Part shown: piece after piece, positions 1 through 64,000 of the stretch
Layout: each line of letters begins with the position of its first letter
Position numbering within the stretch: the first letter of the stretch is position 1
Assembly: GCF_027924665.1 (NCBI RefSeq)
Contig: NZ_AP027043.1
Span: 4,030,001 to 4,094,000 of the forward strand
DNA: 64,000 bases
Origin: Flavobacterium sp. GSB-24
GTDB lineage: Bacteria > Bacteroidota > Bacteroidia > Flavobacteriales > Flavobacteriaceae
Direction: 5' to 3'
Notes under the pieces: model-generated
Seen by the model: only the letters and a program-made list of their open reading frames with translations
Told to the model about the DNA's origin: nothing
Database searches by the model: none
Program-made: the position numbers and the translations under genes

Positions 1-361
1 ATTTCATTCCAGCATATTTCGCTGCTTTTGCCCATTTTTCTGGATCGAATTTTACTGGATTAAATGTTTTTCTTAACCCTTCGTAATCTTTTATATAATC
101 ATTATAATTAGATGGATTACTTCCTTTTTTACGTTCACACCATCCGTAATCTTCAGGACAAATAGACCAAGATTCTACAATACCCCATTGGCTGTAAGTT
201 CCCCAGTGCATTAGCAGACCAAATTTTTTGCCTTGCCATTCATCTAAGTTTTTTAATACTGCCGGATCTGTCTCTGGTACGTATCTTTCATCTTCATATA
301 TCGCCTGCGCGAATATCTGAGCTGAAAATAAAAGGGCGATAATGAATATTCCTCTTTTCAT
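1..361 (-). CDS. GH29 alpha-L-fucosidase, N-terminal part (cut by window edge)
   Basis: Only the first 120 codons are visible; the gene runs off the left edge. Translating down from the ATG at 361 gives a Sec signal peptide (MKRGIFIIALLFSAQIFAQ). It is followed by the start of a GH29 catalytic barrel: the segment KKFGLLMHWGTYSQWG resembles the family's conserved N-terminal FGLFIHWG-type strand, and FNPVKFDPEKWAKAAKYAGM matches the usual FNP-FD--W---AK-AGMK block. GH29 enzymes remove terminal alpha-L-fucose by a retaining mechanism, here probably in the periplasm or at the surface. It lies 57 bp downstream of the GH35 gene, in the same direction, so it is likely the last visible gene of the N-glycan operon. 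The catalytic Asp region is outside the window, so integrity cannot be judged. Confidence 0.85.
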   Translation of the reverse strand, partial: MKRGIFIIALLFSAQIFAQAIYEDERYVPETDPAVLKNLDEWQGKKFGLLMHWGTYSQWGIVESWSICPEDYGWCERKKGSNPSNYNDYIKDYEGLRKTFNPVKFDPEKWAKAAKYAGMK

Positions 362-418
362 CTTTAATCTATTTATTAGGTTTTATTTATTCTTTTGTTT
401 TTTGTGTAATAGGTAATC

Positions 419-2269
419 TTAATTTAATTTTTCAAGTATAGGCTGATCCGTAAAAGTCAATTCTGTTTTACTGTTTTCATTAAGCTGCTCCAATACAACA
501 AACTTATTCTCGCCTGCTTTCAACCAACAACCTGGTACATAAAGCGTTTGCTGCGGTCCAACTTTCCAGTAACGTCCAAGATTGTGTCCGTTAACAAATA
601 CAATTCCTTTTCCCCAACCTGTCATATCCAGAAAAGTATCAGCAGGTTTATCTATGCTTACAGTAGATTCATATAAGACGGGACGTCTAGGTTTTATCGT
701 TTCATTTTTAACAGCTGGAACTTCATTCATTGGCATTTTATACATTTCCCATCCGCCGCTAATTTCAAATTCATTTAAATATACTGGAGTAATAATTCCT
801 TTAGTATTATGTACGATTTCGGCACCGTAGTTAATGCGCCCCATATTTTCAACTAGAATTTCTAAAATACCGTTAAAAGGAATCGTAACTGTCAACTCGT
901 AGTTTTTGAAAACTCTATTCAACTCACCTGCTTTAACCCCGTTTACATAAACTGTAGCAAAGTCTCTCAATCCTTCAATTTTTAATTTACCAGAAATAGG
1001 CTGCGTAAATCTTTTTCGATACAAAACATATCCATGTCCTTGACCTAATTTTTCAAATGTTAAAGGCTGGTCATTTACAACTGGTTTTTCTTTTTTTATC
1101 CAACTTAAAACATCCATGCTTGATTTGATAGCCTGATTAGGATATTTTGCAACTGGTATTTTGGCTGGAATTGAGGCTAATTTTGTTTTAGAATACTTTT
1201 GCATTACTTCACGTATAGCCATAAATTTTGGTGTTGCCCAACCTGCTTCGCTAATAGGAGCATCATAATCATAGCTCGTAATATCCGGCTGAATATCCAT
1301 TTCTTCATTATAATTTGCCCCCGAGGTAAATCCAAAATTAGTACCGCCGTGTACCATATAATAATTAAAAGAAACACCTGCATCAAGGTACTTTTTAGTT
1401 TGACTTGCAATCTCCTCAGATCCAATTTTAATAAATGGTTCTGCCCAATGATCCAACCAGCCAGAATAAAACTCTGCGACCATGTAAGGTCCTTGTCCGT
1501 TATGGTATTTATCAACCTGTTTTTTTAGATTATCTATATTTGATTCCCCATTTGCAGTCGGTAACGCGCCTTCTACCATACCACCTTCAAACAACCAGGC
1601 ACCGTCAGAAGTAAAAAAAGGCTCTGGGAATCCCGTTTGTTTAAGTATATTGTAAATTGCAGTTTTGTAGGCTTTATGATCCTCAGCACTAATATCGGTT
1701 CTTTGAGAAACATAAGAACCAAATTCATTTTCAGCCTGAACCATAATAATAGGTCCGCCTTGATTAGCAAAAAGTCCTTTTACCTCTCCATACAAATGTT
1801 CTAGATACGTTTTACAAGCGTCTAAAAATGCTTTGTTATTGGTACGAATTACTAAATCTGGATTATTTTGCAGCCACCAAGGGTATCCTCCAAATTCCCA
1901 TTCGCCACATGCATATGGACCTGGCCTAAGAATTACATATAAGCCTTCACTTTTGGCAATACGTAAAAATTCTGAAAGATCTCTATTTCCTGTTTTAAAA
2001 TCCCAGACACCTGGTGCTACTTCGTGATAATTCCAAAAGACATAAGTAGCCACGGTATTCATTCCCATAGCTTTAAGCATCTGCAATCTATGTCTCCAAT
2101 ACTCTTTAGGAATACGTACATAGTGCATTTCTCCCGAATGTATTTTAATTATCTTCCCGTCTTGCTGAAATTCTCCCTTAGATATAGAAAATCCTTTGGT
2201 TTGTGCCTTAGTAAAAAACGGCATCAAGCAAATCAATAATATCCCGAGCTTAAATAGTACCTTCTTCAT
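419..2269 (-). CDS. GH35 beta-galactosidase, secreted
   Basis: A 616-residue protein with a Sec signal peptide (residues 1-22). The GH35 (beta/alpha)8 barrel starts at about residue 30 with IHSGEMHYVRIPKEYWRHRL and continues through GPYACGEWEFGGYPWW. By comparison with human GLB1, the acid/base is Glu182 in QAENEFGSY and the nucleophile is Glu266 in VAEFYSGWLDHW. Beta-sandwich domains follow to the C-terminus. GH35 enzymes release terminal beta-galactose. In this operon the likely substrate is Gal on N-glycan antennae, which in plants is beta-1,3-Gal of Lewis-a termini; that is inferred from the flanking fucosidase and hexosaminidase genes. The start is only 11 bp after the GH20 stop, so the two are surely co-transcribed. 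The length is normal for short bacterial GH35 enzymes. Confidence 0.93.
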   Translation of the reverse strand: MKKVLFKLGILLICLMPFFTKAQTKGFSISKGEFQQDGKIIKIHSGEMHYVRIPKEYWRHRLQMLKAMGMNTVATYVFWNYHEVAPGVWDFKTGNRDLSEFLRIAKSEGLYVILRPGPYACGEWEFGGYPWWLQNNPDLVIRTNNKAFLDACKTYLEHLYGEVKGLFANQGGPIIMVQAENEFGSYVSQRTDISAEDHKAYKTAIYNILKQTGFPEPFFTSDGAWLFEGGMVEGALPTANGESNIDNLKKQVDKYHNGQGPYMVAEFYSGWLDHWAEPFIKIGSEEIASQTKKYLDAGVSFNYYMVHGGTNFGFTSGANYNEEMDIQPDITSYDYDAPISEAGWATPKFMAIREVMQKYSKTKLASIPAKIPVAKYPNQAIKSSMDVLSWIKKEKPVVNDQPLTFEKLGQGHGYVLYRKRFTQPISGKLKIEGLRDFATVYVNGVKAGELNRVFKNYELTVTIPFNGILEILVENMGRINYGAEIVHNTKGIITPVYLNEFEISGGWEMYKMPMNEVPAVKNETIKPRRPVLYESTVSIDKPADTFLDMTGWGKGIVFVNGHNLGRYWKVGPQQTLYVPGCWLKAGENKFVVLEQLNENSKTELTFTDQPILEKLN

Positions 2270-2280
2270 TTTTTTAATAA

Positions 2281-4593
2281 TTAATCAATTAAAATTTCAT
2301 CGACAAACAACCAAGAGCTTTCTCCTTTTGGACTTTTCTTTAAGTTGCCTGCAATAACTTTTACAAAACGTGCATTTTGTTTTTGGAAATTGATTTGGAA
2401 ATCTTTCAATTCTGGAACAGCATTTACTGCATAAGGGCGCATAATTTTGCCAACCTGCGTGTATTTAACTCCATCTGTAGAAATCAAGACTTTAAGTTGA
2501 ATTGGGAAATTAACTCCTGCTCCTTGACTTTCTAAAGCTCCAACTTTTACTTGCTCGATACTTTCTACTTTTTCTAAGTCAATAACCAATTCCATATCGT
2601 TAACCAACCAAGCCTGCCATTGTCCGTCATGGAAATTTTTACTTCCTCTGATCGTATTTACCATGGTATTGGCGTCACCTTTATAATTCGAATTGTAAGG
2701 GGTCAAGTATTTCACTTTTTTCGAAAATGCTTTATGGAAAACAATAGTATCTGTATATGTTTTTCCCACTGGCTTGTCATCTTGGAATAAAGAAGCTTTT
2801 AAAACCGTTGTTTCTTTTATTGCAATTGGGCTTGTATATTTTATAGCATGGTGATCAATGGTCTGGTTTCCTAAAACATAACGAATGTCTGGATTAGGAA
2901 ACTCGTTTTTCAATTCTACCTTAATCTGTTTATTAGCTAAATCAGCTGTAGAAGAAGCCGTTACCAAATAAGCGCTTTTCGCATAATTGATTCCTAAATA
3001 ATCGTAACGTTTTAATAAAGAGAATAATCTCGTTGTAAAATCATTCCAATTGCGTTTCTCTTTCGGACTCCATAAAGTTTCTGATAATGCTGCCAATCTT
3101 GGGAAAATCATGTATTCAGAATCTTTTGGCAACGCTAAATGTTCTGCCCACAAATTCGCTTGTCCTCCTAAAACGTGTCCCGCTTCCTGAGGTGTCATTG
3201 TTGAAACTACAGGATCAAATTTGTACACTTCACTTAACGGATTATAAGCGTCAAAAGCTAAAGGTTCTTCGTTTTGCGGACCTTGATAAAAGTTAAAATA
3301 ACAAGGAGATTCTGGTGTCATAATTACGTCATGACCTTGATCTGCCGCTTCGATTCCGCCTTTCATTCCTCTCCAGCTCATTACCGTTGCATCTGGAGCC
3401 AAACCGCCTTCTAAAATTTCATCCCAGCCGATAACTCTTTTACCTTTTGAGTTGATGTATTTTTCCATACGTTTTACAAAGTAGCTTTGCAACTCGTTGA
3501 CATCTTTTAATTTCTCGTCTTTGATTCTTTTTTGGCAGTGCGGACATTTTGCCCAATTGGTTTTCGTCGCCTCATCGCCACCAATATGAATATATTTTGA
3601 TGGGAAAATAGTAATTACTTCATCAATTACATTTTGCAAAAATTCAAACGTAGTTTCTTTTCCTGCACAATAGATATCAGTCAAAGGCCAAACTCCGCCT
3701 GACGGAACACCAATTCTCTGATTAAAACAAGCCAATTCCGGATAAGCTGCAATCGCACTGCTTACGTGCGCCGGCATTTCGATTTCAGGAATAATTTCAA
3801 TTCCTTTTGTCGAAGCATATTTTACGATTTCTCTTAATTCATCTTGCGTAAAGAAGCCACCGTAGGTTCCTTTTTCGTCAGGATTTGTCGTTAATCTCGC
3901 ATTCCAGCTAGTGTTTTCTTGATCAACTCTCCAAGCCCCAACTTCAGTTAGTTTTGGATATTTTTTAATTTCAATTCTCCAACCTTGATCGTCAACCAAA
4001 TGCAAATGTAAAACGTTCATTTTATGCATTGCCAAACGATCGATTGTCGCTAAAATGTAATTTTTATCAAAGAAATGACGTGATAAATCTAACATTAAAC
4101 CTCTCCATTTAAAACGTGGTTCATCGTTAATCGTTAAGCTTGGAATCTGCCATTTCGCAGAAGTGATTGCATATTTGCTTTCAATCGCTTCAGGAAGTAA
4201 TTGCCTAACACTTTCTAATCCATATAGAAAACCAACATTTCCTTTTGCAGAAATAACAATACTCGTCGGATTTACATCTAAAACGTAAGCTTCATTTTTT
4301 AAATTAGGATCTACTTTAAACTGCACAAAATTGCTTACCGGAGCTTTAGTTGTCGTCTCTGGTTTCCATCCTGCAGCTACTTCAAATTTAGAAGCTAAAG
4401 CATTTGCAGCATCTCTTTGGAAATCGCCATTTACTACAAACTTGGTATCTTTTGTAAATTCAAAAACACCAGTTTTAATAAAAGTCTGACTCGGTTTCGG
4501 AATAATGTTAATATCACTTTCTGTGTAAACTTTCTGCGCATGAGCCGAGAAAATTGAAGCGGTTAGGGTTAATAGGAATAATAATTTTTTCAT
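2281..4593 (-). CDS. GH20 beta-N-acetylhexosaminidase with C-terminal F5/8-type domain
   Basis: The frame is open to an ATG at 4632, but the Met at 4593 is preferred. It begins a clean signal peptide (MKKLLFLLTLTASIFSAHAQ), while the 13 residues before it are polar and repeat-derived. The protein has a zincin-like GH20b domain (about 30-155) and a GH20 barrel with HLHLVDDQGWRIEIKKYP and the catalytic pair Asp340-Glu341 in HIGGDEATKTNW. A CHB_HEX_C-like segment follows, then a discoidin (F5/8) carbohydrate-binding domain over about the last 140 residues. It releases terminal beta-linked GlcNAc or GalNAc using substrate-assisted catalysis. Between GH35 and glycosylasparaginase it would clear antennary GlcNAc from N-glycans. 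No lipobox is present, so it is probably periplasmic. Confidence 0.92.
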   Translation of the reverse strand: MKKLLFLLTLTASIFSAHAQKVYTESDINIIPKPSQTFIKTGVFEFTKDTKFVVNGDFQRDAANALASKFEVAAGWKPETTTKAPVSNFVQFKVDPNLKNEAYVLDVNPTSIVISAKGNVGFLYGLESVRQLLPEAIESKYAITSAKWQIPSLTINDEPRFKWRGLMLDLSRHFFDKNYILATIDRLAMHKMNVLHLHLVDDQGWRIEIKKYPKLTEVGAWRVDQENTSWNARLTTNPDEKGTYGGFFTQDELREIVKYASTKGIEIIPEIEMPAHVSSAIAAYPELACFNQRIGVPSGGVWPLTDIYCAGKETTFEFLQNVIDEVITIFPSKYIHIGGDEATKTNWAKCPHCQKRIKDEKLKDVNELQSYFVKRMEKYINSKGKRVIGWDEILEGGLAPDATVMSWRGMKGGIEAADQGHDVIMTPESPCYFNFYQGPQNEEPLAFDAYNPLSEVYKFDPVVSTMTPQEAGHVLGGQANLWAEHLALPKDSEYMIFPRLAALSETLWSPKEKRNWNDFTTRLFSLLKRYDYLGINYAKSAYLVTASSTADLANKQIKVELKNEFPNPDIRYVLGNQTIDHHAIKYTSPIAIKETTVLKASLFQDDKPVGKTYTDTIVFHKAFSKKVKYLTPYNSNYKGDANTMVNTIRGSKNFHDGQWQAWLVNDMELVIDLEKVESIEQVKVGALESQGAGVNFPIQLKVLISTDGVKYTQVGKIMRPYAVNAVPELKDFQINFQKQNARFVKVIAGNLKKSPKGESSWLFVDEILID

Positions 4594-4657
4594 TCTTTGT
4601 TTTTTGGTTTCTCTAATTGTTTGTTCAAACATTTAAAGATGTAGTTTTTAGGTTTAG

Positions 4658-4699
4658 TTTGTCATTTCGATCCCGAAGCCTCGGGATCGAAATGACAAA
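4658..4699. repeat. Perfect 19-bp inverted repeat between glycosylasparaginase and GH20
   Basis: The arms at 4658-4676 and 4681-4699 are perfectly complementary around a 4-nt loop (agcc). The outer part (ttgtcatttcga) is the same terminal sequence as the ~100-bp palindromes elsewhere in the window, and the inner part (tcccga/tcggga) matches the right end of the copy at 30002-30113. It is a short member of that repeat family. Located between two same-strand operon genes, it could act as a processing or attenuation hairpin; that role is inferred. Confidence 0.8.
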
Positions 4700-4730
4700 T
4701 ATTGTGTTTAATCTCTTTAACGGATTAATA

Positions 4731-5753
4731 TTATTTATCCCAAGCCATTTTAAATTTCGCGTCTTCCATTCTGTGGCCTTTTACGTCATCAGAAACGGCG
4801 TAATTGAATCCTGATCTTAAACTGTAACCCGCATATTCTCCGTTTTTATTCAAAGCAATAAAACCAACTTGCAGGTATTCCATGTCTTTGTGGTTTTTAT
4901 GTTTGTTATAAATACGTTCTGTAATTTCTTTACAAGCATCGTAAGGCGATTTTCCCTGACGCATTAGTTCTACAACCATTGCACTTCCTGCAGTTCTAAT
5001 TACGGCTTCGCCTAAACCAGTTGCTGCGGCCGCTCCTACTTCGTTATCCAAGAAAAGACCCGCGCCGATTATTGGGGAGTCACCGACGCGTCCGTGCATT
5101 TTCCAAGCTGCACCGCTCGTGGTACATCCGCCCGAAAGATTGCCTTCTTGGTCTAACATTAGCATACTGATGGTATCGTGATTTTCTATATTAATAACTG
5201 GTTTGTATTTAGAATCTTCCAGCCATTTTTTCCAGTCTTTTTCAGATTCTGGAGTCAATAAATTTTCTTCTTTAAAGCCTTCAGACAAGGCAAATTGTAA
5301 CGCACCCTGCCCAGCTAACATTACGTGAGGCGTATTTTGCAATACTCTTTTTGCAACAGAAATTGGATGCATAATTCCTTGCAGAAAACAAACAGAACCG
5401 CAATTGCTATTGTGATCCATAATGCAGGCATCAAGAGTAACTTTTCCTTCACGGTCTGGATATCCTCCGTAACCTACGCTGCGGACAGTCGGATCTGCTT
5501 CAGGTATTTTCATTCCAGCTTCGATGGCATCTAAAGCTGATTTTCCTTCTTTTAAATTCTTCCAAGATTCTTTATTAGCAGGCAGACCATGATTCCATGT
5601 CGAGATGATGATCGGTTTAGTCTGTTTTTTTTCTTTTAATTCAGCTTCTGGTTCATTTTCGTGATTTGCAGCAAATCCGCTTACGCCCAAAACAGAACTT
5701 ATGGCTAAAGTGCCTAACGTTGTTTTCTTGATAAAATCTCTTCTATTTGACAT
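4731..5753 (-). CDS. N4-(beta-N-acetylglucosaminyl)-L-asparaginase (glycosylasparaginase)
   Basis: A 340-residue Ntn-hydrolase of the isoaspartyl peptidase/asparaginase family. It cleaves the GlcNAc-Asn amide bond left when an N-glycoprotein is degraded. The autocatalytic site is visible as NHDTISMLMLD with Thr194 as the new N-terminal nucleophile, followed by GGCTTSGAAWKMHGRVGDSP and GAGLFLDNEVGAAAATGLGE, which are classic for the glycosylasparaginase branch. The N-terminus reads MSNRRDFIKKTTLGTLAIS, a twin-arginine-like signal, so export in folded form is possible. It follows the GHL10-like gene by 90 bp and precedes GH20. Its presence is the main reason to read this operon as Asn-linked glycan catabolism rather than free mannan use. 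Length and key residues look normal. Confidence 0.93.
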   Translation of the reverse strand: MSNRRDFIKKTTLGTLAISSVLGVSGFAANHENEPEAELKEKKQTKPIIISTWNHGLPANKESWKNLKEGKSALDAIEAGMKIPEADPTVRSVGYGGYPDREGKVTLDACIMDHNSNCGSVCFLQGIMHPISVAKRVLQNTPHVMLAGQGALQFALSEGFKEENLLTPESEKDWKKWLEDSKYKPVINIENHDTISMLMLDQEGNLSGGCTTSGAAWKMHGRVGDSPIIGAGLFLDNEVGAAAATGLGEAVIRTAGSAMVVELMRQGKSPYDACKEITERIYNKHKNHKDMEYLQVGFIALNKNGEYAGYSLRSGFNYAVSDDVKGHRMEDAKFKMAWDK

Positions 5754-5843
5754 GTGGTTTATTTTTGGTTCAACTCTAAGAAACTAAGTTTTCTTAATGT
5801 TGCTAAATTAATCAGTAATAATTTTTAATCCCAGTAAAATCGA

Positions 5844-6962
5844 CTATAACGACGCTTTTACCGACTTAATTGTTTTTAAATTACTCTCTGATAAAGCATT
5901 TCCGTCAAAAAATGAAACTCCTGTTGCACCATTTTTCTTCGCTTCTAGAATCGCTTCTTTCAATTCTGCATCCGATTTTAAACCTGGAATATAAATTCCT
6001 GTATTTACTTTCGTTGGTTTTCCTTCAAGATCTGCTACACCTTGTTTGGTTGCATAACCTACCCAGTCAATTTCTTCATCATAAAAACTATGATAAATCA
6101 TTGGATAAACTTCGTCAATATTCCATTTATCCCAACGCTGGCGCACCATATGATCCGCCATTTCTGGATAAGGAAATACTGCTGCCGTTAATTTTTTATT
6201 GTATTTGTGAGCAATTTTGTATGCATCGTCAACCACAGCTTTTACCGCATTTAATCTGAAATTTTTCCACTCCATATCAATTGAAGTATTGTGGCTATTT
6301 TTTGGATTTTTATGATGTTCTTTTTCGAATTTACTTACGCAGGCATCACAATAACAGAAATCAAATTGTGGTAACTCTGTATCTTGAACCAAATTGTATT
6401 TTGGCAATAAACTGATTGGCAGGAAAATGTCTGGAAAACGAATGTAATCTAAATGTACACTTTCGATTCCTTCTACTTTTGCTAAACCTTCAACCAAGCC
6501 TAAAACGTGGTTTCTAGATTCTTCTTTAGTTGGGCAAAGCCATTGGTAATAATCTACATACGGACGATTATCAAAACAAGATTTTCCTTCTTTACTTACT
6601 TGATACCAATCTGGATGCTGTAACGCTATAGAATCATTTGGGCGGTTCATCGCCATGATCCAAGCGTGCACTTTTAGTCCTTCTTTTGTTGCAAGCGGAA
6701 CTAATCTTGCTAATAGTTTCGGATCTGTTTGCGTGTTAATTAAAACTTCATCGATTCCGCCGTCTTTGTATTTTTTGAATTCTTTCGAATAATCTGCATC
6801 CGATTTTTTAGCGTCAGCAGTAGTCCAAACACCAAAAGTGAATTTACCATTTTCCTGATCTTTGGTTTCTTTTTGTCCGCAAGAGAATAAACTCAGCGAT
6901 AGCGCTAATACTAAAACTTTTGATAGTTTTTGCAACTTACTCGTTCGTAATAATTTTACCAT
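5844..6962 (-). CDS. GHL10-like (family-10-like glycosyl hydrolase) lipoprotein
   Basis: A 372-residue lipoprotein with a hydrophobic leader and lipobox LFSCGQ (Cys28). The rest reads as a TIM barrel of the GHL10/DUF187-type superfamily. Strands carry GGIDEVLINTQ, KVHAWIMAMN and the hallmark VEGIESVHLDYIRFPD, then DEVYPMIYHSFYDEEIDW. Family activity is poorly defined. The DYIRFP strand usually places an acidic residue in the pocket. A CDAC-type pair (FCYCDACVSKF) may bind metal or form a disulfide. The start at 6962 overlaps the 3' end of the CBM9-like gene by 26 bp, and no later Met exists before the lipobox, so this start is firm and suggests translational coupling. Its job in N-glycan breakdown is unknown; core cleavage or handling of GlcNAc-Asn peptides is conjecture. 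Confidence 0.75.
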   Translation of the reverse strand: MVKLLRTSKLQKLSKVLVLALSLSLFSCGQKETKDQENGKFTFGVWTTADAKKSDADYSKEFKKYKDGGIDEVLINTQTDPKLLARLVPLATKEGLKVHAWIMAMNRPNDSIALQHPDWYQVSKEGKSCFDNRPYVDYYQWLCPTKEESRNHVLGLVEGLAKVEGIESVHLDYIRFPDIFLPISLLPKYNLVQDTELPQFDFCYCDACVSKFEKEHHKNPKNSHNTSIDMEWKNFRLNAVKAVVDDAYKIAHKYNKKLTAAVFPYPEMADHMVRQRWDKWNIDEVYPMIYHSFYDEEIDWVGYATKQGVADLEGKPTKVNTGIYIPGLKSDAELKEAILEAKKNGATGVSFFDGNALSESNLKTIKSVKASL

Positions 6963-8004
6963 CTTCTTTAATTATTAAGGTTTTGTTTGAAAAAGGACTC
7001 TTTACCAAGATATTAAATCCTGATGAATGATTTTCTAAAATTGGCTTTAAAGTCTTTCCGTCAACCACTATATTTTTTTTACTGATACTTTGCAGTGATT
7101 TTGCCCAAGATTTATTCTTTTCGAAATATCTTTTTTGAGCTCTGTATAAAGTATACAGTTCCCATTTTACTTTTTCTTCCTGCGGAATTACAAATTTGTC
7201 TTCGCTTTCTTTTGAAGAAAAGTATACATAAGCCCATTTTTCGGGCTCATGCATATTAATGACTCCCATAGGCGACCAAACCCAATTGTATTCTGGGAGA
7301 AACTTTCCTTCTGTATCTTTTTTTCGTTCGTACTTTCCGTCAACAACAGAATGCTGCCAATTTACTCGAGAGAAATTGACTTTCCAGAATTTATCTTTAG
7401 GAACAATATTATCGTGATAAGATGTTTTATAAACCGACCATGGAATGGCAATTTCTAATGTCCAGCCTTTATCAATATCTGATGAATTATTTAAAGTTCC
7501 ATCTACTTTTACAGCCGATTTTAAACCATCGATATTCCAGTCGTTTAAAACCGTATTTTTTTCGCGGTAGGGTTTATTGATAAATAAATCCCAAGCGGTG
7601 TTTAATGCATTTATTTCCAATTCATAATAATTTTGAGTATCATTATCTGGATCAATAAAAACCTCAAAATCATTATTATAGAAAATAATAGTATCGCGTT
7701 GTCTAAGATTTGCCCAAACATGCTGCTCTTCCATCTTAGCTAGAATATAGTAGTAATTATCGTCCCAGAGCATTTTAACCTGAGTTTTGTATTTTGGAGT
7801 TTCAACACCTTCTATGTCGACAAAAGGTGTTGTCCAAGCTGCTTTTTCCCAAGCTTTATCTGCTTCATCGCCGTCAATAACAATTTCTTTTGACGTTTTA
7901 TACGCAATATAACTTTTTGGTGTAACCTCTTTTTCAGATTGCGAATACCCTATCAAACCAACAAAAAAAACGGCAAGGGACAATAATTTACCTCTACTAT
8001 GCAT
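6937..8004 (-). CDS. Secreted CBM9-like carbohydrate-binding protein
   Basis: A 355-residue protein with a short signal peptide (MHSRGKLLSLAVFFVGLIGYSQ). Residues 30-235 match the CBM9-like/DOMON beta-sandwich seen in many Bacteroidota proteins: EIVIDGDEADKAWEKAAWT at the start, then WDDNYYYILAKMEE, FYNNDFEVFIDPDNDTQNYY, EINALNTAWDLF, GWTLEIAIPW and a late FSRVNWQH. The C-terminal ~100 residues are Lys-rich and unassigned. No catalytic motif is apparent, so it is likely a sugar- or glycopeptide-binding accessory. It ends inside the start of the GHL10-like gene (26-bp overlap) and begins 7 bp after the GH130 stop, so the two unknowns are probably partners. Confidence 0.75.
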   Translation of the reverse strand: MHSRGKLLSLAVFFVGLIGYSQSEKEVTPKSYIAYKTSKEIVIDGDEADKAWEKAAWTTPFVDIEGVETPKYKTQVKMLWDDNYYYILAKMEEQHVWANLRQRDTIIFYNNDFEVFIDPDNDTQNYYELEINALNTAWDLFINKPYREKNTVLNDWNIDGLKSAVKVDGTLNNSSDIDKGWTLEIAIPWSVYKTSYHDNIVPKDKFWKVNFSRVNWQHSVVDGKYERKKDTEGKFLPEYNWVWSPMGVINMHEPEKWAYVYFSSKESEDKFVIPQEEKVKWELYTLYRAQKRYFEKNKSWAKSLQSISKKNIVVDGKTLKPILENHSSGFNILVKSPFSNKTLIIKEDGKIITNE

Positions 8005-8011
8005 CTTTATA

Positions 8012-8977
8012 TTATAAACTATTATCTTTTGTAAACTGAATTACTTCACTTAATTTTCCGAAGGCGATCGCTACATGAGTATCTGCAGCACCGTAATAAA
8101 CTGCTAATTTATCTTCTTCAAAATCGTGTAAAGCAGCACATGGGAAAACTACATTTGGTACATCTCCAACCATTTCATACGTTTCTGCAGGTCCTAATAA
8201 ATACGGCTGTGTTCTGTATTTTACTTGATCTGGCGCGTCTGTTTCTAATAATGCTGAACCCATTGCATAACGGAAACCGTTGCAGGTATTGATAACTCCG
8301 TGGTAGATCATTAACCATCCTTCGTCAGTTAAAATCGGAATTGGTCCTGCACCTACTTTTGTACATTGCCACGCACTTTTCTCAAATGGAGATGGTTTCA
8401 TCACTAATCTGTGTTCTCCCCAATATTTCATATCTGGGCTATAGCTAATCCAGATATCTCCAAATGGTGTGTGTCCGTTATCACTTGGACGGCTTAACAT
8501 GGCGTATTTTCCGTTGATTTTTTGCGGGAATAAAACTCCGTTTCTGTTGAATGGTAAAAAAGCATTTTCGCATTGGAAAAATTCTTCAAAATCAAAAGTA
8601 TAACCAATACCGATTGTTGGTCCGTTATAACCATTACACCAAGTAATCCAGTAACGATCTTCGATCCAAACCACACGAGGATCATATTTATAAGCAGATT
8701 CGATCATTTCTGTATTTCCAGATTTCATCTCAATTGGTTCGTGGTTGATGTCCCAATTGATACCATCTTTACTGAAACCAGCAAAAATATTCATCTGAAC
8801 TGCTTTATTATCACATCTAAAAACCCCAGCATATCCGTCTCCAAAAGGTACAACTGCACTATTGAATATACTGTTTGAAGAAGGAATCGAATATCTGTCG
8901 ATAATTGGATTCTCAGAATATCTCCACATTACATCTTTACTGTTTTCGGGTCTGTCTTGCCAAGGAATAGTACTCAT
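8012..8977 (-). CDS. GH130 beta-mannoside phosphorylase, cytoplasmic
   Basis: A 321-residue five-bladed-propeller GH130 protein without a signal peptide, so it should act in the cytoplasm. Family motifs are visible: [20 protein letters not shown], then [18 protein letters not shown] with the catalytic acid candidate Asp99, [15 protein letters not shown] and the phosphate-side segment around [15 protein letters not shown]130 enzymes phosphorolyse beta-1,4-mannosides. The N-glycan branch converts Man-beta-1,4-GlcNAc to mannose-1-phosphate and GlcNAc. That specificity is inferred from the glycosylasparaginase, GH92 and transporter neighbours and would need an assay against mannan-oligosaccharide activities. 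It is directly upstream of the CBM9-like gene and downstream of the symporter gene. Confidence 0.9.
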
Positions 8978-9056
8978 TTTTTGTTTTTTTTTTATTTATT
9001 AGTTTTTTTTATTCTTTTGTCTCTGACTTTTTTTTTGGCAACTATAACGTTCGGTT

Positions 9057-9160
9057 TTGTCATTTCGACGAAGGAGAAATCTCCGCAAGAAGCTCCATCT
9101 CGTAAGTTACCAATCTTTGTAGAGTTACTCGTGGAGATTTCTCGTTCCTCGAAATGACAA
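9057..9160 (+). repeat. ~100-bp palindromic repeat, family A (copy 1)
   Basis: Terminal arms at 9057-9084 and 9133-9160 pair with two mismatches. The outer edge is ttgtcatttcgacgaagga and the interior contains caatctttgt, which sets the orientation as plus. Four further copies occur in this window (30002, 40217, 52145, 57136). A short reading frame across it is a product of the repeat, not a gene. It lies downstream of the symporter gene. Confidence 0.85.
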
Positions 9161-9173
9161 ACTGCATCGCAAA

Positions 9174-9204
9174 ACTTTGTCAAAGTTTTGAACTTTGACA
9201 AAGT
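9174..9204 (-). terminator. Hairpin downstream of the symporter gene
   Basis: The arms actttgtcaaagtt (9174-9187) and its complement (9191-9204) form a perfect 14-bp stem with a 3-nt loop, starting 14 nt after the symporter stop. No long T-run follows, so it may be an attenuator or mRNA 3'-end stabiliser within the operon rather than a strong terminator. Confidence 0.6.
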
Positions 9205-9217
9205 AGCAACACTTAAT

Positions 9218-11095
9218 TTACTCTTCTATCTTCCTAACTCGATCCAGCCAAGTAAACTTCAATACCGTAGTCGTTACTAAAAAGACAACTAAAGCAACAC
9301 AAGCTTTTGGATAATCTCTGATGATGAAATAAATCGGAAGCAGAATCATGCTTGACTGCCATACAATTCCGATCACACAATTCATCATATCTAGATAGAA
9401 ATCATTATTTTTTTGGAAAGATTGATCTTCCGCTTTTAATTGTTTGTAAACTGGATTCCAAAATCCCCAAGGTCTAACATTACTGTAGAAAGATTTCAGC
9501 ACTTCCATATCTGTTGGTTTGCTTAAATATGTTCCTAAAAGACAACCTAATATAGAAAATCCGAAAATTAACGGGAATAAGTAAATCGATGGCACTTGCG
9601 AAAGTTGATGTAATAACGTTCCGTCTCCAAAATTTCCTTTATTCTGATCCAAAACAAATTGAAGCGAAGCTGCAACAAGTCCTCCGACCATTCCCCAGAA
9701 ATAACCCCATCCGTTGAAACGCCACCAAATCCATTTTAAGAAGTTCGCAGCAACGTAACCTCCGTACAAAGCACTTGTAATCCACAGCGTTAAAGAGTTG
9801 ATAGAATCTGCAAAGAATCCCATGAAAACTCCAAGTCCAACAACTAAGAAAGAAGAAATCTGACTTACTTTAATATAATGTGCATTTGATGCAACTGGTT
9901 TGAAGTATTTTTTATAAATATCATTTACAATATAAGCAGGACCTGCGTTTACGAAAGCTGAGAATCCAGACATAAAAGCAGCTAATAAACCTGCTAAAAG
10001 AATTCCTTTAATTCCAACTGGAATATAAAGATTCACCACTTTTGGCATTAATAATTCTAAGTCTGCTCCGGTAAGGTTAACATTTGCATTTAATTCTGGT
10101 GCTAAATTCACCAATGCAATAACTACAATTCCTGTGATTAATAAATATCTCGGAATAAATAGAATCAAGTTGGTGAAACCACTCATGTAAGCGGCTTCTT
10201 TTACTGATTTAGTAGAAAGAACACGCTGTAAATCGTAACTTGGTGTTGGACCTGCGACACTTGCAAAAAATCCTTTGAAAAGCGTCATTCCGATAAATGC
10301 ACCAAACATTTTGTAACCTTCTGTATCAATTAATCTGTTGAAAGTTTCGAATTTATCGCCCCATTGTGTTTCAAATTCCCATCCGAAGAAAACATTTTTC
10401 CATTCTGGAGTAATTACAGAATTGATTTGAATATCAGTATAATTAATGAATGCGTAACCTGCGATTAGAACTCCGGCAACAATCATAATAATATATTGCA
10501 CGACTTCTGTTGCTACTACTGAAAACATTCCACCTTTTACGGTATAAATGGTAGTTAAAAAAATGATTAACAAAGCATAAGCCTGTTCTGATGTTAAGAA
10601 AACACCACCGTTTATGTGAACTGTTAAATCCCAAGGAAGAATAATGGTTACAAATTTTCCGATTCCAACGAAGAAATAAGCGATGAAACCAATTGTAGAA
10701 ATAATAGCAAAAATGGCCACAATAATATGAGAAGCTTTTCCTGCTTTGTCACTTCCAAAACGAGTTAAAATCCATTCAGAACCCGTCATTACTTTCGATC
10801 TTCTAATCCAGACTGCGAGGAACATCATGACGAAAATCTGATTCCAAATCGGCCAAAGCCACATAAACATGAAACTTTTTACGCCATATAAAAATAAAAC
10901 TCCAATCATCCAGGAAGTTCCTGAAACATCAAACATTCCTGAGCCATTGCTCAATCCTAAAAAATACCATTTGATTGATTTCCCGCCAAGGAAATAATCG
11001 TCAAGCCCTTTTGATGCTTTTCTTGAAATCCAGATTCCTATACCGACCGACATTACGATATAGATTAAAATGATTGATACGTCTATAATGTTCAT
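9218..11095 (-). CDS. Sodium:solute symporter (SSS family)
   Basis: A 625-residue polytopic inner-membrane protein with about 13-14 hydrophobic helices. Helix 1 is at the very N-terminus (MNIIDVSIILIYIVMSVGIG), as is usual for SSS/LeuT-fold symporters. The segment DDYFLGGKSIKWYFLGLSNG and the later GLLAAFMSGFSAFVNAGPAY match the sodium-site regions of the family. It likely imports the sugar released outside, probably Man-GlcNAc or a monosaccharide, for the adjacent cytoplasmic GH130. It follows the GH92 stop by 17 bp, so the two are co-transcribed. The substrate cannot be read from sequence. Confidence 0.9.
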   Translation of the reverse strand: MNIIDVSIILIYIVMSVGIGIWISRKASKGLDDYFLGGKSIKWYFLGLSNGSGMFDVSGTSWMIGVLFLYGVKSFMFMWLWPIWNQIFVMMFLAVWIRRSKVMTGSEWILTRFGSDKAGKASHIIVAIFAIISTIGFIAYFFVGIGKFVTIILPWDLTVHINGGVFLTSEQAYALLIIFLTTIYTVKGGMFSVVATEVVQYIIMIVAGVLIAGYAFINYTDIQINSVITPEWKNVFFGWEFETQWGDKFETFNRLIDTEGYKMFGAFIGMTLFKGFFASVAGPTPSYDLQRVLSTKSVKEAAYMSGFTNLILFIPRYLLITGIVVIALVNLAPELNANVNLTGADLELLMPKVVNLYIPVGIKGILLAGLLAAFMSGFSAFVNAGPAYIVNDIYKKYFKPVASNAHYIKVSQISSFLVVGLGVFMGFFADSINSLTLWITSALYGGYVAANFLKWIWWRFNGWGYFWGMVGGLVAASLQFVLDQNKGNFGDGTLLHQLSQVPSIYLFPLIFGFSILGCLLGTYLSKPTDMEVLKSFYSNVRPWGFWNPVYKQLKAEDQSFQKNNDFYLDMMNCVIGIVWQSSMILLPIYFIIRDYPKACVALVVFLVTTTVLKFTWLDRVRKIEE

Positions 11096-11112
11096 TAAAT
11101 ATTTATTTTGAA

Positions 11113-13353
11113 TTAGTTAGTCAAACCCCAGTTTTTGTTTGGCTCCGCTCCCATTGTAAAATGAAGCACACCGCCTTGCAGCATTTCTTGGTGAGAGATT
11201 GCTGTTTTATTAAATGCTTTTCCGTTTAAAGTAGCCGATTGGATATAGAAATTTTTGTTTGAAACATTTTCTGCTTCAATTACAAAAGTTTTTCCATTTG
11301 GAAGATTTAAAGTTGATTTCTCGAAAATCGGACTTCCAATTTCGTACTCTCCAGAAGCTGGATTCATTGGATATAACCCCATTGAACTGAATACATACCA
11401 AGCCGACATTTGTCCGCAGTCTTCGTTTCCGCTTAGACCATTTGCAGTCGTATTATATTGTGTGTCCAAAATATGGCGAACCCAATATTGCGTTCTCCAA
11501 GGCTGACCTGCGTGATTAAACATATAAGCAATGTGGTGGCTTGGCTCGTTACCGTGCGCATACTGCCCGATCAAACCAGAAATATCTGCAGAAACATTGT
11601 TTCCAGTAATCTCAGAACTTTCTGTAAATAATTGTTCTAATCGTTTTGTGAAAGTGGCATTTCCGCCATGAAGCTTAATAAAATTGTCAACATTATGAGG
11701 TACAAACCAGCTGTGCTGCCAAGCATTTCCTTCTGTATAATCAGTATGTTCCCTGTGGTTAGAGTGTTTTGGGTCGAAAGGCTCGTTCCAAGATTTTCCA
11801 TCTTCCGATTTTCCTCTCATAAAACCAGATTTGGCATCAAATAAATATTCGTAAGCTTTTGCACGTTTAGAGAAAAACTCATAATCAGCTTGTTTTCCTA
11901 GAGCTTTCGCCATTTGCGCTACACACCAATCATCATAAGCATATTCTAAAGTAATGGTAACTGATTCGTCTAATAAATTATAAGGGATGTAACCGTATTT
12001 TTTGTAGAAGTTTAAACCGCGTTCGTCCTGCATCATTGTGGCTTTCATGGCTTCAAATGCTTTTTCAGCATCAAAACCTTTAATACCTTTCATATAAGCA
12101 TCTGCAATAACTGGAATAGAGTGATATCCTGTCATTGTATTGGTTTCATTAGCATACAAAGTCCAAACTGGCAATATTTTTTTGGTTTCGTAATACGCTA
12201 ACATTGAGTTAACCATATCTGAAACTCTGTTTGGATCTAATATTGTAAGTAACGGATTCTCTGCTCTAAAGGTATCCCAAAGCGATAAAGTAGAATAAGC
12301 GGTATAATTTTTTGAAGTAACAATTTTGTCGTCTTCAGTTCTAAACTGTCCATTTTTGTCGCTGTACGTAACTGGCGCAACTTGAGCGTGATACAAAGCG
12401 GTGTAGAAAATAGTTTTTAAAGAATCAACCGGAGTTTCTACAGAAATTTTGCTTAAAGCTTTATTCCAAACTGCAGAAGCATCTGTTTTTACCTTTTCAA
12501 ATTCCTGATCTTTATCTAAATTGTTTTTCGCATTTGCAATACTAACTGAAGAAAGTGCCACTTTTACACCTAATTCTTTAGAATTTTTAGGATCGAAGAA
12601 TAATTGCAAAGCTGTATTTTCACCTTCTGCATTTTTAGCATTAACAACTTTTTTATCAGCAGTAATAATAGATTCTGTGATTGGTTTTGAAAATTTAGCC
12701 ACAAAAAATACTTTCTGATTTTTTGCCCAGCCTGTACTGTAACGGAAACCGCTGATGGTATTGGCATCTTCAATTGTAATAGAAGTTTTTACTGCTTTGT
12801 CCCAATTAATAGCGAAACCAAGATCTACAATAACTGATTGTGTATTGGTATCATTAAAAGTATATTTATGGTATGCGGTTCTTTGCGTAGACGTTAATTC
12901 TACATTGATTTTAGGATCTTCAAGAAAAACTTGGTAATAACCCGGTACTGCTTTTTCGTTAACATGATTATATTTTGATTTATACGGAAGGAAATCGCGT
13001 GAAGCGGCTTTGGCGGTTAAGTCTAACTTTTTGTTTGTCGGCATAAATAAAATATCTGCCAAATCACCGATTCCTGTTCCGCTTAAGTGTAAGTGACTAA
13101 ATCCAGAAACTATAGAGTCAGAATAATGATAACCTGAGCACCAGTCCCAGCTAGAAACCCCATTATCTGGACTCACTTGCAGCATCCCAAATGGAACTGT
13201 CGCGCCTGGATACGTATGTCCGTGACCGCCAGTACCTATAAAAGGATCTACATAATTTGCTGCAAAACTTTGCTGATGTTTATTTTTATCTACATTTATT
13301 TTGCAACTTGCAGTAAAAATTACCGTCAGAGAAAGCAGAGTAATTTTCCTCAT
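11113..13353 (-). CDS. GH92 exo-alpha-mannosidase lipoprotein
   Basis: A 746-residue lipoprotein (lipobox FTASC, Cys17). The N-terminal beta-sandwich carries the GH92 signature DPFIGTGGHGHTYPG-TVPFGM and SPDNG. The C-terminal (alpha/alpha)6 barrel carries GNEDCGQMSAWYVFSSMG, where Glu644 is the candidate general acid. GH92 enzymes are calcium-dependent inverting exo-alpha-mannosidases acting on alpha-1,2, 1,3, 1,4 or 1,6 links of high-mannose N-glycans or yeast mannan; this sequence does not settle the linkage. It is the first gene of the minus-strand operon and shares a divergent promoter region with the histidine kinase. The length is normal. Confidence 0.95.
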   Translation of the reverse strand: MRKITLLSLTVIFTASCKINVDKNKHQQSFAANYVDPFIGTGGHGHTYPGATVPFGMLQVSPDNGVSSWDWCSGYHYSDSIVSGFSHLHLSGTGIGDLADILFMPTNKKLDLTAKAASRDFLPYKSKYNHVNEKAVPGYYQVFLEDPKINVELTSTQRTAYHKYTFNDTNTQSVIVDLGFAINWDKAVKTSITIEDANTISGFRYSTGWAKNQKVFFVAKFSKPITESIITADKKVVNAKNAEGENTALQLFFDPKNSKELGVKVALSSVSIANAKNNLDKDQEFEKVKTDASAVWNKALSKISVETPVDSLKTIFYTALYHAQVAPVTYSDKNGQFRTEDDKIVTSKNYTAYSTLSLWDTFRAENPLLTILDPNRVSDMVNSMLAYYETKKILPVWTLYANETNTMTGYHSIPVIADAYMKGIKGFDAEKAFEAMKATMMQDERGLNFYKKYGYIPYNLLDESVTITLEYAYDDWCVAQMAKALGKQADYEFFSKRAKAYEYLFDAKSGFMRGKSEDGKSWNEPFDPKHSNHREHTDYTEGNAWQHSWFVPHNVDNFIKLHGGNATFTKRLEQLFTESSEITGNNVSADISGLIGQYAHGNEPSHHIAYMFNHAGQPWRTQYWVRHILDTQYNTTANGLSGNEDCGQMSAWYVFSSMGLYPMNPASGEYEIGSPIFEKSTLNLPNGKTFVIEAENVSNKNFYIQSATLNGKAFNKTAISHQEMLQGGVLHFTMGAEPNKNWGLTN

Positions 13354-13377
13354 ATCAAAACAATATTAATTTAACTT

Positions 13378-13426
13378 TAAATTTAGATAAATTCAACTTT
13401 TACCAAAATAAATTTAGACGGACGAC
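13378..13426 (-). promoter_or_regulatory. Candidate operator plus -7 box upstream of the GH92 operon
   Basis: On the minus strand, GTCGTCCGTCTAAATT (13411-13426) is followed after 25 bp by TAAATTTA (13378-13385), 24 bp before the GH92 ATG. Near-identical arrangements precede the NagB-LmbE gene and the GH29 gene at 17.7 kb. The box resembles the Bacteroidota -7 consensus TAnnTTTG except for its last base, and no clear -33 element is visible, which fits activator dependence. The neighbouring LytTR regulator is the obvious candidate; that link is inference. Confidence 0.55.
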
Positions 13427-13471
13427 ATTTAAACAGCTCTAAACATCAAAAAAAAGCAACAAACGACATTT
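13418..13471. promoter_or_regulatory. Two direct repeats 41 bp apart in the divergent GH92/kinase promoter
   Basis: The sequence ac(g/a)(g/a)acgacattt occurs at 13418-13430 and 13459-13471 in the same orientation, 41 bp apart or about four helical turns. LytTR proteins commonly bind paired direct repeats on one face of the helix. The inner copy overlaps the operator candidate at 13411-13426. The outer copy lies 13 bp before the kinase ATG, so autoregulation is possible. Confidence 0.45.
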
Positions 13472-13483
13472 TAAATTACCACT

Positions 13484-14542
13484 ATGATTTTCAACTCAAG
13501 CAAGCTTTACACTTTACCTATACGCTATCATGTTTACTTTTGGCTCACATATTTTTTGTTCAATACACTGCGCTGGGGAAGCTATTTTAACGATTACGTA
13601 TATTCTTTAAAAACTACTTTACTTGGTTTTCCTATTCACATGGCATTATGTTATCTGAATATTTTGGTTTTGATGCCTCATTTGGTCTATCGTAAAAAAT
13701 ATGTCCTATATATTATAACAGTACTTTCGGCAATTTTTGTCATGGTTGTTCTAAAATTTAATTTGACTTATTTGCTGATTACGCATGACGTTTGGCCAGA
13801 AGGTCCGCAAACCATCAATACACTTACGCTAAATTATACGATAGACATGATGATGGGCGAATTATATGTGATGACTTTTGTAACAGCTATTAAAATCACG
13901 CTCGATCTTTTACAAGAACAAAAACGTGTCACCGATCTGGAAAAATCGCAGCTGGAAACAGAATTATTATTTTTAAAATCTCAGATTTCACCTCACTTTT
14001 TCTTTAATACCTTGAATAATATTTATTCGCTTTCTGTAGAAAAATCAAACAAAACGCCTAAGATAGTTTTAAAGCTTTCTGAATTAATGCGTTACATGCT
14101 TTATGAAACAAAAGAAAAAAAACAGTCATTAGAGAACGAAATTCTATGTATTCAAAATTATCTTGATTTAGAGAGAATTAGAAACGGAGAAAGACTAGAA
14201 GTTAATATGTACATTTCAGGAGATATACATGATAAAGAAATTTCACCCGTTCTATTATTGACTTTTGTTGAAAATGCTTTTAAACATGGCGTTAATAAAA
14301 ATACCGGAAATGTTGTTATCGATATTAATTTTAAGGTAAAAGGCGATTTCTTATACTTCAGTATTTCAAACCCAATGCCCGAAATTACCGTACATAAAGA
14401 TAATTTTAACAAGGCAAGTGGTATAGGTATTGAAAACGTCAAAAAAAGACTTGAATTAGGATATAATAAAAGTGACTATAAGCTTTCATTTAAAAATAAA
14501 AAGAATATTTTTGTCGTTAAACTAGTCATAAAAGTCACGTAG
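13484..14542 (+). CDS. LytS/YehU-type sensor histidine kinase
   Basis: A 352-residue inner-membrane kinase with four predicted transmembrane helices in residues 15-145, and no large extracytoplasmic sensor domain. A short coiled coil (145-165) leads to the His_kinase domain. The phospho-acceptor His171 sits in LKSQISPHFFFNTLNNI, the typical LytS/YehU motif, and the ATPase N-box follows at LLLTFVENAFKHGV with GIGIENVKKRLEL. It should phosphorylate the LytTR regulator encoded 69 bp downstream. It is divergent from the GH92 operon, and the shared intergenic region carries repeated candidate operator sites. A membrane-embedded sensor suggests it responds to a transported sugar or membrane partner, but the signal is unknown. 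Confidence 0.93.
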   Translation: MIFNSSKLYTLPIRYHVYFWLTYFLFNTLRWGSYFNDYVYSLKTTLLGFPIHMALCYLNILVLMPHLVYRKKYVLYIITVLSAIFVMVVLKFNLTYLLITHDVWPEGPQTINTLTLNYTIDMMMGELYVMTFVTAIKITLDLLQEQKRVTDLEKSQLETELLFLKSQISPHFFFNTLNNIYSLSVEKSNKTPKIVLKLSELMRYMLYETKEKKQSLENEILCIQNYLDLERIRNGERLEVNMYISGDIHDKEISPVLLLTFVENAFKHGVNKNTGNVVIDINFKVKGDFLYFSISNPMPEITVHKDNFNKASGIGIENVKKRLELGYNKSDYKLSFKNKKNIFVVKLVIKVT

Positions 14543-14611
14543 CCTCGCTTTTAGCTATTTCGAAAACTATACCTACAAAAAAACCATATCGGCCTAAAAT
14601 AATATTTACAA

Positions 14612-15325
14612 ATGAAAATAAAGTGTTTAATTATCGATGATGAGCCATTGGCAATAAACGTTATTAAAAGTTATATTGAACAGATTGAAGATTTAGAACT
14701 CATTAATACCTTTAGTAATTCTATTGAAGGGTTAAATTTCTTGAAAAACAATACTATTGATGTAATTTTTCTTGACATTAATATGCCTGTGTTAGACGGT
14801 ATAAATTTTATCAAAAGTTTAGAAAACCCGCCTCTGCTTATTATCACGAGCGCTTACGATCAATTTGCAATTGAAACTTACGAGCTGGATGTTTTAGATT
14901 ATCTGGTAAAACCAATTGAGTTTCCTAGATTAATGAAAGCCGTAAACAAAATCAACAAACGACTTAATAATACCAGTAAAATTCCTCAGGAAAATAGTAA
15001 AGAAAACCCTTTCATCTTCGTTAAAATCGACAAGAAAAAAATGAAGAAGATTTTCTTGAACGAAATTTTGGTCATCGAAAGCTTAAAAGATTATTTAAAA
15101 ATAAGTACCTCTTCTGGCAAATTCATCATTCACAGCACTTTATCAGATTTTACGAGTTTATTACCTGAAAGAGATTTCATAAGAATCCACAGATCTTACA
15201 CGATCGCAATTGATAAAATTGATGCTGTAGAAGGAAATAGCATTGAAATTGAAGGACTTAGATACGTTATTGGAAGATCTTATATTGATGAAGTAAAGCA
15301 GAAAATTTTGAATTCTTCCATTTAG
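14612..15325 (+). CDS. LytR/AlgR-family response regulator (receiver + LytTR)
   Basis: A 237-residue two-domain regulator. The receiver domain occupies residues 1-120 with the acidic pair IDDEP at 8-12, phospho-acceptor Asp55 in FLDINMPVLDG, Thr in ITSAYD and Lys in YLVKP. A linker leads to a C-terminal LytTR DNA-binding domain (about 132-232), with FIRIHRSYTIAIDKIDAVEG and YVIGRSYIDEVKQKIL near its end. It is encoded with its cognate kinase and most likely controls the divergent GH92 operon, and by the shared motif also the NagB-LmbE and GH29 genes. LytTR regulators are unusual for glycan loci of this phylum, where hybrid two-component systems, SusR and ECF sigma/anti-sigma pairs are commoner. 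Confidence 0.93.
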   Translation: MKIKCLIIDDEPLAINVIKSYIEQIEDLELINTFSNSIEGLNFLKNNTIDVIFLDINMPVLDGINFIKSLENPPLLIITSAYDQFAIETYELDVLDYLVKPIEFPRLMKAVNKINKRLNNTSKIPQENSKENPFIFVKIDKKKMKKIFLNEILVIESLKDYLKISTSSGKFIIHSTLSDFTSLLPERDFIRIHRSYTIAIDKIDAVEGNSIEIEGLRYVIGRSYIDEVKQKILNSSI

Positions 15326-15331
15326 GGTTTT

Positions 15332-15511
15332 ACCGCAAAGGCGCAAAGATTTACGCAAAGTTCGCTAAGTTTTTTTTAGTTTATATTTTAAAAAAGGATT
15401 ATAAAAAAGTTCGCAAAGCTTAAAGAATAAGCTTTGCGAACTTTTTTATCTATTTTCATCTAGAAAAAAACCCTTTGTGAGCTTTGCGTAAATCTTTGCG
15501 CTCTTTGCGGT
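15332..15511. repeat. Long outer inverted repeat around the 15.4 kb terminator
   Basis: The segment accgcaaaggcgcaaagatt onward (15332-15360) is inversely repeated at 15482-15511 with one small bulge. The two arms enclose the strong hairpin at 15403-15447. Short reiterations such as cgcggttaaaaaa follow at 15509-15550. The 346-bp gap 15326-15671 contains no gene. Confidence 0.75.
15403..15447. terminator. Bidirectional intrinsic terminator between convergent genes
   Basis: A perfect 20-bp stem (15403-15422 with 15428-15447) and a 5-nt loop (aagaa), with A-tract on the left and T-tract on the right. It can therefore end transcription from the response regulator on the plus strand and from the NagB-LmbE gene on the minus strand. 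It is the strongest terminator in the window. Confidence 0.9.
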
Positions 15512-15671
15512 TAAAAAAACTTCGCGGTTAAAAAAAACTCTGCAGTAAAAAAACACAAAACGAGTAAAAAACGAAAATGCGGCCAACCACGACCGCATTT
15601 TCTCTCAATTATAGGTAACTAACCAAAATAAACCATGAAATAGTCTATTATCTTTATTGCTGGAAAAATCC

Positions 15672-17600
15672 TTAGAAATGATAACGTTTAAACGCTTCGA
15701 TAGCCGAATAATCTGCTAATCCTAAGTTGTGATATTTTTCTGCAGTCAATCTATTTCTGTCTTCAACTCGCACCCAAAACTCCCTGCTGTCATCACCTTG
15801 AAACATAACTCCGTCTTTTTGAGACTGGTGATAAAAAATCGCATGTCGTTTCTTTAAAACCTGGTCAGGACTCATTGGTACTGCCATGTCAATTTGGTAC
15901 GATTCCCATTCATGCCATGCGCCTCTGTAAAGCCAAACCCAGCAGTCGTCCATAAAACTTTTGTGTTTTAATCTTTTTAAAGCTTCAAACAAACTGTCTA
16001 AACAAACTTTATGAGTTCCGTGCGGATCTGCTAAATCTCCGGCGGCATAAATTTGATGCGGTTTTATTCTTTCAATAATATCACACATAATGTCGATATC
16101 TGTATCCGAAAGATTATTCTTTTTCACTGTTCCTGTTTCGTAAAACGGAAGATCTAAAAAGTTAACATTAGAATCTGGCAAACCAATGTAACGAGTTGCT
16201 CCAAAAGATTCACTTCTTCTAATTAATCCTTTTAATTTTCTAACCTCAGGAGAATCAATTTCATTTCCGGTTCTGTTTTGAAGGAAATCAATAATTTCAT
16301 CTGAAACAGTAGAATTTGGATTTAATGCTTTTGAAATTTCTGCAAATTTTAAAGCTTCTTCATTCGAAACCGCGATATTTCCAGAAGTCTGATACGCAAT
16401 ATGAACTTCATGCCCCTGCTCTACCAAACGGTCAAATGTTCCTCCCATCGAAATCACATCATCATCCGGATGCGGACTAAAAATAATTACTCTTTTCTTT
16501 TCAGGAGTTGAACGTTCTGGTCTATAGGTATCATCTGCATTTGGTTTTCCTCCCGGCCATCCTGTAATGGTTTGCTGCATTTTATTAAACATCTTAATGT
16601 TCAAATCGTATGCAGTTCCTTCTTCCGTCAAAAGACTCGACATTCCGTTGTCGTTATAGTCTTTATCAGTTAGTTTTAGGAAAGGTTTCTTCGTCAACTC
16701 ACTTAACCATGCCACCGCTTTTAATTTTAATTCATCTGTCCAAACACAAGACTTAACCAGCCAAGGCGTTTTTACCCTTGTAAGTTCAGATGAAGCTTCT
16801 GTATCTAGAACAAATGTTGTGTTGTTATGCTCTTGTAAATACGTAGCCGGCACTTGCGAAGAAACCTCGCCTTCAATTGTATTTTTTATAATTCCTGCTT
16901 TACTAATTCCCCATCCTAGTAAAACGATTCTTTTTGCATTTCTAACGGTTCCAATTCCCATTGTAATGGCTTTTCTGGGAACATTGTCAATTCCTAAAAA
17001 AGAAGAGGCCGCATCGACACGTGTCAAATGATCCAAAGTAATACTTCTGGTTCCAGAGTTTACATGCGAACCTGGTTCATTAAAACCAATATGTCCTGTT
17101 CTGCCGATTCCTAAAAGCTGAAAATCTAAACCGCCGTACGATTTAATTTTCATCTCATAATCAATACAATATTGTTGTAATTCCTCAGCACTAACCTGTC
17201 CGTCTGGAATATTGATATTTTCTGGAAGAATATTAACGTGATGAAACAAATGCTCGTGCATAAAATGATAATAACTCTGAATATCATTTTTATCCATCGG
17301 ATAATATTCATCTAAATTGAAGGTCACTACGTTTGCAAAACTCAGTCCTTCTTCTTTATGTTTTCTTACAAGCTCTTCGTAAACTTTTATTGGAGAAGAT
17401 CCTGTAGCTAAACCTAAAACACAAGGTTCGTTTAGTTCATTTTTTCTCTGAATTAAATTGGCAATTTCCTGCGCGACCAATAAAGAAGCTTCCTGCGACG
17501 ATTCGAAAATAACATTATGAATTTTCTCAAAACGAGTTTCTTCAAATTTTCCTGCTTCCGTAAATCCAATATCTTCTTTAATCATATCGCTGTCGCTCAT
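15672..17600 (-). CDS. nagB: Glucosamine-6-phosphate deaminase (NagB) fused to LmbE/PIG-L deacetylase-like domain
   Basis: A 642-residue cytoplasmic fusion. Residues 25-290 are NagB: GLATGSSPIKVYEELV, catalytic FNLDEYYPM (Asp97) and GIGRTGHIGFNEPGS (164-178, containing the catalytic His). They convert glucosamine-6-phosphate to fructose-6-phosphate and ammonia. Residues 368-600 are LmbE/PIG-L-like: FSPHPDDDVISMGG (HPDD at 377-380, a zinc motif of GlcNAc de-N-acetylases) and a later AGDLADPHGTHK. The deacetylase partner could make the amino-sugar substrate, but its activity is not established. The arrangement is known in Bacteroidota. It starts at 17600, after a candidate operator shared with GH92, and ends before the bidirectional terminator. 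Amino sugar from N-glycans would be funnelled here. Confidence 0.93.
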   Translation of the reverse strand: MSDSDMIKEDIGFTEAGKFEETRFEKIHNVIFESSQEASLLVAQEIANLIQRKNELNEPCVLGLATGSSPIKVYEELVRKHKEEGLSFANVVTFNLDEYYPMDKNDIQSYYHFMHEHLFHHVNILPENINIPDGQVSAEELQQYCIDYEMKIKSYGGLDFQLLGIGRTGHIGFNEPGSHVNSGTRSITLDHLTRVDAASSFLGIDNVPRKAITMGIGTVRNAKRIVLLGWGISKAGIIKNTIEGEVSSQVPATYLQEHNNTTFVLDTEASSELTRVKTPWLVKSCVWTDELKLKAVAWLSELTKKPFLKLTDKDYNDNGMSSLLTEEGTAYDLNIKMFNKMQQTITGWPGGKPNADDTYRPERSTPEKKRVIIFSPHPDDDVISMGGTFDRLVEQGHEVHIAYQTSGNIAVSNEEALKFAEISKALNPNSTVSDEIIDFLQNRTGNEIDSPEVRKLKGLIRRSESFGATRYIGLPDSNVNFLDLPFYETGTVKKNNLSDTDIDIMCDIIERIKPHQIYAAGDLADPHGTHKVCLDSLFEALKRLKHKSFMDDCWVWLYRGAWHEWESYQIDMAVPMSPDQVLKKRHAIFYHQSQKDGVMFQGDDSREFWVRVEDRNRLTAEKYHNLGLADYSAIEAFKRYHF

Positions 17601-17615
17601 TTAATTAATGTAAGA

Positions 17616-17664
17616 TAAAAGTAGAATTAAATAGTCCGTTAGAACTAAAATTTCGACTAATAAC
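17616..17664 (-). promoter_or_regulatory. Candidate operator plus -7 box upstream of NagB-LmbE gene
   Basis: On the minus strand GTTATTAGTCGAAATT (17649-17664) is followed after 25 bp by TACTTTTA (17616-17623), 15 bp before the ATG. The 16-mer differs from the GH29 copy at two positions, and the spacing matches the GH92 copy exactly. An AGTCG half-site is repeated 10 bp upstream within the same element. Confidence 0.55.
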
Positions 17665-17729
17665 GACTATCGTTCGGCAGAAAACAAAATAGCAAACTTC
17701 AAGTAGTTTTTAAGGAGCAGAAAAAGCCT

Positions 17730-19823
17730 TTATTCGATGATGCTGATTTCGGCAATCGAAACACTTTGCGCTTTTCCTATGCCAGCTGTCGCCACAAATC
17801 TTAAAAATCTTGCTTTAACTGCAGCAAAACTCTTAAATTGTTCAATTGGGTTGTGTTTGATATTTGAAAATTCTCCTTCCGATTGTTTAGTCCACGTAAT
17901 ATTGTCTTCGCTGGTATAAAATTCATAATTCGAAATTAAATTCAAATTATTTCCAACCTGCTGTGGTATATACGTAAAGCCTTTTATTTCTATTAATTCA
18001 CCCATGTCAATAATCACAGATTGAGGCAGTTTATTTTCATCATTTCCAAAACCCCAATCGGTATTGGCATCGCCATCAATAATTTTTTCAACAGTTTTAG
18101 TGTCACCGCTTGAAACCGAAATCACTTTCCATTTTTCTTTAGAAACACCGTATTTAGCCGTTTTAACAGCACTATTAATTTTTTCTTTAGTGTTTCTTGA
18201 AATGGCTTTAATTGTTACTGCTTTATTATAAGTAAAAGGAGTTTTGTATAAAGTGCTTTTTTCAGAAGGCATTTTCCCGTCTAAAGTATAGTAAACCGTA
18301 TTTCCATCTTCCGATTTAATCGTCACCAAGCCATTTTTATCACGAAGAATCTGCGGTTCTTTTACAAAAGTCGGCGCATTATAGGCTTCAATTGTATTAA
18401 TTACAAAGCCAGCTTTTGCATCTAAAATGTTAATTCTAAGCGCTGAAGCCGTCACACGGTCTAAACGTAAAATTCTTTTGTAACCAATTGTGGTTTCATT
18501 GGCAATTGTTTTCCATTGTCCGTTTACATTAACTTCTACAGAAAATGCTTTTACGCGCTGTCCTAATTTTATATATTCCTGAAGTAAAAGTCTATTGATT
18601 GCTATTGGCTTTTTAAACGTAAATTCAATCGAAGCCTGTTTGACTTTATCGTCTGTTGCCCAATACGTATTTTTATTTCCATCAATAACATTTTGAGGTC
18701 CGAAATTAGAATCGGTTCCTCTTGTGTTTGAAGCTTGAACTTTAGAACCAGCCAATAATTCTGTTTTGAAATCGGCTTTAATTGTTGCCACCAATTCTTT
18801 TAATCTTGCTTCATCATTTTCATGAACCAAACCGCGTTTGTCAACTGGAAGATTCAATAATAAAGTCGCATTTCGCCCAATTGATTCATAATAAATATCG
18901 ACCATTTCATCAAGCGAACGAACCTTATCGTCTTCCACAGAATGGTAAAACCATCCTGGGCGTATCGAAACATCGGCTTCGCCTGGAACCCATTTTTCTC
19001 CATCTTCATGTCCAGACATAAATTCGCTGTAATGTACTTTTCCAGCTAACTCATCTTTCTGACGTAATAACGACCAATTGGTTTTTCCTGCGCGCCCTTC
19101 TTCATTCCCAATCCATCTCGCTTCTGATGGTCCAACTCCCCAAACCAACGTTTTTGGAGCGATATCGTAAATCATTTTATAAGTTTCATCCCAATTATAG
19201 TAGGTAAGCGAATTGATTTTTCTGGTTTCATTTGCTCCTCCGTAATAACCGTCACCGCCATTTGCACCGTCAAACCACATTTCGAAAACATCTCCGTAAT
19301 TTGTCAATAATTCTTTTAATTGATTTCTAAAATACGTTATATATTCAGGTTTTCCGTATTGCGGATGATTTCTGTCCCATGGCGAAAGGTATAATCCTAG
19401 CTTTAAATCGTATTCTTTACAGGCTGCAGCCAATTCTTTTACCAAATCTCCTTTTCCGTTTTCCCAAGGAGAATTCTTAACCGACCGTTCTGTATAGGCT
19501 GATGGCCATAAACAAAAACCGTCGTGATGTTTGGCAACCAGAATAATTCCTTTCATTCCGGCTTCTTTTACCACGTGTGCCCACTGGCGAACATCCAATT
19601 GCGACGGATTAAAAAGCTCTGGCGATTCGTCTCCGTAACCCCATTCTTTATTGGTAAAAGTGTTTAATGAAAAGTGTACAAAAGCATAAAATTCCATTTC
19701 CTGCCAGTCGATTTGTTTTTGCGTCGGAAGCGGTCCAAAAGGCTTTGGAGCATTGGCCAATTCCTGACTCGAAACATTAGAAATTACACCAAAAAAACAT
19801 AACGAAAGGAATACTTTTTTCAT
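17730..19823 (-). CDS. GH29 alpha-L-fucosidase with C-terminal discoidin domains
   Basis: A 697-residue secreted protein (signal peptide to residue 20). The GH29 barrel spans about 30-345: WQEMEFYAFVHFSLNTFTNK, AKHHDGFCLWPSAYT and the nucleophile Asp185 in FEMWFDGANGG. The remainder holds a discoidin (F5/8) domain (about 360-480), a CHB_HEX_C-like repeat (VYYTLDGKMPSEKS) and a second discoidin-like domain to the end. The architecture resembles the GH29-B branch, which often prefers alpha-1,3/1,4-fucose next to galactose (Lewis-type); this assignment is inference. It is a stand-alone gene between NagB-LmbE and the small block at 20 kb and carries its own copy of the candidate operator. Lewis-a termini of plant N-glycans would be a sensible target. 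Confidence 0.92.
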   Translation of the reverse strand: MKKVFLSLCFFGVISNVSSQELANAPKPFGPLPTQKQIDWQEMEFYAFVHFSLNTFTNKEWGYGDESPELFNPSQLDVRQWAHVVKEAGMKGIILVAKHHDGFCLWPSAYTERSVKNSPWENGKGDLVKELAAACKEYDLKLGLYLSPWDRNHPQYGKPEYITYFRNQLKELLTNYGDVFEMWFDGANGGDGYYGGANETRKINSLTYYNWDETYKMIYDIAPKTLVWGVGPSEARWIGNEEGRAGKTNWSLLRQKDELAGKVHYSEFMSGHEDGEKWVPGEADVSIRPGWFYHSVEDDKVRSLDEMVDIYYESIGRNATLLLNLPVDKRGLVHENDEARLKELVATIKADFKTELLAGSKVQASNTRGTDSNFGPQNVIDGNKNTYWATDDKVKQASIEFTFKKPIAINRLLLQEYIKLGQRVKAFSVEVNVNGQWKTIANETTIGYKRILRLDRVTASALRINILDAKAGFVINTIEAYNAPTFVKEPQILRDKNGLVTIKSEDGNTVYYTLDGKMPSEKSTLYKTPFTYNKAVTIKAISRNTKEKINSAVKTAKYGVSKEKWKVISVSSGDTKTVEKIIDGDANTDWGFGNDENKLPQSVIIDMGELIEIKGFTYIPQQVGNNLNLISNYEFYTSEDNITWTKQSEGEFSNIKHNPIEQFKSFAAVKARFLRFVATAGIGKAQSVSIAEISIIE

Positions 19824-19856
19824 TTGCTGAATTGCTTTAAAATAATCTATAAAGCA

Positions 19857-19906
19857 TAAATGTAGTATAAATTGATTTTCTCATCTACAGAATTTCGACC
19901 AACAAC
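19857..19906 (-). promoter_or_regulatory. Candidate operator plus -7 box upstream of the GH29 gene
   Basis: On the minus strand GTTGTTGGTCGAAATT (19891-19906) is followed after 26 bp by TACATTTA (19857-19864), 33 bp before the fucosidase ATG. It is the third member of the set at 13.4 and 17.6 kb. The motif overlaps the last codons of the doubtful 80-codon frame at 19885-20127. Confidence 0.55.
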
Positions 19907-20127
19907 AAATTTAAAAGTGTTTTGGTTTTGAATGTATATTTAAAATATGATTTGACTTGAAAGAGTTTAATCTTCCATCTTAAAATAAAAATCAAAATAG
20001 CGGAAACAACAAACACAAGCAAAACAAACAATCTGTTTATCATTGCAATTGAAAAACCTAACTTTGTGGCATCTATAAATGGATACGAAAAAAAGTATAT
20101 GTACCATTGGTTAAAAGGCCAAAGCAC
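19885..20127 (-). CDS. Doubtful small membrane protein (80 aa)
   Basis: An 80-codon frame starting 9 bp after the YdeI-like stop. The product would have one or two hydrophobic segments (about 5-20 and 30-50) and a basic C-terminus. I recognise no family. In favour: operon-like spacing and a plausible transmembrane pattern. Against: very AT-rich content, a 3' end that overlaps the candidate GH29 operator at 19891-19906, and no visible motif. If it is not a gene, the 313-bp gap 19824-20136 holds only the GH29 promoter. Confidence 0.3.
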   Translation of the reverse strand: MLWPFNQWYIYFFSYPFIDATKLGFSIAMINRLFVLLVFVVSAILIFILRWKIKLFQVKSYFKYTFKTKTLLNLLLVEIL

Positions 20128-20136
20128 AATAATTTT

Positions 20137-20694
20137 TTACAATATTCTCTTTTGATTTTGGCTTTCTATAATCGTTTTTTCAAGACGTGATTGTCTCGTT
20201 TTTTCCTGCTTGGCACTCATAATCCAATGGATCATTACTTTTTTGTATGAAGGCGCTTGTTTCTCAAAAAATTCCCAAGCTATTTTATTACTTTTAAACT
20301 CTTTCTCATAAGCTTCATCCAGCGGAACGGGTTCTTTTTCGTGAGAATATATTTTAGATTTACTTTCCGTTCTAAAACTAAATGCTTTTAATCCGGCATC
20401 TGTCATAAGTCCTACTTTGGTTAAATCTTCCATCTTTTGAATATTTACCGCGCTCCAAATGCTCGAAGATTTTCTGGGAGTAAAACGGATTGTATAACTA
20501 TCTTGATCTATAGATTTTCGAACGCCATCGATCCACCCAAAACAAAGCGCCTGATCTACAGATTCTGACCAGCTCATAGATGGCTTTTTGCTGTTAACTT
20601 TGTAAAAACCGACCAAAAGTTCTTTCTCTTTTTGGTGATTTTTCTCTAGCCATTTTCTAAATTCGGATTGATTTGCGAAGAAAGTTGGTGTCAT
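20137..20694 (-). CDS. YdeI/OmpD-associated family protein
   Basis: The frame is open to 20724, but the Met at 20694 (MTPTFFANQSEFRKWLEKNH) gives the usual family N-terminus and a 185-residue protein. The YdeI-type core is clear: ELLVGFYKVNSKKPSMSWSE, VDQALCFGWIDGVRKSID, then FTPRKSSSIWSAVN. The C-terminal Arg/Lys-rich helix (SAKQEKTRQSRLEK) also fits. The family is linked to bacteriocin or peptide resistance in some bacteria, but its molecular role is unsettled. It has no signal peptide. It is unrelated in function to the flanking glycan loci and is transcribed alone or with the doubtful 80-codon frame below it. Confidence 0.85.
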   Translation of the reverse strand: MTPTFFANQSEFRKWLEKNHQKEKELLVGFYKVNSKKPSMSWSESVDQALCFGWIDGVRKSIDQDSYTIRFTPRKSSSIWSAVNIQKMEDLTKVGLMTDAGLKAFSFRTESKSKIYSHEKEPVPLDEAYEKEFKSNKIAWEFFEKQAPSYKKVMIHWIMSAKQEKTRQSRLEKTIIESQNQKRIL

Positions 20695-20848
20695 TATTTT
20701 TTTTATAAATGTACAAAGAATCACACAATCCCGATAGCTATCTGAAGCAGAGGGCTAAGTTAATTTAAAGAATAAAACCATATATGTCATCTTAATTAAG
20801 AGGAAACTTAAAATAACATATATGGTTCAAAATTACTAATGCAATATT

Positions 20849-21769
20849 TTAATTTTTATTAAATAATTCTTTAAATTCAATCGGACTTATATTTGTCTTT
20901 TTCTTGAAAAGTTTATTAAATGACTGCGGATGTTCAAAACCTAATTTATAAGCGATCTCTGAAACCGAAAAAGTTCCTTTGGCAATATATTCTTTAGCTT
21001 TTTCTATTAATTTGTCATGAATAAACTGCTGTGTGTTTTGTCCCGAAGTACTTCGCAGTAAATCGCTGAGATATCTTGCAGACAATTGCATTTCATCGGC
21101 TACAAACTGCACCGTTGGCAAACCATTTTCTAAAGGCTTTTCAGTATTAAAATAATCGTTCAGCAAATTTTCCAATTTTGAAAGCATATCATTATTAACC
21201 GCTTTTCGGGTTATAAATTGTCGATTGTAAAATCGATTACTGTAATTCAGCAAAAGTTCTATTTGCGAGATAATAACATCCTGACTAAAATGATCGATTC
21301 GTTCGTTCAGTTCATTCTGAATATTTATAAAAACGCCTAAAATTGTCTCTTTTTCTTTTTCTGAAAGATATAAAGCTTCGGCAGCCGAATAAGAGAAAAA
21401 TCCATATTTTTTAATATTTTCATTTAAAGAATATGGACGAAAAAAATCTGGATGAATGTTTAATGACATTCCGCTGTAATCGGCTTCTTCTTCCTGCATT
21501 TTCAAAACTTGCCCTGGAGAAACAAACGACATTCCGCCTTCTTCAAAATCGTAAAAACCATGTCCGTAACGCAGTTTTCCTGTAAAATTTGTCTTGAAAG
21601 ATATCTTATAAAAATCCAAAACAATTCCATTTTCAAAATCTGTGGGATCAAATACAGCTTCGCCATAATTCAGAATGCTAATTAGCGGATGCAATGGTTT
21701 CGGTTGTCCCATTGCTTTATGCAACTCCGAAATGGTATTGAATATTCTGGGTTGATTTTTCATTTTCAT
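20849..21769 (-). CDS. AraC-family transcriptional regulator
   Basis: A 306-residue cytoplasmic regulator. The N-terminal half is a cupin-like effector domain (GEAVFDPTDFENGIVLDFYK, GMSFVSPGQVL). The C-terminal AraC domain (about 205-305) has both helix-turn-helix motifs, with VQFVADEMQLSARYLSDLLR for the first and TFSVSEIAYKLGFEHPQSFN for the second, and it ends in FKKKTNISPIEFKELF. It follows a small alpha/beta-barrel protein (33-bp gap) and an SDR gene, all on the same strand, so it likely regulates that redox operon rather than the glycan genes. MKMK offers two adjacent start codons; the first is used. Confidence 0.9.
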   Translation of the reverse strand: MKMKNQPRIFNTISELHKAMGQPKPLHPLISILNYGEAVFDPTDFENGIVLDFYKISFKTNFTGKLRYGHGFYDFEEGGMSFVSPGQVLKMQEEEADYSGMSLNIHPDFFRPYSLNENIKKYGFFSYSAAEALYLSEKEKETILGVFINIQNELNERIDHFSQDVIISQIELLLNYSNRFYNRQFITRKAVNNDMLSKLENLLNDYFNTEKPLENGLPTVQFVADEMQLSARYLSDLLRSTSGQNTQQFIHDKLIEKAKEYIAKGTFSVSEIAYKLGFEHPQSFNKLFKKKTNISPIEFKELFNKN

Positions 21770-21802
21770 GGATGAATGTACAGCTTAAAAATGCTGAAGA
21801 TT

Positions 21803-22108
21803 TTACAAATTTACAAAATGTTCTACTGGCGCAATATTCCAGCTCACAGTACTTTGATCGATCATATCATGTACGGGCGAATCACTCAATTCAGTCATTA
21901 ATTTATGCATTGCATTTGTACCATCTTCCTCGCTGTCCCAAACCAACATATCATACACGACATCTTTCTTTAATTCGAAAATAGTTCGGGAACGAAATCC
22001 TTTTTGGCGTTTCAAAAATGCATCAATTGCAGCATTAGCTTCAATAAATTGTTTGGTTGTAAAACCTCTTAGTTTAAAGGTAGTCAATTCTATAGCTTGA
22101 TTTTTCAT
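21803..22108 (-). CDS. Small dimeric alpha/beta-barrel-like protein
   Basis: A 101-residue cytoplasmic protein. The pattern of a beta strand (ELTTFKLRG), helix (TTKQFIEANAAIDAFLKRQ), strands (FRSRTIFELKKDVVYDMLVWDS) and helix (NAMHKLMTEL) is typical of the ferredoxin-like ABM/EthD/stress-barrel superfamily, whose members act as small monooxygenases, dehydrochlorinases or sugar-binding proteins. No catalytic residue can be chosen with confidence. It sits 11 bp after the SDR gene and 33 bp before the AraC gene, so the three form an operon, probably for detoxification or a minor redox step. Confidence 0.75.
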   Translation of the reverse strand: MKNQAIELTTFKLRGFTTKQFIEANAAIDAFLKRQKGFRSRTIFELKKDVVYDMLVWDSEEDGTNAMHKLMTELSDSPVHDMIDQSTVSWNIAPVEHFVNL

Positions 22109-22119
22109 CTCATCTAAAA

Positions 22120-22926
22120 TTAAAAAGTAAACATTGTTTTGATATTTTTCACCTGATTTTCAGCTCCCAAACTTAAACGATCATTGTATAATGCATTGGC
22201 ATCATTTCCGGCAATATATCGTAATTGATTCTTGTTGTCTGTCGCAGCTTCGTAGATAATTTGAGCAACATCTTCGGCTTTTGTATAATTCTCTAATTGT
22301 TCTGCGCTATACCCTTTACTCACTTCAAAAGTTAGTTTTTCATATGCTTCGTGTTGTGCAACTTCCATAGATCGTATGGCAAAATCTGTTTTCATGCCCC
22401 CTGGAGCCACAACTTTTACTTGTATTCCAAACTGGACTAATTCTGATGCCAGACTTTCTGAGAATCCATCTACGGCAAACTTTGTCGCGCTGTAAATCGA
22501 ACAAGTAGGAAAACCCATTAAACCGAAAGTAGAAGTAATATTAATGAATGTACCGCTTTTTTTCTCTCGGAAGTGAGATACAAAAGCTTTTGAAACCCGA
22601 ATAACCCCGAATAAATTAGTCACGATCTGACGTTCGATTTGATGGTTTTCTAAAGATTCTAAAGCGCCAATTAAACCATAACCAGCATTATTTAAAACTA
22701 CATCGATCGAATAATTTTCTGTAATACTTTTAATCGTAGAATCAATTTGCTCTGAATTTGTGACGTCTAACGGAAGTACAATCACATTTTCTAATTGATT
22801 TAATTCTGTTTCCTTTTCTGGATTACGCATGGTCGCAATTACCTGCCAGCCTTTGCTTTGAAATAATTTTGCTGTAGATTTTCCTAATCCTGTTGAAGCT
22901 CCTGTAATAAAAATTGTCTTTTGCAT
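22120..22926 (-). CDS. Short-chain dehydrogenase/reductase (SDR)
   Basis: A 268-residue classical SDR. The Rossmann nucleotide motif is FITGASTGLGKSTAKLF at residues 5-21, followed by LDVTNSEQ, the NNAG motif (VVLNNAGYGLIG), catalytic Ser in FINITSTFG and the YSATK catalytic Tyr/Lys pair. Basic residues after strand 2 (ATMRNPEKE) suggest an NADP preference. The substrate is not predictable from sequence. It heads the three-gene operon with the small barrel protein and the AraC regulator. Confidence 0.92.
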   Translation of the reverse strand: MQKTIFITGASTGLGKSTAKLFQSKGWQVIATMRNPEKETELNQLENVIVLPLDVTNSEQIDSTIKSITENYSIDVVLNNAGYGLIGALESLENHQIERQIVTNLFGVIRVSKAFVSHFREKKSGTFINITSTFGLMGFPTCSIYSATKFAVDGFSESLASELVQFGIQVKVVAPGGMKTDFAIRSMEVAQHEAYEKLTFEVSKGYSAEQLENYTKAEDVAQIIYEAATDNKNQLRYIAGNDANALYNDRLSLGAENQVKNIKTMFTF

Positions 22927-23024
22927 TTTTAATTGTTTTAAAATTATAATGCAAAGATCAGCCGAAGTATAAAGGTGTTTGTAGCCGTTTTGGAAGATGT
23001 ATTAGCCAAAATGACGGATACTAA

Positions 23025-23052
23025 AAAACTCCATTATTTCTAATGGAGTTTT
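23025..23052 (-). terminator. Terminator immediately after the endonuclease V-like gene
   Basis: A 12-bp perfect stem (23025-23036 with 23041-23052) and a TTTC loop with flanking A and T tracts, 3 nt past the stop codon at 23056. The hairpin at 23625-23650 shares the same 11-bp stem core and loop. Confidence 0.8.
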
Positions 23053-23055
23053 GGT

Positions 23056-23562
23056 TTATAAATTCTCTTTCGTCAATCGATCCAGTTCTTTTAACAATGT
23101 TGGAATTCTAAATTCTCCTGCCATACTTTTTACTTTCTCAACGGCATCTTCAAGTTCGATTCCAATGGCAGTAATAAATAATGGTTTCTGGCTATCGCCT
23201 CTTAATATCCCGACTTTATCTTTTTCAATCGATGCAAAATTTGTTTTGGCAACGCCAATAATCGGAATTTCTTTATTAAGCCTCTCGTATAAATGCCCGC
23301 CTAAACCATATTTTTTATCATCATCTAAATAAACAAAACTATCCACTATTATAATATCAACTTTTGCTAGATCTATTTGATTTAATAAACTTAAAATACA
23401 GGGAAGTTCTCTTCTGTAAAACTCACCAGGAATATATTCTTCTACATTTTCTATTATTTCGGTGTGAATTTTAAAGTTTTTACTTTCATCCCATTCTTCA
23501 AATTCCAAACAAACTGTTTTGGCTTTTCCATCAAAATAGTAAGTATCAAATGCTAATATCAT
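23056..23562 (-). CDS. Endonuclease V-like protein, short form
   Basis: A 168-residue protein that aligns by eye with deoxyinosine 3'-endonuclease V: strand 1 with AFDTYYFDGKA (Asp6), YIPGEFYRRELPCILSLL (Glu52 region), DIIIVDSFVYLDDDKKYGLGGHL (Asp near 73), IPIIGVAKTNF and a C-terminal FRIPTLLKELDRLT. EndoV proteins are usually about 220 residues; here the first catalytic Asp is at residue 6 and an in-frame TAA lies 9 nt upstream of the ATG, so the N-terminal segment is really absent. Activity on deoxyinosine or inosine RNA is therefore uncertain. It stands alone between two near-identical hairpin terminators and the PUL. Confidence 0.8.
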   Translation of the reverse strand: MILAFDTYYFDGKAKTVCLEFEEWDESKNFKIHTEIIENVEEYIPGEFYRRELPCILSLLNQIDLAKVDIIIVDSFVYLDDDKKYGLGGHLYERLNKEIPIIGVAKTNFASIEKDKVGILRGDSQKPLFITAIGIELEDAVEKVKSMAGEFRIPTLLKELDRLTKENL

Positions 23563-23624
23563 AGTGTTTTATTTCTTGTCAAAGATGCTAATATAAGACA
23601 AAATCAACTTTGTACTTCATAAAA

Positions 23625-23650
23625 AAACTCCATTATTTCTAATGGAGTTT
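23625..23650 (-). terminator. Terminator hairpin at the end of the pectin locus
   Basis: An 11-bp perfect stem (23625-23635 with 23640-23650), loop TTTC and flanking A/T tracts. It lies 165 bp downstream of the last GH2 gene of the pectin locus and 63 bp before the endonuclease V-like start. It is near-identical to the hairpin at 23025-23052. Confidence 0.75.
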
Positions 23651-23743
23651 ACTGATTTTTTAAATTTAGATCTAAATATTTCGCTCTTCCAGATCTGCAA
23701 TCTTTTTCTATATATTTCGCCAAAAGCATTTTCCATAAAAAAA

Positions 23744-23804
23744 GCTCCAGCGGAGCTTAATATTTATAGAAAAATGAGGTGTTAATCAAAAGCCCCAGCG
23801 GGGC
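23744..23804. repeat. Short GC-palindrome pair, family C
   Basis: gctccagcggagc (23744-23756) and gccccagcggggc (23792-23804) are two 13-bp palindromes separated by a spacer containing tatttataga. The same elements occur at 38261-38358. They lie just downstream of the last GH2 gene and may help terminate or stabilise the locus transcript. Confidence 0.75.
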
Positions 23805-23814
23805 GGCATATAGA

Positions 23815-26235
23815 TTAATTAACCTTTATCAGAATCGACGAAACTGGAATTCCATTTCCTGTCGTTGCTTTCAACTGAATATTTTCTTTCTTTCCGTTTG
23901 ATTGAATAATCGCAATGCATTTCCCATTAAACAACTTACAAGAATTGGCTTTAAAAGAATCTAAATTGGCCTGATAACCATTATCAACCCCAACTAATTT
24001 TCCTCCGCCAGTCACTTCAAAATTGATTAAATCCATAGCATTTGGCAATAAGTTTCCCTCTTTATCTAACATAGAAACTGTTACATAAACCAAATCATAA
24101 GTATCGTTTTTGATTGTAGTTTTTTCTGCTTTCAAATCAATTTTTGAAGCTTCTCCCGCTGTGTAAATTTCTTTTTCTAAAACCACTTTTCCGTTCTTTC
24201 TTGAAATCGCTTTTAGTGTTCCCGGTTCAAATTTCACTTTCCATGAAATATGCAAATCGTCGTTTTGTTTTGATTTTGTTCCGAGAGACTTTCCGTTTAA
24301 GAATAATTCTACTTCATCGGCATTATTATAATACGCCCAAACTTCCACTTCCTGATCTTTTTTCCAGTTCCAATGTGGTAAAATATGCAGAACCGTTTTA
24401 TTCGACCATTCACTCTGGTACATATAATACACATCTTTTGGAAGTCCGGCTAAATCCACAATTCCAAAGTAAGAACTTCTCGCAGGATACGGATACGGAT
24501 CCGGTTCTCCGATATAATCAAAACCAGTCCAAATAAAAGTTCCCGCCATGAAATCCTGTTTTTTAATCGTTTTCCAGTTCTCTTCGTGCGTTGCGCCCCA
24601 GTACGATTTCACCTGATCGTAAGCAGAAACCGTCCAGTCTGCATTCCCGTCAAATGGAGCGCCGTGTTTGGTTGGCCAAGCTTTAATTCCGTCTGGAAAA
24701 TCATAATGACCGCGTGTTTCTAAAGCCGAAACGCTTTCTGAAGCTAATATTTTCTGTCCTTTAAAACGTGTTGGAAAATCTTTATAATCTTCATGCTTAT
24801 AATTGAAGCCCAAAAGATCCAAAGCTCCAGATTGATAAATAAAATTCTTCTCAATAACATTTTCGGTCAAAGCCGAAGTCACAGGACGCGTTGTATCTAG
24901 CGATTTTACAATCTTAGCTAATTCTCTTGTAATTGCAATTCCTGTCGAATCAAACTGTTCTCTAATTTCATTCCCAATACTCCACATCATAACCGATGGG
25001 TGATTTCGGTCTCTTTTGATAAAATCTTCTAAATCCTGTTTGTGCCATGCATCCCAATCTTTGTGATAGTCGTTCGTTACTTTTTTCTTTTTCCAAACGT
25101 CAAAAGCTTCGTCCTGAACGATAAAACCCATTTCGTCACACAATTGCATCATTTCTAAAGAATGCGGATTATGAGACATTCTAATGGCGTTTGCGCCCAT
25201 TTCTTTCATCAAAGTCAGTTTTCTTCTCACCGCATGAATATTTTCGACCGCTCCCAAAGCGCCATTATCATGATGCAGGCAGACTCCCAAAATCTTCGTT
25301 GGTTTTCCGTTTAAAGAAAATCCTTTCGCCGAATCAAAACTAAAGAAACGGAAACCAAGAGGCGTTTCGTAAGTGTCGACTAATTTCGATTTCTCATAAA
25401 TTTTAGTAACCACTTTATACAAATACGGGTTTTCAGTATCCCACAATTTTGGCTGATTTAAAACCAAATCGTGAATCTTTTTCTCTGAAGTTTTAGCCGA
25501 TATTTTTTCTGTTGAAGTAAAATTAGCCACTTCTTTATTGTCAGCATTTAAAACTGAAGTAACGAGTTTAAATTCTTTCGAAGTTTCATTGTCATTATCA
25601 ATTGCAACTTCTAAATGAATCTTAGATTTTGCCGCAGAAACTTCAGGCGTGGTTACAAAAGTTCCCCACTTTCCAACGTGCAATTTTTCGCTAGCAACCA
25701 AACGCACATTTCTGTAAATTCCAGATCCTGTGTACCATCTTGAATTCGGTTGTGCATCGTTATCGACTTTTACTGCAATAACGTTCTCTTTCCCAAAATT
25801 TACATATTGAGATAAATCATAACCAAAAGAAATATAACCGTTTGGACGCATTCCCAATGATTTTCCATTTATGAAAACCTCACTGTTCTTAAAAACGCCA
25901 TCAAATTCTATTGAAACTGTTTTGTTTTGCCAGTTCGCAGGAATAGAAAAAACTTTGCGATACCAGCCTTTTCCAGCAGGCAAAAATCCTTGCGCTTGTT
26001 TGGTTTTAGCATCTTTATCAAAAGTGCCTTCAATACTCCAATCATGCGGTAATTGCAATGTTCTCCAATCTTTCACATCGAAATTTGCTTGAATTGCATC
26101 TGCATAATCTCCTAATTTAAAGTTCCAGTTTTTATTGAAATCTTCGACAATTCTGGCTTGTTTTTGCGCAAAAATGGATACTGAAAACAATAAGGCTATT
26201 GTAATTTTTTGAAATATGTTTTTATGTTTAATCAT
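23815..26235 (-). CDS. GH2 beta-galactosidase/beta-glucuronidase-type enzyme
   Basis: An 806-residue secreted GH2 (signal peptide to about residue 24). The N-terminal jelly roll (30-185) has the usual LPHDWSIEGTF and NGKSLGMRPNGYISF, followed by an Ig-like domain, then the barrel (about 305-600). The acid/base is Glu423 in MMWSIGNEIRE and the nucleophile is Glu500 in ILASESVSA. A DUF4982-like domain with ELFLNGKSLG and an Ig-like C-terminal domain follow. The N-terminal HNP motif (RMSHNPHS) is intact. GH2 members remove beta-Gal, beta-GlcA or beta-Man; in a pectin locus beta-galactose or beta-glucuronate on rhamnogalacturonan side chains is likeliest. It is the last gene of the pectin operon. 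Confidence 0.92.
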   Translation of the reverse strand: MIKHKNIFQKITIALLFSVSIFAQKQARIVEDFNKNWNFKLGDYADAIQANFDVKDWRTLQLPHDWSIEGTFDKDAKTKQAQGFLPAGKGWYRKVFSIPANWQNKTVSIEFDGVFKNSEVFINGKSLGMRPNGYISFGYDLSQYVNFGKENVIAVKVDNDAQPNSRWYTGSGIYRNVRLVASEKLHVGKWGTFVTTPEVSAAKSKIHLEVAIDNDNETSKEFKLVTSVLNADNKEVANFTSTEKISAKTSEKKIHDLVLNQPKLWDTENPYLYKVVTKIYEKSKLVDTYETPLGFRFFSFDSAKGFSLNGKPTKILGVCLHHDNGALGAVENIHAVRRKLTLMKEMGANAIRMSHNPHSLEMMQLCDEMGFIVQDEAFDVWKKKKVTNDYHKDWDAWHKQDLEDFIKRDRNHPSVMMWSIGNEIREQFDSTGIAITRELAKIVKSLDTTRPVTSALTENVIEKNFIYQSGALDLLGFNYKHEDYKDFPTRFKGQKILASESVSALETRGHYDFPDGIKAWPTKHGAPFDGNADWTVSAYDQVKSYWGATHEENWKTIKKQDFMAGTFIWTGFDYIGEPDPYPYPARSSYFGIVDLAGLPKDVYYMYQSEWSNKTVLHILPHWNWKKDQEVEVWAYYNNADEVELFLNGKSLGTKSKQNDDLHISWKVKFEPGTLKAISRKNGKVVLEKEIYTAGEASKIDLKAEKTTIKNDTYDLVYVTVSMLDKEGNLLPNAMDLINFEVTGGGKLVGVDNGYQANLDSFKANSCKLFNGKCIAIIQSNGKKENIQLKATTGNGIPVSSILIKVN

Positions 26236-26278
26236 AAATATGTTTTTTTATTCTAATAAAATGTCCGCACGTTTTTTC

Positions 26279-26355
26279 TGTAGAGACGCACCGCAGTGCG
26301 TCTACGTTCCAATTGGCCGTACTGAACGTTAGACGCACAGCAGTGCGTCTCTACA
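26279..26355. repeat. Inverted repeat with internal GCACCGCAGTGCG palindrome
   Basis: tgtagagacgcaccgcagtg begins at 26279, and its complement ends near 26355 (agcagtgcgtctctaca). Each arm carries its own gacgca/tgcgtc palindrome, so the element can fold as two small hairpins or one long one. It sits in the 180-bp gap between the two GH2 genes. Low-complexity ctttgaacctc repeats follow at 26371-26407. Confidence 0.7.
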
Positions 26356-26415
26356 ATGCAATTCTGATAAACCTTTGAGCCTTTGAACCTCTGCCTCTTT
26401 GAACCTCAAAAAAAC

Positions 26416-29400
26416 CTATTGAAATTCGAAATTATCCAGCATCAATCCTTTCAAATCATCTCCTTCCAACGTTATTTTATACGTTCCTGCATTAATATAA
26501 CCGCCCGATGTCGTATTTAAAATCTTCCACTTTTCTGGTGCTGTAAAAAACTCAATGGTATCATTTCGCATTAAAATTCCGTACGCATCTTCCATTTTAA
26601 ATTTGACTTTTAAAGGCGTTTCATTTCTGTTCATGAATTTAAAACGCATCAAATAAATTCCCGCAACGCCCGGTTTTACTTCAAACTGAATACTGTTTGC
26701 TGTTTTTTTGGTAAACTCAATATAATCGGCTTTTTTGAAATTTCCTTTTTCAATTCCGGTTCCTGTTGTTTTAGCGTTTTCAGCTTCAATAATTACAACA
26801 GGTCTTGAATCGTCTTTTTCGCCCATATCATAAACCGGAACAACAGCAATTGTGCTTATCGATTCAGCATTATCAAAAAGAACTTTTTCTCCTTTTTTAA
26901 CCTTTTTATTGAAAATGGTAAACGAAACTCCATTGCTGTTTTTCGTTTTTTCCTCTATTTTTTTATAATCAGAAAGCGAAGCTGATTCTTTGACTTTACT
27001 ATCAACTAAAACATAAATATTCGAATCTTCTTTGGCAGTAAACGAACCTTTATTTTTAGAAGCAACTGAAAACTGTAAATAATCGGCACCGAATAATTCA
27101 GAAGGCAATTCGGTAAAAACAACATCAGAATCTGAAAATTGTTTTGAATTGATATCCATCCACGAAGCTATTCTGTTGGTTTTCTCATAAGAATCTAAAA
27201 CAAAATTCTGAATATTTTTTGGCGATGCATCTGCAGGTCTTAGTTTTCGATCTTTAGTTCCAATAGCAATTGCAGAAATAATTGCCTGCCCTGCTTTTAC
27301 ATTCGGAAACGAAATCACAATTTTTCCGTCTTTGCTTTTTACGACAAAAGTTTTCTTCAGAGCCTGATCGTGTCCCGCTTCTGCCCAAATATCAAAATCT
27401 TTTAAAACTACATTTTCGTTGATGGCAACATCAAATAAACGCCAGCCTTTGCAGTCCATTCCACCTCCAGTTCCGTACCACGGTTCTGTGAAGTATAATT
27501 CTACTAAATATTCTCCGTCGGGAACAGGAAACTCGTAACGCAATTTGTCAACACCGTATCTAAAACTTTGGAATAATTCGGGATCTTTTGTACCGTTTAT
27601 TGGATCAAAAGTCGTTCGCTGACTTGCAAAGAAATCCGGAAGTTTTTCAAAGTTATCTGTCCATGATGAAGAACCCCAAGTATATTTTCCGCTTTTGTGC
27701 GTATCTGCAAACCAAGTATTTCCTGAACTATCAGTAAATTCAAATGCACCGCAATTTACTCTGTAGATGTAATTATAGCCTTTTTTATCTTTTAATAAGT
27801 CTGTTTTTTCAGGAGTTAAATCGGCTAAATTTGGCGCTTTCGGAAGTGTATTTAAAACGATATAATCTTTAGCAACCGCTTTTCCGTTTACATATCCAAC
27901 AGCATACAAAACATTGTATTGAATATTGACATTGTTAAACTGAAAGTGCTGTCCGATTCCTGGATTTTTTAATTTTCCTAAAGAAGATTTATTCACATCA
28001 TTAAACAATTCTACTTCGTCACAATTCGAATAAATATCGATTCCGTTTTTGATTCCGGGTTTATCCCAACGGCTTGGCCAAGTGTGCGAAACGATATACA
28101 CCATCGGATTGGTTTTGTTCGAAACGTAATTGGCTCTGTACATATAAAACGCATCTAAAGGTTCGCCCCAAATGGTAAAAAGTCCTTTGTAATTTACCGG
28201 GCCTACTTTGTCAATATCTCTAAAGCCTTCTCCGTTCTGTACGCGTCCCGGATTTTCATGCGAAGCAAAAAGCCAGTTGAACTGCCCCGCAATTTTATCT
28301 TTAACCGATTCGGCTTCGCGAACTTTAATTTCCATTAATTGAGAGAATCTGTTTTCGCTCAAAGTTCCTTTTTGGTCAAACTCGCCTTCGGTATGTAAAT
28401 CAGCTGAGCGCCAAGCGCCGTATTCACCGTTTAACAACTGCGTGCTCATTTCTAAATGATATTTCAAAGGGTCTCCGCCATACGTTCCTGACCAGTTTTG
28501 AACGACATTCCAGTCTGTTCCTTCTCCTCCATTACAAGTCGTCACGATTCTTTGAGAAGCTGATAACGGATCCATTTCGCGGATAATCTGAGTACATTCT
28601 TCTGCAAATTCTTTCGGAATAGTACTTTCATTCTGCAATCCCCACATCACCACCGACGGACTATTTCTGCGTTCCTTAATCCATTCGCGTAATAAGGTTT
28701 TGAAGTTTTCTTTAAATTCTGGTGTATCGTACCAAATATGCGCCGAAAACTGACTCCAAAATAAAATTCCGTTTTCGTCTAATTCTTTTTGATACAATAA
28801 ATTATGAGGCTGATGCGCTTCTCTAAAAGCGTTAAATCCGCCCGCTTTGATTTGTTCGATTCTGGAATGAATCATTTCGTCTGAAAACGAATGACTGTTT
28901 CCAATTAAATGTTCGTATTCGCAGGTTCCGTTGATGAATAAAGGTTCGCCATTGATAAAAAAACGATTGTCTTTTCCGTCACGGCTGACCGGCCAGCTCA
29001 CCCAACGGATTCCGTAAGGTGTTGTTAACTGATCGATTATTTTTCCGTTTTCATAAATAGAAGTCACCAATTTGTACAAATACGGACTCGACGGCGACCA
29101 TAATTTCGGATTTATAATCTCTGGAAGTGTTTGTGTTATTTCTTTTGTTTCTCCTGAATTAATTTTGTTGTCGCTTTTTGTAATGGCAACTTTCTTTCCT
29201 GAAGCATCAAAAAGGATGTTTTCAATCGTTAAATTTCGGTTTGAAGCACCGTAATTCTTGATTTCTGTTGTAGTATGAAGAATGGCTTTTTGTTTGGAAA
29301 CCGATTTATCATTCCAGATATGAACTCCAAAAGGTTCTATTCTAACATCGTTTGTAACAACCAACGTAACAGGTCTAAAAATTCCCATTGGCTGCGAACC

Positions 29401-29943
29401 TTCAGAAAATCCCCATTCGCCAGAACATCCTCCGCAAACCCAAGGAAGATCGGCAATAAAAGAGGGATGTGCTGCTTTAACCAAAATCTGGTTTTCTTTA
29501 TCGAAAGAAACGGCTTTTGTTATGTCTAATGTAAAAGTAGTTCTGCCACCTTTGTGTTCGCCGACTTTTTTGCCGTTTACCCAAACTGTTGCGTAGGAAC
29601 TGACGCCTTCAAAATAGAGGAAAAGCTTTTTAGAAACGTCTTTTTTATCCAGTTTTAAAGATTTCTTGTACCAAGCAGTACCATGTAAATTTCCATGTTT
29701 TGTTCTTCTGAAACCATAATACTGATCCCAATTGTGAGGCACACTTACCTTTTGCCAATTGGAATCAGTTTTTGGATTTTCTACAAAATCTTCTTCTTTC
29801 AGCGGAAGATTATCCAGTATTACGGTCTCCCAAGATGAATTCAGCGAAATTTCTTTACGAAGCTTCCCTGAACCTTTGCTCTGACTCCAAACAAAGCAAA
29901 GACTTGAAAAAAAACAAAAAATAAAAAAAACTATTCTTTTCAT
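26416..29943 (-). CDS. Large multi-domain GH2 enzyme with malectin and CBM-like C-terminus
   Basis: 1175 residues with a signal peptide to about residue 20. The GH2 sugar-binding domain has VSVPHNWDQYYGF, then a beta-sandwich and barrel with acid/base Glu439 in VMWGLQNEST and nucleophile Glu507 in LLNGEYGAW. After a DUF4982-like region (VELFNDVNKSSLGKL) comes a malectin-like domain (about 727-895; YRVNCGAFEFTDSSGNTW). Next is a linker domain and a CBM6/35-like beta-sandwich (about 1050-1175; VVIIEAENAKTTGTG and a final LDNFEFQ). It probably removes a beta-linked galactose or glucuronate from complex pectin while anchored by its binding domains. CGGCSGEWGF at 170-179 is an unusual Cys-rich insertion in the N-terminal domain. 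It lies 334 bp after the GH67/115-like gene, the gap being filled by repeats. Confidence 0.88.
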   Translation of the reverse strand: MKRIVFFIFCFFSSLCFVWSQSKGSGKLRKEISLNSSWETVILDNLPLKEEDFVENPKTDSNWQKVSVPHNWDQYYGFRRTKHGNLHGTAWYKKSLKLDKKDVSKKLFLYFEGVSSYATVWVNGKKVGEHKGGRTTFTLDITKAVSFDKENQILVKAAHPSFIADLPWVCGGCSGEWGFSEGSQPMGIFRPVTLVVTNDVRIEPFGVHIWNDKSVSKQKAILHTTTEIKNYGASNRNLTIENILFDASGKKVAITKSDNKINSGETKEITQTLPEIINPKLWSPSSPYLYKLVTSIYENGKIIDQLTTPYGIRWVSWPVSRDGKDNRFFINGEPLFINGTCEYEHLIGNSHSFSDEMIHSRIEQIKAGGFNAFREAHQPHNLLYQKELDENGILFWSQFSAHIWYDTPEFKENFKTLLREWIKERRNSPSVVMWGLQNESTIPKEFAEECTQIIREMDPLSASQRIVTTCNGGEGTDWNVVQNWSGTYGGDPLKYHLEMSTQLLNGEYGAWRSADLHTEGEFDQKGTLSENRFSQLMEIKVREAESVKDKIAGQFNWLFASHENPGRVQNGEGFRDIDKVGPVNYKGLFTIWGEPLDAFYMYRANYVSNKTNPMVYIVSHTWPSRWDKPGIKNGIDIYSNCDEVELFNDVNKSSLGKLKNPGIGQHFQFNNVNIQYNVLYAVGYVNGKAVAKDYIVLNTLPKAPNLADLTPEKTDLLKDKKGYNYIYRVNCGAFEFTDSSGNTWFADTHKSGKYTWGSSSWTDNFEKLPDFFASQRTTFDPINGTKDPELFQSFRYGVDKLRYEFPVPDGEYLVELYFTEPWYGTGGGMDCKGWRLFDVAINENVVLKDFDIWAEAGHDQALKKTFVVKSKDGKIVISFPNVKAGQAIISAIAIGTKDRKLRPADASPKNIQNFVLDSYEKTNRIASWMDINSKQFSDSDVVFTELPSELFGADYLQFSVASKNKGSFTAKEDSNIYVLVDSKVKESASLSDYKKIEEKTKNSNGVSFTIFNKKVKKGEKVLFDNAESISTIAVVPVYDMGEKDDSRPVVIIEAENAKTTGTGIEKGNFKKADYIEFTKKTANSIQFEVKPGVAGIYLMRFKFMNRNETPLKVKFKMEDAYGILMRNDTIEFFTAPEKWKILNTTSGGYINAGTYKITLEGDDLKGLMLDNFEFQ

Positions 29944-30001
29944 ATTTTATTATTGAACCATATAAGTGATATAAGGTTATTAAAGTTTGATATACGGCTT
30001 T

Positions 30002-30113
30002 TTGTCATTTCGACGAAGGAGAAATCTTCGCAAGTAGCTCCGTATAGAAATGTCACCAATCTTTAGCAACTTGCGAAGATCCCTCTCCCGAAGTCTCGGG
30101 ATCGGGATGACAA
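30002..30113 (+). repeat. ~110-bp palindromic repeat, family A (copy 2, hybrid right end)
   Basis: The left arm is the standard family-A end (ttgtcatttcgacgaagga) and the interior carries caatctttag. The right end instead reads cccgaagtctcgggatcggg then atgacaa, matching the short palindrome at 4658-4699. It looks like a recombinant of two related repeats. Confidence 0.75.
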
Positions 30114-30136
30114 GATTGTATTTATACTTTGCGTAT

Positions 30137-30169
30137 AAACCTGACGGTTTTTTAAAACCCGTCAGGTTT
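30137..30169. repeat. Palindrome of the aaacctgacgg type
   Basis: An 11-bp stem (30137-30147 with 30159-30169) around an A/T core. Related palindromes occur at 40378-40408 and 49501-49533. It forms part of the repeat cluster filling the 334-bp gap 29944-30277. Confidence 0.75.
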
Positions 30170-30181
30170 AATAACGTTTAT

Positions 30182-30270
30182 TCGCGTGAGGGATTGAGGC
30201 GGTATCCTTTTATGCAGCGGAGCGGAATAAAAGATATAGCCGAAAGCCCGACCCGGAGGGGCACGCCCAA
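30182..30270 (+). repeat. GCGTGAGGGAT...CACGCCC repeat, family B (copy 1)
   Basis: It begins tcgcgtgagggattgaggc and ends acccggaggggcacgccca, with partial inverted symmetry. A second copy in opposite orientation lies at 40033-40130. With the two preceding palindromes it fills the gap 29944-30277; no gene is present there. Confidence 0.7.
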
Positions 30271-30277
30271 AATCTTA

Positions 30278-33007
30278 TTAATAAAACAACCAGTCAATAG
30301 CTGCTTTCTCTCCTGCATCAATATATCCAACATCACGCGGTGTGATGATTTGATCTGCGTCGATGAAACCTAAAATCAATACTTTTCCTTTTCCTAAATC
30401 TAATTTATTTTCGCCAGGCTGGAAAGTATAGGTATGAATGTTTACTCTCGGAAGCTCTTTTAAATTCATGGCGCTTGCCAAAATAACTTCCGCCTGACCG
30501 TGGGCATTTCCTGCTGCATCTGTTTCCAAACTTGGCGGTAACAAAAATCTCTTTTGATCTGAATTGAAATAACCAACTACTAATTTAACCGCTTTTGTAT
30601 TTCTAAACTTCAAATGTGTACCTTTTTCGTTCTGGTCATTTTCTACAAACGAAAATCCTCTTAAGTTTTGAAGTTCAGGAGCAATTTTCGTTAATTCAGA
30701 AATATCGGTTCCGTAAACTTTTGTTCCTGTTTTTACTAAATAAGTTCCCGGTTTTTCGTCGATGAAAGTAACTTCGGCCGTTTTCCAAGGTTTTCCTTCT
30801 TTAGTTTCAATTTTGCCGTCTTTTGAAGATTTTAACTTCTCTAGATTTCTTTTGAAATTAGCCAATTCACGCTCGTAATGCGGTAATAATTCTGCCCAAG
30901 TTTTGTTATTACCGTCATCACCACCAATCGGAATTCTACGTTGAGCGGTTTGCATACTGTTGGCATAGTAATACGTATCTTTCGTAAGGTTCACCAATAA
31001 TTCGTAATACTCAATGCTTTTCTCCAAATGAGGCATTGCTTTGTCTAAATCGCTGATATCATTTGAATAACTGTATCTTAAAACCAATAAGGCTGCTTTT
31101 ACTTTTTCTGAAAAGAAATCTGCGAAAGCTTTATAGGCATGCATATCGTTTTTAAGACGTGCAAATTCTTCTTTATCTTTGGTAACGCTTGCTTCGGCTT
31201 TGTCGATGGCTTCAACAGCCAATCTTCCATGTTCTGTAATTTCAGCAATAATCTGTGTTGGAAGTTCGCCCGAATGCGGTTCTTTATTCCATTCCTTTTT
31301 AGCATATTCTAAAAGCAATTCGCCTGCTGGTCCACAAGATTCGTGGAATCCAGGATACACACGCCATTTCGACGGATTTACCAATTGGCTTTCAAACATT
31401 CCTAATAATAAGGTTTGACGATTTCCTTCGGTAATTCCGAAACGTCTTAATGTTTTTGGCGCAATTTCTCCTGTTTCTTCGTAGGCTTTTAAGATGTTAT
31501 TCGCAGCTTCCTGACTCGTTCCGAATTTAGCGGCTAAATCATTATGCCAGAATTTCACCTCTTCATTTCGGTCTCTTTTGCTGTCCCACGCATATCTTGC
31601 CCAAGCTTTGTACCAAATCCAGTCACGATCCATTTCTAGTAAACGCTCGCCTGATTTAGTTTTATCTGCCGAATACGGCCAATCCCAATACGATGCCTGC
31701 GGATACAAGTGTAATGCATTGGCTCCGTGAACGCTGTGCATAGCTTTAACCGTTTTTTGGATAAAGTCCGGCGAACCGTATCTGAAGGGTTCTAAGTTGG
31801 CCAAAATATGAACATTTTCAATATGAATTGATTTTAAAGCGCTCAATTGTTTATGCGTTTCGCCCCAAGGTCCGCCCGGCGTATAAGTCGTTAAAGATTC
31901 TCCTGTATATTTACTTTCTGTATATAAGTTTTTGTATAACGGAAGTGATTTTTCCATTACCAAAGGCCCGTCTGTATCGTGAGAACGTAAAATAATTGGC
32001 GGTTCTTCTGTTTTTCCTAATGCTTGTAAGCCATCGCGAACGCCTGGAATAATTGTTTTGGTAAACCATTCTACATCATCATCAACCGTATTAATCGCTT
32101 CTCCCAAGCAAACCATTAATCCAACATTAGGGTATTTTTCGATAAAAGCAGCGATAGATTTTCTGGTATAATCTGAAAGTAATGGCGTAATTGGACGCGA
32201 ACGATCTTGTGTTTTAATGTTATAATGTTCTGCAAAAGGCTTAGAAACGATAATGTTATAGAACATCTGAATTACCCAGATTCCTCTTTTGTTCGCTTCT
32301 ACCGTTAAGAATTTATAGATTTCTTCGTTCTTTTTGAAATCTTCGTCGCTTACTTCTACAGCAAAAGGATATTCTTTTAATTTCACTAGAGAAGCAAACG
32401 GATGTCCGTTCCATAAATACAAGGAATTCATGCGGTTTTCTACCAGCATATCCAGATATTTTATCCATAAAGCTTTATTGTAAAACCAAGGAAAAGTTTC
32501 CGGTGTATACGGATATTCATAAACATCACGCCCAGGAAGATAAACGGGTTTCTGCATTCCGATGCAAGCACCTCTTAAAACCATTTCCGGACTGTCATCC
32601 AAATTAATTTCTGACGGAAGTTTTCCTGAACTTTTAATACGGTCTGCTAATTCTAAAGCGCCATACAAAGCTCCAGAAGCATCTGTTCCTTCAATGTAAA
32701 TAATATTATTTTGAGTACGAATCTGAAAACCTTCTTTCTTTGTTAATTTGCTATCATCGATTTTAGCGCTTTTAGCATTTTTTTTCCAGAAATCAGTTCC
32801 TTTTCCACCAATAACAATTACTTTATCTTTTGATTTTTTGAATTTATCAGAAGAAGTTACGCTGAAACCTTTTGCTGTAAGTATTTCAGATAATTTATCT
32901 GCGCCAAATTTTGCTCTCGGCGAACTCGGATCACTCACAACTGTGATGTTCTGCGCTGTCGCGAAAGAGACATAAAAACATAAAAAAAGTAATTGTAAAT
33001 ATTTCAT
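30278..33007 (-). CDS. GH67/GH115-like secreted glycosidase candidate (alpha-uronidase-type fold)
   Basis: 909 residues with a signal peptide (MKYLQLLFLCFYVSFATAQ). Residues 20-135 form a zincin-like GH20b/alpha-glucuronidase N-terminal domain (VSDPSSPRAKFGADKLSEIL, DASGALYGALELADRIK). A TIM barrel follows (about 140-480) with MNSLYLWNGHPFASLV, GIWVIQMFYNI, VGLMVCLGEAIN (Glu303) and ILRSHDTDGP. A helical region and a C-terminal beta-sandwich complete it. This order is shared by GH67 and GH115 alpha-glucuronidases, and some database relatives are, as I recall, named alpha-galacturonidase, but I cannot assign a numbered family. A uronic acid at a rhamnogalacturonan branch point is a reasonable guess. 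It starts 208 bp after the isomerase-like gene. Confidence 0.75.
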   Translation of the reverse strand: MKYLQLLFLCFYVSFATAQNITVVSDPSSPRAKFGADKLSEILTAKGFSVTSSDKFKKSKDKVIVIGGKGTDFWKKNAKSAKIDDSKLTKKEGFQIRTQNNIIYIEGTDASGALYGALELADRIKSSGKLPSEINLDDSPEMVLRGACIGMQKPVYLPGRDVYEYPYTPETFPWFYNKALWIKYLDMLVENRMNSLYLWNGHPFASLVKLKEYPFAVEVSDEDFKKNEEIYKFLTVEANKRGIWVIQMFYNIIVSKPFAEHYNIKTQDRSRPITPLLSDYTRKSIAAFIEKYPNVGLMVCLGEAINTVDDDVEWFTKTIIPGVRDGLQALGKTEEPPIILRSHDTDGPLVMEKSLPLYKNLYTESKYTGESLTTYTPGGPWGETHKQLSALKSIHIENVHILANLEPFRYGSPDFIQKTVKAMHSVHGANALHLYPQASYWDWPYSADKTKSGERLLEMDRDWIWYKAWARYAWDSKRDRNEEVKFWHNDLAAKFGTSQEAANNILKAYEETGEIAPKTLRRFGITEGNRQTLLLGMFESQLVNPSKWRVYPGFHESCGPAGELLLEYAKKEWNKEPHSGELPTQIIAEITEHGRLAVEAIDKAEASVTKDKEEFARLKNDMHAYKAFADFFSEKVKAALLVLRYSYSNDISDLDKAMPHLEKSIEYYELLVNLTKDTYYYANSMQTAQRRIPIGGDDGNNKTWAELLPHYERELANFKRNLEKLKSSKDGKIETKEGKPWKTAEVTFIDEKPGTYLVKTGTKVYGTDISELTKIAPELQNLRGFSFVENDQNEKGTHLKFRNTKAVKLVVGYFNSDQKRFLLPPSLETDAAGNAHGQAEVILASAMNLKELPRVNIHTYTFQPGENKLDLGKGKVLILGFIDADQIITPRDVGYIDAGEKAAIDWLFY

Positions 33008-33057
33008 TGTATTGTATTGTGTTTTATTCTTTGAGAATGTTAAAAAATAATCTGCTA

Positions 33058-33127
33058 AATCTGCTTAAATCTATATAAATCTGCGTGCAATTTTTTTCAC
33101 GCAGATCAAGCAGATTTAAGCAGATTT
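33058..33127. repeat. Nested inverted repeat (cacgcagat/aagcagattt type)
   Basis: The outer arms aatctgcttaaat (33058-33070) and its complement near 33115-33127 enclose an inner atctgcgtg/cacgcagat hairpin. It lies in the 208-bp gap between the isomerase-like lipoprotein and the GH67/115-like gene. Confidence 0.7.
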
Positions 33128-33142
33128 ACTTTTTTATTTTTT

Positions 33143-33203
33143 GCCACAGATTAAAAGATTTCCACAGATTGAAAAAAATCTTTTTAATCCTTTAATCTGT
33201 GGC
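33143..33203. repeat. Inverted repeat gccacagattaaa/tttaatctgtggc
   Basis: Arms at 33143-33155 and 33191-33203, with a further direct copy of ccacagatt in the loop. It begins 13 bp beyond the stop of the isomerase-like gene, so it would be the first structure in the mRNA 3' of that gene. A half copy recurs at 53830. Confidence 0.7.
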
Positions 33204-33215
33204 TAAATATTTTTT

Positions 33216-34100
33216 TTAATTCTGAAAAATCTTTTTCAAATATGCTACATTCGCTCCGTAATTGGCTTTTACATTGTGCACTTGTGTCACGTCACGAGAA
33301 CGTTCTACAATTAGCCATCCGCCCCATTTCATTTCGTCCAACGTTTGTTTGATTTTCGGCATATCGATCGCTTTATCGTTTTCTAACCAAAACTGATCGG
33401 TGTTTGATGCATGAATCTGTGCTAAATATTTCTTTCCTAAGATTTTTAATTCTGATGAAATATCTCTGCCATTGTCAACTGCATTGGCAAAATTGAAAGA
33501 GCTTTTAATATATTTTGAACCGACTTCGTCTAAAAGTTTTTTCTCTTCTGTAGCACTCAAAGAAGTTTCAATAGCGATAACTCCACCAATTTTCCCCACT
33601 TCTTTTCCTGCCCACTGCAATCTCTTGATCACTTCTGGACGTAATTCTGGATTCTTAACCAAATCAGTTTGAGTTCCTAACGGAAGATAGGCCACTTTAA
33701 CTTTCATATTTTTCATAGCTTGAATACAATCCGTAATCATTGGCGTGATTTCTCTTGTGGCAAATGACTGCGCATAAAATCCAGACATCGCAATAGAACT
33801 GATTCCAACTCCAGTTTCTTTCGATTTATCTAAGAATTTTTGTCTCTCAACTGGATCGCCTAATTTGCTGTCAAAAGTTGGTCGGTTTCCTAAACCTCCC
33901 ATATCCAGTTCGATTCCGTCTGCTTTTATTTCAGCCGCCAAACCAAAAGCGCCTAGTTTTTGTCTTTTTAAAATCATCCAGTCGCAAACTGCTACTTTGT
34001 ATTTTTGTTTTTTATTGGAAGACTGAGCTGTTGCACAACTGTTGAATGTTGTTGACAGAACAACAAGGAAGGCAATTAATAAATGTTTTTTTAATTTCAT
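33216..34100 (-). CDS. Exported TIM-barrel sugar isomerase/epimerase-like lipoprotein
   Basis: The frame is open to 34121, but the Met at 34100 starts a proper lipoprotein signal (MKLKKHLLIAFLVVLSTTFNSC, Cys22), giving 294 residues. The mature part is an AP-endonuclease-2/xylose-isomerase-like barrel: IKADGIELDMGGLGN, VGISSIAMSGFY, KVAYLPLGTQTD, VIAIETSLSA, IKSSFNFANA and GGWLIVERS. Metal-ligand positions (Glu in IELDMGG and AIETS, Glu in VERS) look retained. Exported members of this family are common in Bacteroidota glycan loci, and some process 3-keto-sugars; whether this one does is unknown. The BNR lipoprotein gene lies 96 bp upstream, and the two may work together. Confidence 0.8.
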   Translation of the reverse strand: MKLKKHLLIAFLVVLSTTFNSCATAQSSNKKQKYKVAVCDWMILKRQKLGAFGLAAEIKADGIELDMGGLGNRPTFDSKLGDPVERQKFLDKSKETGVGISSIAMSGFYAQSFATREITPMITDCIQAMKNMKVKVAYLPLGTQTDLVKNPELRPEVIKRLQWAGKEVGKIGGVIAIETSLSATEEKKLLDEVGSKYIKSSFNFANAVDNGRDISSELKILGKKYLAQIHASNTDQFWLENDKAIDMPKIKQTLDEMKWGGWLIVERSRDVTQVHNVKANYGANVAYLKKIFQN

Positions 34101-34114
34101 GTCTATATTTTTTT

Positions 34115-34185
34115 GCCACAAATTGCACTAATTTTCACGAATTACTATTTTTAAAAAATTCGTGAAAATTAGTGAAATTCGTGGC
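34115..34185. repeat. Inverted repeat gccacaaatt.../...gtggc
   Basis: Long imperfect arms of about 29 bp (34115-34143 with the segment ending 34185) enclose an A/T-rich loop. It occupies nearly the whole 95-bp gap between the BNR lipoprotein and the isomerase-like gene. Confidence 0.7.
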
Positions 34186-34195
34186 GAACTTTTTT

Positions 34196-35341
34196 TTACT
34201 CTTCTTCAGCCTTAACAGCCGTTACCACTTTTCCTTCTTCGCCTGGCCAAATTCCGTTTTTGATTGGAAGTGCTTTTAACTTCGTTGGATCGATTTTTAC
34301 ATATTTCAGTTTTTCTCTTCTCCAAGTGTATACGATATGCACCATTCCATCAGAACTTTGGATCATAGAAGGATACGAATACTGGCTGATTTTTGAATCT
34401 TCTAAAACCAAAGTAGCTTTCCAGTTAATTCCGTCATCCGAAATCGAAACATTTAAAGGCGTTCTTGGGCCTTTTGCTTCTTTCCCTGGAGGAAGAACAT
34501 GATTGTAAACTAGTAAATGTTTACCGTTTTTTAGAGTTACGGCATCTGTTCCTGAGTTGTTATTTGGAAGTCCGATTAACTCAATATCAGACCAAGTTTT
34601 TCCGTTGTCTTTTGAGAAAGTGCTGAAAATAGCTCTGTTTCTGGTTCTTCCGATGGCCTGAATACTTCCGTCTTTATGAAATAAAATACTGGGCTGAATC
34701 GCATTGATTTTTTGTTTTCCTCTTGGAAGCGTATCGCCCATTACCCAAGTTTTTCCGAAATCAGGAGTTGATTCCATACGCAATCTCCAGCCGTCGCCTT
34801 CGATACTTGACGGACATAATAAAGTTCCGTTGCTCAATAAAACCGGTTTATTTTTGATTGGTCCTAAGAAACCATCAGGCATTTTTTGTGCTTCAGACCA
34901 TGTTTTTCCGCCATCAGATGAAGTTCTGATTACGCCCCACCATTCTGATGGTTTTGGTCCGATTTTATAGAAAAGCATTAAATCACCACCCGGAATTTGA
35001 TATAAAACAGGATTCCATGTTGGTAATCTCGAACCTTCTTTCATGACACCATCCGCAACTTTTACGCCTTCATTCCAAGTATCGCTTCCTTTAGGTTTAA
35101 TAGCGACATAAATACAAACATCAGGATGTCTTTCGTGAGTTCCTCCGAACCAAGAAGCAACTAAATCACCATTTGTAGCTTCGACAATTGTAACAGCGTG
35201 GCAAGACGGATAAGGCGCTTTATCGTAAATAAACTGATCTACTAAAATTCCTTCTTTCCAAGTCTTTTTCTCTAAAGCCGACTTACAACTTCCTAAAAGG
35301 AAAAGTCCAAACAAGACAAATGCTAATTTTGTTATCTTCAT
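34196..35341 (-). CDS. BNR-repeat sialidase-fold lipoprotein
   Basis: 381 residues with a lipobox at LLGSC (Cys19). At least three Asp-box repeats are visible: SSDGGKTWSEAQ, STPDFGKTWVMG and FSKDNGKTWSDIE. The N-terminal strand HAVTIVEATNGDLVASWFGG and the segment IQPSILFHKDGSIQAIGR match BNR_2 'exo-alpha-sialidase' proteins. The arginine triad required for sialic acid binding cannot be confirmed by eye, and sialic acid is not a pectin sugar. True substrates could be another acidic sugar such as Dha or Kdo of rhamnogalacturonan II, or a different uronide; that is inference. It is preceded by a 143-bp gap without repeats, so a separate promoter is possible. Confidence 0.78.
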   Translation of the reverse strand: MKITKLAFVLFGLFLLGSCKSALEKKTWKEGILVDQFIYDKAPYPSCHAVTIVEATNGDLVASWFGGTHERHPDVCIYVAIKPKGSDTWNEGVKVADGVMKEGSRLPTWNPVLYQIPGGDLMLFYKIGPKPSEWWGVIRTSSDGGKTWSEAQKMPDGFLGPIKNKPVLLSNGTLLCPSSIEGDGWRLRMESTPDFGKTWVMGDTLPRGKQKINAIQPSILFHKDGSIQAIGRTRNRAIFSTFSKDNGKTWSDIELIGLPNNNSGTDAVTLKNGKHLLVYNHVLPPGKEAKGPRTPLNVSISDDGINWKATLVLEDSKISQYSYPSMIQSSDGMVHIVYTWRREKLKYVKIDPTKLKALPIKNGIWPGEEGKVVTAVKAEEE

Positions 35342-35484
35342 TCTTAATTAAATTATGAATTATTTTTTTTGACTATAAATACATACCTAACATTTTTTTA
35401 GGTAAAAATATTTAATAAGTGTAAAAATAACACCAAAAAATTAACAATGTATCCTGTACTGTCCCGAATTATTAAAAATGCAGA
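35342..35484 (-). promoter_or_regulatory. Repeat-free gap that may hold an internal promoter
   Basis: Unlike most junctions in the locus, this 143-bp gap lacks the common palindromes. Read on the minus strand it has gggacagtacaggatac (with an acag direct repeat), then an A/T-rich stretch with TATTTTTA resembling a -7 box. A small hairpin around cctaacatttttttagg lies closer to the gene. This is weak evidence for a promoter of the BNR/isomerase genes. Confidence 0.3.
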
Positions 35485-38235
35485 TTATTTAACGTTTATC
35501 GCAAAATTTCCTGACGAAAGTGTGACAATTATTTGATTTTTTTCTACTGAAAAAGCATGAGAAGTCTTATCCAGCTTCTGTTTATTGATGGAAACCGCAG
35601 AAATATCTGTTGTCGGAAGATACACAATAGCCGAAGTATTTTCGGGAATAGTAACGTTCCAAACTAAAGCCTTTTTATCTTTTTTCCAGTCACTTTTAAT
35701 TAAACCGTAAATAGATTCGTAAGAAGCATTTACATAAGTCAATCCAGCATTAAAATCTGGTTTCATAATAATCTGTTTGAAACCTGGAGTTTCAGGATTA
35801 CTTTTGATTCCAGCCATATTTTCGTAATACCAAATCAATAAATCGCCCAAAAGCATTACATGATTTTGCGAATTCATAGCAGGATCTGCAGTGTTTCCAT
35901 TCCAAAGTTCCCAAATGGTGGTTGCGCCGTTTTCGACCATATAACCCCAGCTTGGATAGGTTTTGTTTGATGCTAATTTGAAAGCCAAATCACCTCGCCC
36001 AAAATTAGTCAGTGTTCGCATTAAAAACTGCGTTCCGATAACTCCTGTACTTACGTGACCATTTTTAGTTACTTCAACCTCGTGCACCAAATTTTCGAAA
36101 ACTTTTTGCTGTAATTCTTCTGGAACCATTCCGAAAGTCAACGGCAGTAAATTGGCTGTTACAGTATTGTTGGCGTAATTATTTTTTGATGCATTAAAAT
36201 ATTTCGCATTGAATGCTTTTTTAATTCTCGAAGCCAGATCCTCATAATGTGCAATATCTTTTTCAGCATTTGTAATTACCGCAAACTTTTTCATCGTATT
36301 TAAAAGCTGATAGAAAAAGGCACTTGAGATCAATTCTCCATCTGTTAAACGAGCAGGATCTTTAGAACGAATTAACTCCAAAGATTCTGGCGGAACGCAC
36401 CAATCACCGTATTTATCTTTGGTCATGATATCATCTACCAAATAATTTTCTTCCATATAATCCATCCATTTTTTCATAGACGGATATTGTTTTTCAATTA
36501 CTTTTTTGTCTCCAAACTGCTGATACAGCATATCGGCAACCGTAATATAGGTTCCCGGCCAAGTCACATTATCACCGTAATAACGCCAGAAAGCTGGCGC
36601 AACATCTGGAATTCCGCCGTCAATAGTTTGTGCGTTTTTAATATCGTCGAGCCATTTTGCATATAATGTTTGGTTATCAAATAAGAAACTTTCACCATAA
36701 GCCCCTGTGGTTCTGTCTCCCAACCAAGGCTGACGCTCGTTTCTTTGCGGACAATCGATTGGCATTCCTTTATAATTTCCGCTGATTCCCCACCACGCAT
36801 TTTTAAAAATCTGATTCATTATCGAGTTTGAAGAATCGAAAGTTCCTGTCGTCGCAATATCATCATAAACCACTTTTCCAACAAAATTTTCCAAAGTAGG
36901 TTTTGTTTTGAAGCCTGAAATTTCAACAAATCTAAAACCGTGAAAAATAAAACGGGGTTCCCAAACTTCTTCTCCTCCGCCTTTTAAAGTATAAATATCA
37001 GTCGTTTTAGCATCGCGAAGATTGGCAATATATAACGAACCATCTGGCTGTAAAGATTCTGCAAACTTCATCGTGATTTTGTCGCCCACATTTCCTTTCA
37101 CTTTCAATTGCAGCCATCCTACCATATTCTGTCCCATATCTAAGATATAAGTTCCTTTTGGTGTCTGTTTAATCGAAATAGGTTTTACTTCGCGTTTAAT
37201 TTTCATATTCGCCGACATCTGTCCTTCATAGAATCCGCCTGGTTCTTGAACATATTCTGCCGAAAGCCATTTTTTATCATCAAAATTAATGGTATTCCAG
37301 CCTTTCATTTCTTTACGGGCATCGTATTCTTCTCCGTCGTATTCGTTGTTTGACAAGATTGGTCCGTCGGTTGTTATTTTCCAGGTATCGTCTGTGCGAA
37401 TAACGTCTTTGCTTCCATCTGTATATTCTACAAATAACTGCAAAGCCATTTTCGGATACCCAAAAGTTTTGATTTTATAAGGTTTATAATCCTGACGCAT
37501 CGTAAAAAAACGTCCGTTTCCTAAAATCGTTCCCAATGCATTTTTGCCTTCTTTTAGTTGCGAAGTCACATCAAAAACATTGTATTTCACATTCTTCGTA
37601 TAATCCGTAGGAACGGGAGCCAAAACCTGATCGCCAATTTTATTTCCGTTAATGTACAGCTCGTACAAGCCCATTCCCATGATATAAACTTTGGCATTTT
37701 TGACTTTCTTTTTCAAGTCAATTTCTTTTCTTAAATATCTGGCTGATAATCGAGAATACTGCGAAATACTATCGCCTGGAGAAGTTTTTTCATACCCAAT
37801 CCAACGCGTCGATTTCCAGTCGGCATAAGTCAAAATTCCGATGCTGAAATGAGCCGGTTCTATTGATTTTACTTCACCTTTATTGGTAGAAATAACTACT
37901 TTCCAGTAAACATCTTGTCTGTCTTTTAGCTTTTTTCCGTTATAAATTACGTTTACAGATTCATCGCTTTGTATTTTTCCACTATCCCATAAATCAGCGT
38001 TTCCTGCGTTTAGCTTTTCTAAACTTGAAGAAGCTAATATTTGAAAATGGGTTTGTTTTACATCATTTACGTTTGCTTTTATTTTCCAGCTCAATCTTGG
38101 CTGTAAAACATCAATTCCTTCCGGATTAGTCAGCATTTCGCATTTTAAATCCACAACACTGATTTTATTTTGGGCTTTCGCCGAAAGTGTAAAAAGTGAG
38201 ATGATTATGGTTAGATGTAAAAAAAACTTTTTCAT
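35485..38235 (-). CDS. GH78 alpha-L-rhamnosidase (first of two)
   Basis: 916 residues with a signal peptide to about residue 21. The Bac_rhamnosid modules appear in order: an N-terminal fibronectin-like domain (PRLSWKIKANVNDVKQTHFQI), a jelly-roll domain (YIMGMGLYELYINGNKIGD), a concanavalin-like domain (ILDMGQNMVGWLQLKVKG) and the (alpha/alpha)6 barrel. The acid motif is DCPQRNERQPWLGDR with Glu500 as candidate general acid. GWGYMVENGATTIWELWNG holds the candidate base, and the C-terminal beta domain ends the protein. It releases alpha-L-rhamnose by inversion. The substrate is probably rhamnogalacturonan-derived oligosaccharide. The second GH78 (44696-47470) is clearly divergent, so different linkages are likely. 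Confidence 0.94.
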   Translation of the reverse strand: MKKFFLHLTIIISLFTLSAKAQNKISVVDLKCEMLTNPEGIDVLQPRLSWKIKANVNDVKQTHFQILASSSLEKLNAGNADLWDSGKIQSDESVNVIYNGKKLKDRQDVYWKVVISTNKGEVKSIEPAHFSIGILTYADWKSTRWIGYEKTSPGDSISQYSRLSARYLRKEIDLKKKVKNAKVYIMGMGLYELYINGNKIGDQVLAPVPTDYTKNVKYNVFDVTSQLKEGKNALGTILGNGRFFTMRQDYKPYKIKTFGYPKMALQLFVEYTDGSKDVIRTDDTWKITTDGPILSNNEYDGEEYDARKEMKGWNTINFDDKKWLSAEYVQEPGGFYEGQMSANMKIKREVKPISIKQTPKGTYILDMGQNMVGWLQLKVKGNVGDKITMKFAESLQPDGSLYIANLRDAKTTDIYTLKGGGEEVWEPRFIFHGFRFVEISGFKTKPTLENFVGKVVYDDIATTGTFDSSNSIMNQIFKNAWWGISGNYKGMPIDCPQRNERQPWLGDRTTGAYGESFLFDNQTLYAKWLDDIKNAQTIDGGIPDVAPAFWRYYGDNVTWPGTYITVADMLYQQFGDKKVIEKQYPSMKKWMDYMEENYLVDDIMTKDKYGDWCVPPESLELIRSKDPARLTDGELISSAFFYQLLNTMKKFAVITNAEKDIAHYEDLASRIKKAFNAKYFNASKNNYANNTVTANLLPLTFGMVPEELQQKVFENLVHEVEVTKNGHVSTGVIGTQFLMRTLTNFGRGDLAFKLASNKTYPSWGYMVENGATTIWELWNGNTADPAMNSQNHVMLLGDLLIWYYENMAGIKSNPETPGFKQIIMKPDFNAGLTYVNASYESIYGLIKSDWKKDKKALVWNVTIPENTSAIVYLPTTDISAVSINKQKLDKTSHAFSVEKNQIIVTLSSGNFAINVK

Positions 38236-38260
38236 GATTTTATTTAATTCAGTTTTTCAA

Positions 38261-38358
38261 GTCCCATAGGGACGATATATTTATAGATCTTATAATAGTT
38301 TGTTCATAAAGCCCCAGCGGGGCGACATAATTTACAATATGTATCGCTCCGCTGGAGC
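38261..38358. repeat. Array of three 13-bp GC palindromes, family C
   Basis: gtcccatagggac (38261-38273), gccccagcggggc (38311-38323) and gctccgctggagc (38346-38358) are spaced by A/T-rich sequence containing atatttataga. Two of the three types recur at 23744-23804. They occupy the 202-bp gap between the MGH1-like gene and GH78. Confidence 0.75.
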
Positions 38359-38437
38359 TTTAAATAATACAGGTGTTAATCTGGCTATAAATATTATGCT
38401 TCTCTCAAGCATCTTTAGATGTTTATTCTAAATTATT

Positions 38438-40006
38438 TCATTCAGAAACCAACTTCTCCAATCTCTCAGAAAAAGCAATTTCTTTTCCGTTTTTAAAGAT
38501 CCTGAAACCTTTTCCTTTTTTATATTTTTCTCCGGTCTTATCCCAAAGAATCGTAATAATATTGCCGTGATACAAAACATTATCCAGACAAAACCAATCC
38601 CATTTTTCCTGCGGAATCAATGGATTCACTTCTATCTTTTCATCGGCTCTCGGGCGCAAACCAACCAATCCTGTAATCATCAAATCGTTAAAAGTCGAAT
38701 GATTGTAATAACGGCTTCTTTCTCTGTCACCCATTAACCAATAGCCCGTTGTTTCGTCCAAATATTCGCCAAGATATGGTTTTCCTCTGTAATACTGCGA
38801 CTGCACGTACAAATCCATTTGTTTGAAATAATCCATCTTAGCCACAAAATTTTGATCATAATTATTCAAAACATTCGCTAGAGCCGTCAAAGTCTGCGAA
38901 CTTGCAAATGGCCATATCGCTCCGTCCCACTCGCAGGTTCCAGTTCCGTGAGTTCTAAAACGCGGACTTCTTCTTTCGGCTGTTGTCAAACCAAACGGCG
39001 CCGAAAATCCTTTTTCATCCTTAATTTGTTCCCACGCTTTTTCAAAACCTTTTCCTTTTTCTGGAAGATTAAAATACCACGGAATAAATCCGATAGCTTC
39101 TCTAACCTGCGCTAATGTATCTTTTTCTGTTAAAGTTTCAAAAAACTCGCTTTTAGCATTCCATAACTTGGTTTCGACTAATTGCTGTAAAACATCCGCT
39201 TTAGCTTTGAATTTTGTTTCCGTTTCCTTATCGCCTTTCATAGCAGCCATTTTAGAAATCGCAATAGCGTTCCCAAACATATAACTGTTAATCGTTGGTC
39301 TTGCATTTTGCACTTTACGTCCGCCACTTAAAGACTCTTCCATTCCATCTTTTACATCATGCTGCCAAAACAAACCATCCTTGCGCTGACGGTCTTTTTC
39401 CCAAACAGCATAATCTGTTACCATGTCTGGATACATATCCAATAAGAATTTTTCATCCTTATTCACCAAATAACGATTGTACAAAGCATCGGCTGTCCAA
39501 CTGCTGAATTTATACAATTTGTTCATCGGTTTTCCATCATTTCCTCGATACCAAATTTTCACATCCTGCTCAATATACTGCGGATCATGAACCCATCTGA
39601 ATTCATTAATGTGATGCCCCAAAGCACAGCTGATCATGTTGTATTTATCTGCATACGAACGGTCTACCAAAAACTCGGTAATCGCAAATCCCTGTGGTGT
39701 TTTTTTAATATGCTTTCTCGCACTCCACCAACGGAAATAATAAATCTCCTCAAAATTCTGCTGCGGACATTCAAACAACGGAATATTCTTTTCCATCCAA
39801 GTCCACGCACTGTCATTCGGAATCGCAAATTTCAAATTTTCATCTTCCATCGTGTTGAAATAATCAACATAATGTTTGAAGTTTTTTTCTTTTAAAACAA
39901 CTGCTTTTCCCTTTTGAGAATGCCCTGCACCCGATTTACAGCTTATGTTTAATGTTGAAACCAAGATTAGTAAAGCGATTATTTTGTATTTAAAATGATG
40001 TAACAT
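38438..40006 (-). CDS. MGH1/GH63-like (alpha/alpha)6 glycosidase lipoprotein
   Basis: 522 residues with a lipobox LNISCKSG (Cys23). The body is an (alpha/alpha)6 toroid like the mannosylglycerate-hydrolase/GH63/GH37 group: YFRWWSARKHIKKTPQGFAI, ALGHHINEFRWVHDP, DGLFWQHDVKDGMEESLSGG, CEWDGAIWPFASSQTL and NHSTFNDLMITGLVGLRP. Acidic residues in WQHDVKDGMEES and CEWDG are plausible catalytic positions. I cannot name its family number or substrate. Its place between GH95 and GH78 suggests an exo-enzyme for a side-chain sugar. The length is close to other MGH1-like proteins and nothing looks broken. Confidence 0.75.
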   Translation of the reverse strand: MLHHFKYKIIALLILVSTLNISCKSGAGHSQKGKAVVLKEKNFKHYVDYFNTMEDENLKFAIPNDSAWTWMEKNIPLFECPQQNFEEIYYFRWWSARKHIKKTPQGFAITEFLVDRSYADKYNMISCALGHHINEFRWVHDPQYIEQDVKIWYRGNDGKPMNKLYKFSSWTADALYNRYLVNKDEKFLLDMYPDMVTDYAVWEKDRQRKDGLFWQHDVKDGMEESLSGGRKVQNARPTINSYMFGNAIAISKMAAMKGDKETETKFKAKADVLQQLVETKLWNAKSEFFETLTEKDTLAQVREAIGFIPWYFNLPEKGKGFEKAWEQIKDEKGFSAPFGLTTAERRSPRFRTHGTGTCEWDGAIWPFASSQTLTALANVLNNYDQNFVAKMDYFKQMDLYVQSQYYRGKPYLGEYLDETTGYWLMGDRERSRYYNHSTFNDLMITGLVGLRPRADEKIEVNPLIPQEKWDWFCLDNVLYHGNIITILWDKTGEKYKKGKGFRIFKNGKEIAFSERLEKLVSE

Positions 40007-40032
40007 ATTTAAAATCTAATTATAAAATTCAT

Positions 40033-40130
40033 TATTTGGGCGTGTCCCTCCGGGCCGGGCTGTCCGTTCCCGCTTCCCGATGAAAAATCGGGAGAGCTCC
40101 ACTTCCATCCCTCACGCGAGAGAACTTTGC
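40033..40130 (-). repeat. GCGTGAGGGAT...CACGCCC repeat, family B (copy 2)
   Basis: The reverse-complement counterpart of 30182-30270. It reads gggcgtgtccctccgggccg at the left and ccatccctcacgcgag at the right, with an internal cttcccgatgaaaaatcggg hairpin. It is part of a 416-bp gap (40007-40422) filled with repeats and without a gene; a 63-codon frame there is repeat-derived. Confidence 0.7.
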
Positions 40131-40216
40131 GGTTTCCCACTCCTGCAAGGTTTTCAGGTTTTCCACTCCTGCAAGGTTTCCAAAACCTTGTAGGTCTAAT
40201 TCTTTTTTACACAATA

Positions 40217-40319
40217 TTGTCATTTCGACGAAGGAGAAATCTTCACAAGTAACTCCGTAAAGTGAATACCAATCTTTGTCGAGCTTCTAACGGAGATTTC
40301 TCCTTCGTCGAAATGACAA
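40217..40319 (+). repeat. ~100-bp palindromic repeat, family A (copy 3)
   Basis: Arms ttgtcatttcgacgaaggag at 40217 and the complement ending at 40319 match. The interior caatctttgtcgagcttct gives plus orientation. It is flanked on both sides by copies of a cctgcaagg/ccttgtagg palindrome in opposite orientation (about 40170-40196 and 40340-40366). Confidence 0.85.
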
Positions 40320-40339
40320 ACTAGACTTGCTAACTTATA

Positions 40340-40408
40340 CCTACAAGGTTATGAAAACCTTGCAGGAAACGTATCGAGACCTGACTGGTTTTAAAAACCA
40401 GTCAGGTC
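40340..40408. repeat. Two further palindromes at the GH95 3' end
   Basis: cctacaagg...ccttgcagg (40340-40366) and a 31-bp palindrome beginning gacctgactgg (40378-40408). The second ends 14 bp from the GH95 stop and could terminate or stabilise its mRNA; it is the same type as 49501-49533. Confidence 0.75.
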
Positions 40409-40422
40409 TAAAAACATCTCTA

Positions 40423-42873
40423 TTAATTCCCAGAAAAAGTATACGTCTGCCCAGCTTTCACATTCACATCGTAAATATTGTAATTTGGCAGTTTTACTTT
40501 TTCCAATTTCGCCTGATCAGAAATAATCGGTTTCTTTACTTCCACATCATAAAAGAGCGGATTTGGATTTTTGCCTTTTGCTTTTTTAAGCGAATTTCCT
40601 TTTAAAGTATTTTCTACTTTCAATCGGCAGTTTCCTCCTATTTTGGAGTAGATTTTTAATTCAGAAACTTTATTGTTTTTCCACGTCATATCAATTACAA
40701 ATCCGCCTCTGGCCACCAGACCTTTTATACTTCCGTCTTTCCAAACGCTAGGTAAAGCCGGCAATAAATGTATTTCATCTTCCTGACTCTGCATTAACAT
40801 TTCAGCAAAACCGGCTGTGCATCCAAAGTTACCATCAATTTGAAACGGCTGATGCGCATCTAACATATTCGGATACGTTCCACCGCCTTTTCTTTGGTCA
40901 GCTGTCACCAAATGCAATTGATCCTGAATTAATTTGTAAGCGTGATTTCCGTCTAAAAGTCTGGCCCACAAATTTACTTTCCATCCCATCGACCAGCCTG
41001 TAGATTCGTCTGTTCTGTAAATCAAAGATTGCTTGGCCGCTTCAAATAACTCAGGCGTTTTAATCGCCGAAATCTGATTACTCGGATACAATCCGTATAA
41101 ATGCGAAACGTGTCGGTGATTGTCTTTTGGATTGTCCCAATCATCCTGCCATTCTTGTAACTGACTGTGTTTTCCAATTTTCATTGGAGGCATTTTTGCC
41201 AAAGCATCACTTACTTTTTTCACATAAGCTGCATCCAGAGAAACCAAAGCCGAAGCCTCAATAACATGCGTAAACAAATCAAAAATCAGTTGATTGTCCA
41301 TCGTAGTTCCAGAAGCAATTGTCGCTTTTCCTGTTCCTCCTGCATGTGTGTTTTCAGGAGAACTTGAAGGAACAACCACCAAATATTTCGTATTCGGATC
41401 GATCACCATAAAATCAAGAAAGAAATCTGCAGCACCTTTCATAATTGGATAAATTTCTGCCAGATATTTTTTATCACCTGTGTACAAATATCTTTCCCAT
41501 AAATCCTGACAAACCCACGCACCGCCTGTCGGCCACATTCCCGAAGCAGCAGAATCTACCGGAGCCGTTACACGCCAGATATCGGTATTGTGGTGTAAAA
41601 CCCAACCGCTGGCATTGTACATCATTTTCGCAGTTTCTGCGCCTGTAACACTTAACTCTTTTGCCATTTGTACAAAAGGCTCGTGCATTTCCTGAAGATT
41701 GGTTACCTGTGCAGGCCAATAATTCATCTCGGCATTGATGTTTGTCGTGTATTTACTATCCCAGGGCGGCGTTACCATATCATTCCAAATTCCCTGTAAA
41801 TTCGCCGGCTGTCCGCCGGGCTGTGAACTCGAAATTAAAAGATAACGTCCAAACTGAAAATACAAAGCTGCCAATTGTGGATCAAATTGTTTTGAGAAAT
41901 CACGGATTCTTTCATTAGTTGGTTGCTTCACTAAATCATTCGAACCTAAATTTAAAGCCACTCTGTTGAAGAATTGTTGGTAATATTCAATGTGGGCTTT
42001 CTTTATCGTTTCAAAATCTTTTACTTCGGCTTTTGCCAAATACTCTTTACTTTTGGCAATTTCATCGCCCGATATATCCTGATAATTTTTAAAATTGGTT
42101 GCAATCGAAATATACAAAGTTACTTCATCGGCTTTGTTAATGCTTAAGATTCCGTTGCTCGCGTTAATTTCGCCACCTTTATTTTTAGCGGTTAATCTTC
42201 CCTGAAATTTTACTTTTCCTTTTACGCCTTCAAAATTAGTTCCTAAACCCGAAAGTATAATTTGGTTTCCTTCTGTGGAAGCCACCGTTTTATCAATCGG
42301 ACTGTTCATGAAAACATTGCACGTAATTTGTCCCGGCTGACTAGCCGAAAGTTTCATCACAATAACCTGATCTGAAAATGAGGTTAGAATTTCTCTTGTA
42401 AATTCGACACCGTTTACCTTGTATTTTACTTTTGCTGTTGCATTGCTGATATCTAAATCACGGTAATAATCGGTATATTTTTGATGTCCAGCAAAGGAAA
42501 TATAAACGCTGCCAAAAGTCTGATACGGCATTCCGTCATTGGTTTGCGACATAATATCTTTGGTTGCCAAATCCTGCGCTTCATCAAATTTCCCATCAAA
42601 AATAAGCTGTCTTACTTTTGGCAAAGCCTCAATTGATTTGGAATGTGCGTTGCTGTTTGGTGATCCTGCCCAAATAGTTTCTTCATTCAATTGCAAACGC
42701 TCCACCGCCGGATCACCAAAAATCATTGCACCCAAACGACCATTGCCTAATGGCAAAGCTTCGTTCCAGATTGCAGCGGGTTTGTCGTACCATAATTTCA
42801 GGTCGTTTTGTGCTGTTGCTGTAAGCGAAAAAATCCCTAGACAGATTGCCGTTATTTTAATTTTTAACTTCAT
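40423..42873 (-). CDS. GH95 alpha-L-fucosidase or alpha-L-galactosidase
   Basis: The frame opens at 42897, but the Met at 42873 (MKLKIKITAICLGIFSLTATAQ) begins the signal peptide, giving 816 residues. GH95 blocks are evident: LWYDKPAAIWNEALPLGNGR and LGAMIFGDPAVERLQLNEET at the N-terminal beta domain, and SSQPGGQPANLQGIWND in the helical barrel. INAEMNYWPAQVTNL, WVLHHNTDIWRVTAP and PSSSPENTHAGG follow; the last carries the candidate acid Glu515 in the longer numbering. AHQPFQIDGNFGCTAGFAEML lies near the end. GH95 enzymes are inverting alpha-1,2-L-fucosidases or alpha-L-galactosidases. Both sugars occur in rhamnogalacturonan and xyloglucan side chains, and motif inspection does not discriminate. 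It sits between the esterase and MGH1-like genes. Confidence 0.93.
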   Translation of the reverse strand: MKLKIKITAICLGIFSLTATAQNDLKLWYDKPAAIWNEALPLGNGRLGAMIFGDPAVERLQLNEETIWAGSPNSNAHSKSIEALPKVRQLIFDGKFDEAQDLATKDIMSQTNDGMPYQTFGSVYISFAGHQKYTDYYRDLDISNATAKVKYKVNGVEFTREILTSFSDQVIVMKLSASQPGQITCNVFMNSPIDKTVASTEGNQIILSGLGTNFEGVKGKVKFQGRLTAKNKGGEINASNGILSINKADEVTLYISIATNFKNYQDISGDEIAKSKEYLAKAEVKDFETIKKAHIEYYQQFFNRVALNLGSNDLVKQPTNERIRDFSKQFDPQLAALYFQFGRYLLISSSQPGGQPANLQGIWNDMVTPPWDSKYTTNINAEMNYWPAQVTNLQEMHEPFVQMAKELSVTGAETAKMMYNASGWVLHHNTDIWRVTAPVDSAASGMWPTGGAWVCQDLWERYLYTGDKKYLAEIYPIMKGAADFFLDFMVIDPNTKYLVVVPSSSPENTHAGGTGKATIASGTTMDNQLIFDLFTHVIEASALVSLDAAYVKKVSDALAKMPPMKIGKHSQLQEWQDDWDNPKDNHRHVSHLYGLYPSNQISAIKTPELFEAAKQSLIYRTDESTGWSMGWKVNLWARLLDGNHAYKLIQDQLHLVTADQRKGGGTYPNMLDAHQPFQIDGNFGCTAGFAEMLMQSQEDEIHLLPALPSVWKDGSIKGLVARGGFVIDMTWKNNKVSELKIYSKIGGNCRLKVENTLKGNSLKKAKGKNPNPLFYDVEVKKPIISDQAKLEKVKLPNYNIYDVNVKAGQTYTFSGN

Positions 42874-42892
42874 ATACTTTGTCATTATTTTT

Positions 42893-42991
42893 AACACAGA
42901 TTACACGAATTAACACAAAAATATAATACTGAATAATTTCACTTACATTCTAAAACCTGCAGAATTTGTGTTAATTAGTGTAATCTGTGTT
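42893..42991. repeat. 27-bp inverted repeat between esterase and GH95
   Basis: aacacagattacacgaatta... at 42893-42919 pairs with 42965-42991 with a single mismatch in 27. It fills the whole 102-bp gap before the GH95 gene on the transcript and starts 8 bp after the esterase stop. Confidence 0.8.
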
Positions 42992-42999
42992 TATCTTTC

Positions 43000-44424
43000 T
43001 TATTTCTTATTTTCGTAAACTTTCAGATTTTTTTCTCCGAACATTTCATATAATTTGTTGATGTCTTTCAACGCATTTTTAGGCAGATTTTCTGCTTTGT
43101 TTCCAAAAACATACAACTTATCGTAAGTTTCAATCACACAAGTCGATTCGTCGATTTCGCCTTTATCATTCTTTACTTTATTCAAATCTAAATTTAAATA
43201 TTTCGCCATAAACGGATACAAAGCCATACGTTTTGATACTCCAAAATCGTGTCCTTCTTTTGCAAAATGAGCATTTTCGACTAAATCTTTCTTTCCGTAC
43301 AATTCATACGTTCTCTGGATAAAAGGAAATTCCAGTTCAGGAACCGCTAAGGTCCAGTCTTTTCCATCTGAAACAATTAACTGTGGTTTTGGCGCCATCA
43401 TGGCTGAGATTTCTGCATTGTTTGTTCCGTTGCCGCACAAGTGAATTCCACGACCGCTTTCACAAGGACAACCGCCTGAGAAATGAGATGAAACCATCAC
43501 AACCGGAGCTGAAACTTTTATTCGGTCATCTAATGCTGCTAAAAACATCGTATGCGAACCTCCGCCAGATCCACCTGTAACGCCAACTCTAGACATATCA
43601 GCATTTTTTACCGTCGCCAAATAATCCAGAAAACGTATTCCGGTTAAAACCTGAACTGTCGATGCAATACTATTTCTGTGCGTTTCTTCAGGAAACTGCA
43701 ATAATGATTCTCCCCATGCAAATAAATCATAAGACACAACAATAGCGCCCATTTTAGCCATTATAGCGCAACGGTACTGCTCGTCTTTTCTATATCTTCC
43801 GTCGCCGAAATGTCCGTCAGGAGTTAAAATAACTGCTGCTTTTTTATTTAACGGATACGGTTTGTAAATCGATCCCGTTGCATAAACACCGGGCAAGATT
43901 TCCAAAGCGATATTTTCTACGCTGTAATCTTTATAAATTCTCTTTGGAGTTAAAAGTGGTTTAGATTTTGGCATTGGGGGAGCCTTTTCTAATCCAAATG
44001 AGGTTATCATACAAGCTTTTAACTCCGTTTTACGTTTTTCCCATTGTTCTTTTGTCGAATAAAGGCTTTCTAAATAAAACAAGCGTTCTTTTCCTTTATC
44101 AACTGAAACTTTATGGTTTTCATATTTACGAATAATGTAGGTTCCATCCGGCTGTTTGAAATACATCAATTCAAACGGAGCCAGAATGTTAGTCAGCGAA
44201 ATAGCCAAATTTCCGGGTTCAATTCTCCAGTCGGCATAATCCAGTTCTTTTCCTTTCAGTAAACCTCGGTCGTCGTTAATCGTGACATTAAAAACGGTTT
44301 CTATTTTCTTTAAAGTTTCTGAAACTGGTTTTCTAAAATTAGTATCAGAAGTGCTTTGCGCATTGGCCAATGTCAAAGCAAAAATGGAAACTGCAATTGT
44401 AATTATGTATTTGATATTTTTCAT
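43000..44424 (-). CDS. Secreted alpha/beta-hydrolase esterase with N-terminal STN-like domain
   Basis: 474 residues with a signal peptide (to about residue 22). Residues 33-102 resemble an STN (secretin/TonB short N-terminal) domain: ETLKKIETVFNVTINDD, then SLTNILAPFELMYFKQPDGT and YIIRKY. An alpha/beta-hydrolase fold follows (about 165-450) with GVYATGSIYKPYPLNKKAAV, DGHFGDGRYRKDE, nucleophile elbow VTGGSGGGSHT (Ser286) and HFAKEGHDFG holding the candidate His. This looks like the acetyl/xylan-esterase or DUF-type family of glycan loci. It likely removes acetyl or other esters from pectin sugars. The N-terminal module is unexpected in an esterase and has no obvious binding partner here. Confidence 0.8.
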   Translation of the reverse strand: MKNIKYIITIAVSIFALTLANAQSTSDTNFRKPVSETLKKIETVFNVTINDDRGLLKGKELDYADWRIEPGNLAISLTNILAPFELMYFKQPDGTYIIRKYENHKVSVDKGKERLFYLESLYSTKEQWEKRKTELKACMITSFGLEKAPPMPKSKPLLTPKRIYKDYSVENIALEILPGVYATGSIYKPYPLNKKAAVILTPDGHFGDGRYRKDEQYRCAIMAKMGAIVVSYDLFAWGESLLQFPEETHRNSIASTVQVLTGIRFLDYLATVKNADMSRVGVTGGSGGGSHTMFLAALDDRIKVSAPVVMVSSHFSGGCPCESGRGIHLCGNGTNNAEISAMMAPKPQLIVSDGKDWTLAVPELEFPFIQRTYELYGKKDLVENAHFAKEGHDFGVSKRMALYPFMAKYLNLDLNKVKNDKGEIDESTCVIETYDKLYVFGNKAENLPKNALKDINKLYEMFGEKNLKVYENKK

Positions 44425-44439
44425 TTATTGTTGAGATTT

Positions 44440-44699
44440 TAGACGCTGATGAAACGGATTTACTTCGTAAAGACGCAGATTTACACGGATTTTTTTTATT
44501 TTCTTTAATTGCCTCCTGCTTTAGCTGGAGGAAAATATTTTGATTCCCTCATTGGCTTTAGCCAAACTTATTCATTTGGCTAAAGCCCTATAACTTATCT
44601 TATTTGTAACCTCCAGTTAAAACTGGAGGCTATTCATAAAAAAAAATCCGCGTAAATCCACGTCTTCGCGATAGCGAATCCGTGTCATCCGTGTTCTAT
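44440..44699. repeat. Long inverted repeat, family D (copy 1), with inner palindromes
   Basis: The outer arms (left from 44440, gatttacttcgtaaagacgc; right to 44699, cgtgtcatccgtgttctat) are related to the copy at 47490-47617. Inside are three smaller palindromes: cctcctgctttagctggagg (44512-44531), a ctttagcca/tggctaaag hairpin (44556-44585) and cctccagttaaaactggagg (44610-44629). The right edge supplies the TAG stop of the GH78 gene at 44696. Confidence 0.75.
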
Positions 44700-47470
44700 A
44701 TTTTGCATTCGATTGTATATTTTCCTGAACCTAATTCTAAAGTTGGTTTCGTTCCATCAAAACCTGCCCTAACTTTTTTATTATCAATCTTTACTTCCGA
44801 ACTTTTAGAAACAGGTAATTTTATTGTTGCCGTTGTATTCACAGGAATTTCAACATTCAAAATAAATTTGCCGTCTTTCTTTTCCCAAGACGAAACTATT
44901 TTTCCGTAAACCGATTGATAGTCCGCTTTCGCGAAAGTCATATCGCCAACTACTTCCGGTTGGATAAAGAAATGTTTGAAGCCCGGTTTTTCTGGATCGG
45001 CCATAATTCCGGCTAAACTTTGATAAAACCATTCTTCAATCTGCCCCAGCATAAAATGATTCCATGAATTTCCTTTTCTCGGATCCCATTGTTCCGCTAA
45101 AGTCGTTAAACCAAATTTAATCTGAAAACCATAACCCGGCGCATCGTAATGATTGTGCATTTTGTACATCGTTTCGTTTTCTCCATTTCTTGCCAAAGTC
45201 TGGAATAAATAGCGATTACCAACATCTCCAGTTGTCAAACGATCGCCTTTTTCTTTGATGTCAGCTAATAAATTCTGCATTACAGCCTCTTTATATTGAG
45301 GCTCTACAATATTCATAAAAATCGGAACAGCATTGCTAAACTGACTGTTTGTACCATATTGCTTCGTTTCTGGATTGAAAAATTTTGCGTTAAAAGCAGT
45401 TCTGACTTCAGAAGCCAAAGTTTCGTATTTCTCTAAATCTTCCGTTTTTCCCAACATTTTAGCTGCTTTTGCCACTAAATAAGCGCCATAATAATAATGC
45501 GAAGTAGCCGAAAGTGCAATCGGACTGTTTTTTGAATAACCTGCAGCGTGCGTTCCGTAATCGTACCAGTCTCCTAATCCGTGCGATAAGATATGATTTT
45601 CAGCTTTTGTCCCTAAATAATCCACATACTTTTTCATTACAGGAAAATATTTTTCGAGTAAAGAAGCATCGCCGTAATATTCATAATACATCCAGGGCAG
45701 AATTACACCTGTTACACCCCATTCCGGAGAATCGGTAAAGTCACCTCCAAAAATTACATATTCAGGAACAATGGTCGGAATTAATCCGTTATCGCGTTGT
45801 GAATCTGAAATATTCTGCATCGTTGCAGGAATGAAAGTCTGTAAATTATAATTGAACATTAAACCCGGACCATTCAAATGAATTTCTTCCAACCAGCCTA
45901 ATTTTTCACGCTGCGGACAATCGGTAAAAACACTTTGGAAATTACTTTTTATCGAATTATTAATCAGCTCGTGTGTTTTATTGAAGATTTCATTCGAACA
46001 AGCAAAACTTCCTGCTTCTCCCGCCGAATTATAAATGAAATTCGATTTTAAATCAACCAAAGTTGGAAGTTCCTTATTCTTATGTTCTTTATAATTAATG
46101 TTTTCAATCTGAACATATTGATAACCGTAGAAACTGAATTTTGGCGTCCATTCTTCGACCTGTTTTCCCTTTAAAGTATAATCGTAATAGTATGGTTTTC
46201 CAGATCTTCCCTGAGCAATTGTTCCTTCTTCATTTAAACCTTCGGCTACCCAAACACGAATCGTCTGTCCTTTTTTTCCCTTGACTTTGATAGTGGGAAA
46301 TCCAGAAAGATTCTGTCCCATATCAAAAACATAAAAATTTGGTTTTAACTCTTTTACGGTTTTTACTTCGTATTGCTTCTGAATTGTAACCGGCGGTGCT
46401 GTCTGCGGTCTTAAAACTCCTTTTGGTGCTTCCTGAATTACAACTTTTTTCCAGTCAGTATCTTTGAAACCTTTTCTGTTCCAGCCTTTTTGCTCTAAAT
46501 TGGCGTTGTAATCTTCTCCTCCAAAAATACTGTTGTACGTAATCGGACTTTTACTGTATTTCCAGGTTTCATCTGATTTTATAATTTCTTCTGAACCGTC
46601 TTTATAACTAATTTTCATTTTGAAGAATAAAGTCGGCGGACCAAAACTCACGAAGAATTTGGTATATCTTTCAGCAAGCGTATTGTACATTCCGTTCCCT
46701 AAAAGAACACCAATTACGTTTTCGCCTTTTTCTAATTGTTTCGCGTTTAACTCGTAAATATTGTAATTAACCGTTTTATCATAATCTGTCCATAAAGGTG
46801 CAAATTGGCTGTTCCCCACTTTTTTACCATTGATAGTCAATTCGTAATGTCCTAAACCTGAAATGTAAACGACTGCTTCTTTGATTTCTTTTTTTACTTC
46901 GAAAGGTTTACGAAGCATGATACTCCTGCGTGACAGCGAATCTGAAGCATTAATAAACGAATTCTTTTTTTCTCTGTTGAAAGTGGCTGTGTGGTAGTTT
47001 CTTCCTTCCGGCAGATGACTATCGGCTTTGGTAATCGCCCCAATCCAAATCGGATTTAATTCTGATTCTAACGAAGCAGTTCTAAAAGAAGCTGTTTTAC
47101 TCCATTTAGAAATTTTTCCTGATTGATTCCAAACTTTCACTTTCCAGAAATATTTGGTTTCGTTTTTTAATGGTTTTCCGTTATAAATAATATGCAGGTT
47201 TTTATCTGTATTTACTCTTCCAGAATTCCAGATATCTCCATCGTCATTATTTAATTTTTCTTCCGAAGAAGCAACTAAAATCAAATAAGCAATTTGTGAT
47301 GCATCAGATTCTTTTGAAACCAGCTGCCAGCTCAGCCTCGGTTGATTTTGAACCACTGCTAATGGATTTTCAGCCATTTCTGTTGTTAAATGTACAGGCA
47401 AAATTTGTCCTTTAGAAACTAGGGTTACTAAAAGACAAATTGCTAATACTATGTTTTTGAAATTCTTCAT
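44696..47470 (-). CDS. GH78 alpha-L-rhamnosidase (second of two)
   Basis: 924 residues with a signal peptide (MKNFKNIVLAICLLVTLVSKGQ). It has the same module order as the GH78 at 35.5 kb: QPRLSWQLVSKESDASQIAY, VYISGLGHYELTINGKKVGN, FDMGQNLSGFPTIKVKGKKG, and the helical barrel with FTDCPQREKLGWLEE (candidate acid Glu522). GYGFQIKFGLTTLAEQWDP carries the candidate base, and a small C-terminal beta domain ends the protein. It releases alpha-L-rhamnose. It differs strongly from its neighbour in the acid-motif region (REKLGWLEE versus NERQPWLGD), which suggests different linkage preference. Its TAG stop lies in the edge of repeat family D. The start is only a few codons from the next repeat copy. 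Confidence 0.94.
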   Translation of the reverse strand: MKNFKNIVLAICLLVTLVSKGQILPVHLTTEMAENPLAVVQNQPRLSWQLVSKESDASQIAYLILVASSEEKLNNDDGDIWNSGRVNTDKNLHIIYNGKPLKNETKYFWKVKVWNQSGKISKWSKTASFRTASLESELNPIWIGAITKADSHLPEGRNYHTATFNREKKNSFINASDSLSRRSIMLRKPFEVKKEIKEAVVYISGLGHYELTINGKKVGNSQFAPLWTDYDKTVNYNIYELNAKQLEKGENVIGVLLGNGMYNTLAERYTKFFVSFGPPTLFFKMKISYKDGSEEIIKSDETWKYSKSPITYNSIFGGEDYNANLEQKGWNRKGFKDTDWKKVVIQEAPKGVLRPQTAPPVTIQKQYEVKTVKELKPNFYVFDMGQNLSGFPTIKVKGKKGQTIRVWVAEGLNEEGTIAQGRSGKPYYYDYTLKGKQVEEWTPKFSFYGYQYVQIENINYKEHKNKELPTLVDLKSNFIYNSAGEAGSFACSNEIFNKTHELINNSIKSNFQSVFTDCPQREKLGWLEEIHLNGPGLMFNYNLQTFIPATMQNISDSQRDNGLIPTIVPEYVIFGGDFTDSPEWGVTGVILPWMYYEYYGDASLLEKYFPVMKKYVDYLGTKAENHILSHGLGDWYDYGTHAAGYSKNSPIALSATSHYYYGAYLVAKAAKMLGKTEDLEKYETLASEVRTAFNAKFFNPETKQYGTNSQFSNAVPIFMNIVEPQYKEAVMQNLLADIKEKGDRLTTGDVGNRYLFQTLARNGENETMYKMHNHYDAPGYGFQIKFGLTTLAEQWDPRKGNSWNHFMLGQIEEWFYQSLAGIMADPEKPGFKHFFIQPEVVGDMTFAKADYQSVYGKIVSSWEKKDGKFILNVEIPVNTTATIKLPVSKSSEVKIDNKKVRAGFDGTKPTLELGSGKYTIECKI

Positions 47471-47489
47471 TTCGTATTGTTGAGATTTT

Positions 47490-47617
47490 GAACGCGGATG
47501 AAACGGATTTACTTCGTAAAGACGCGGATAAAAACGGATTTTTTCATTGTAGTATTTAAAAAAATCCGCGTCAATCTGCGTCTTCGCTTTAGCGAATCTG
47601 TGTCATCCGCGTTCTAT
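47490..47617. repeat. Inverted repeat, family D (copy 2)
   Basis: The left arm from 47490 (aacgcggatgaaacggattt) and the right arm ending at about 47617 (cgcgttctataa) enclose an A/T loop. The structure and sequence parallel 44440-44699 but lack the inner palindromes. The right edge supplies the TAG stop of the propeller gene at 47614. Confidence 0.8.
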
Positions 47618-49476
47618 AATTTTTTCGTTATCAACGAATCTATATTGAATACCGCTTCTGGGATTAATTTTCCTGTTTGAGGCAGATCGTCGTAATCATC
47701 TGTATCTGGTGCTGTGTCCGGATTTGGCGTATATCTTTGTTCGCCTGTGCGGAACATAATTCGCTCAAAACCATCTACCGGAGCATAAAAAATTCTCGTT
47801 GATTCTTTTTCGTCGTTTACTTTTACAGTGTACGAACGGGTTTTAACGTTCAGTTTTAGATTTACTTTATACTCTTTTCCAGCTTCGTATTTGGCAATCG
47901 TATTGAAACGAGCTCCCGTTTTTGTTTTCAACTGCCCATCCGAATCAAAAGTTAATCTTACGGCTGGCAATCCTTGTTTATTCTGAAATTCAACTTGTAA
48001 TAAACCGTGATTATTCTGCTCTGGTTTAACCGTAAAAGTAACTTCCATTTTTTCTGCAAACGGAACAACACGTTCTGCACGCGCATAATCAAAATAATCC
48101 TGATCTCTTAAAGTCAGCCATTTTTTACCGTCTTTCTTTTCGATTTTTGTTGAAGCCCAAGATAAATCATAGGTATTCCATAACTTTAATTCTTGTCCGT
48201 CAGGAAGATTACTGAAAACATCATTCGCATTTTCTGTCACAACCGAAGTAACCGGAACCGGAATCGATGCTACCCAAATATCTTCTTTGTTTACACTGTA
48301 GCTTACCCAAAGTTTTCCGTCAGGCGGAGTTCCGTCGCCTTCTGAAATACCACGAACGTATTGAGGCCCTGCCGATTTATAGTTGCCTCCGTAACGCATT
48401 GGACTGATTTCGCCGTGAACTAATAGTAAATCTTTATAATTTAATCCGTCATCACTTGTTGAAATTGCCAAAGGCCAGCGGTATTCTGATGGATTGTAAA
48501 CGGTCGCATAACGATTATCAGACGTTTTTTGTCCCCAGATTTTAGCATTGCTGTTTACAAAACCGGGAGCACGAACGGGAGTGTATTCCCATGTTTTTCC
48601 TCCGTCTTTACTAATCGAAGTTAAAGCGTGTTTCCATAAACCTACAACATCACCATTTGGCAGATGATACGAACTTAAAGCTTTATAAGGTTTCTTTAGC
48701 GGAATCAATTCGTCATCACGATCTGCTTCCTCTACCCATTGCTGTAAAACCAACGGATCAGATAAAATTTCTTCGCAGGCTTTTTTCAAACCTTTGTCTT
48801 TTGCCTGCGTATAAAATGGGAAAGCCGATTTCGATTTATCCCAGGATTTATTGTATCTGATGAAATAAATTTCGCCAAAACTGCCGTCTTTTTTGATTTC
48901 GCGAATTACACGTCCAATTCCCTTTCCGTCGTTTGGATCGTCCTTTTCATCCATCGCAATTCCGTAATACGCCAAAGCAAAAAGTCGCTTGTCTTTTGAA
49001 GTATAAAAACCCATTCTCTGATGCATAATCGCATCCAGATTTTTAGCAACGCCTTCTACGCCCTCTTTTTTCCATCCGTCAGGAATATGATAAATTGGGA
49101 AAATTACTTTTGGCATTTTCCAGCTTACGCCGTCTTTTGAAGTCATAATCAGCGTCTGACTTGGCGGAATATGCTCGCCAGCAGGATCACTTAAATACTG
49201 CAGATAAAAAGAATCATTCCAATACGCCATTGTAGGCTGATGATTGTATGTCCAGCCAAAACCATCGGCTTTTTCAGGATGTTCTCTGCTCGCACGCATG
49301 ATCTGTGTAGCGTGAACTCCAACTGCTGGACTTAACTGCCCGTGATGATAATCAACATTTGAAAGTGTTTTACCAACGTAACGAACGGTGTCATTCTGCG
49401 AATTTACAGCTGTACCAATCAATAAAATTGTGGCTGTGGTTAAGAGGTTGGTTTTTATTTTTTGGAAAGCAATCAT
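47614..49476 (-). CDS. Secreted beta-propeller glycosidase candidate with C-terminal jelly roll
   Basis: 620 residues with a signal peptide near residues 8-26. Residues 50-420 show propeller-type repeats: WTYNHQPTMAYWNDSFYLQY, TLIMTSKDGVSWKMP, MGFYTSKDKRLFALAYYG, LTSISKDGGKTWEYTP and ISTSDDGLNYKDLLLVHGE. Residues about 435-600 form a LamG-like jelly roll (WLTLRDQDYFDYARAERVVP, NHGLLQVEFQNKQGLPAVRL). Relatives are annotated only as BNR or exo-sialidase-like. The fold is shared with GH145 rhamnosidases and other propeller enzymes, but I cannot place it in a family. His in YNHQP is a possible catalytic or binding residue. Position between GH43 and GH78 suggests action on a rhamnogalacturonan side chain. 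Confidence 0.7.
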   Translation of the reverse strand: MIAFQKIKTNLLTTATILLIGTAVNSQNDTVRYVGKTLSNVDYHHGQLSPAVGVHATQIMRASREHPEKADGFGWTYNHQPTMAYWNDSFYLQYLSDPAGEHIPPSQTLIMTSKDGVSWKMPKVIFPIYHIPDGWKKEGVEGVAKNLDAIMHQRMGFYTSKDKRLFALAYYGIAMDEKDDPNDGKGIGRVIREIKKDGSFGEIYFIRYNKSWDKSKSAFPFYTQAKDKGLKKACEEILSDPLVLQQWVEEADRDDELIPLKKPYKALSSYHLPNGDVVGLWKHALTSISKDGGKTWEYTPVRAPGFVNSNAKIWGQKTSDNRYATVYNPSEYRWPLAISTSDDGLNYKDLLLVHGEISPMRYGGNYKSAGPQYVRGISEGDGTPPDGKLWVSYSVNKEDIWVASIPVPVTSVVTENANDVFSNLPDGQELKLWNTYDLSWASTKIEKKDGKKWLTLRDQDYFDYARAERVVPFAEKMEVTFTVKPEQNNHGLLQVEFQNKQGLPAVRLTFDSDGQLKTKTGARFNTIAKYEAGKEYKVNLKLNVKTRSYTVKVNDEKESTRIFYAPVDGFERIMFRTGEQRYTPNPDTAPDTDDYDDLPQTGKLIPEAVFNIDSLITKKL

Positions 49477-49500
49477 TGTGTTTTATTTTTTATTCTGATC

Positions 49501-49533
49501 AGACCTAACAGGTTTTAAAAACCTGTTAGGTCT
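49501..49533. repeat. 33-bp perfect palindrome (agacctaacagg type)
   Basis: A near-continuous palindrome centred on a tttaaa core in the 66-bp gap between the GH43 and propeller genes. Similar elements lie at 30137-30169 and 40378-40408. Confidence 0.8.
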
Positions 49534-49542
49534 CGTTGCGAA

Positions 49543-50460
49543 TTATTTCTTTTCAATTAATCCTTTTAAAACTTCTGCAGATATTGTTGTAATCGTTCCG
49601 TGTTTGTGCCCTTCGGGAAGGCTTATTTTTGACGAAACATCTTCAAAATGAACAAAATCTGAAGTACTTAAGGCTTTATAATTTTTTGAACCGTAATTGT
49701 CATAATACAACAGCCATTTTTTACCCACTTTCACTACCGTTGGTCCTTCTGATAAATATTCGGTCAAAGGTTCTGAACTTTTGCTGAATGGACCTAAAGG
49801 CGATTTTCCGAACGCTACTTTTATGTTTCGCATGGGTCTTGTGTTGTCTTTCAAAACTAAAACGTAATCTTTTTTGCCTTTCTTTACAATCACACAATCA
49901 ATTACGCTGAAGCCTGGTTCGTAATATAATTTTGTATCAGAGAATGTTTTGAAATCTTTTGTCGTTACATAATACATTCTGTGATTGTTTTTTTCTTCTT
50001 CCACACCTTTTTCAAATCGGAACGGAATTGTCGATGCCCAAATAATAATGTATTCTTTTTTAACATCATCATAAAAAATTTCCGGCGCCCAAACGTTTAC
50101 CACTTCCGGTTCGTTTTTCATTACGGGAATGTACTGTTGTTCTGACCAATGAATTAAATCTGTAGAACTTGCATATCCAAAACCGTTTCCGCCTTTCCAG
50201 TCGGTTGTCCAAACCATGTGATAGGTTCCGTCTGCTCCTTTAGTAATCGACGGATCACGCATGATTTTGCTAGCGCCGATTTCAGGTTTTAAGAATGAGC
50301 CTTCCAGACCTTTCCAATTATAACCGTCTTCGCTGTAAGCCAGATATAAACCTTCTGTTGCTGGTTCACGAAATGACGTAAAAAGGTATAAATCTTTCTT
50401 TTTCTGCGAATAACTAACCGCAAAAATGAAAAAGGTTACTATGATGACTATTTTTTTCAT
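49543..50460 (-). CDS. GH43-type five-bladed propeller glycosidase
   Basis: The Met at 50460 (MKKIVIIVTFFIFAVSYSQ) begins the signal peptide; an ATG three codons earlier is possible. The protein has 305 residues. The propeller shows the GH43 catalytic triad positions: IMRDPSITKGADGTYHMVWT (base Asp in RDPS), SVIDCVIVKKGKKDYVLVLKD (pKa-modulating Asp) and YLSEGPTVVKVGKKWLLYYD (acid Glu in SEGPT). NVWAPEIFYDDVKKEYIIIW is the usual second-blade motif. GH43 enzymes act on alpha-L-arabinofuranosides, beta-xylosides or beta-galactosides; the subfamily cannot be fixed here, though a galactosidase or arabinosidase fits rhamnogalacturonan I side chains. The single-domain, secreted form is of normal length. 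Confidence 0.88.
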   Translation of the reverse strand: MKKIVIIVTFFIFAVSYSQKKKDLYLFTSFREPATEGLYLAYSEDGYNWKGLEGSFLKPEIGASKIMRDPSITKGADGTYHMVWTTDWKGGNGFGYASSTDLIHWSEQQYIPVMKNEPEVVNVWAPEIFYDDVKKEYIIIWASTIPFRFEKGVEEEKNNHRMYYVTTKDFKTFSDTKLYYEPGFSVIDCVIVKKGKKDYVLVLKDNTRPMRNIKVAFGKSPLGPFSKSSEPLTEYLSEGPTVVKVGKKWLLYYDNYGSKNYKALSTSDFVHFEDVSSKISLPEGHKHGTITTISAEVLKGLIEKK

Positions 50461-50548
50461 GTTGTCCAATTAAACACCAATTTCACTAATTAACACGAAT
50501 TAAATTGGTTTAAATCCGTGAAATCTGTGTTATATTATTTTGAATTTT

Positions 50549-52123
50549 CTATTCTGTAATTGCTTTTTTATCTAAATCTTTTCCTTTTTTAACTGATGTT
50601 GTTACATTGTTAAAAACATTATTTTTTAGGAAAACATTCTTTGTGTCTTTTCCGTTTGCTTCGATGAAAACATCCGTAGCATTGAATGGAAAATTATTAT
50701 TAATCAATACATTAGAAACATTATCTAATTTAATAACCGGAACATTTTTAATTGGTGTTGAAGATCCAACATTGTCTAAAATAACATTTTTCGAATCTGA
50801 TATTTTGAAAGAAGAACCAATTGTTGCATTTACTTTTACATCGTGAAATTCAACATCTGTAGCCGTGTTTACCGTAAAGCCTTCTTTTCCGTCCATATTG
50901 ATGTTGGAGAAAGTGATGTTCTGAATCGGCATTTCGGTAATTCCTAAAATTTGTCCTGCTTTGTTCACGTTTGAAGCTGTAATGTTGCTCATGTGAATGT
51001 TTCTGAAAATCGGTGTTTTCTCGGTTACAGGTTCTACTTTGGTGTCTTTATCATAGAAAAGGCTTAGTACAATTGCTTCTTCTTTAATGTTTTTCATTAC
51101 GATATTATCGACACGAATATCTTCTACAACACCGCCTCGTCCGCGTGCTGCTTTGATACGGATTCCGCGATCTGTTCCGTCGAAAACACAGTTTGAAATC
51201 GTGATTTTCTTGATTCCGCCCGACATTTCACTTCCAATAACAACGCCGCCATGACCGCTTAACATTGTACAATTGGTAATCGTAACATTTTCAGTAGCTT
51301 TTCCGTATTTACGTCCGTCGCCGTCTCTTCCTGATTTAATGGTAATGCAGTCGTCTCCAACGCTGATATGACAATTTGAAATATGAACATTGGTGCAAGA
51401 CGAAGGATTGATCCCGTCTGTATTTGGCGAATGCGGATTAAAAATCGAAATTCCGGTTACCGTTACATTATCACAGAACTCAGGATTGATGGTCCAGAAA
51501 GGTGAATTTTGAAACGTAACGCCTTCTATTAAAATGTTTTTACAGTTGTAAGCCTGAAAAAAAGAAGGTCTAAAGAATTTTTTATCAACCGTTCTTTTGT
51601 AATAGGGCTCGGTGTAAAGGCCTTTGTTTTGCTCTTCCCACATCGTTTGGTATTTGGTTGGAGGAAGCGGTTCTTTGACTGTTTCGATTCGGTACACTTC
51701 ATTCCACCAAGCTTTTCCTTGTCCGTCGATTACGCCTCTTCCAGTAATGGTGATATTTTCTACATCTTTAGCATAAAATAATGGCTGGAAACTTTTCATT
51801 ACAATTCCTTCGTAACGCATTTCTACGTAAGGCAGATAGTCATCAAAATTTTCTGAAAACTTTAAAAGTGCGCCTGAATCTAAATGAATTGTGATGTTGC
51901 TTTTTAGTGTTAACGCTCCCGTAAGATATTCCCCAGCAGGGAAAAAGATCGTTCCTCCGCCATTTTTAGAAGCTTTTTCAATTGCATTTTGAATGGCTTG
52001 GGTGCATTTTATTCCTTTATTATTTCCTCCTTCGTTTAAAATGTTTAACCAGCCGTCGTTTGCGAAAGCGGTGTTAAGACCAGTTATGAAGCAGAGGATT
52101 ATTAGTATGTTTTTGATTTTCAT
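50549..52123 (-). CDS. GH28 polygalacturonase family enzyme
   Basis: 524 residues with a signal peptide (to about residue 21). It is a right-handed beta-helix with the GH28 catalytic set: SPNTDGINP (Asp236), SVGDDCITIKSG (Asp257-Asp258), SGHGGVVIGSE (His291) and RIKAARGRGG. The N-terminal cap has GGGTIFFPAGEYLTG. It hydrolyses alpha-1,4-galacturonosyl links in homogalacturonan or alpha-GalA-1,2-Rha links in rhamnogalacturonan. The single secreted form and PUL context fit exo-polygalacturonase or rhamnogalacturonan hydrolase, not distinguishable by eye. It lies 267 bp after the GH140-like gene, with a family-A repeat between. Confidence 0.94.
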   Translation of the reverse strand: MKIKNILIILCFITGLNTAFANDGWLNILNEGGNNKGIKCTQAIQNAIEKASKNGGGTIFFPAGEYLTGALTLKSNITIHLDSGALLKFSENFDDYLPYVEMRYEGIVMKSFQPLFYAKDVENITITGRGVIDGQGKAWWNEVYRIETVKEPLPPTKYQTMWEEQNKGLYTEPYYKRTVDKKFFRPSFFQAYNCKNILIEGVTFQNSPFWTINPEFCDNVTVTGISIFNPHSPNTDGINPSSCTNVHISNCHISVGDDCITIKSGRDGDGRKYGKATENVTITNCTMLSGHGGVVIGSEMSGGIKKITISNCVFDGTDRGIRIKAARGRGGVVEDIRVDNIVMKNIKEEAIVLSLFYDKDTKVEPVTEKTPIFRNIHMSNITASNVNKAGQILGITEMPIQNITFSNINMDGKEGFTVNTATDVEFHDVKVNATIGSSFKISDSKNVILDNVGSSTPIKNVPVIKLDNVSNVLINNNFPFNATDVFIEANGKDTKNVFLKNNVFNNVTTSVKKGKDLDKKAITE

Positions 52124-52144
52124 AGTTGTGCTGTTTTCTCATTT

Positions 52145-52244
52145 TTGTCATTTCGACGAAGGAGAAATCTTCGCAAGAAACTCTACAAAGTTGCTCAATC
52201 ATACGGAGCTACTAACGAAGATTTCTCCTTCGTCGAAATGACAA
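52145..52244 (-). repeat. ~100-bp palindromic repeat, family A (copy 4, inverted)
   Basis: Arms at 52145 and 52244 pair well. The interior is in the opposite orientation to the other copies (ctacaaagttg on the plus strand). A small palindrome follows (52265-52281, tcgacaa...ttgtcga), as does a degenerate half element ending atgacaa at 52317. The 267-bp gap 52124-52390 contains no gene. Confidence 0.8.
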
Positions 52245-52390
52245 GATTGTGGTTATTTACTTTGTCGACAATCGTTGTCGATTCTCGAGTGTGATTCCTC
52301 GTTCCTCGGAATGACAATATTGCGGATAATCTGTGATTATTTATTTCAAGAATTACATTTCACTAATTACTTTGTACTTTTCACTAATTA

Positions 52391-53794
52391 CTAAATAGAA
52401 CGTAAAATCAAAACCCAGTCATTACCGTCTTCTTTTTTTCCTGCTGGCTGAAAATTTTGAGTTCCTTTATTATCAAATGTTCCTATTTTAGTTTTCTTGC
52501 CATTTCTTGGATTGTACCAAGTTGCTTCGAATTTATCGCTGGAAATTTTTCCTAATTTGGCTTCAATTATTCTACCGTTGTAAGTGTAAAACAAAGCATA
52601 TTTTTCCCCTCTTATTGCCGGAATGTAATCGTATTTTTCTCCTTGGTTAACTACTAATGAAACATCTGGAACTCCTTCTAAAAATGGAAATTCCTCCATC
52701 AGTTTTTTAATATAAACCATCTGCTTTGCTCCTGGTGCATTAATGGCCGATGTCCATAATTCTTTGTTTCCGTACGCTGGTTTATCGCCTTTTCTAAACA
52801 TTTGCATTACAGCGTTGTGTCCGTACGTATAACCTGCTACGCCTGATAGAACTGACCAATATCCGTAACGGCGAACATCATTTGCTGTCCATTTTGGTTG
52901 TAGAGTATCGTGTAAACCGTGTGGAATTCCTTCGTAAGATGGTTCTCCGTCAAGCGTAGGTTTTGTTGGTTTTAATTCGAAATCTCTTAGAACAAATTTG
53001 TAATTGTCTTCTTTGAAATTCGTTTTTATTGAATCCTGATCGTATCTTCTGTGTCCTGATTGGAACATATTGAAATCCAGCCATTTTGCGTTGTGGAAAT
53101 TCTCCGAAGAATCCGTTCTTCCAAACGGGTGAAAAGTCACTAATTGGTTTGGATTGTTGGTTTTTAAAGTATTCCCGATGGCGTTCCAGATATCCTGAAA
53201 TTCATTTCCGTGCGTATCGCCTCCGTTTAACCAAATTACGTTGGTTTTGTTTTTATATCGATTTGCCAAAAACATTGCATATTCTATTGCTTGTTCTTTG
53301 CTCACTTTATTTCCTTTAGAAACGTTGGTTCCCCAAACCGGAACCATTGCTAAATAAATTCCGTTTTTGCGAGCGACTTCTAATGTATAATCTACGTGAT
53401 CCCAATAATCGTATTGTTTTGCATCTTTAAAATCATTCCCCGCCGTAAGCAATGGTTTTGATACGTCTTCGTTGATCAAAGCTGGATCGCCATACACGTT
53501 AACGGCATTAATATTATGCAGCACCATCACCTGAACGACATTGAAGCCTTTTTCTTTTCTGTCTTTAAAATATTTGTCTACTCCTGCTCTGTCTAATTTT
53601 CCGAATGCCAGCCAGCCTGTGTCGCCCAGCCAGAAAAATGGTTTTTCATCTCCGGTAACAAAATAATGCTGATTTTTAGAAATTTTGATTTCAGGCAGGG
53701 CATCTTTTGTTTTGACAGCTTGCGAAAATCCGCTTTGTGCTGTCAATAAAAAGCTTGCACTTAAGGCGTATAAATATTTAATTTTCAGATTCAT
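52391..53794 (-). CDS. GH140-like (DUF4038) apiosidase candidate
   Basis: 467 residues with a signal peptide to about residue 25. A DUF4038/GH140 TIM barrel occupies residues 40-370: FFWLGDTGWLAFGKLDRAGV, GFNVVQVMVLHNINAVNVYG, IYLAMVPVWGTNVSKG, NVIWLNGGDTHGNEF (Asp193) and KPTLDGEPSYEGIPHG (Glu284). These two acids match the catalytic pair described for the founding apiosidase. A C-terminal 'collagenase-like' beta domain (RGEKYALFYTYNGR, ATWYNPRNGKKTKIG) completes the family architecture. GH140 cleaves apiose from galacturonic acid in rhamnogalacturonan II side chains; other members may differ, so apiosidase activity is an inference. It is the strongest hint that this PUL handles RG-II-like branches. 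Confidence 0.88.
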   Translation of the reverse strand: MNLKIKYLYALSASFLLTAQSGFSQAVKTKDALPEIKISKNQHYFVTGDEKPFFWLGDTGWLAFGKLDRAGVDKYFKDRKEKGFNVVQVMVLHNINAVNVYGDPALINEDVSKPLLTAGNDFKDAKQYDYWDHVDYTLEVARKNGIYLAMVPVWGTNVSKGNKVSKEQAIEYAMFLANRYKNKTNVIWLNGGDTHGNEFQDIWNAIGNTLKTNNPNQLVTFHPFGRTDSSENFHNAKWLDFNMFQSGHRRYDQDSIKTNFKEDNYKFVLRDFELKPTKPTLDGEPSYEGIPHGLHDTLQPKWTANDVRRYGYWSVLSGVAGYTYGHNAVMQMFRKGDKPAYGNKELWTSAINAPGAKQMVYIKKLMEEFPFLEGVPDVSLVVNQGEKYDYIPAIRGEKYALFYTYNGRIIEAKLGKISSDKFEATWYNPRNGKKTKIGTFDNKGTQNFQPAGKKEDGNDWVLILRSI

Positions 53795-53940
53795 TTTGAT
53801 TTATTTTGAAATTATATTTTTATTTTTTTTTGCCACAGATTTTACTGATTTAATGGATTTTTCCAAGCTTTGTGTTTAAATTTTTCACGCAGATTTTGCA
53901 GATTGAGCAGATTTTATTTTTAATTTTTAATCTTTGATTT

Positions 53941-56900
53941 TTAATTCTTTTTAAAAACAAAAAGTACTTTTTCTTTTATTTCAGCTTGTGGAATTGTTAC
54001 TTGTTTTCCTCCGCTGATATTTGCTTTTTTGTTGAAAGTTCCTGTTGCTGCGTTTATTGTGTATACTTCAAAAGTTCCTTTTTCGTTTGATAAATCGATT
54101 GAAATATCTTGATCGGTTTTGAGATAAAAAAGATAGCTTTTTCCTTTGTTTTCTAATTTCCATAGATTGTCTGAAAAAGTGTTTCCATCTACTAATTTCA
54201 TTTCGCTTAAAGCGGTATAAAACTCAGGAAGTTCGATTTTTGGAATGTTTGCTAATGAAGCGCCCGCCATTAAAGCCGGCCATCCAAATCTTGGTGAGCC
54301 GTCGGTTGAATATAAAATTACCTTTTCAGGATATTTTTCTCGGTATTCACGCACGGCACGATACACCTGATTATCAGTTTCTTTTCCGGTTTTTAATTTT
54401 CTGGCGTGTTGTCTTGGTGCTAAATTTTTACCGCCTTCTGGTGCATAAGCTGATCCGTCTTCTTTGTAATACCAATAACGAATGTCAATGACATCTACTG
54501 TTTTGGCTCTTTTGGCATCGTTTAAAATAGCATCCTGAACATCTTTTGTAGCACTTAAACCAATGATTGCTTTTTTACCAGTTTCGTCTTTCCATTTTTG
54601 AACTTCGTCCAGCCAGAATTCCATAAAGTGCAGCGGACCTGTGTATTCGGCGCTTGTTAACTGAATTACGTTGCTGTTTTCTGCAAAATTATCCAACGAT
54701 TTTCTGATGAAGCCTTGGTGTAATTTTCTTCTTGCGGAATTCGTAACATCGTAAAACTGCTCTGCCATGAAAATACGCTTGTCTCCTGCGTAAGGCGGTG
54801 GCTCTGGAAAACCAGTGCTGTTTATATTGTTTGCCGATCGCCACGGTGAACTTGACCAGTGTGCTCCTGCTTCGATAATATTATGCTGAAAATATTGCTG
54901 ATTGACTAACAATTGTCCATTCGCTTCTGCCGCATTCGCAAAAAGCGATAAACGCTCCCAGTACCAATCATTGAATTTTGTTAAATCGTATTTGCTTAAT
55001 TGATCCCAAGCCAAATCCTGACCGCTTCTGGCAAATGGCTGTTCGTAAAACGGCGGCCAAACATCGGCATCAAAACGGCGAACTCTTTCGTGATCGTCCA
55101 TTCTTCTTTCGTACCACAAGCCGTAATTGTGCTCTAAAGCAACCATATTATTGGTATTCAAATAATCTGATACGTCATTAATATTATCTGTAAATCCGGT
55201 TCCGGTTCGTCCGGGAACGAATCTTGTAACATCCGGAACTGATTTAGAAATATCACTATCTCTTAGACTTCCACGCCACCACGGCACGCTTAATCTATTT
55301 CCGGCAATTACCTTATTGTCATAAGTAAGCCATCCATTTTTTGTGGTTACTTTTTTATCTGAAATTGTATTTTGTGTCGAATTTATTTTTAAATCATTCG
55401 CATTTTTGAGTCCTGAATTGTTTGTATTGATTGGATTTGCTTTTGAAACTTCTGCAATCCATTCTACTAAACTTTGTTTTGGAGCGACTGAACTTTTAGT
55501 TAATTCCTGAGCCACTTCAACAGCAGGGCTTGATGATGGTTCTGAACCTAAATCATAAATAAACGGTTTCACAGGAAGTGCTCCTAAACGAGTTTCTAAT
55601 TGTGCATAAAATAAACTTCTCGGGCTAATATGCCCGTTTACATCTTTCCAATGCCCATCTCCAGCCATAATGCCACCCCAAGTTCCAAAAGCCCAGTTGT
55701 TTGCTGTTGGCGGATTGTAACATTCTATTTTTGATGCCGATGTTTCCCAAATCACACTATTGGCAGCAGTCCATCCTGCCCCTCTTCCATTTTGCTCTCT
55801 ATTATTGTAACTTAAAGCGTGACCGTCTATATAAGAAACCTCAAATAAAACTCCTGTGGCCCAGCTTCCGATGGCGCCACTGTTATTGAATGGTAAAAAT
55901 GATTCGCATTGAATAAATACATTAGGTCCTGTTGTCCCAAAGCCGCCTACTGCAAAATCGTGGTAACCATACTCTGAATAACAGCGTTGAAATAAGGTCT
56001 GCTGTCCTTCTGTATAAAAAGTATGACGTCTAAAACCTGCAATTTCAGAAACGGGTTCGGTAGCGATACAGTCTTCAACTGTAATTTGCTGTGCCGATTT
56101 TAATACCGAAACGGCTCCTCCTGCAAAATGTTTAAAACTAACTTGTTTTACCCAGGCATTTCTTGTGTTTTCAATGCTGATTCCGAACCATCTGTGTTCT
56201 TCGTCTTTTGGTTTTGAAGTATCATAAGCTGATTTCAACAAAATATTTTCGATTCCGATTTGCTCGATTCTTCCCGGCCAAGAATACGTGTTTACTTTTG
56301 CAGTTCCGTAAACATCGTCTAAAGCCATTGTTAGTGGTGTATTTAGAGTTACTTCATTCCCATTGATTTTGGTTACAACTCTGTTCCAGGTAATATCCCA
56401 GTCATTTTTTTTCCAACCAACCCAGCCAGTTTCTGCACCAAAATCATCCATTTTTAACTCTTTAATCCAATTATCGGTTAAAGGTTTTGTGATGATAATT
56501 TCATCTGATGGTTTTAATTTTGAAGCATTTTTTAATTGAATTGTTTTGGTTCCAAGCGGCGTATAATTGGTATTGAATTCAAAGGTTTCACCGAGTTTTT
56601 TATCGTCAATTCCTAAAACTCTAATTACAGCTTCTCTTTTCAATCCGGTTCCTAAAAGAATGGTTCCGTTTTCATTATTGCCGCTTCCGCGTAAAATAAC
56701 GCCTGATTTCTTGATGAATAATGTTCCGTTAATTTTAAAAGTTCCTTTGTCTAAAAGAACTGCTCCGCGAAAACCTGATTTGTTTGGTTTTAAATTACTT
56801 ACGTAATCAATCGCCGCCTGAATTCTTTGAGTTGCATCTTCTTCTTGTTTTGGAACAAAAATTTTATTCTCAACATTCGGAATTGCTTTTTCTGATGCCA

Positions 56901-57099
56901 TATATCCTGCATAAGAAAAATCAGGAATTTGGTTTCCTTTATTATCTTTTGTGAAAGAAAGTTTTCCTTCTTTGGTTTTGATAATATCAGGGAAATTGGT
57001 TTGTGCTGTGATTTTTGCATTAAAAAACAAAGCTGTACACATTAGAAATAATGTATTCTTAGAAGAAGGAATTATATTTTTTAATTGGATAAAATTCAA
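53941..57099 (-). CDS. Beta-helix plus TIM-barrel-like fusion protein (DUF6298-type C-terminus)
   Basis: 1052 residues with a hydrophobic leader (residues 12-32). Residues 85-500 form a pectate-lyase-like right-handed beta-helix: DATQRIQAAIDYVSNLKPNK, GAVLLDKGTFKINGTLFIKK, SGVILRGSGNNENGTIL, TEGQQTLFQRCYSEYGYHDF. Residues about 585-1000 look like a (beta/alpha)8 glycosidase-type domain: NNMVALEHNYGLWYERR, VIQLTSAEYTGPLHFMEFW (Glu818), KAIIGLSATKDVQDAILNDA and ILYSTDGSPRFGWPALMAGA. A beta domain ends it. From memory the C-terminal part resembles proteins labelled DUF6298. No activity is known to me. A bifunctional lyase or hydrolase for rhamnogalacturonan is plausible. The two halves join through a low-complexity Asn/Lys-rich linker at about 555-585. 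Confidence 0.75.
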   Translation of the reverse strand: MNFIQLKNIIPSSKNTLFLMCTALFFNAKITAQTNFPDIIKTKEGKLSFTKDNKGNQIPDFSYAGYMASEKAIPNVENKIFVPKQEEDATQRIQAAIDYVSNLKPNKSGFRGAVLLDKGTFKINGTLFIKKSGVILRGSGNNENGTILLGTGLKREAVIRVLGIDDKKLGETFEFNTNYTPLGTKTIQLKNASKLKPSDEIIITKPLTDNWIKELKMDDFGAETGWVGWKKNDWDITWNRVVTKINGNEVTLNTPLTMALDDVYGTAKVNTYSWPGRIEQIGIENILLKSAYDTSKPKDEEHRWFGISIENTRNAWVKQVSFKHFAGGAVSVLKSAQQITVEDCIATEPVSEIAGFRRHTFYTEGQQTLFQRCYSEYGYHDFAVGGFGTTGPNVFIQCESFLPFNNSGAIGSWATGVLFEVSYIDGHALSYNNREQNGRGAGWTAANSVIWETSASKIECYNPPTANNWAFGTWGGIMAGDGHWKDVNGHISPRSLFYAQLETRLGALPVKPFIYDLGSEPSSSPAVEVAQELTKSSVAPKQSLVEWIAEVSKANPINTNNSGLKNANDLKINSTQNTISDKKVTTKNGWLTYDNKVIAGNRLSVPWWRGSLRDSDISKSVPDVTRFVPGRTGTGFTDNINDVSDYLNTNNMVALEHNYGLWYERRMDDHERVRRFDADVWPPFYEQPFARSGQDLAWDQLSKYDLTKFNDWYWERLSLFANAAEANGQLLVNQQYFQHNIIEAGAHWSSSPWRSANNINSTGFPEPPPYAGDKRIFMAEQFYDVTNSARRKLHQGFIRKSLDNFAENSNVIQLTSAEYTGPLHFMEFWLDEVQKWKDETGKKAIIGLSATKDVQDAILNDAKRAKTVDVIDIRYWYYKEDGSAYAPEGGKNLAPRQHARKLKTGKETDNQVYRAVREYREKYPEKVILYSTDGSPRFGWPALMAGASLANIPKIELPEFYTALSEMKLVDGNTFSDNLWKLENKGKSYLFYLKTDQDISIDLSNEKGTFEVYTINAATGTFNKKANISGGKQVTIPQAEIKEKVLFVFKKN

Positions 57100-57135
57100 C
57101 TCAATATTATTTTAAAATTTACATTTTCCACAATC

Positions 57136-57236
57136 TTGTCATTTCGACGGAGGAGAAATCTTCACGAGTAACTCCGTAATGATAATCAATCTTTGTCGAG
57201 CTTCTTGCGAAGATTTCTCCTCCGTCGAAATGACAA
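57136..57236 (+). repeat. ~100-bp palindromic repeat, family A (copy 5)
   Basis: Arms begin ttgtcatttcgacggaggag at 57136 and end with the complement at 57236; the interior is caatctttgtcgagcttct. Both arms carry GGAGG/CCTCC where the other copies have GAAGG/CCTTC, so pairing is conserved by paired changes. Confidence 0.85.
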
Positions 57237-57259
57237 ACTCTGTGTGTATTCTTTATGTT

Positions 57260-57282
57260 AATTAAACCTATCAGGTTTAATT
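57260..57282 (-). terminator. Hairpin 32 bp after the first PL1 stop
   Basis: A 10-bp stem aattaaacct/aggtttaatt around a 3-nt loop. It lies between the PL1 gene and the family-A repeat. No long T-run is present; it may be an attenuator or decay barrier. Confidence 0.5.
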
Positions 57283-57313
57283 TGAGAATAATCTAGTGAC
57301 TAAATTTAAGACT

Positions 57314-59020
57314 TTATTGCAACAATCCCTTTAATTTAGCCAATGTATCCGTGTTATTTTCAGATTTTGTCCAGTCAATTTTACTGTTTGGATCAATTCC
57401 GTTAAAATATTTCTCGATGTTGGTATATCCGTCTCCGTTTGAATCTTTAACTGCATCTGAAGCATCATTCGGGTTTAACCCAAATTTTTTCTCCCATGCA
57501 TCTGGAATTCCGTCATTATCAAAATCTTTGTATGCTTTTCCTTTGTATGCTGGATAACCTCCCACTTGGTCAGGATGTGTTATAATTCCTTTTTTATAAG
57601 AATCTGCAGGTAATCTTCTTTTAATAAATTCTTTTCCAATTGCGTTTTCTAAACCATCTTTTACTTCGATTTTTCCGGTGCGGACTTGTTTGATGATTCT
57701 TTCGTCAACTGCATCTCTTTTTGGAATTGTCGCTCCTACATTCGTCAAAACAAAATCATATGCTTCCTCAGCCGACATGATATTAAACTTTGGCATTGAG
57801 AAAGGTTTTGGCTGTTTGATAGCTGCTAAAAACTCTTTTGTTTGAGCTTCTGGAAGATCTTCTAATTGTACACCGCCATTCCAGTTATCTGCTGTAACTT
57901 CTGGAGAACCCACAATAAAATTACCTGAAACATATGCTCTTCCGTATTGTTTTGGTTCAATATAACCAGATTCAGGTTTTACGATTCTATGCGCAATTGG
58001 CTGATCTGCTGGTGTTATTGGACCTGGTTTGAAGTAGTTATTGATGATATTCAGCATCGAACGATAATCACCTCCGTCAAGGGTACGATTCCACCAATTG
58101 AAGACTATGTTATTTACGAAATTGAAGTCGCCATACATTCCGATAGAAGCATTTCTTGAAATGTTGTCTGCCCATAAATTGCGCATAAACGTACTGTTTA
58201 ATCCGCCGATTGTACTTCCAAAAGCATGATTATAAGTATCTAAACCTTCCGAAGAAATGGTGTTTTGAATGGTGATGTTACAAGCTGGTAATTTCTCCAA
58301 TTTTGATTTTGCATTTGCTGCGAATTGATGTCTGTATAGAGAAATATTTTCGTCTAATCCCCAGCTTACTGAGCAGTGATCTACGATAATATTTCCCATC
58401 GGATTTCCGCCCAATGCATCGTCTCTTCTAGTTACTTCGGTTGCACCGCGTCTAAAACGCATGTGTCTGATAATAACGTCATGAGTATCAATTTCTAAAG
58501 TCTCTCCAGCAATGCAAATTCCGTCTCCCGGAGCAGTCTGCCCAGCAATGGTCACATAAGGCGCACGCATGCTGATTCTTTTTTTCAATTGAATAATTCC
58601 CGAAACGTTAAAAACAATAGTTCTTGCTCCAACTGCTTCACAGGCTTCACGAAAAGTTCCTTTTCCGCTGTCTTCTAAACTGGTAACTACAAATATTTTT
58701 CCGCCACGTCCGCCTTGTGTGTATGCTCCTCCGCCTTCGGCTCCCGGAAAAGCAGGAATATCTGCTTGTACAAAATCTTTAGGATATGAAGCCCAAGGTA
58801 AATAGGGTTTTCCTTGCTTTGCTTCTTCTCTGATTATATGAAGATTAGCATTCCAAATTTCGCTCAGTCTTTTTTCTTCGTCAGCTAAAACTGCATCTGC
58901 TTTTTCCTGAACTGGTTTTGGAATTATCGGATATTGCGCATAAGCAGATGATACAAGAGAACAAAATGACAACGCCATAAATGTTCTTTTTAAAGTACGG
59001 TTTGGGAAAATAGTATGCAT
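57314..59020 (-). CDS. PL1 pectate lyase (promoter-distal of two paralogs)
   Basis: 568 residues with a signal peptide (about residues 12-29). The PL1 beta-helix is marked by FPGAEGGGAYTQGGRGGKIF, VTSLEDSGKGTFREACEAVG, GIIQLKKRISMRAPYVTIAG, IIRHMRFRRGATEVTRRDDA and NIIVDHCSVSWGLDENISLY. These regions hold the calcium ligands and catalytic Arg of pectate lyases. The C-terminus has a calcium-binding thrombospondin/dockerin-like repeat (DFDNDGIPDAWEKKFGLNPN, then DSNGDGYTNIEKYFNG). It cleaves polygalacturonate by beta-elimination, giving unsaturated ends. It follows the DUF3826 gene by 50 bp. The paralog at 59832-61544 is clearly similar across the full length. Confidence 0.93.
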   Translation of the reverse strand: MHTIFPNRTLKRTFMALSFCSLVSSAYAQYPIIPKPVQEKADAVLADEEKRLSEIWNANLHIIREEAKQGKPYLPWASYPKDFVQADIPAFPGAEGGGAYTQGGRGGKIFVVTSLEDSGKGTFREACEAVGARTIVFNVSGIIQLKKRISMRAPYVTIAGQTAPGDGICIAGETLEIDTHDVIIRHMRFRRGATEVTRRDDALGGNPMGNIIVDHCSVSWGLDENISLYRHQFAANAKSKLEKLPACNITIQNTISSEGLDTYNHAFGSTIGGLNSTFMRNLWADNISRNASIGMYGDFNFVNNIVFNWWNRTLDGGDYRSMLNIINNYFKPGPITPADQPIAHRIVKPESGYIEPKQYGRAYVSGNFIVGSPEVTADNWNGGVQLEDLPEAQTKEFLAAIKQPKPFSMPKFNIMSAEEAYDFVLTNVGATIPKRDAVDERIIKQVRTGKIEVKDGLENAIGKEFIKRRLPADSYKKGIITHPDQVGGYPAYKGKAYKDFDNDGIPDAWEKKFGLNPNDASDAVKDSNGDGYTNIEKYFNGIDPNSKIDWTKSENNTDTLAKLKGLLQ

Positions 59021-59070
59021 TGAATTGTGTGTGGTTGTAGTTAATAGTTTTTGGCGTAAAGTTTAAGAGA

Positions 59071-59760
59071 TTATTCTTTTGCAGTAGAATCTTTTGTTTT
59101 ACTCTTCTCTCTTTCTTCGATACGTTTGTGCCAGTCAGCACTTTCTTTGTTTAAATCGTAACCTTGTTTTGATAAATAGTTGTTGATTCTTCCTTTATAT
59201 TTACCAAACCAACCGTGTTTTTCTTTAGATGATCCACCGTCCATTGCATGTTCTCTGGCTTCAACTAAAGCTTTGTAGATATAGTCTTTTTGTTCTGCCG
59301 TTAAATTTGGAAGCATATCGTTATAACCTGCAACTGTTATAGGAAGAACGCCATATGTCATTCCGTCTTTAACTTCAGTTATTTTGTCTTCTGATAATTC
59401 TTTACCTAATTTTTTAAGGTAAGATTTATGCAATTTTGCAATTGATTCATCTGCTTTTACTTTCAGTTTATCAATCTTTTCGTTTTGTTTTTCTTTGGCT
59501 AAGCTTGTATCTTCTTTTACTTTTTTGATTTCAGCATCTCTTCCATCCTGAATTTCAGTTAAATCTCTGAATTGTTGTGCAATAATATTTGAAACCGATT
59601 TTTCTTTCGCTTCGTTTTTTAAATCTAATTTGGTAACGATTTTTGTAGCTCTTTCGTTAGTAACCTTTACATATTCAGGATCTAAATGCTGCTGTGCATT
59701 TAAAGTTGAAAAGGCAAAAACAAGCGATAATAAACCAGCATTTATTTTATTTAGTGCCAT
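59071..59760 (-). CDS. DUF3826 protein
   Basis: 229 residues with a signal peptide (MALNKINAGLLSLVFAFSTLNAQQ). The mature part is almost all helical and highly charged, with a long coiled-coil-like stretch (about 70-130; DGRDAEIKKVKEDTSLAKEK) and the DUF3826-like block DGMTYGVLPITVAGYNDMLP plus LTAEQKDYIYKALVEAREHA. No catalytic motif is visible. It lies between two PL1 pectate lyase genes with 50- and 71-bp gaps. DUF3826 proteins often neighbour PL1 lyases in this phylum, which suggests a chaperone, anchor or substrate-handling partner. The role is unknown. Confidence 0.85.
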   Translation of the reverse strand: MALNKINAGLLSLVFAFSTLNAQQHLDPEYVKVTNERATKIVTKLDLKNEAKEKSVSNIIAQQFRDLTEIQDGRDAEIKKVKEDTSLAKEKQNEKIDKLKVKADESIAKLHKSYLKKLGKELSEDKITEVKDGMTYGVLPITVAGYNDMLPNLTAEQKDYIYKALVEAREHAMDGGSSKEKHGWFGKYKGRINNYLSKQGYDLNKESADWHKRIEEREKSKTKDSTAKE

Positions 59761-59782
59761 GATTTTATTTTTTAGTTATTTA

Positions 59783-59818
59783 AAAACATTCTTGCTCATT
59801 ACTAAACAAGAATGTTTT
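59783..59818 (-). terminator. Hairpin with T-run between second PL1 and DUF3826
   Basis: A 12-bp stem aaaacattcttg/caagaatgtttt (59783-59794 and 59807-59818) with a 12-nt loop; on the minus strand it is followed by TTTTT. A candidate partial terminator that would lower expression of downstream PUL genes relative to susCD and PL1. Confidence 0.65.
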
Positions 59819-59831
59819 CAAAAATTATTCC

Positions 59832-61544
59832 TTATTTTAAATCTAATAAAGGTCTAACTAATGTTTCTTTGTTATTAGCCAGATCTTTCCAGTTTACTTT
59901 TATAGCTGGATTCACTCCGTTGATGTAGTCTTCAATATTAGAATATCCATCTCCGTTTAAATCACCTTTTGCATCAGATGGATCATTCGGATTTAAACCG
60001 TATTTTTTCTCCCATGCATCTGGCATTCCGTCTTTATCAGTATCTACATAAGGTTTTCCTTTGTATTCTGGATATCCGCCAACTTGAGAAATGTCTGTAA
60101 TAATTCCTTTTTTATAAGAATCCATTGGTAAACGTCTGTGTTCGAATTGATAGAATTCTTTTTTCTCTAATCCTTTTGCATATTCTGGAACTCCAGTTTT
60201 TACAGTTCTTACGATTCTTTCGTCTACTTTATCTCTAATTGGCAAAGTAGCTCCAACATTTTTAAGAACGAATTCATAAGATTCTTCTGCAGTCATGAAT
60301 TTATTGAACCAAGGCATTGGAAAAGGTTTGTCAACTTTCATTTTAGAGAAGTATTCTTTTGATTCCTCATACGTCATCAATTCGCCTTTTTTGTTCTCCA
60401 ACTGAATTCCGCCGTCCCAGTTGTCTTTGGTAACTTTTTCGTTTCCGTTAACAACATTTCCATTAACATAAGCTCTACCAAAAACCATATAAGGTAACTT
60501 ACTTCTTCCTGATTCTGGTTTTAAGATTCTGTAGCTGATTGGCTGTGTTAAATCGGTAACCGGACCTGGTTTGTAGAAGTTGTTGATGATGTTGTAATTT
60601 GCTGTATAATCTCCACCATCTGTAGATCTGTTGTACCAGTTGAAAACTACGTTATTTACAAAATTGAAAATTCCGTTCCAACCTATAGAAGGGTTTCTTC
60701 CTGCGTTGTTAGCCCACATATTTCTCATGAAAGAACAGTTTTCTCCACCTAAAGTACTTCCGAAAGCATGATTGTAAGTATCTAATGCTTCTCCGAATAA
60801 ACTGTTTTGGATCGTAATATTTACAGTTCCAACTTTAATGTCTGGGTAACCTGGCCCTGGATTGTACATGTGTCTGTAGATTGACATATTTTCGTCTAAT
60901 CCCCAAGTTGCAGAAACGTGGTCGATCATGATATTACCAACTGGATTTCCTCCAATAGCATCATCACGACGGCCTACAAAAGTTTCTCCACGACGGAAAC
61001 GTACGTGTCTTATAATTACGTCATGTGTATCAATCCAAGTTGATTCTCCAGCAATACAAACACCATCGCCAGGAGCCGTTTGTCCTGCAATTGTAATGTA
61101 AGGCGCACGAATAATCAACGGACTTTTTAATCTTATAATTCCAGCAACATTAAATACCACTATTCTCGCTCCTCCTTGCTCGCAGGCTTCACGCAAAGTT
61201 CCTGGTCCGCGGTCTTCAAGACTAGTTACCGTGTAAACTTTTCCACCACGACCTCCAAATGTGTACATTCCGCCACCCTCAGCACCTGGGAAAGCAGGAA
61301 TTTCTGCCTGAGGTAAATCTGTTGGTCTTGCTGCCCACGGAATATACGGTTTACCATGTTTTGCTTCTTCTTCAATAACAACTAAAGCTTTCTGCCAAGC
61401 TTCATCAGAAAGTCTTTGAGCTTCTTCTTTAATTGCTTTTTCCTGTGCCTGAACTTCTGGACTTATCTTTGGATATTGAGCAAAACATTTTGCACTTCCT
61501 AAAAAAAGCAGAGATGATGCGATAAATAATGCGGAATTTTTCAT
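59832..61544 (-). CDS. PL1 pectate lyase (promoter-proximal of two paralogs)
   Basis: 570 residues with a signal peptide (MKNSALFIASSLLFLGSAKCFAQ). The Cys does not look like a lipobox. PL1 motifs are FPGAEGGGMYTFGGRGGKVY, VTSLEDRGPGTLREACEQGG, LIIRAPYITIAGQTAPGDG, IIRHVRFRRGETFVGRRDDA and NIMIDHVSATWGLDENMSIY. The C-terminal calcium-binding repeats are DTDKDGMPDAWEKKYGLNPN and GDLNGDGYSNIEDYINGVNP. It cleaves pectate or another polygalacturonan by beta-elimination. As the first enzyme after SusD it is likely the most highly expressed. Co-location with a close paralog suggests tandem duplication, with DUF3826 between the copies. Confidence 0.93.
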   Translation of the reverse strand: MKNSALFIASSLLFLGSAKCFAQYPKISPEVQAQEKAIKEEAQRLSDEAWQKALVVIEEEAKHGKPYIPWAARPTDLPQAEIPAFPGAEGGGMYTFGGRGGKVYTVTSLEDRGPGTLREACEQGGARIVVFNVAGIIRLKSPLIIRAPYITIAGQTAPGDGVCIAGESTWIDTHDVIIRHVRFRRGETFVGRRDDAIGGNPVGNIMIDHVSATWGLDENMSIYRHMYNPGPGYPDIKVGTVNITIQNSLFGEALDTYNHAFGSTLGGENCSFMRNMWANNAGRNPSIGWNGIFNFVNNVVFNWYNRSTDGGDYTANYNIINNFYKPGPVTDLTQPISYRILKPESGRSKLPYMVFGRAYVNGNVVNGNEKVTKDNWDGGIQLENKKGELMTYEESKEYFSKMKVDKPFPMPWFNKFMTAEESYEFVLKNVGATLPIRDKVDERIVRTVKTGVPEYAKGLEKKEFYQFEHRRLPMDSYKKGIITDISQVGGYPEYKGKPYVDTDKDGMPDAWEKKYGLNPNDPSDAKGDLNGDGYSNIEDYINGVNPAIKVNWKDLANNKETLVRPLLDLK

Positions 61545-61580
61545 GTTAATTTCTAGTTGTGGTAATTCTTTTTAAACAAA

Positions 61581-61610
61581 TCACCTGTATCTTTTGACGA
61601 ATACAGGTGA
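61581..61610 (-). terminator. Hairpin after the susD-like gene
   Basis: A 10-bp perfect stem tcacctgtat/atacaggtga with a 10-nt loop, 38 bp past the SusD stop and followed on the minus strand by a weak T-rich stretch. It is a likely attenuator or mRNA-stabilising structure separating susCD from the enzyme genes. Confidence 0.65.
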
Positions 61611-61647
61611 AAAGTTTTATATGATAATTCTTTTTTGATATTATAAT

Positions 61648-63624
61648 TTATTCTTGATAATTATATGTTCCTTGTCCTCCAAAATTATCGTTCCAACCAA
61701 TCGTTTGTAACAACCAAGGGTTTGAAGTTAGAGCTGTTGTATTAAGACCATTAATATAATAATTTGGATTAAATTTAATATTAACAGCTGCCCCATTAAA
61801 ATTATCCATCGGCGTAATTAGTGGCGTGCGGATAAAGTTTGCATTGTAAAATGCTGCTAAAGTTGTTAATTGTGCTCCAAAATTTGCCGCATCTGGATCT
61901 GCTACTACACTTGCACGAGCAGCAGCTAAAGGATCTGTAGTTGCAGAAGTTGTTGCAACTCTGTACTGCAAAAAGTTACCCGTACGTTTAGTTCCGTTAA
62001 TTGGAGTCAAACCTAATTTACTCACTGTACCTCCTGTAACTCCTGGCAGAGCTTCATTATCATATAACATCCATCTTTGAACATCCCAGAAACGTTTTCC
62101 TTCGTACGCCAATTCTACTCTTCTTTCATATAAAACAGCTTCAATTGCTTGATACTTATCAGATAATGTTCCAATACCATAATTGTTTGCAGAAGGAATA
62201 CCAACACGATTTCTAATTCTTCCTAAATAAGTTAAAGTACTGTTAGTCTGTCCTAAAGCTGCATAACATTCTGCAATATTCAATAATAGCTCTGCATAAC
62301 GATATTCAAAAATATCCGTTCCCGAATATTGGAAGTTGGTTTCTTTACTAGCATTAATATTAGTCATTTTTCTAACGAAAGCTGGACTAGAGATTGCAGT
62401 GTTTCCATCTGAAAAACCTGCTTTATTTGAACCATCTACCCAACGGTAAGCCCAAAGAACGCTGTTAGGAGTTTCTTTACTTCCCCATTTTGAACCAGAG
62501 AAAGCAAAAGTTCTGTAAAATCTTGGATCTCTGTTCAGGAAGAAAGTAAAATCGTTATAACCATTTGCTGCAGTTGGCCTACTACCATCTGCCATCGGAA
62601 ATAAATCTATCATTTCTTTTGGAGCAGCAACTCCTCCTCCTGTACCGCCTAAACTCAATAAACGAATTCCTTTTTCCCATGAATTATTAATGGCTTGAGA
62701 AAGATTACCAGTTCCGCAAAGCTGCACTGTAATTGCTTCTGAGCAAAAAGCATTGTCAATTAAAAACATTTGTTCCCATTGTTTTGCATTACTTCCGTAT
62801 AATCCGTAACCGTCTGCAGTCAATTGAGCTTCTGCTTCTAATCCAGCTTTTAAAGCTGCTTCCCAACGCTCATTTGAACCATCCCAATTTTTATTAAACA
62901 GAGGACTCGCAAATGTTAACAATACTCTTGCTTTTTGTGCCATAGCTGCTCCTCTTGTAAATCGTCCATAAGCACCTGATGCCCAATTCCCAGGTAATAA
63001 ACTTGCTGCCATATCTAAATCTTTTACGATTTGAGCTACAACTTCAGAAACTTTTGCTCTCGGAAGCTGAATCGATGGATCATCAGCTGCTGCTTCCTGA
63101 ACAGTCGTAACAATTGGTACACCACCATATACGCGCATTAAATCAAAATACTGCATCGCACGCATATAGTACATTTGTCCTTTTGCCTGATCACGAAATG
63201 TTTTATCCAAATTTGAACCTTTTACATCAACTTCTTCTATAAAAGCGTTGCATTCTCTAATTCTATTATAAGGATGGTTATTAATGCTTGTTGTTAATTT
63301 TGCTCCGTAATAGCCACTTCCATCAGCGGAGTTTACAAGGGTTTTATTAGGATTAATAAAATCTTGTGTACCTCCTAGTTCCTCTGTCAATCTTGAGTTG
63401 GCATCTGTATAAGAACCAATAATTGTAGAAGTTGGTGATTTATAAGCATTGTAAAAATCATAATATTGATTATCTACATAGGCTTGTGCACGCTCTTGAG
63501 TTTGGTAGAACGTATCATCATAAAAGCCATAACCTTTCTTATCTTTTAGAAAATCATCACTACAAGAAACCGCACTTGCAGCAAGTAATAATGATAGTGT
63601 TATATATTTAAATGGTGTTTTCAT
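61648..63624 (-). CDS. susD-like: SusD/RagB-family surface glycan-binding lipoprotein
   Basis: 658 residues with a lipobox AVSCSDD (Cys21). The SusD fold shows TPR-like helices and loops: KGQMYYMRAMQYFDLMRVYG, VPIVTTVQEAAADDPSIQLP, FTRGAAMAQKARVLLTFASP, FEYRYAELLLNIAECYAALG, and the C-terminal VLYERRVELAYEGKRFWDVQ and RWMLYDNEALPG. SusD proteins sit at the outer surface and form the lid of the SusC channel, binding the oligosaccharide to be imported. The presumed ligand here is a pectin fragment made by the PL1 enzymes. It follows the SusC stop by 19 bp. Confidence 0.95.
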   Translation of the reverse strand: MKTPFKYITLSLLLAASAVSCSDDFLKDKKGYGFYDDTFYQTQERAQAYVDNQYYDFYNAYKSPTSTIIGSYTDANSRLTEELGGTQDFINPNKTLVNSADGSGYYGAKLTTSINNHPYNRIRECNAFIEEVDVKGSNLDKTFRDQAKGQMYYMRAMQYFDLMRVYGGVPIVTTVQEAAADDPSIQLPRAKVSEVVAQIVKDLDMAASLLPGNWASGAYGRFTRGAAMAQKARVLLTFASPLFNKNWDGSNERWEAALKAGLEAEAQLTADGYGLYGSNAKQWEQMFLIDNAFCSEAITVQLCGTGNLSQAINNSWEKGIRLLSLGGTGGGVAAPKEMIDLFPMADGSRPTAANGYNDFTFFLNRDPRFYRTFAFSGSKWGSKETPNSVLWAYRWVDGSNKAGFSDGNTAISSPAFVRKMTNINASKETNFQYSGTDIFEYRYAELLLNIAECYAALGQTNSTLTYLGRIRNRVGIPSANNYGIGTLSDKYQAIEAVLYERRVELAYEGKRFWDVQRWMLYDNEALPGVTGGTVSKLGLTPINGTKRTGNFLQYRVATTSATTDPLAAARASVVADPDAANFGAQLTTLAAFYNANFIRTPLITPMDNFNGAAVNIKFNPNYYINGLNTTALTSNPWLLQTIGWNDNFGGQGTYNYQE

Positions 63625-63643
63625 AGTTTCTTTTTAATTTTGA

Positions 63644-64000
63644 TTAGAATGATACGTTAAAATTAAGCGACCAAGTTCTAAGTGTAGGATAATTTACTGA
63701 AGAATTATCATACATATTTCTATAATGATCTGGATAAGGATTGTATAAATCCCAAAGATTATTACCTGTTATACCCAATGTTATAGCTGCAATTTTCGTG
63801 TCTGCAAAAACTTTCTTTGGTATATCGTAATTAACACTTAAGTTTCTAACAAAACAACGGAAAGTATTTAGCTGCCAGAAGTCTGATGGACTAGACATAT
63901 ACGTCCATTGTGCTACATTCGGATATTTACCATTTGGATTGTCCTCACCATACATATCTCTCCAGAAACTCTCACGAGACCACATATTATTTGCAGATGA
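63644..64000 (-). CDS. susC-like: SusC/RagA TonB-dependent receptor, C-terminal part (cut by window edge)
   Basis: Only the last 118 residues are visible and the frame is open to the right edge. The end shows the usual SusC C-terminal barrel strands: KYPNVAQWTYMSSPSDFWQL, FRCFVRNLSVNYDIPKKVF, AITLGITGNNLWDLYNPYPD and the terminal LRTWSLNFNVSF, with the final Phe that is typical of Bam-recognised outer membrane proteins. It should import oligosaccharide through the outer membrane with the adjacent SusD. The plug and TonB box are outside the window. Confidence 0.93.
   Translation of the reverse strand, partial: SSANNMWSRESFWRDMYGEDNPNGKYPNVAQWTYMSSPSDFWQLNTFRCFVRNLSVNYDIPKKVFADTKIAAITLGITGNNLWDLYNPYPDHYRNMYDNSSVNYPTLRTWSLNFNVSF

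Follow-up and report, generated by a model that had tools for sequence, protein, structure and literature searches.

Genes and candidate operators of the locus

The window (the whole stretch of DNA analysed here, 64,000 nucleotides of the Flavobacterium sp. GSB-24 genome) contains a two-component pair surrounded by genes for glycan breakdown (Table 1). To the left of the window the same-strand run of the GH92 unit goes on with GH29, GH92 and GH3 before the SusC unit is reached; we infer operon extents from gene order. An N-glycan utilisation locus is defined by SusC/D together with enzyme families that act on mannose, GlcNAc, galactose and fucose and on the GlcNAc-Asn link. The enzymes found here (two GH92, GH130, GH20, GH35, two GH29, NagB-LmbE and an asparaginase_2, presumably aspartylglucosaminidase-like), together with SusC/D, place the locus in this class, and it looks built for feeding on glycoprotein sugar chains.

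The regulator scores above cut-off for both PF00072 and PF04397, and its partner kinase, encoded by the adjacent gene on the same strand, reaches 84 bits for PF06580 (cut-off 25.2), which makes them a LytS/LytTR pair. The best NCBIfam match of the regulator is BtsR at 122.9 bits, below the 246-bit cut-off and therefore outside that equivalog. In a sequence search against solved structures, the best 60 of 173 matches all cover the receiver part of the regulator, and for this reason no DNA contacts were mapped.

Three related 16-mers lie on the minus strand where the earlier note had placed them, ahead of GH92, NagB-LmbE and GH29. Behind them, at distances of 25, 25 and 26 bp, come TAnnTTTA boxes that stand 24, 15 and 33 bp upstream of the start codons of the listed reading frames, and the two best copies are identical at 14 of 16 positions, all as described before. 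The fit given for the GH92 copy needs revision, since 12 of 16 holds for the plain consensus and the degenerate consensus is matched at 15 of 16 positions, not about 12.

Table 1. Genes and predicted regulatory elements of the N-glycan locus (window coordinates).
Feature	Position	Strand	Remark
GH92 unit, remaining genes: SSF symporter, GH130, CBM9, GHL10-like, asparaginase_2, GH20, GH35	419..11095	-	
GH92	11113..13353	-	first gene of long predicted target unit
GH92 promoter -7 box TAAATTTA	13378..13385	-	predicted
GH92 unit, promoter-proximal operator half-site (putative) GTCGTCCGTCTAAATT	13411..13426	-	conserved in orthologous loci
GH92 upstream direct-repeat half-site GATGTTTAGAGCT	13435..13447	-	degenerate; offset 21 bp, 7/13 matches
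LytS-type histidine kinase (PF06580)	13484..14542	+	divergent from GH92
LytTR response regulator (PF00072 + PF04397)	14612..15325	+	proposed operator binder
NagB-LmbE fusion	15672..17600	-	predicted target gene
NagB-LmbE promoter -7 box TACTTTTA	17616..17623	-	predicted
NagB-LmbE promoter-proximal operator half-site (putative) GTTATTAGTCGAAATT	17649..17664	-	conserved in orthologous loci
NagB-LmbE upstream direct-repeat half-site GTTTTCTGCCGAA	17673..17685	-	offset 21 bp, 11/13 matches
GH29 alpha-L-fucosidase family gene	17730..19823	-	predicted target gene
GH29 promoter -7 box TACATTTA	19857..19864	-	predicted
GH29 promoter-proximal operator half-site (putative) GTTGTTGGTCGAAATT	19891..19906	-	conserved in orthologous loci
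GH29 putative inverted partner half-site	19918..19930	+	11-bp spacer; weak in this genome, 7/13
AraC-type gene near GH29	20849-21769		

Occurrence in the genome and conservation in orthologous loci

In isolation the 16-mer pattern is weak. With up to two mismatches allowed, there were 3 matches in the window against 3.7 expected, and 215 in the whole genome against 415 for the backwards pattern; loose matching gave no enrichment at either scale and was discarded as evidence. A signal emerges only once exact cores, a fixed spacing and conservation are required. Motif plus box is matched four times in the whole genome, always within the locus, compared with one match for the backwards control. 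Three of the four matches had built the pattern and the fourth is independent of it: located at C1:4023750-4023765, 6 kb left of the window, it lies 25 bp before TAAATTTA and ahead of SusC/SusD. The shared operator-promoter module proposed from the three sites is thus upheld, with the difference that it heads four transcription units rather than three, because SusC/SusD has this fourth site; in some species GH125 has one as well.

The site is also conserved upstream of orthologues, as a shared operator would have to be. Among 80 orthologous loci, mostly from Flavobacterium, a site with at most one mismatch precedes all 71 GH92 genes and 78 of the 80 NagB-LmbE genes (it is absent in L108 and L109), and one with at most two mismatches precedes GH29 in 68/68 loci; the GH29 gene of G051 is about 106 kb away and still has its site. 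The TANNTTTA box is found 25–26 bp 3' of the site in 68/71 GH92, 78/78 NagB-LmbE and 57/68 GH29 promoters, and is not at the right place in the other 3 and 11. When 22–32 bp were allowed, the gap was 28 or 29 in each match listed from 101 genomes of the genus and, by a separate count in the 80 loci, in all boxes but one. For GH125, four of the 19 regulator-bearing genus genomes with the gene carry the exact site upstream and 15 do not, compared with none of eight other genomes. Two genus matches, G041 and G092 (L140 and L134), also have a gap of 28; they were taken as chance, as the reading frames listed for them include no glycan gene.

A predicted two-part operator

Each 16-mer is only one half, the one nearer the promoter, of a putative two-part operator. 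Its partner half-site is either repeated directly, with a period of 21 bp, or inverted, with the spacer of 11 bp unchanged. Given that a log-odds profile of the partner was dominated by zero counts, we replaced it by plain match counts. By sequence, all five site sets had one or other of these two arrangements as their best offset: the direct repeat at -21 bp in the family (z 5.0), NagB (z 6.1) and GH92 (z 3.2) sets, and the inverted partner in those of GH29 (z 4.2) and SusC (z 3.1). The inverted partner was not above background in the family set, and in GSB-24 itself the upstream half-site is weak for both GH92 and GH29. LytTR sites have been described as two direct or inverse repeats of 9–11 nt each, spaced 11–13 nt apart (PMC4847170), and the architecture of the predicted operator matches this description.

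Co-occurrence of site and regulator

Within the genus the site was present in all 23 regulator-bearing genomes and in 2 of the 78 others (Fisher p 9e-21, ignoring relatedness), and within the family in 33/38 as opposed to 11/211 (p 2e-26, again ignoring relatedness). The cut-offs that define a regulator-bearing genome (E 1e-84 for the genus and 1e-80 for the family) were both chosen after the score lists had been seen; G102 and G259 fall just under the family cut-off and neither has a strict match. Four of the five regulator-bearing family genomes that lack a strict match have a site with 0–1 mismatches and no fitting box or core. The 11 regulator-less genomes with the real pattern are to be read against 8 matches of the backwards pattern in all 249 family genomes.

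NagB-LmbE genes have the site in 8 of 9 regulator-bearing genomes and in 2 of 21 others; G125, a genome without a close regulator, shows an exact match upstream of this gene. L108 and L109 come from genomes that lack the site and in which the regulator has no better relative than one at 49%; the genome of L110 keeps the site with its regulator (75%) on another contig. In the regulator tree, 36/40 members of the clade had a site no more than 500 bp ahead of the kinase gene, versus 5/33 of the other clade, and in many genera the site adjoins the LytTR pair though the neighbouring gene varies (SSF, CBM9, or SusC at 22–50% identity). A class-level search of 295 genomes recovered the regulator (E <= 1e-72) in three, each belonging to its own genus.

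Proposed regulation of the locus

Together, operator geometry and co-occurrence support the suggestion of the earlier note that the LytTR pair is the likely regulator. We consider it highly likely, from sequence, that the LytS/LytTR pair controls the locus in which it is encoded as one regulon, activating it through the two-part operator. The kinase would sense a breakdown product of glycoprotein glycans, probably a GlcNAc-containing fragment, and phosphorylate the LytTR regulator, two molecules of which would then occupy the operator, one at the strong proximal half-site GTYRTYNGTCKAAWWT and one at the weaker upstream half. This upstream half would be inverted at GH29 and SusC, and directly repeated at NagB-LmbE, at GH92 and in many family members. 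The -33 element position of the promoters is close to the end of the proximal half, and the bound regulator may accordingly replace that element and recruit RNA polymerase. SusC/SusD, the GH92 unit, NagB-LmbE and GH29 would in this way be switched on together; the LytTR regulator very probably turns on the locus as a whole.

Instead of activating, the regulator might repress these units or act both ways. We regard this as unlikely, as the site keeps a constant spacing upstream of the -7 box, and loss of CusS/CusR in F. johnsoniae abolished growth on chitin and left ChiA absent (PMC5127042), so that the closest studied counterpart acts positively. The site might also be bound by another transcription factor, unlinked or encoded by the AraC-type gene, with the LytTR pair merely resident. 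Regulator and targets are mostly linked, and co-inheritance must therefore explain part of the co-occurrence; the sites in 11 of 211 family genomes without the regulator also speak for another factor. Such a factor nevertheless seems improbable to us: the geometry is LytTR-like, the site stays beside the LytTR pair when the neighbouring gene differs, and L110 has retained it with a distant regulator. The AraC gene itself was set aside as site binder, occurring in only 5 of 80 loci (fetched flanks), against 75 of 80 for the LytTR pair, whose LytS-type kinase these loci encode.

Two further readings dispense with a regulator altogether. The fixed distance to the -7 box would suit an extended promoter element for an alternative sigma factor, which is very improbable here given that the box retains its TAnnTTTA form, that a second half-site lies 21 bp away, that the site tracks a LytTR clade, and that a variant of the motif is found beside a sister regulator (see below). 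Chance similarity, arising from the choice of three AT-rich promoters, would fit the loose matches being no commoner than in shuffles or the backwards pattern; it is refuted by the independent fourth site, the cross-genus conservation, the fixed spacing and the confinement to the locus genome-wide, and we give it hardly any weight.

Glycan-locus regulons in Flavobacteriaceae are mostly guessed from gene neighbourhood. The compact operator of the proposed LytTR regulon can be read from sequence and indicates members beyond the locus, namely GH125 in four species and the relocated GH29. To a wider reading we give about even chances: a LytTR cis-code for glycan loci of Flavobacteriaceae, in which a duplicated LytS/LytTR pair would serve glycoprotein glycans in one copy and chitin in the other, each reading a two-part operator that has a period of 21 bp and lies just before the promoter, with a common GTYRTY half and a differing 3' half, portable in particular species to GH125, a relocated GH29, SSF or an unrelated SusC.

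Comparison with known systems

In Bacteroides, glycan loci have locus-specific activators of SusC/D and enzymes, which are SusR, hybrid two-component or ECF-sigma regulators. These have other DNA-binding domains, whereas our locus encodes its LytS kinase and LytTR regulator as separate proteins. YpdA/YpdB of Escherichia coli is likewise a LytS/LytTR pair and, to our knowledge, not a glycan-locus regulon. It acts on the yhjX promoter via a direct repeat with one high- and one low-affinity site (PMC4847170), the repeat differing from ours in being GGCATTTCAT. A co-evolution paper (PMC10197871) refers to a LytTR regulator that was mutated and has no known role; it is not tied to the N-glycan system here.

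Among the matches listed in our literature search, which covered mainly openly accessible papers, none dealt with this operator or with a LytTR regulon of a Bacteroidota glycan locus. The earlier note's view that LytTR regulation of an N-glycan locus is little described is in keeping with this, apart from a genetic precedent for chitin: the chitin utilization locus of F. johnsoniae requires the two-component system CusS/CusR (Fjoh_4563/4564; PMC5127042). The main text of that paper does not use the word LytTR, and the part of it available describes no operator for CusS/CusR. As in our locus, the two-component genes have SusC/D, GH20, NagB and an inner-membrane transporter as neighbours within one glycan locus.

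GSB-24 has a paralogue of the regulator at C1:4705262, in a gene set that matches the chitin locus (ChiA-like GH18, GH20, NagB-LmbE, SusD, SusC, kinase, LytTR regulator and MFS). Its identification as the probable CusR rests on which genes surround it and in what order, rather than on a comparison with Fjoh_4564 itself. Single-mismatch sites of the genome include a pair flanking this chitin-type regulator. The N-glycan regulator falls outside the clade of the paralogue (the split has 100/99 support) and is thus not of the CusR type, and its locus has a different enzyme set. Before SusC of the chitin-type locus a related motif stands as a 21-bp direct repeat; this motif differs from ours in its 3' half, reading GTCGTTGGTWTAAATT or GTCGTTTATATAATTT in place of GTYRTYNGTCKAAWWT. 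Clade-specific residues of the two regulators (S223/N223, Y218/I218) are leads only. Given that the sister systems differ by few bases and few residues, their specificity is directly testable.

Site and box in a putative N-glycan locus

As an earlier note had described, the 16-mer GTyrTyrGTCkAAATT with its -7 box (TAnnTTTA) stands ahead of three genes, and the first of these is divergent from a LytTR system consisting of a PF06580 (LytS-type) kinase and a LytTR response regulator. The motif, proposed there as a shared element, exceeds chance when matched exactly with the box attached and does not when matched loosely. Loose matching gave 3 matches in the window versus 3.7 expected, i.e. no excess, and over the whole genome the backwards pattern matched more often than the motif. 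The exact motif plus box had 4 matches in the 5.35 Mb genome, all inside ca. 26 kb. Three of them had been used to define the pattern; the fourth is independent. Its 16-mer is followed after 25 bp by the box TAAATTTA and precedes the locus's SusC/SusD pair.

Features of the locus and their 16-mers (window coordinates, the window being C1:4030001-4094000; 16-mers on the minus strand)
Feature	Position	Headed by	16-mer
GH92	11113-13353	16-mer + box	13411-13426
LytS-type kinase (+)	13484-14542		
LytTR response regulator (+)	14612-15325		
NagB-LmbE fusion	15672-17600	16-mer + box	17649-17664
GH29 gene	17730-19823	16-mer + box	19891-19906

GH92 is followed on the same strand by SSF, GH130, CBM9, a GHL10-like protein, asparaginase_2, GH20 and GH35, a run that extends left of the window (GH29, GH92, GH3). 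Judging by its enzyme families, the locus fits the stepwise breakdown of complex N-glycans. Residue 6 of NagB-LmbE, a methionine (window 17585-17600), is the alignment start in many homologues, and the true start may be 17585 instead of 17600, which would make the short leader behind the box (17616-17623) less extreme. A third NagB-LmbE copy (63% identity) lies elsewhere in the genome (G000:C1:2594265-2596160). The window also carries a second, pectin/rhamnogalacturonan-like glycoside hydrolase cluster (23815-52123; GH2, two GH78, GH95, GH28, BNR proteins), in which there were no site copies within 2 mismatches.

Conservation among orthologous loci

Among the best 80 of 461 NagB-LmbE relatives, mostly from Flavobacterium, the site was retained upstream of 71/71 GH92, 78/80 NagB-LmbE and 68/68 GH29 genes, bearing out the expected conservation. 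On recount, the GH92 sites were exact in 47 cases and had one mismatch in 24; those of NagB-LmbE were exact in 73, with one mismatch in 5 and four in 2 (loci L108 and L109), and those of GH29 were exact in 31, with one mismatch in 35 and two in 2. TANNTTTA followed the site after 25-26 bp in 68/71, 78/78 and 57/68 cases respectively, being absent at this distance from L105-L107 for GH92 and from 11 loci for GH29. When gaps of 22-32 were permitted, boxes in the 80 loci were at 28 or 29 with one exception at 23, and every gap listed in a scan of 101 genus genomes was 28 or 29. This gapped pattern matched in 25 of the 101 genomes, 19 of which hold three to five sites. In one locus (L112, 6490-7824) an MFS gene behind SusC/SusD resembles the GlcNAc transporter NagP, with a score under that model's cut-off.

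GH125 was found in 27 of the 101 genomes. An exact site preceded it in 4/19 regulator-bearing genomes (G083, G042, G088, G049; loci L275, L276, L277 and L279, four species) versus 0/8 regulator-less ones, and in G091 the upstream site had 2 mismatches. The GH125 of our own genome has no site and directly follows a GH92 gene elsewhere in the genome.

Association of the site with one regulator clade

Calling a genome regulator-bearing at E <= 1e-84 (genus) or E <= 1e-80 (family), we found the regulator in 23/101 genus genomes and the site in all 23 of them, versus 2/78 others; in the family, the figures were 33/38 versus 11/211 (backwards control, 8 matches in 249). Because linkage and relatedness confound such counts, we examined cases in which gene and regulator are apart. 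For NagB-LmbE, 30 loci from among the best matches were compared: a site with no more than 2 mismatches was present in 8/9 from regulator-bearing genomes versus 2/21 from others (G125, exact; G102, two mismatches), the single copy without a site despite a regulator (G119) being near that genome's paralogous regulator. The genome of L110 has its regulator (75%) on a different contig from NagB-LmbE and keeps the site. Those of L108 and L109 lack the site and have only a 49% relative, which the tree places in the other clade. In G051 the site-bearing GH29 is ca. 106 kb away, and in G096 SSF is the next gene behind the site, 377 bp off.

LytTR relatives were searched in 249 family genomes and longer loci fetched. 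With regulators of 52.6-82.8% identity (L176-L183, L216-L235), a site with at most one mismatch occurred in 27/28 loci (44 matches; reversed pattern, 3), and with regulators of 44.3-54.2% (L184-L215) in 6/32 (9 matches; reversed, 2). Dividing the loci at 53% identity gave 26/28 versus 7/32 (42 versus 11 matches; reversed, 3 versus 2). A tree of 73 regulators has two groups (split support 100/99); the 500 bp ahead of the kinase gene contain the site in 36/40 of one clade and 5/33 of the other. Treated as a label on the tree, the site needs 7 changes, versus 24 on average when labels are shuffled. The genes behind the sites differ (GH92, SSF, CBM9, NagB-LmbE, GH29, sulfatase, PSCyt/PSD1 protein) and include SusC genes with 22-50% identity to our own. 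In L229 (7303-9645) a PSCyt1/PSCyt2/PSD1 protein, of a planctomycete-type cytochrome family, lies behind an operator-like site near a LytTR pair, and by eye a similar protein follows a site in L176. Three regulator-less genomes carry a near-identical site (GTTATTAGTCTAAAATACTTAAC...) before NANNTTTA (G106:C33:119813, G308:C1:2681256, G339:C3:12282); on the tree, the sister-clade regulators of these genomes are closely related.

The LytTR domain is among the features enriched in Flavobacteriaceae, according to the available text of PMC7440613. Among the matches listed for LytTR, glycan loci, F. johnsoniae and its chitin locus, the available text gave no operator for such a regulator; searches joining N-glycan, Flavobacterium and LytTR, or LytTR, Bacteroidetes, binding site and glycan, found no literature.

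A probable two-part operator

We scored flanking offsets in five site sets for a further copy of the 13-base core. In three sets the best offset was 21 bp upstream, with the copy in direct orientation: family-wide (z 5.0; 48 sites, 30 loci), NagB (z 6.1; 38 non-redundant sites, mean 10.45 of 13) and GH92 (z 3.2; 15 sites). For the GH29 (55; z 4.2) and SusC (10; z 3.1) sets the best partner was inverted, again across an 11-nt spacer, a position not enriched in the family set. At least 9 of 13 bases matched at -21 in 14/48 family-set sites; other offsets reached this in 1.0 sites on average and in 6 at most. Our own genome has strong partners at NagB-LmbE (11 of 13) and SusC (an inverted one, 10) and weak ones at GH92 and GH29 (7 each). 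LytTR sites described in the literature consist of two repeats, direct or inverse, of 9-11 nt each and 11-13 nt apart (PMC4847170, in the text available).

Starting from the observed sites, spacing, architecture and association, the most likely mechanism is that a ligand signal at the kinase would lead to phosphorylation of the regulator, two molecules of which would bind the two operator halves and activate the putative operons. The proximal half, next to the promoter, ends ca. 25 bp upstream of the -7 box, close to the usual place of a -33 element, so that the regulator would stand in for this element and recruit polymerase.

A sister chitin-type system

The nearest regulator paralogue in our own genome (C1:4705262, 47%; loci L213 and L273, G000:C1:4684000-4711000) is accompanied by a GH18 ChiA-like protein (1583 aa), GH20, NagB-LmbE, SusD, SusC, a kinase and MFS. 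Next to it are the variant sites GTCGTTGGTTTAAATT, one copy in a 21-bp tandem repeat before SusC, and GTCGTTGGTATAAATT, before the MFS gene; other sister-clade loci have sites such as GTCGTTTATATAATTT, with a GTTGTC copy 21 bp upstream. The 5' half of the code therefore appears to be common to the two sister regulators, and the 3' half to distinguish them. The variant pattern is only modestly enriched beside paralogues (12/32 loci, 19 matches, versus 7 loci, 9 matches for the reversed pattern). The gene set of the paralogue's locus matches that of the F. johnsoniae chitin utilization locus, where, as far as the available text of PMC5127042 goes, mutants deleted for cusS and cusR no longer grew on chitin and had no ChiA. 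Because of this paralogous precedent, activation by the N-glycan regulator is more likely than repression.
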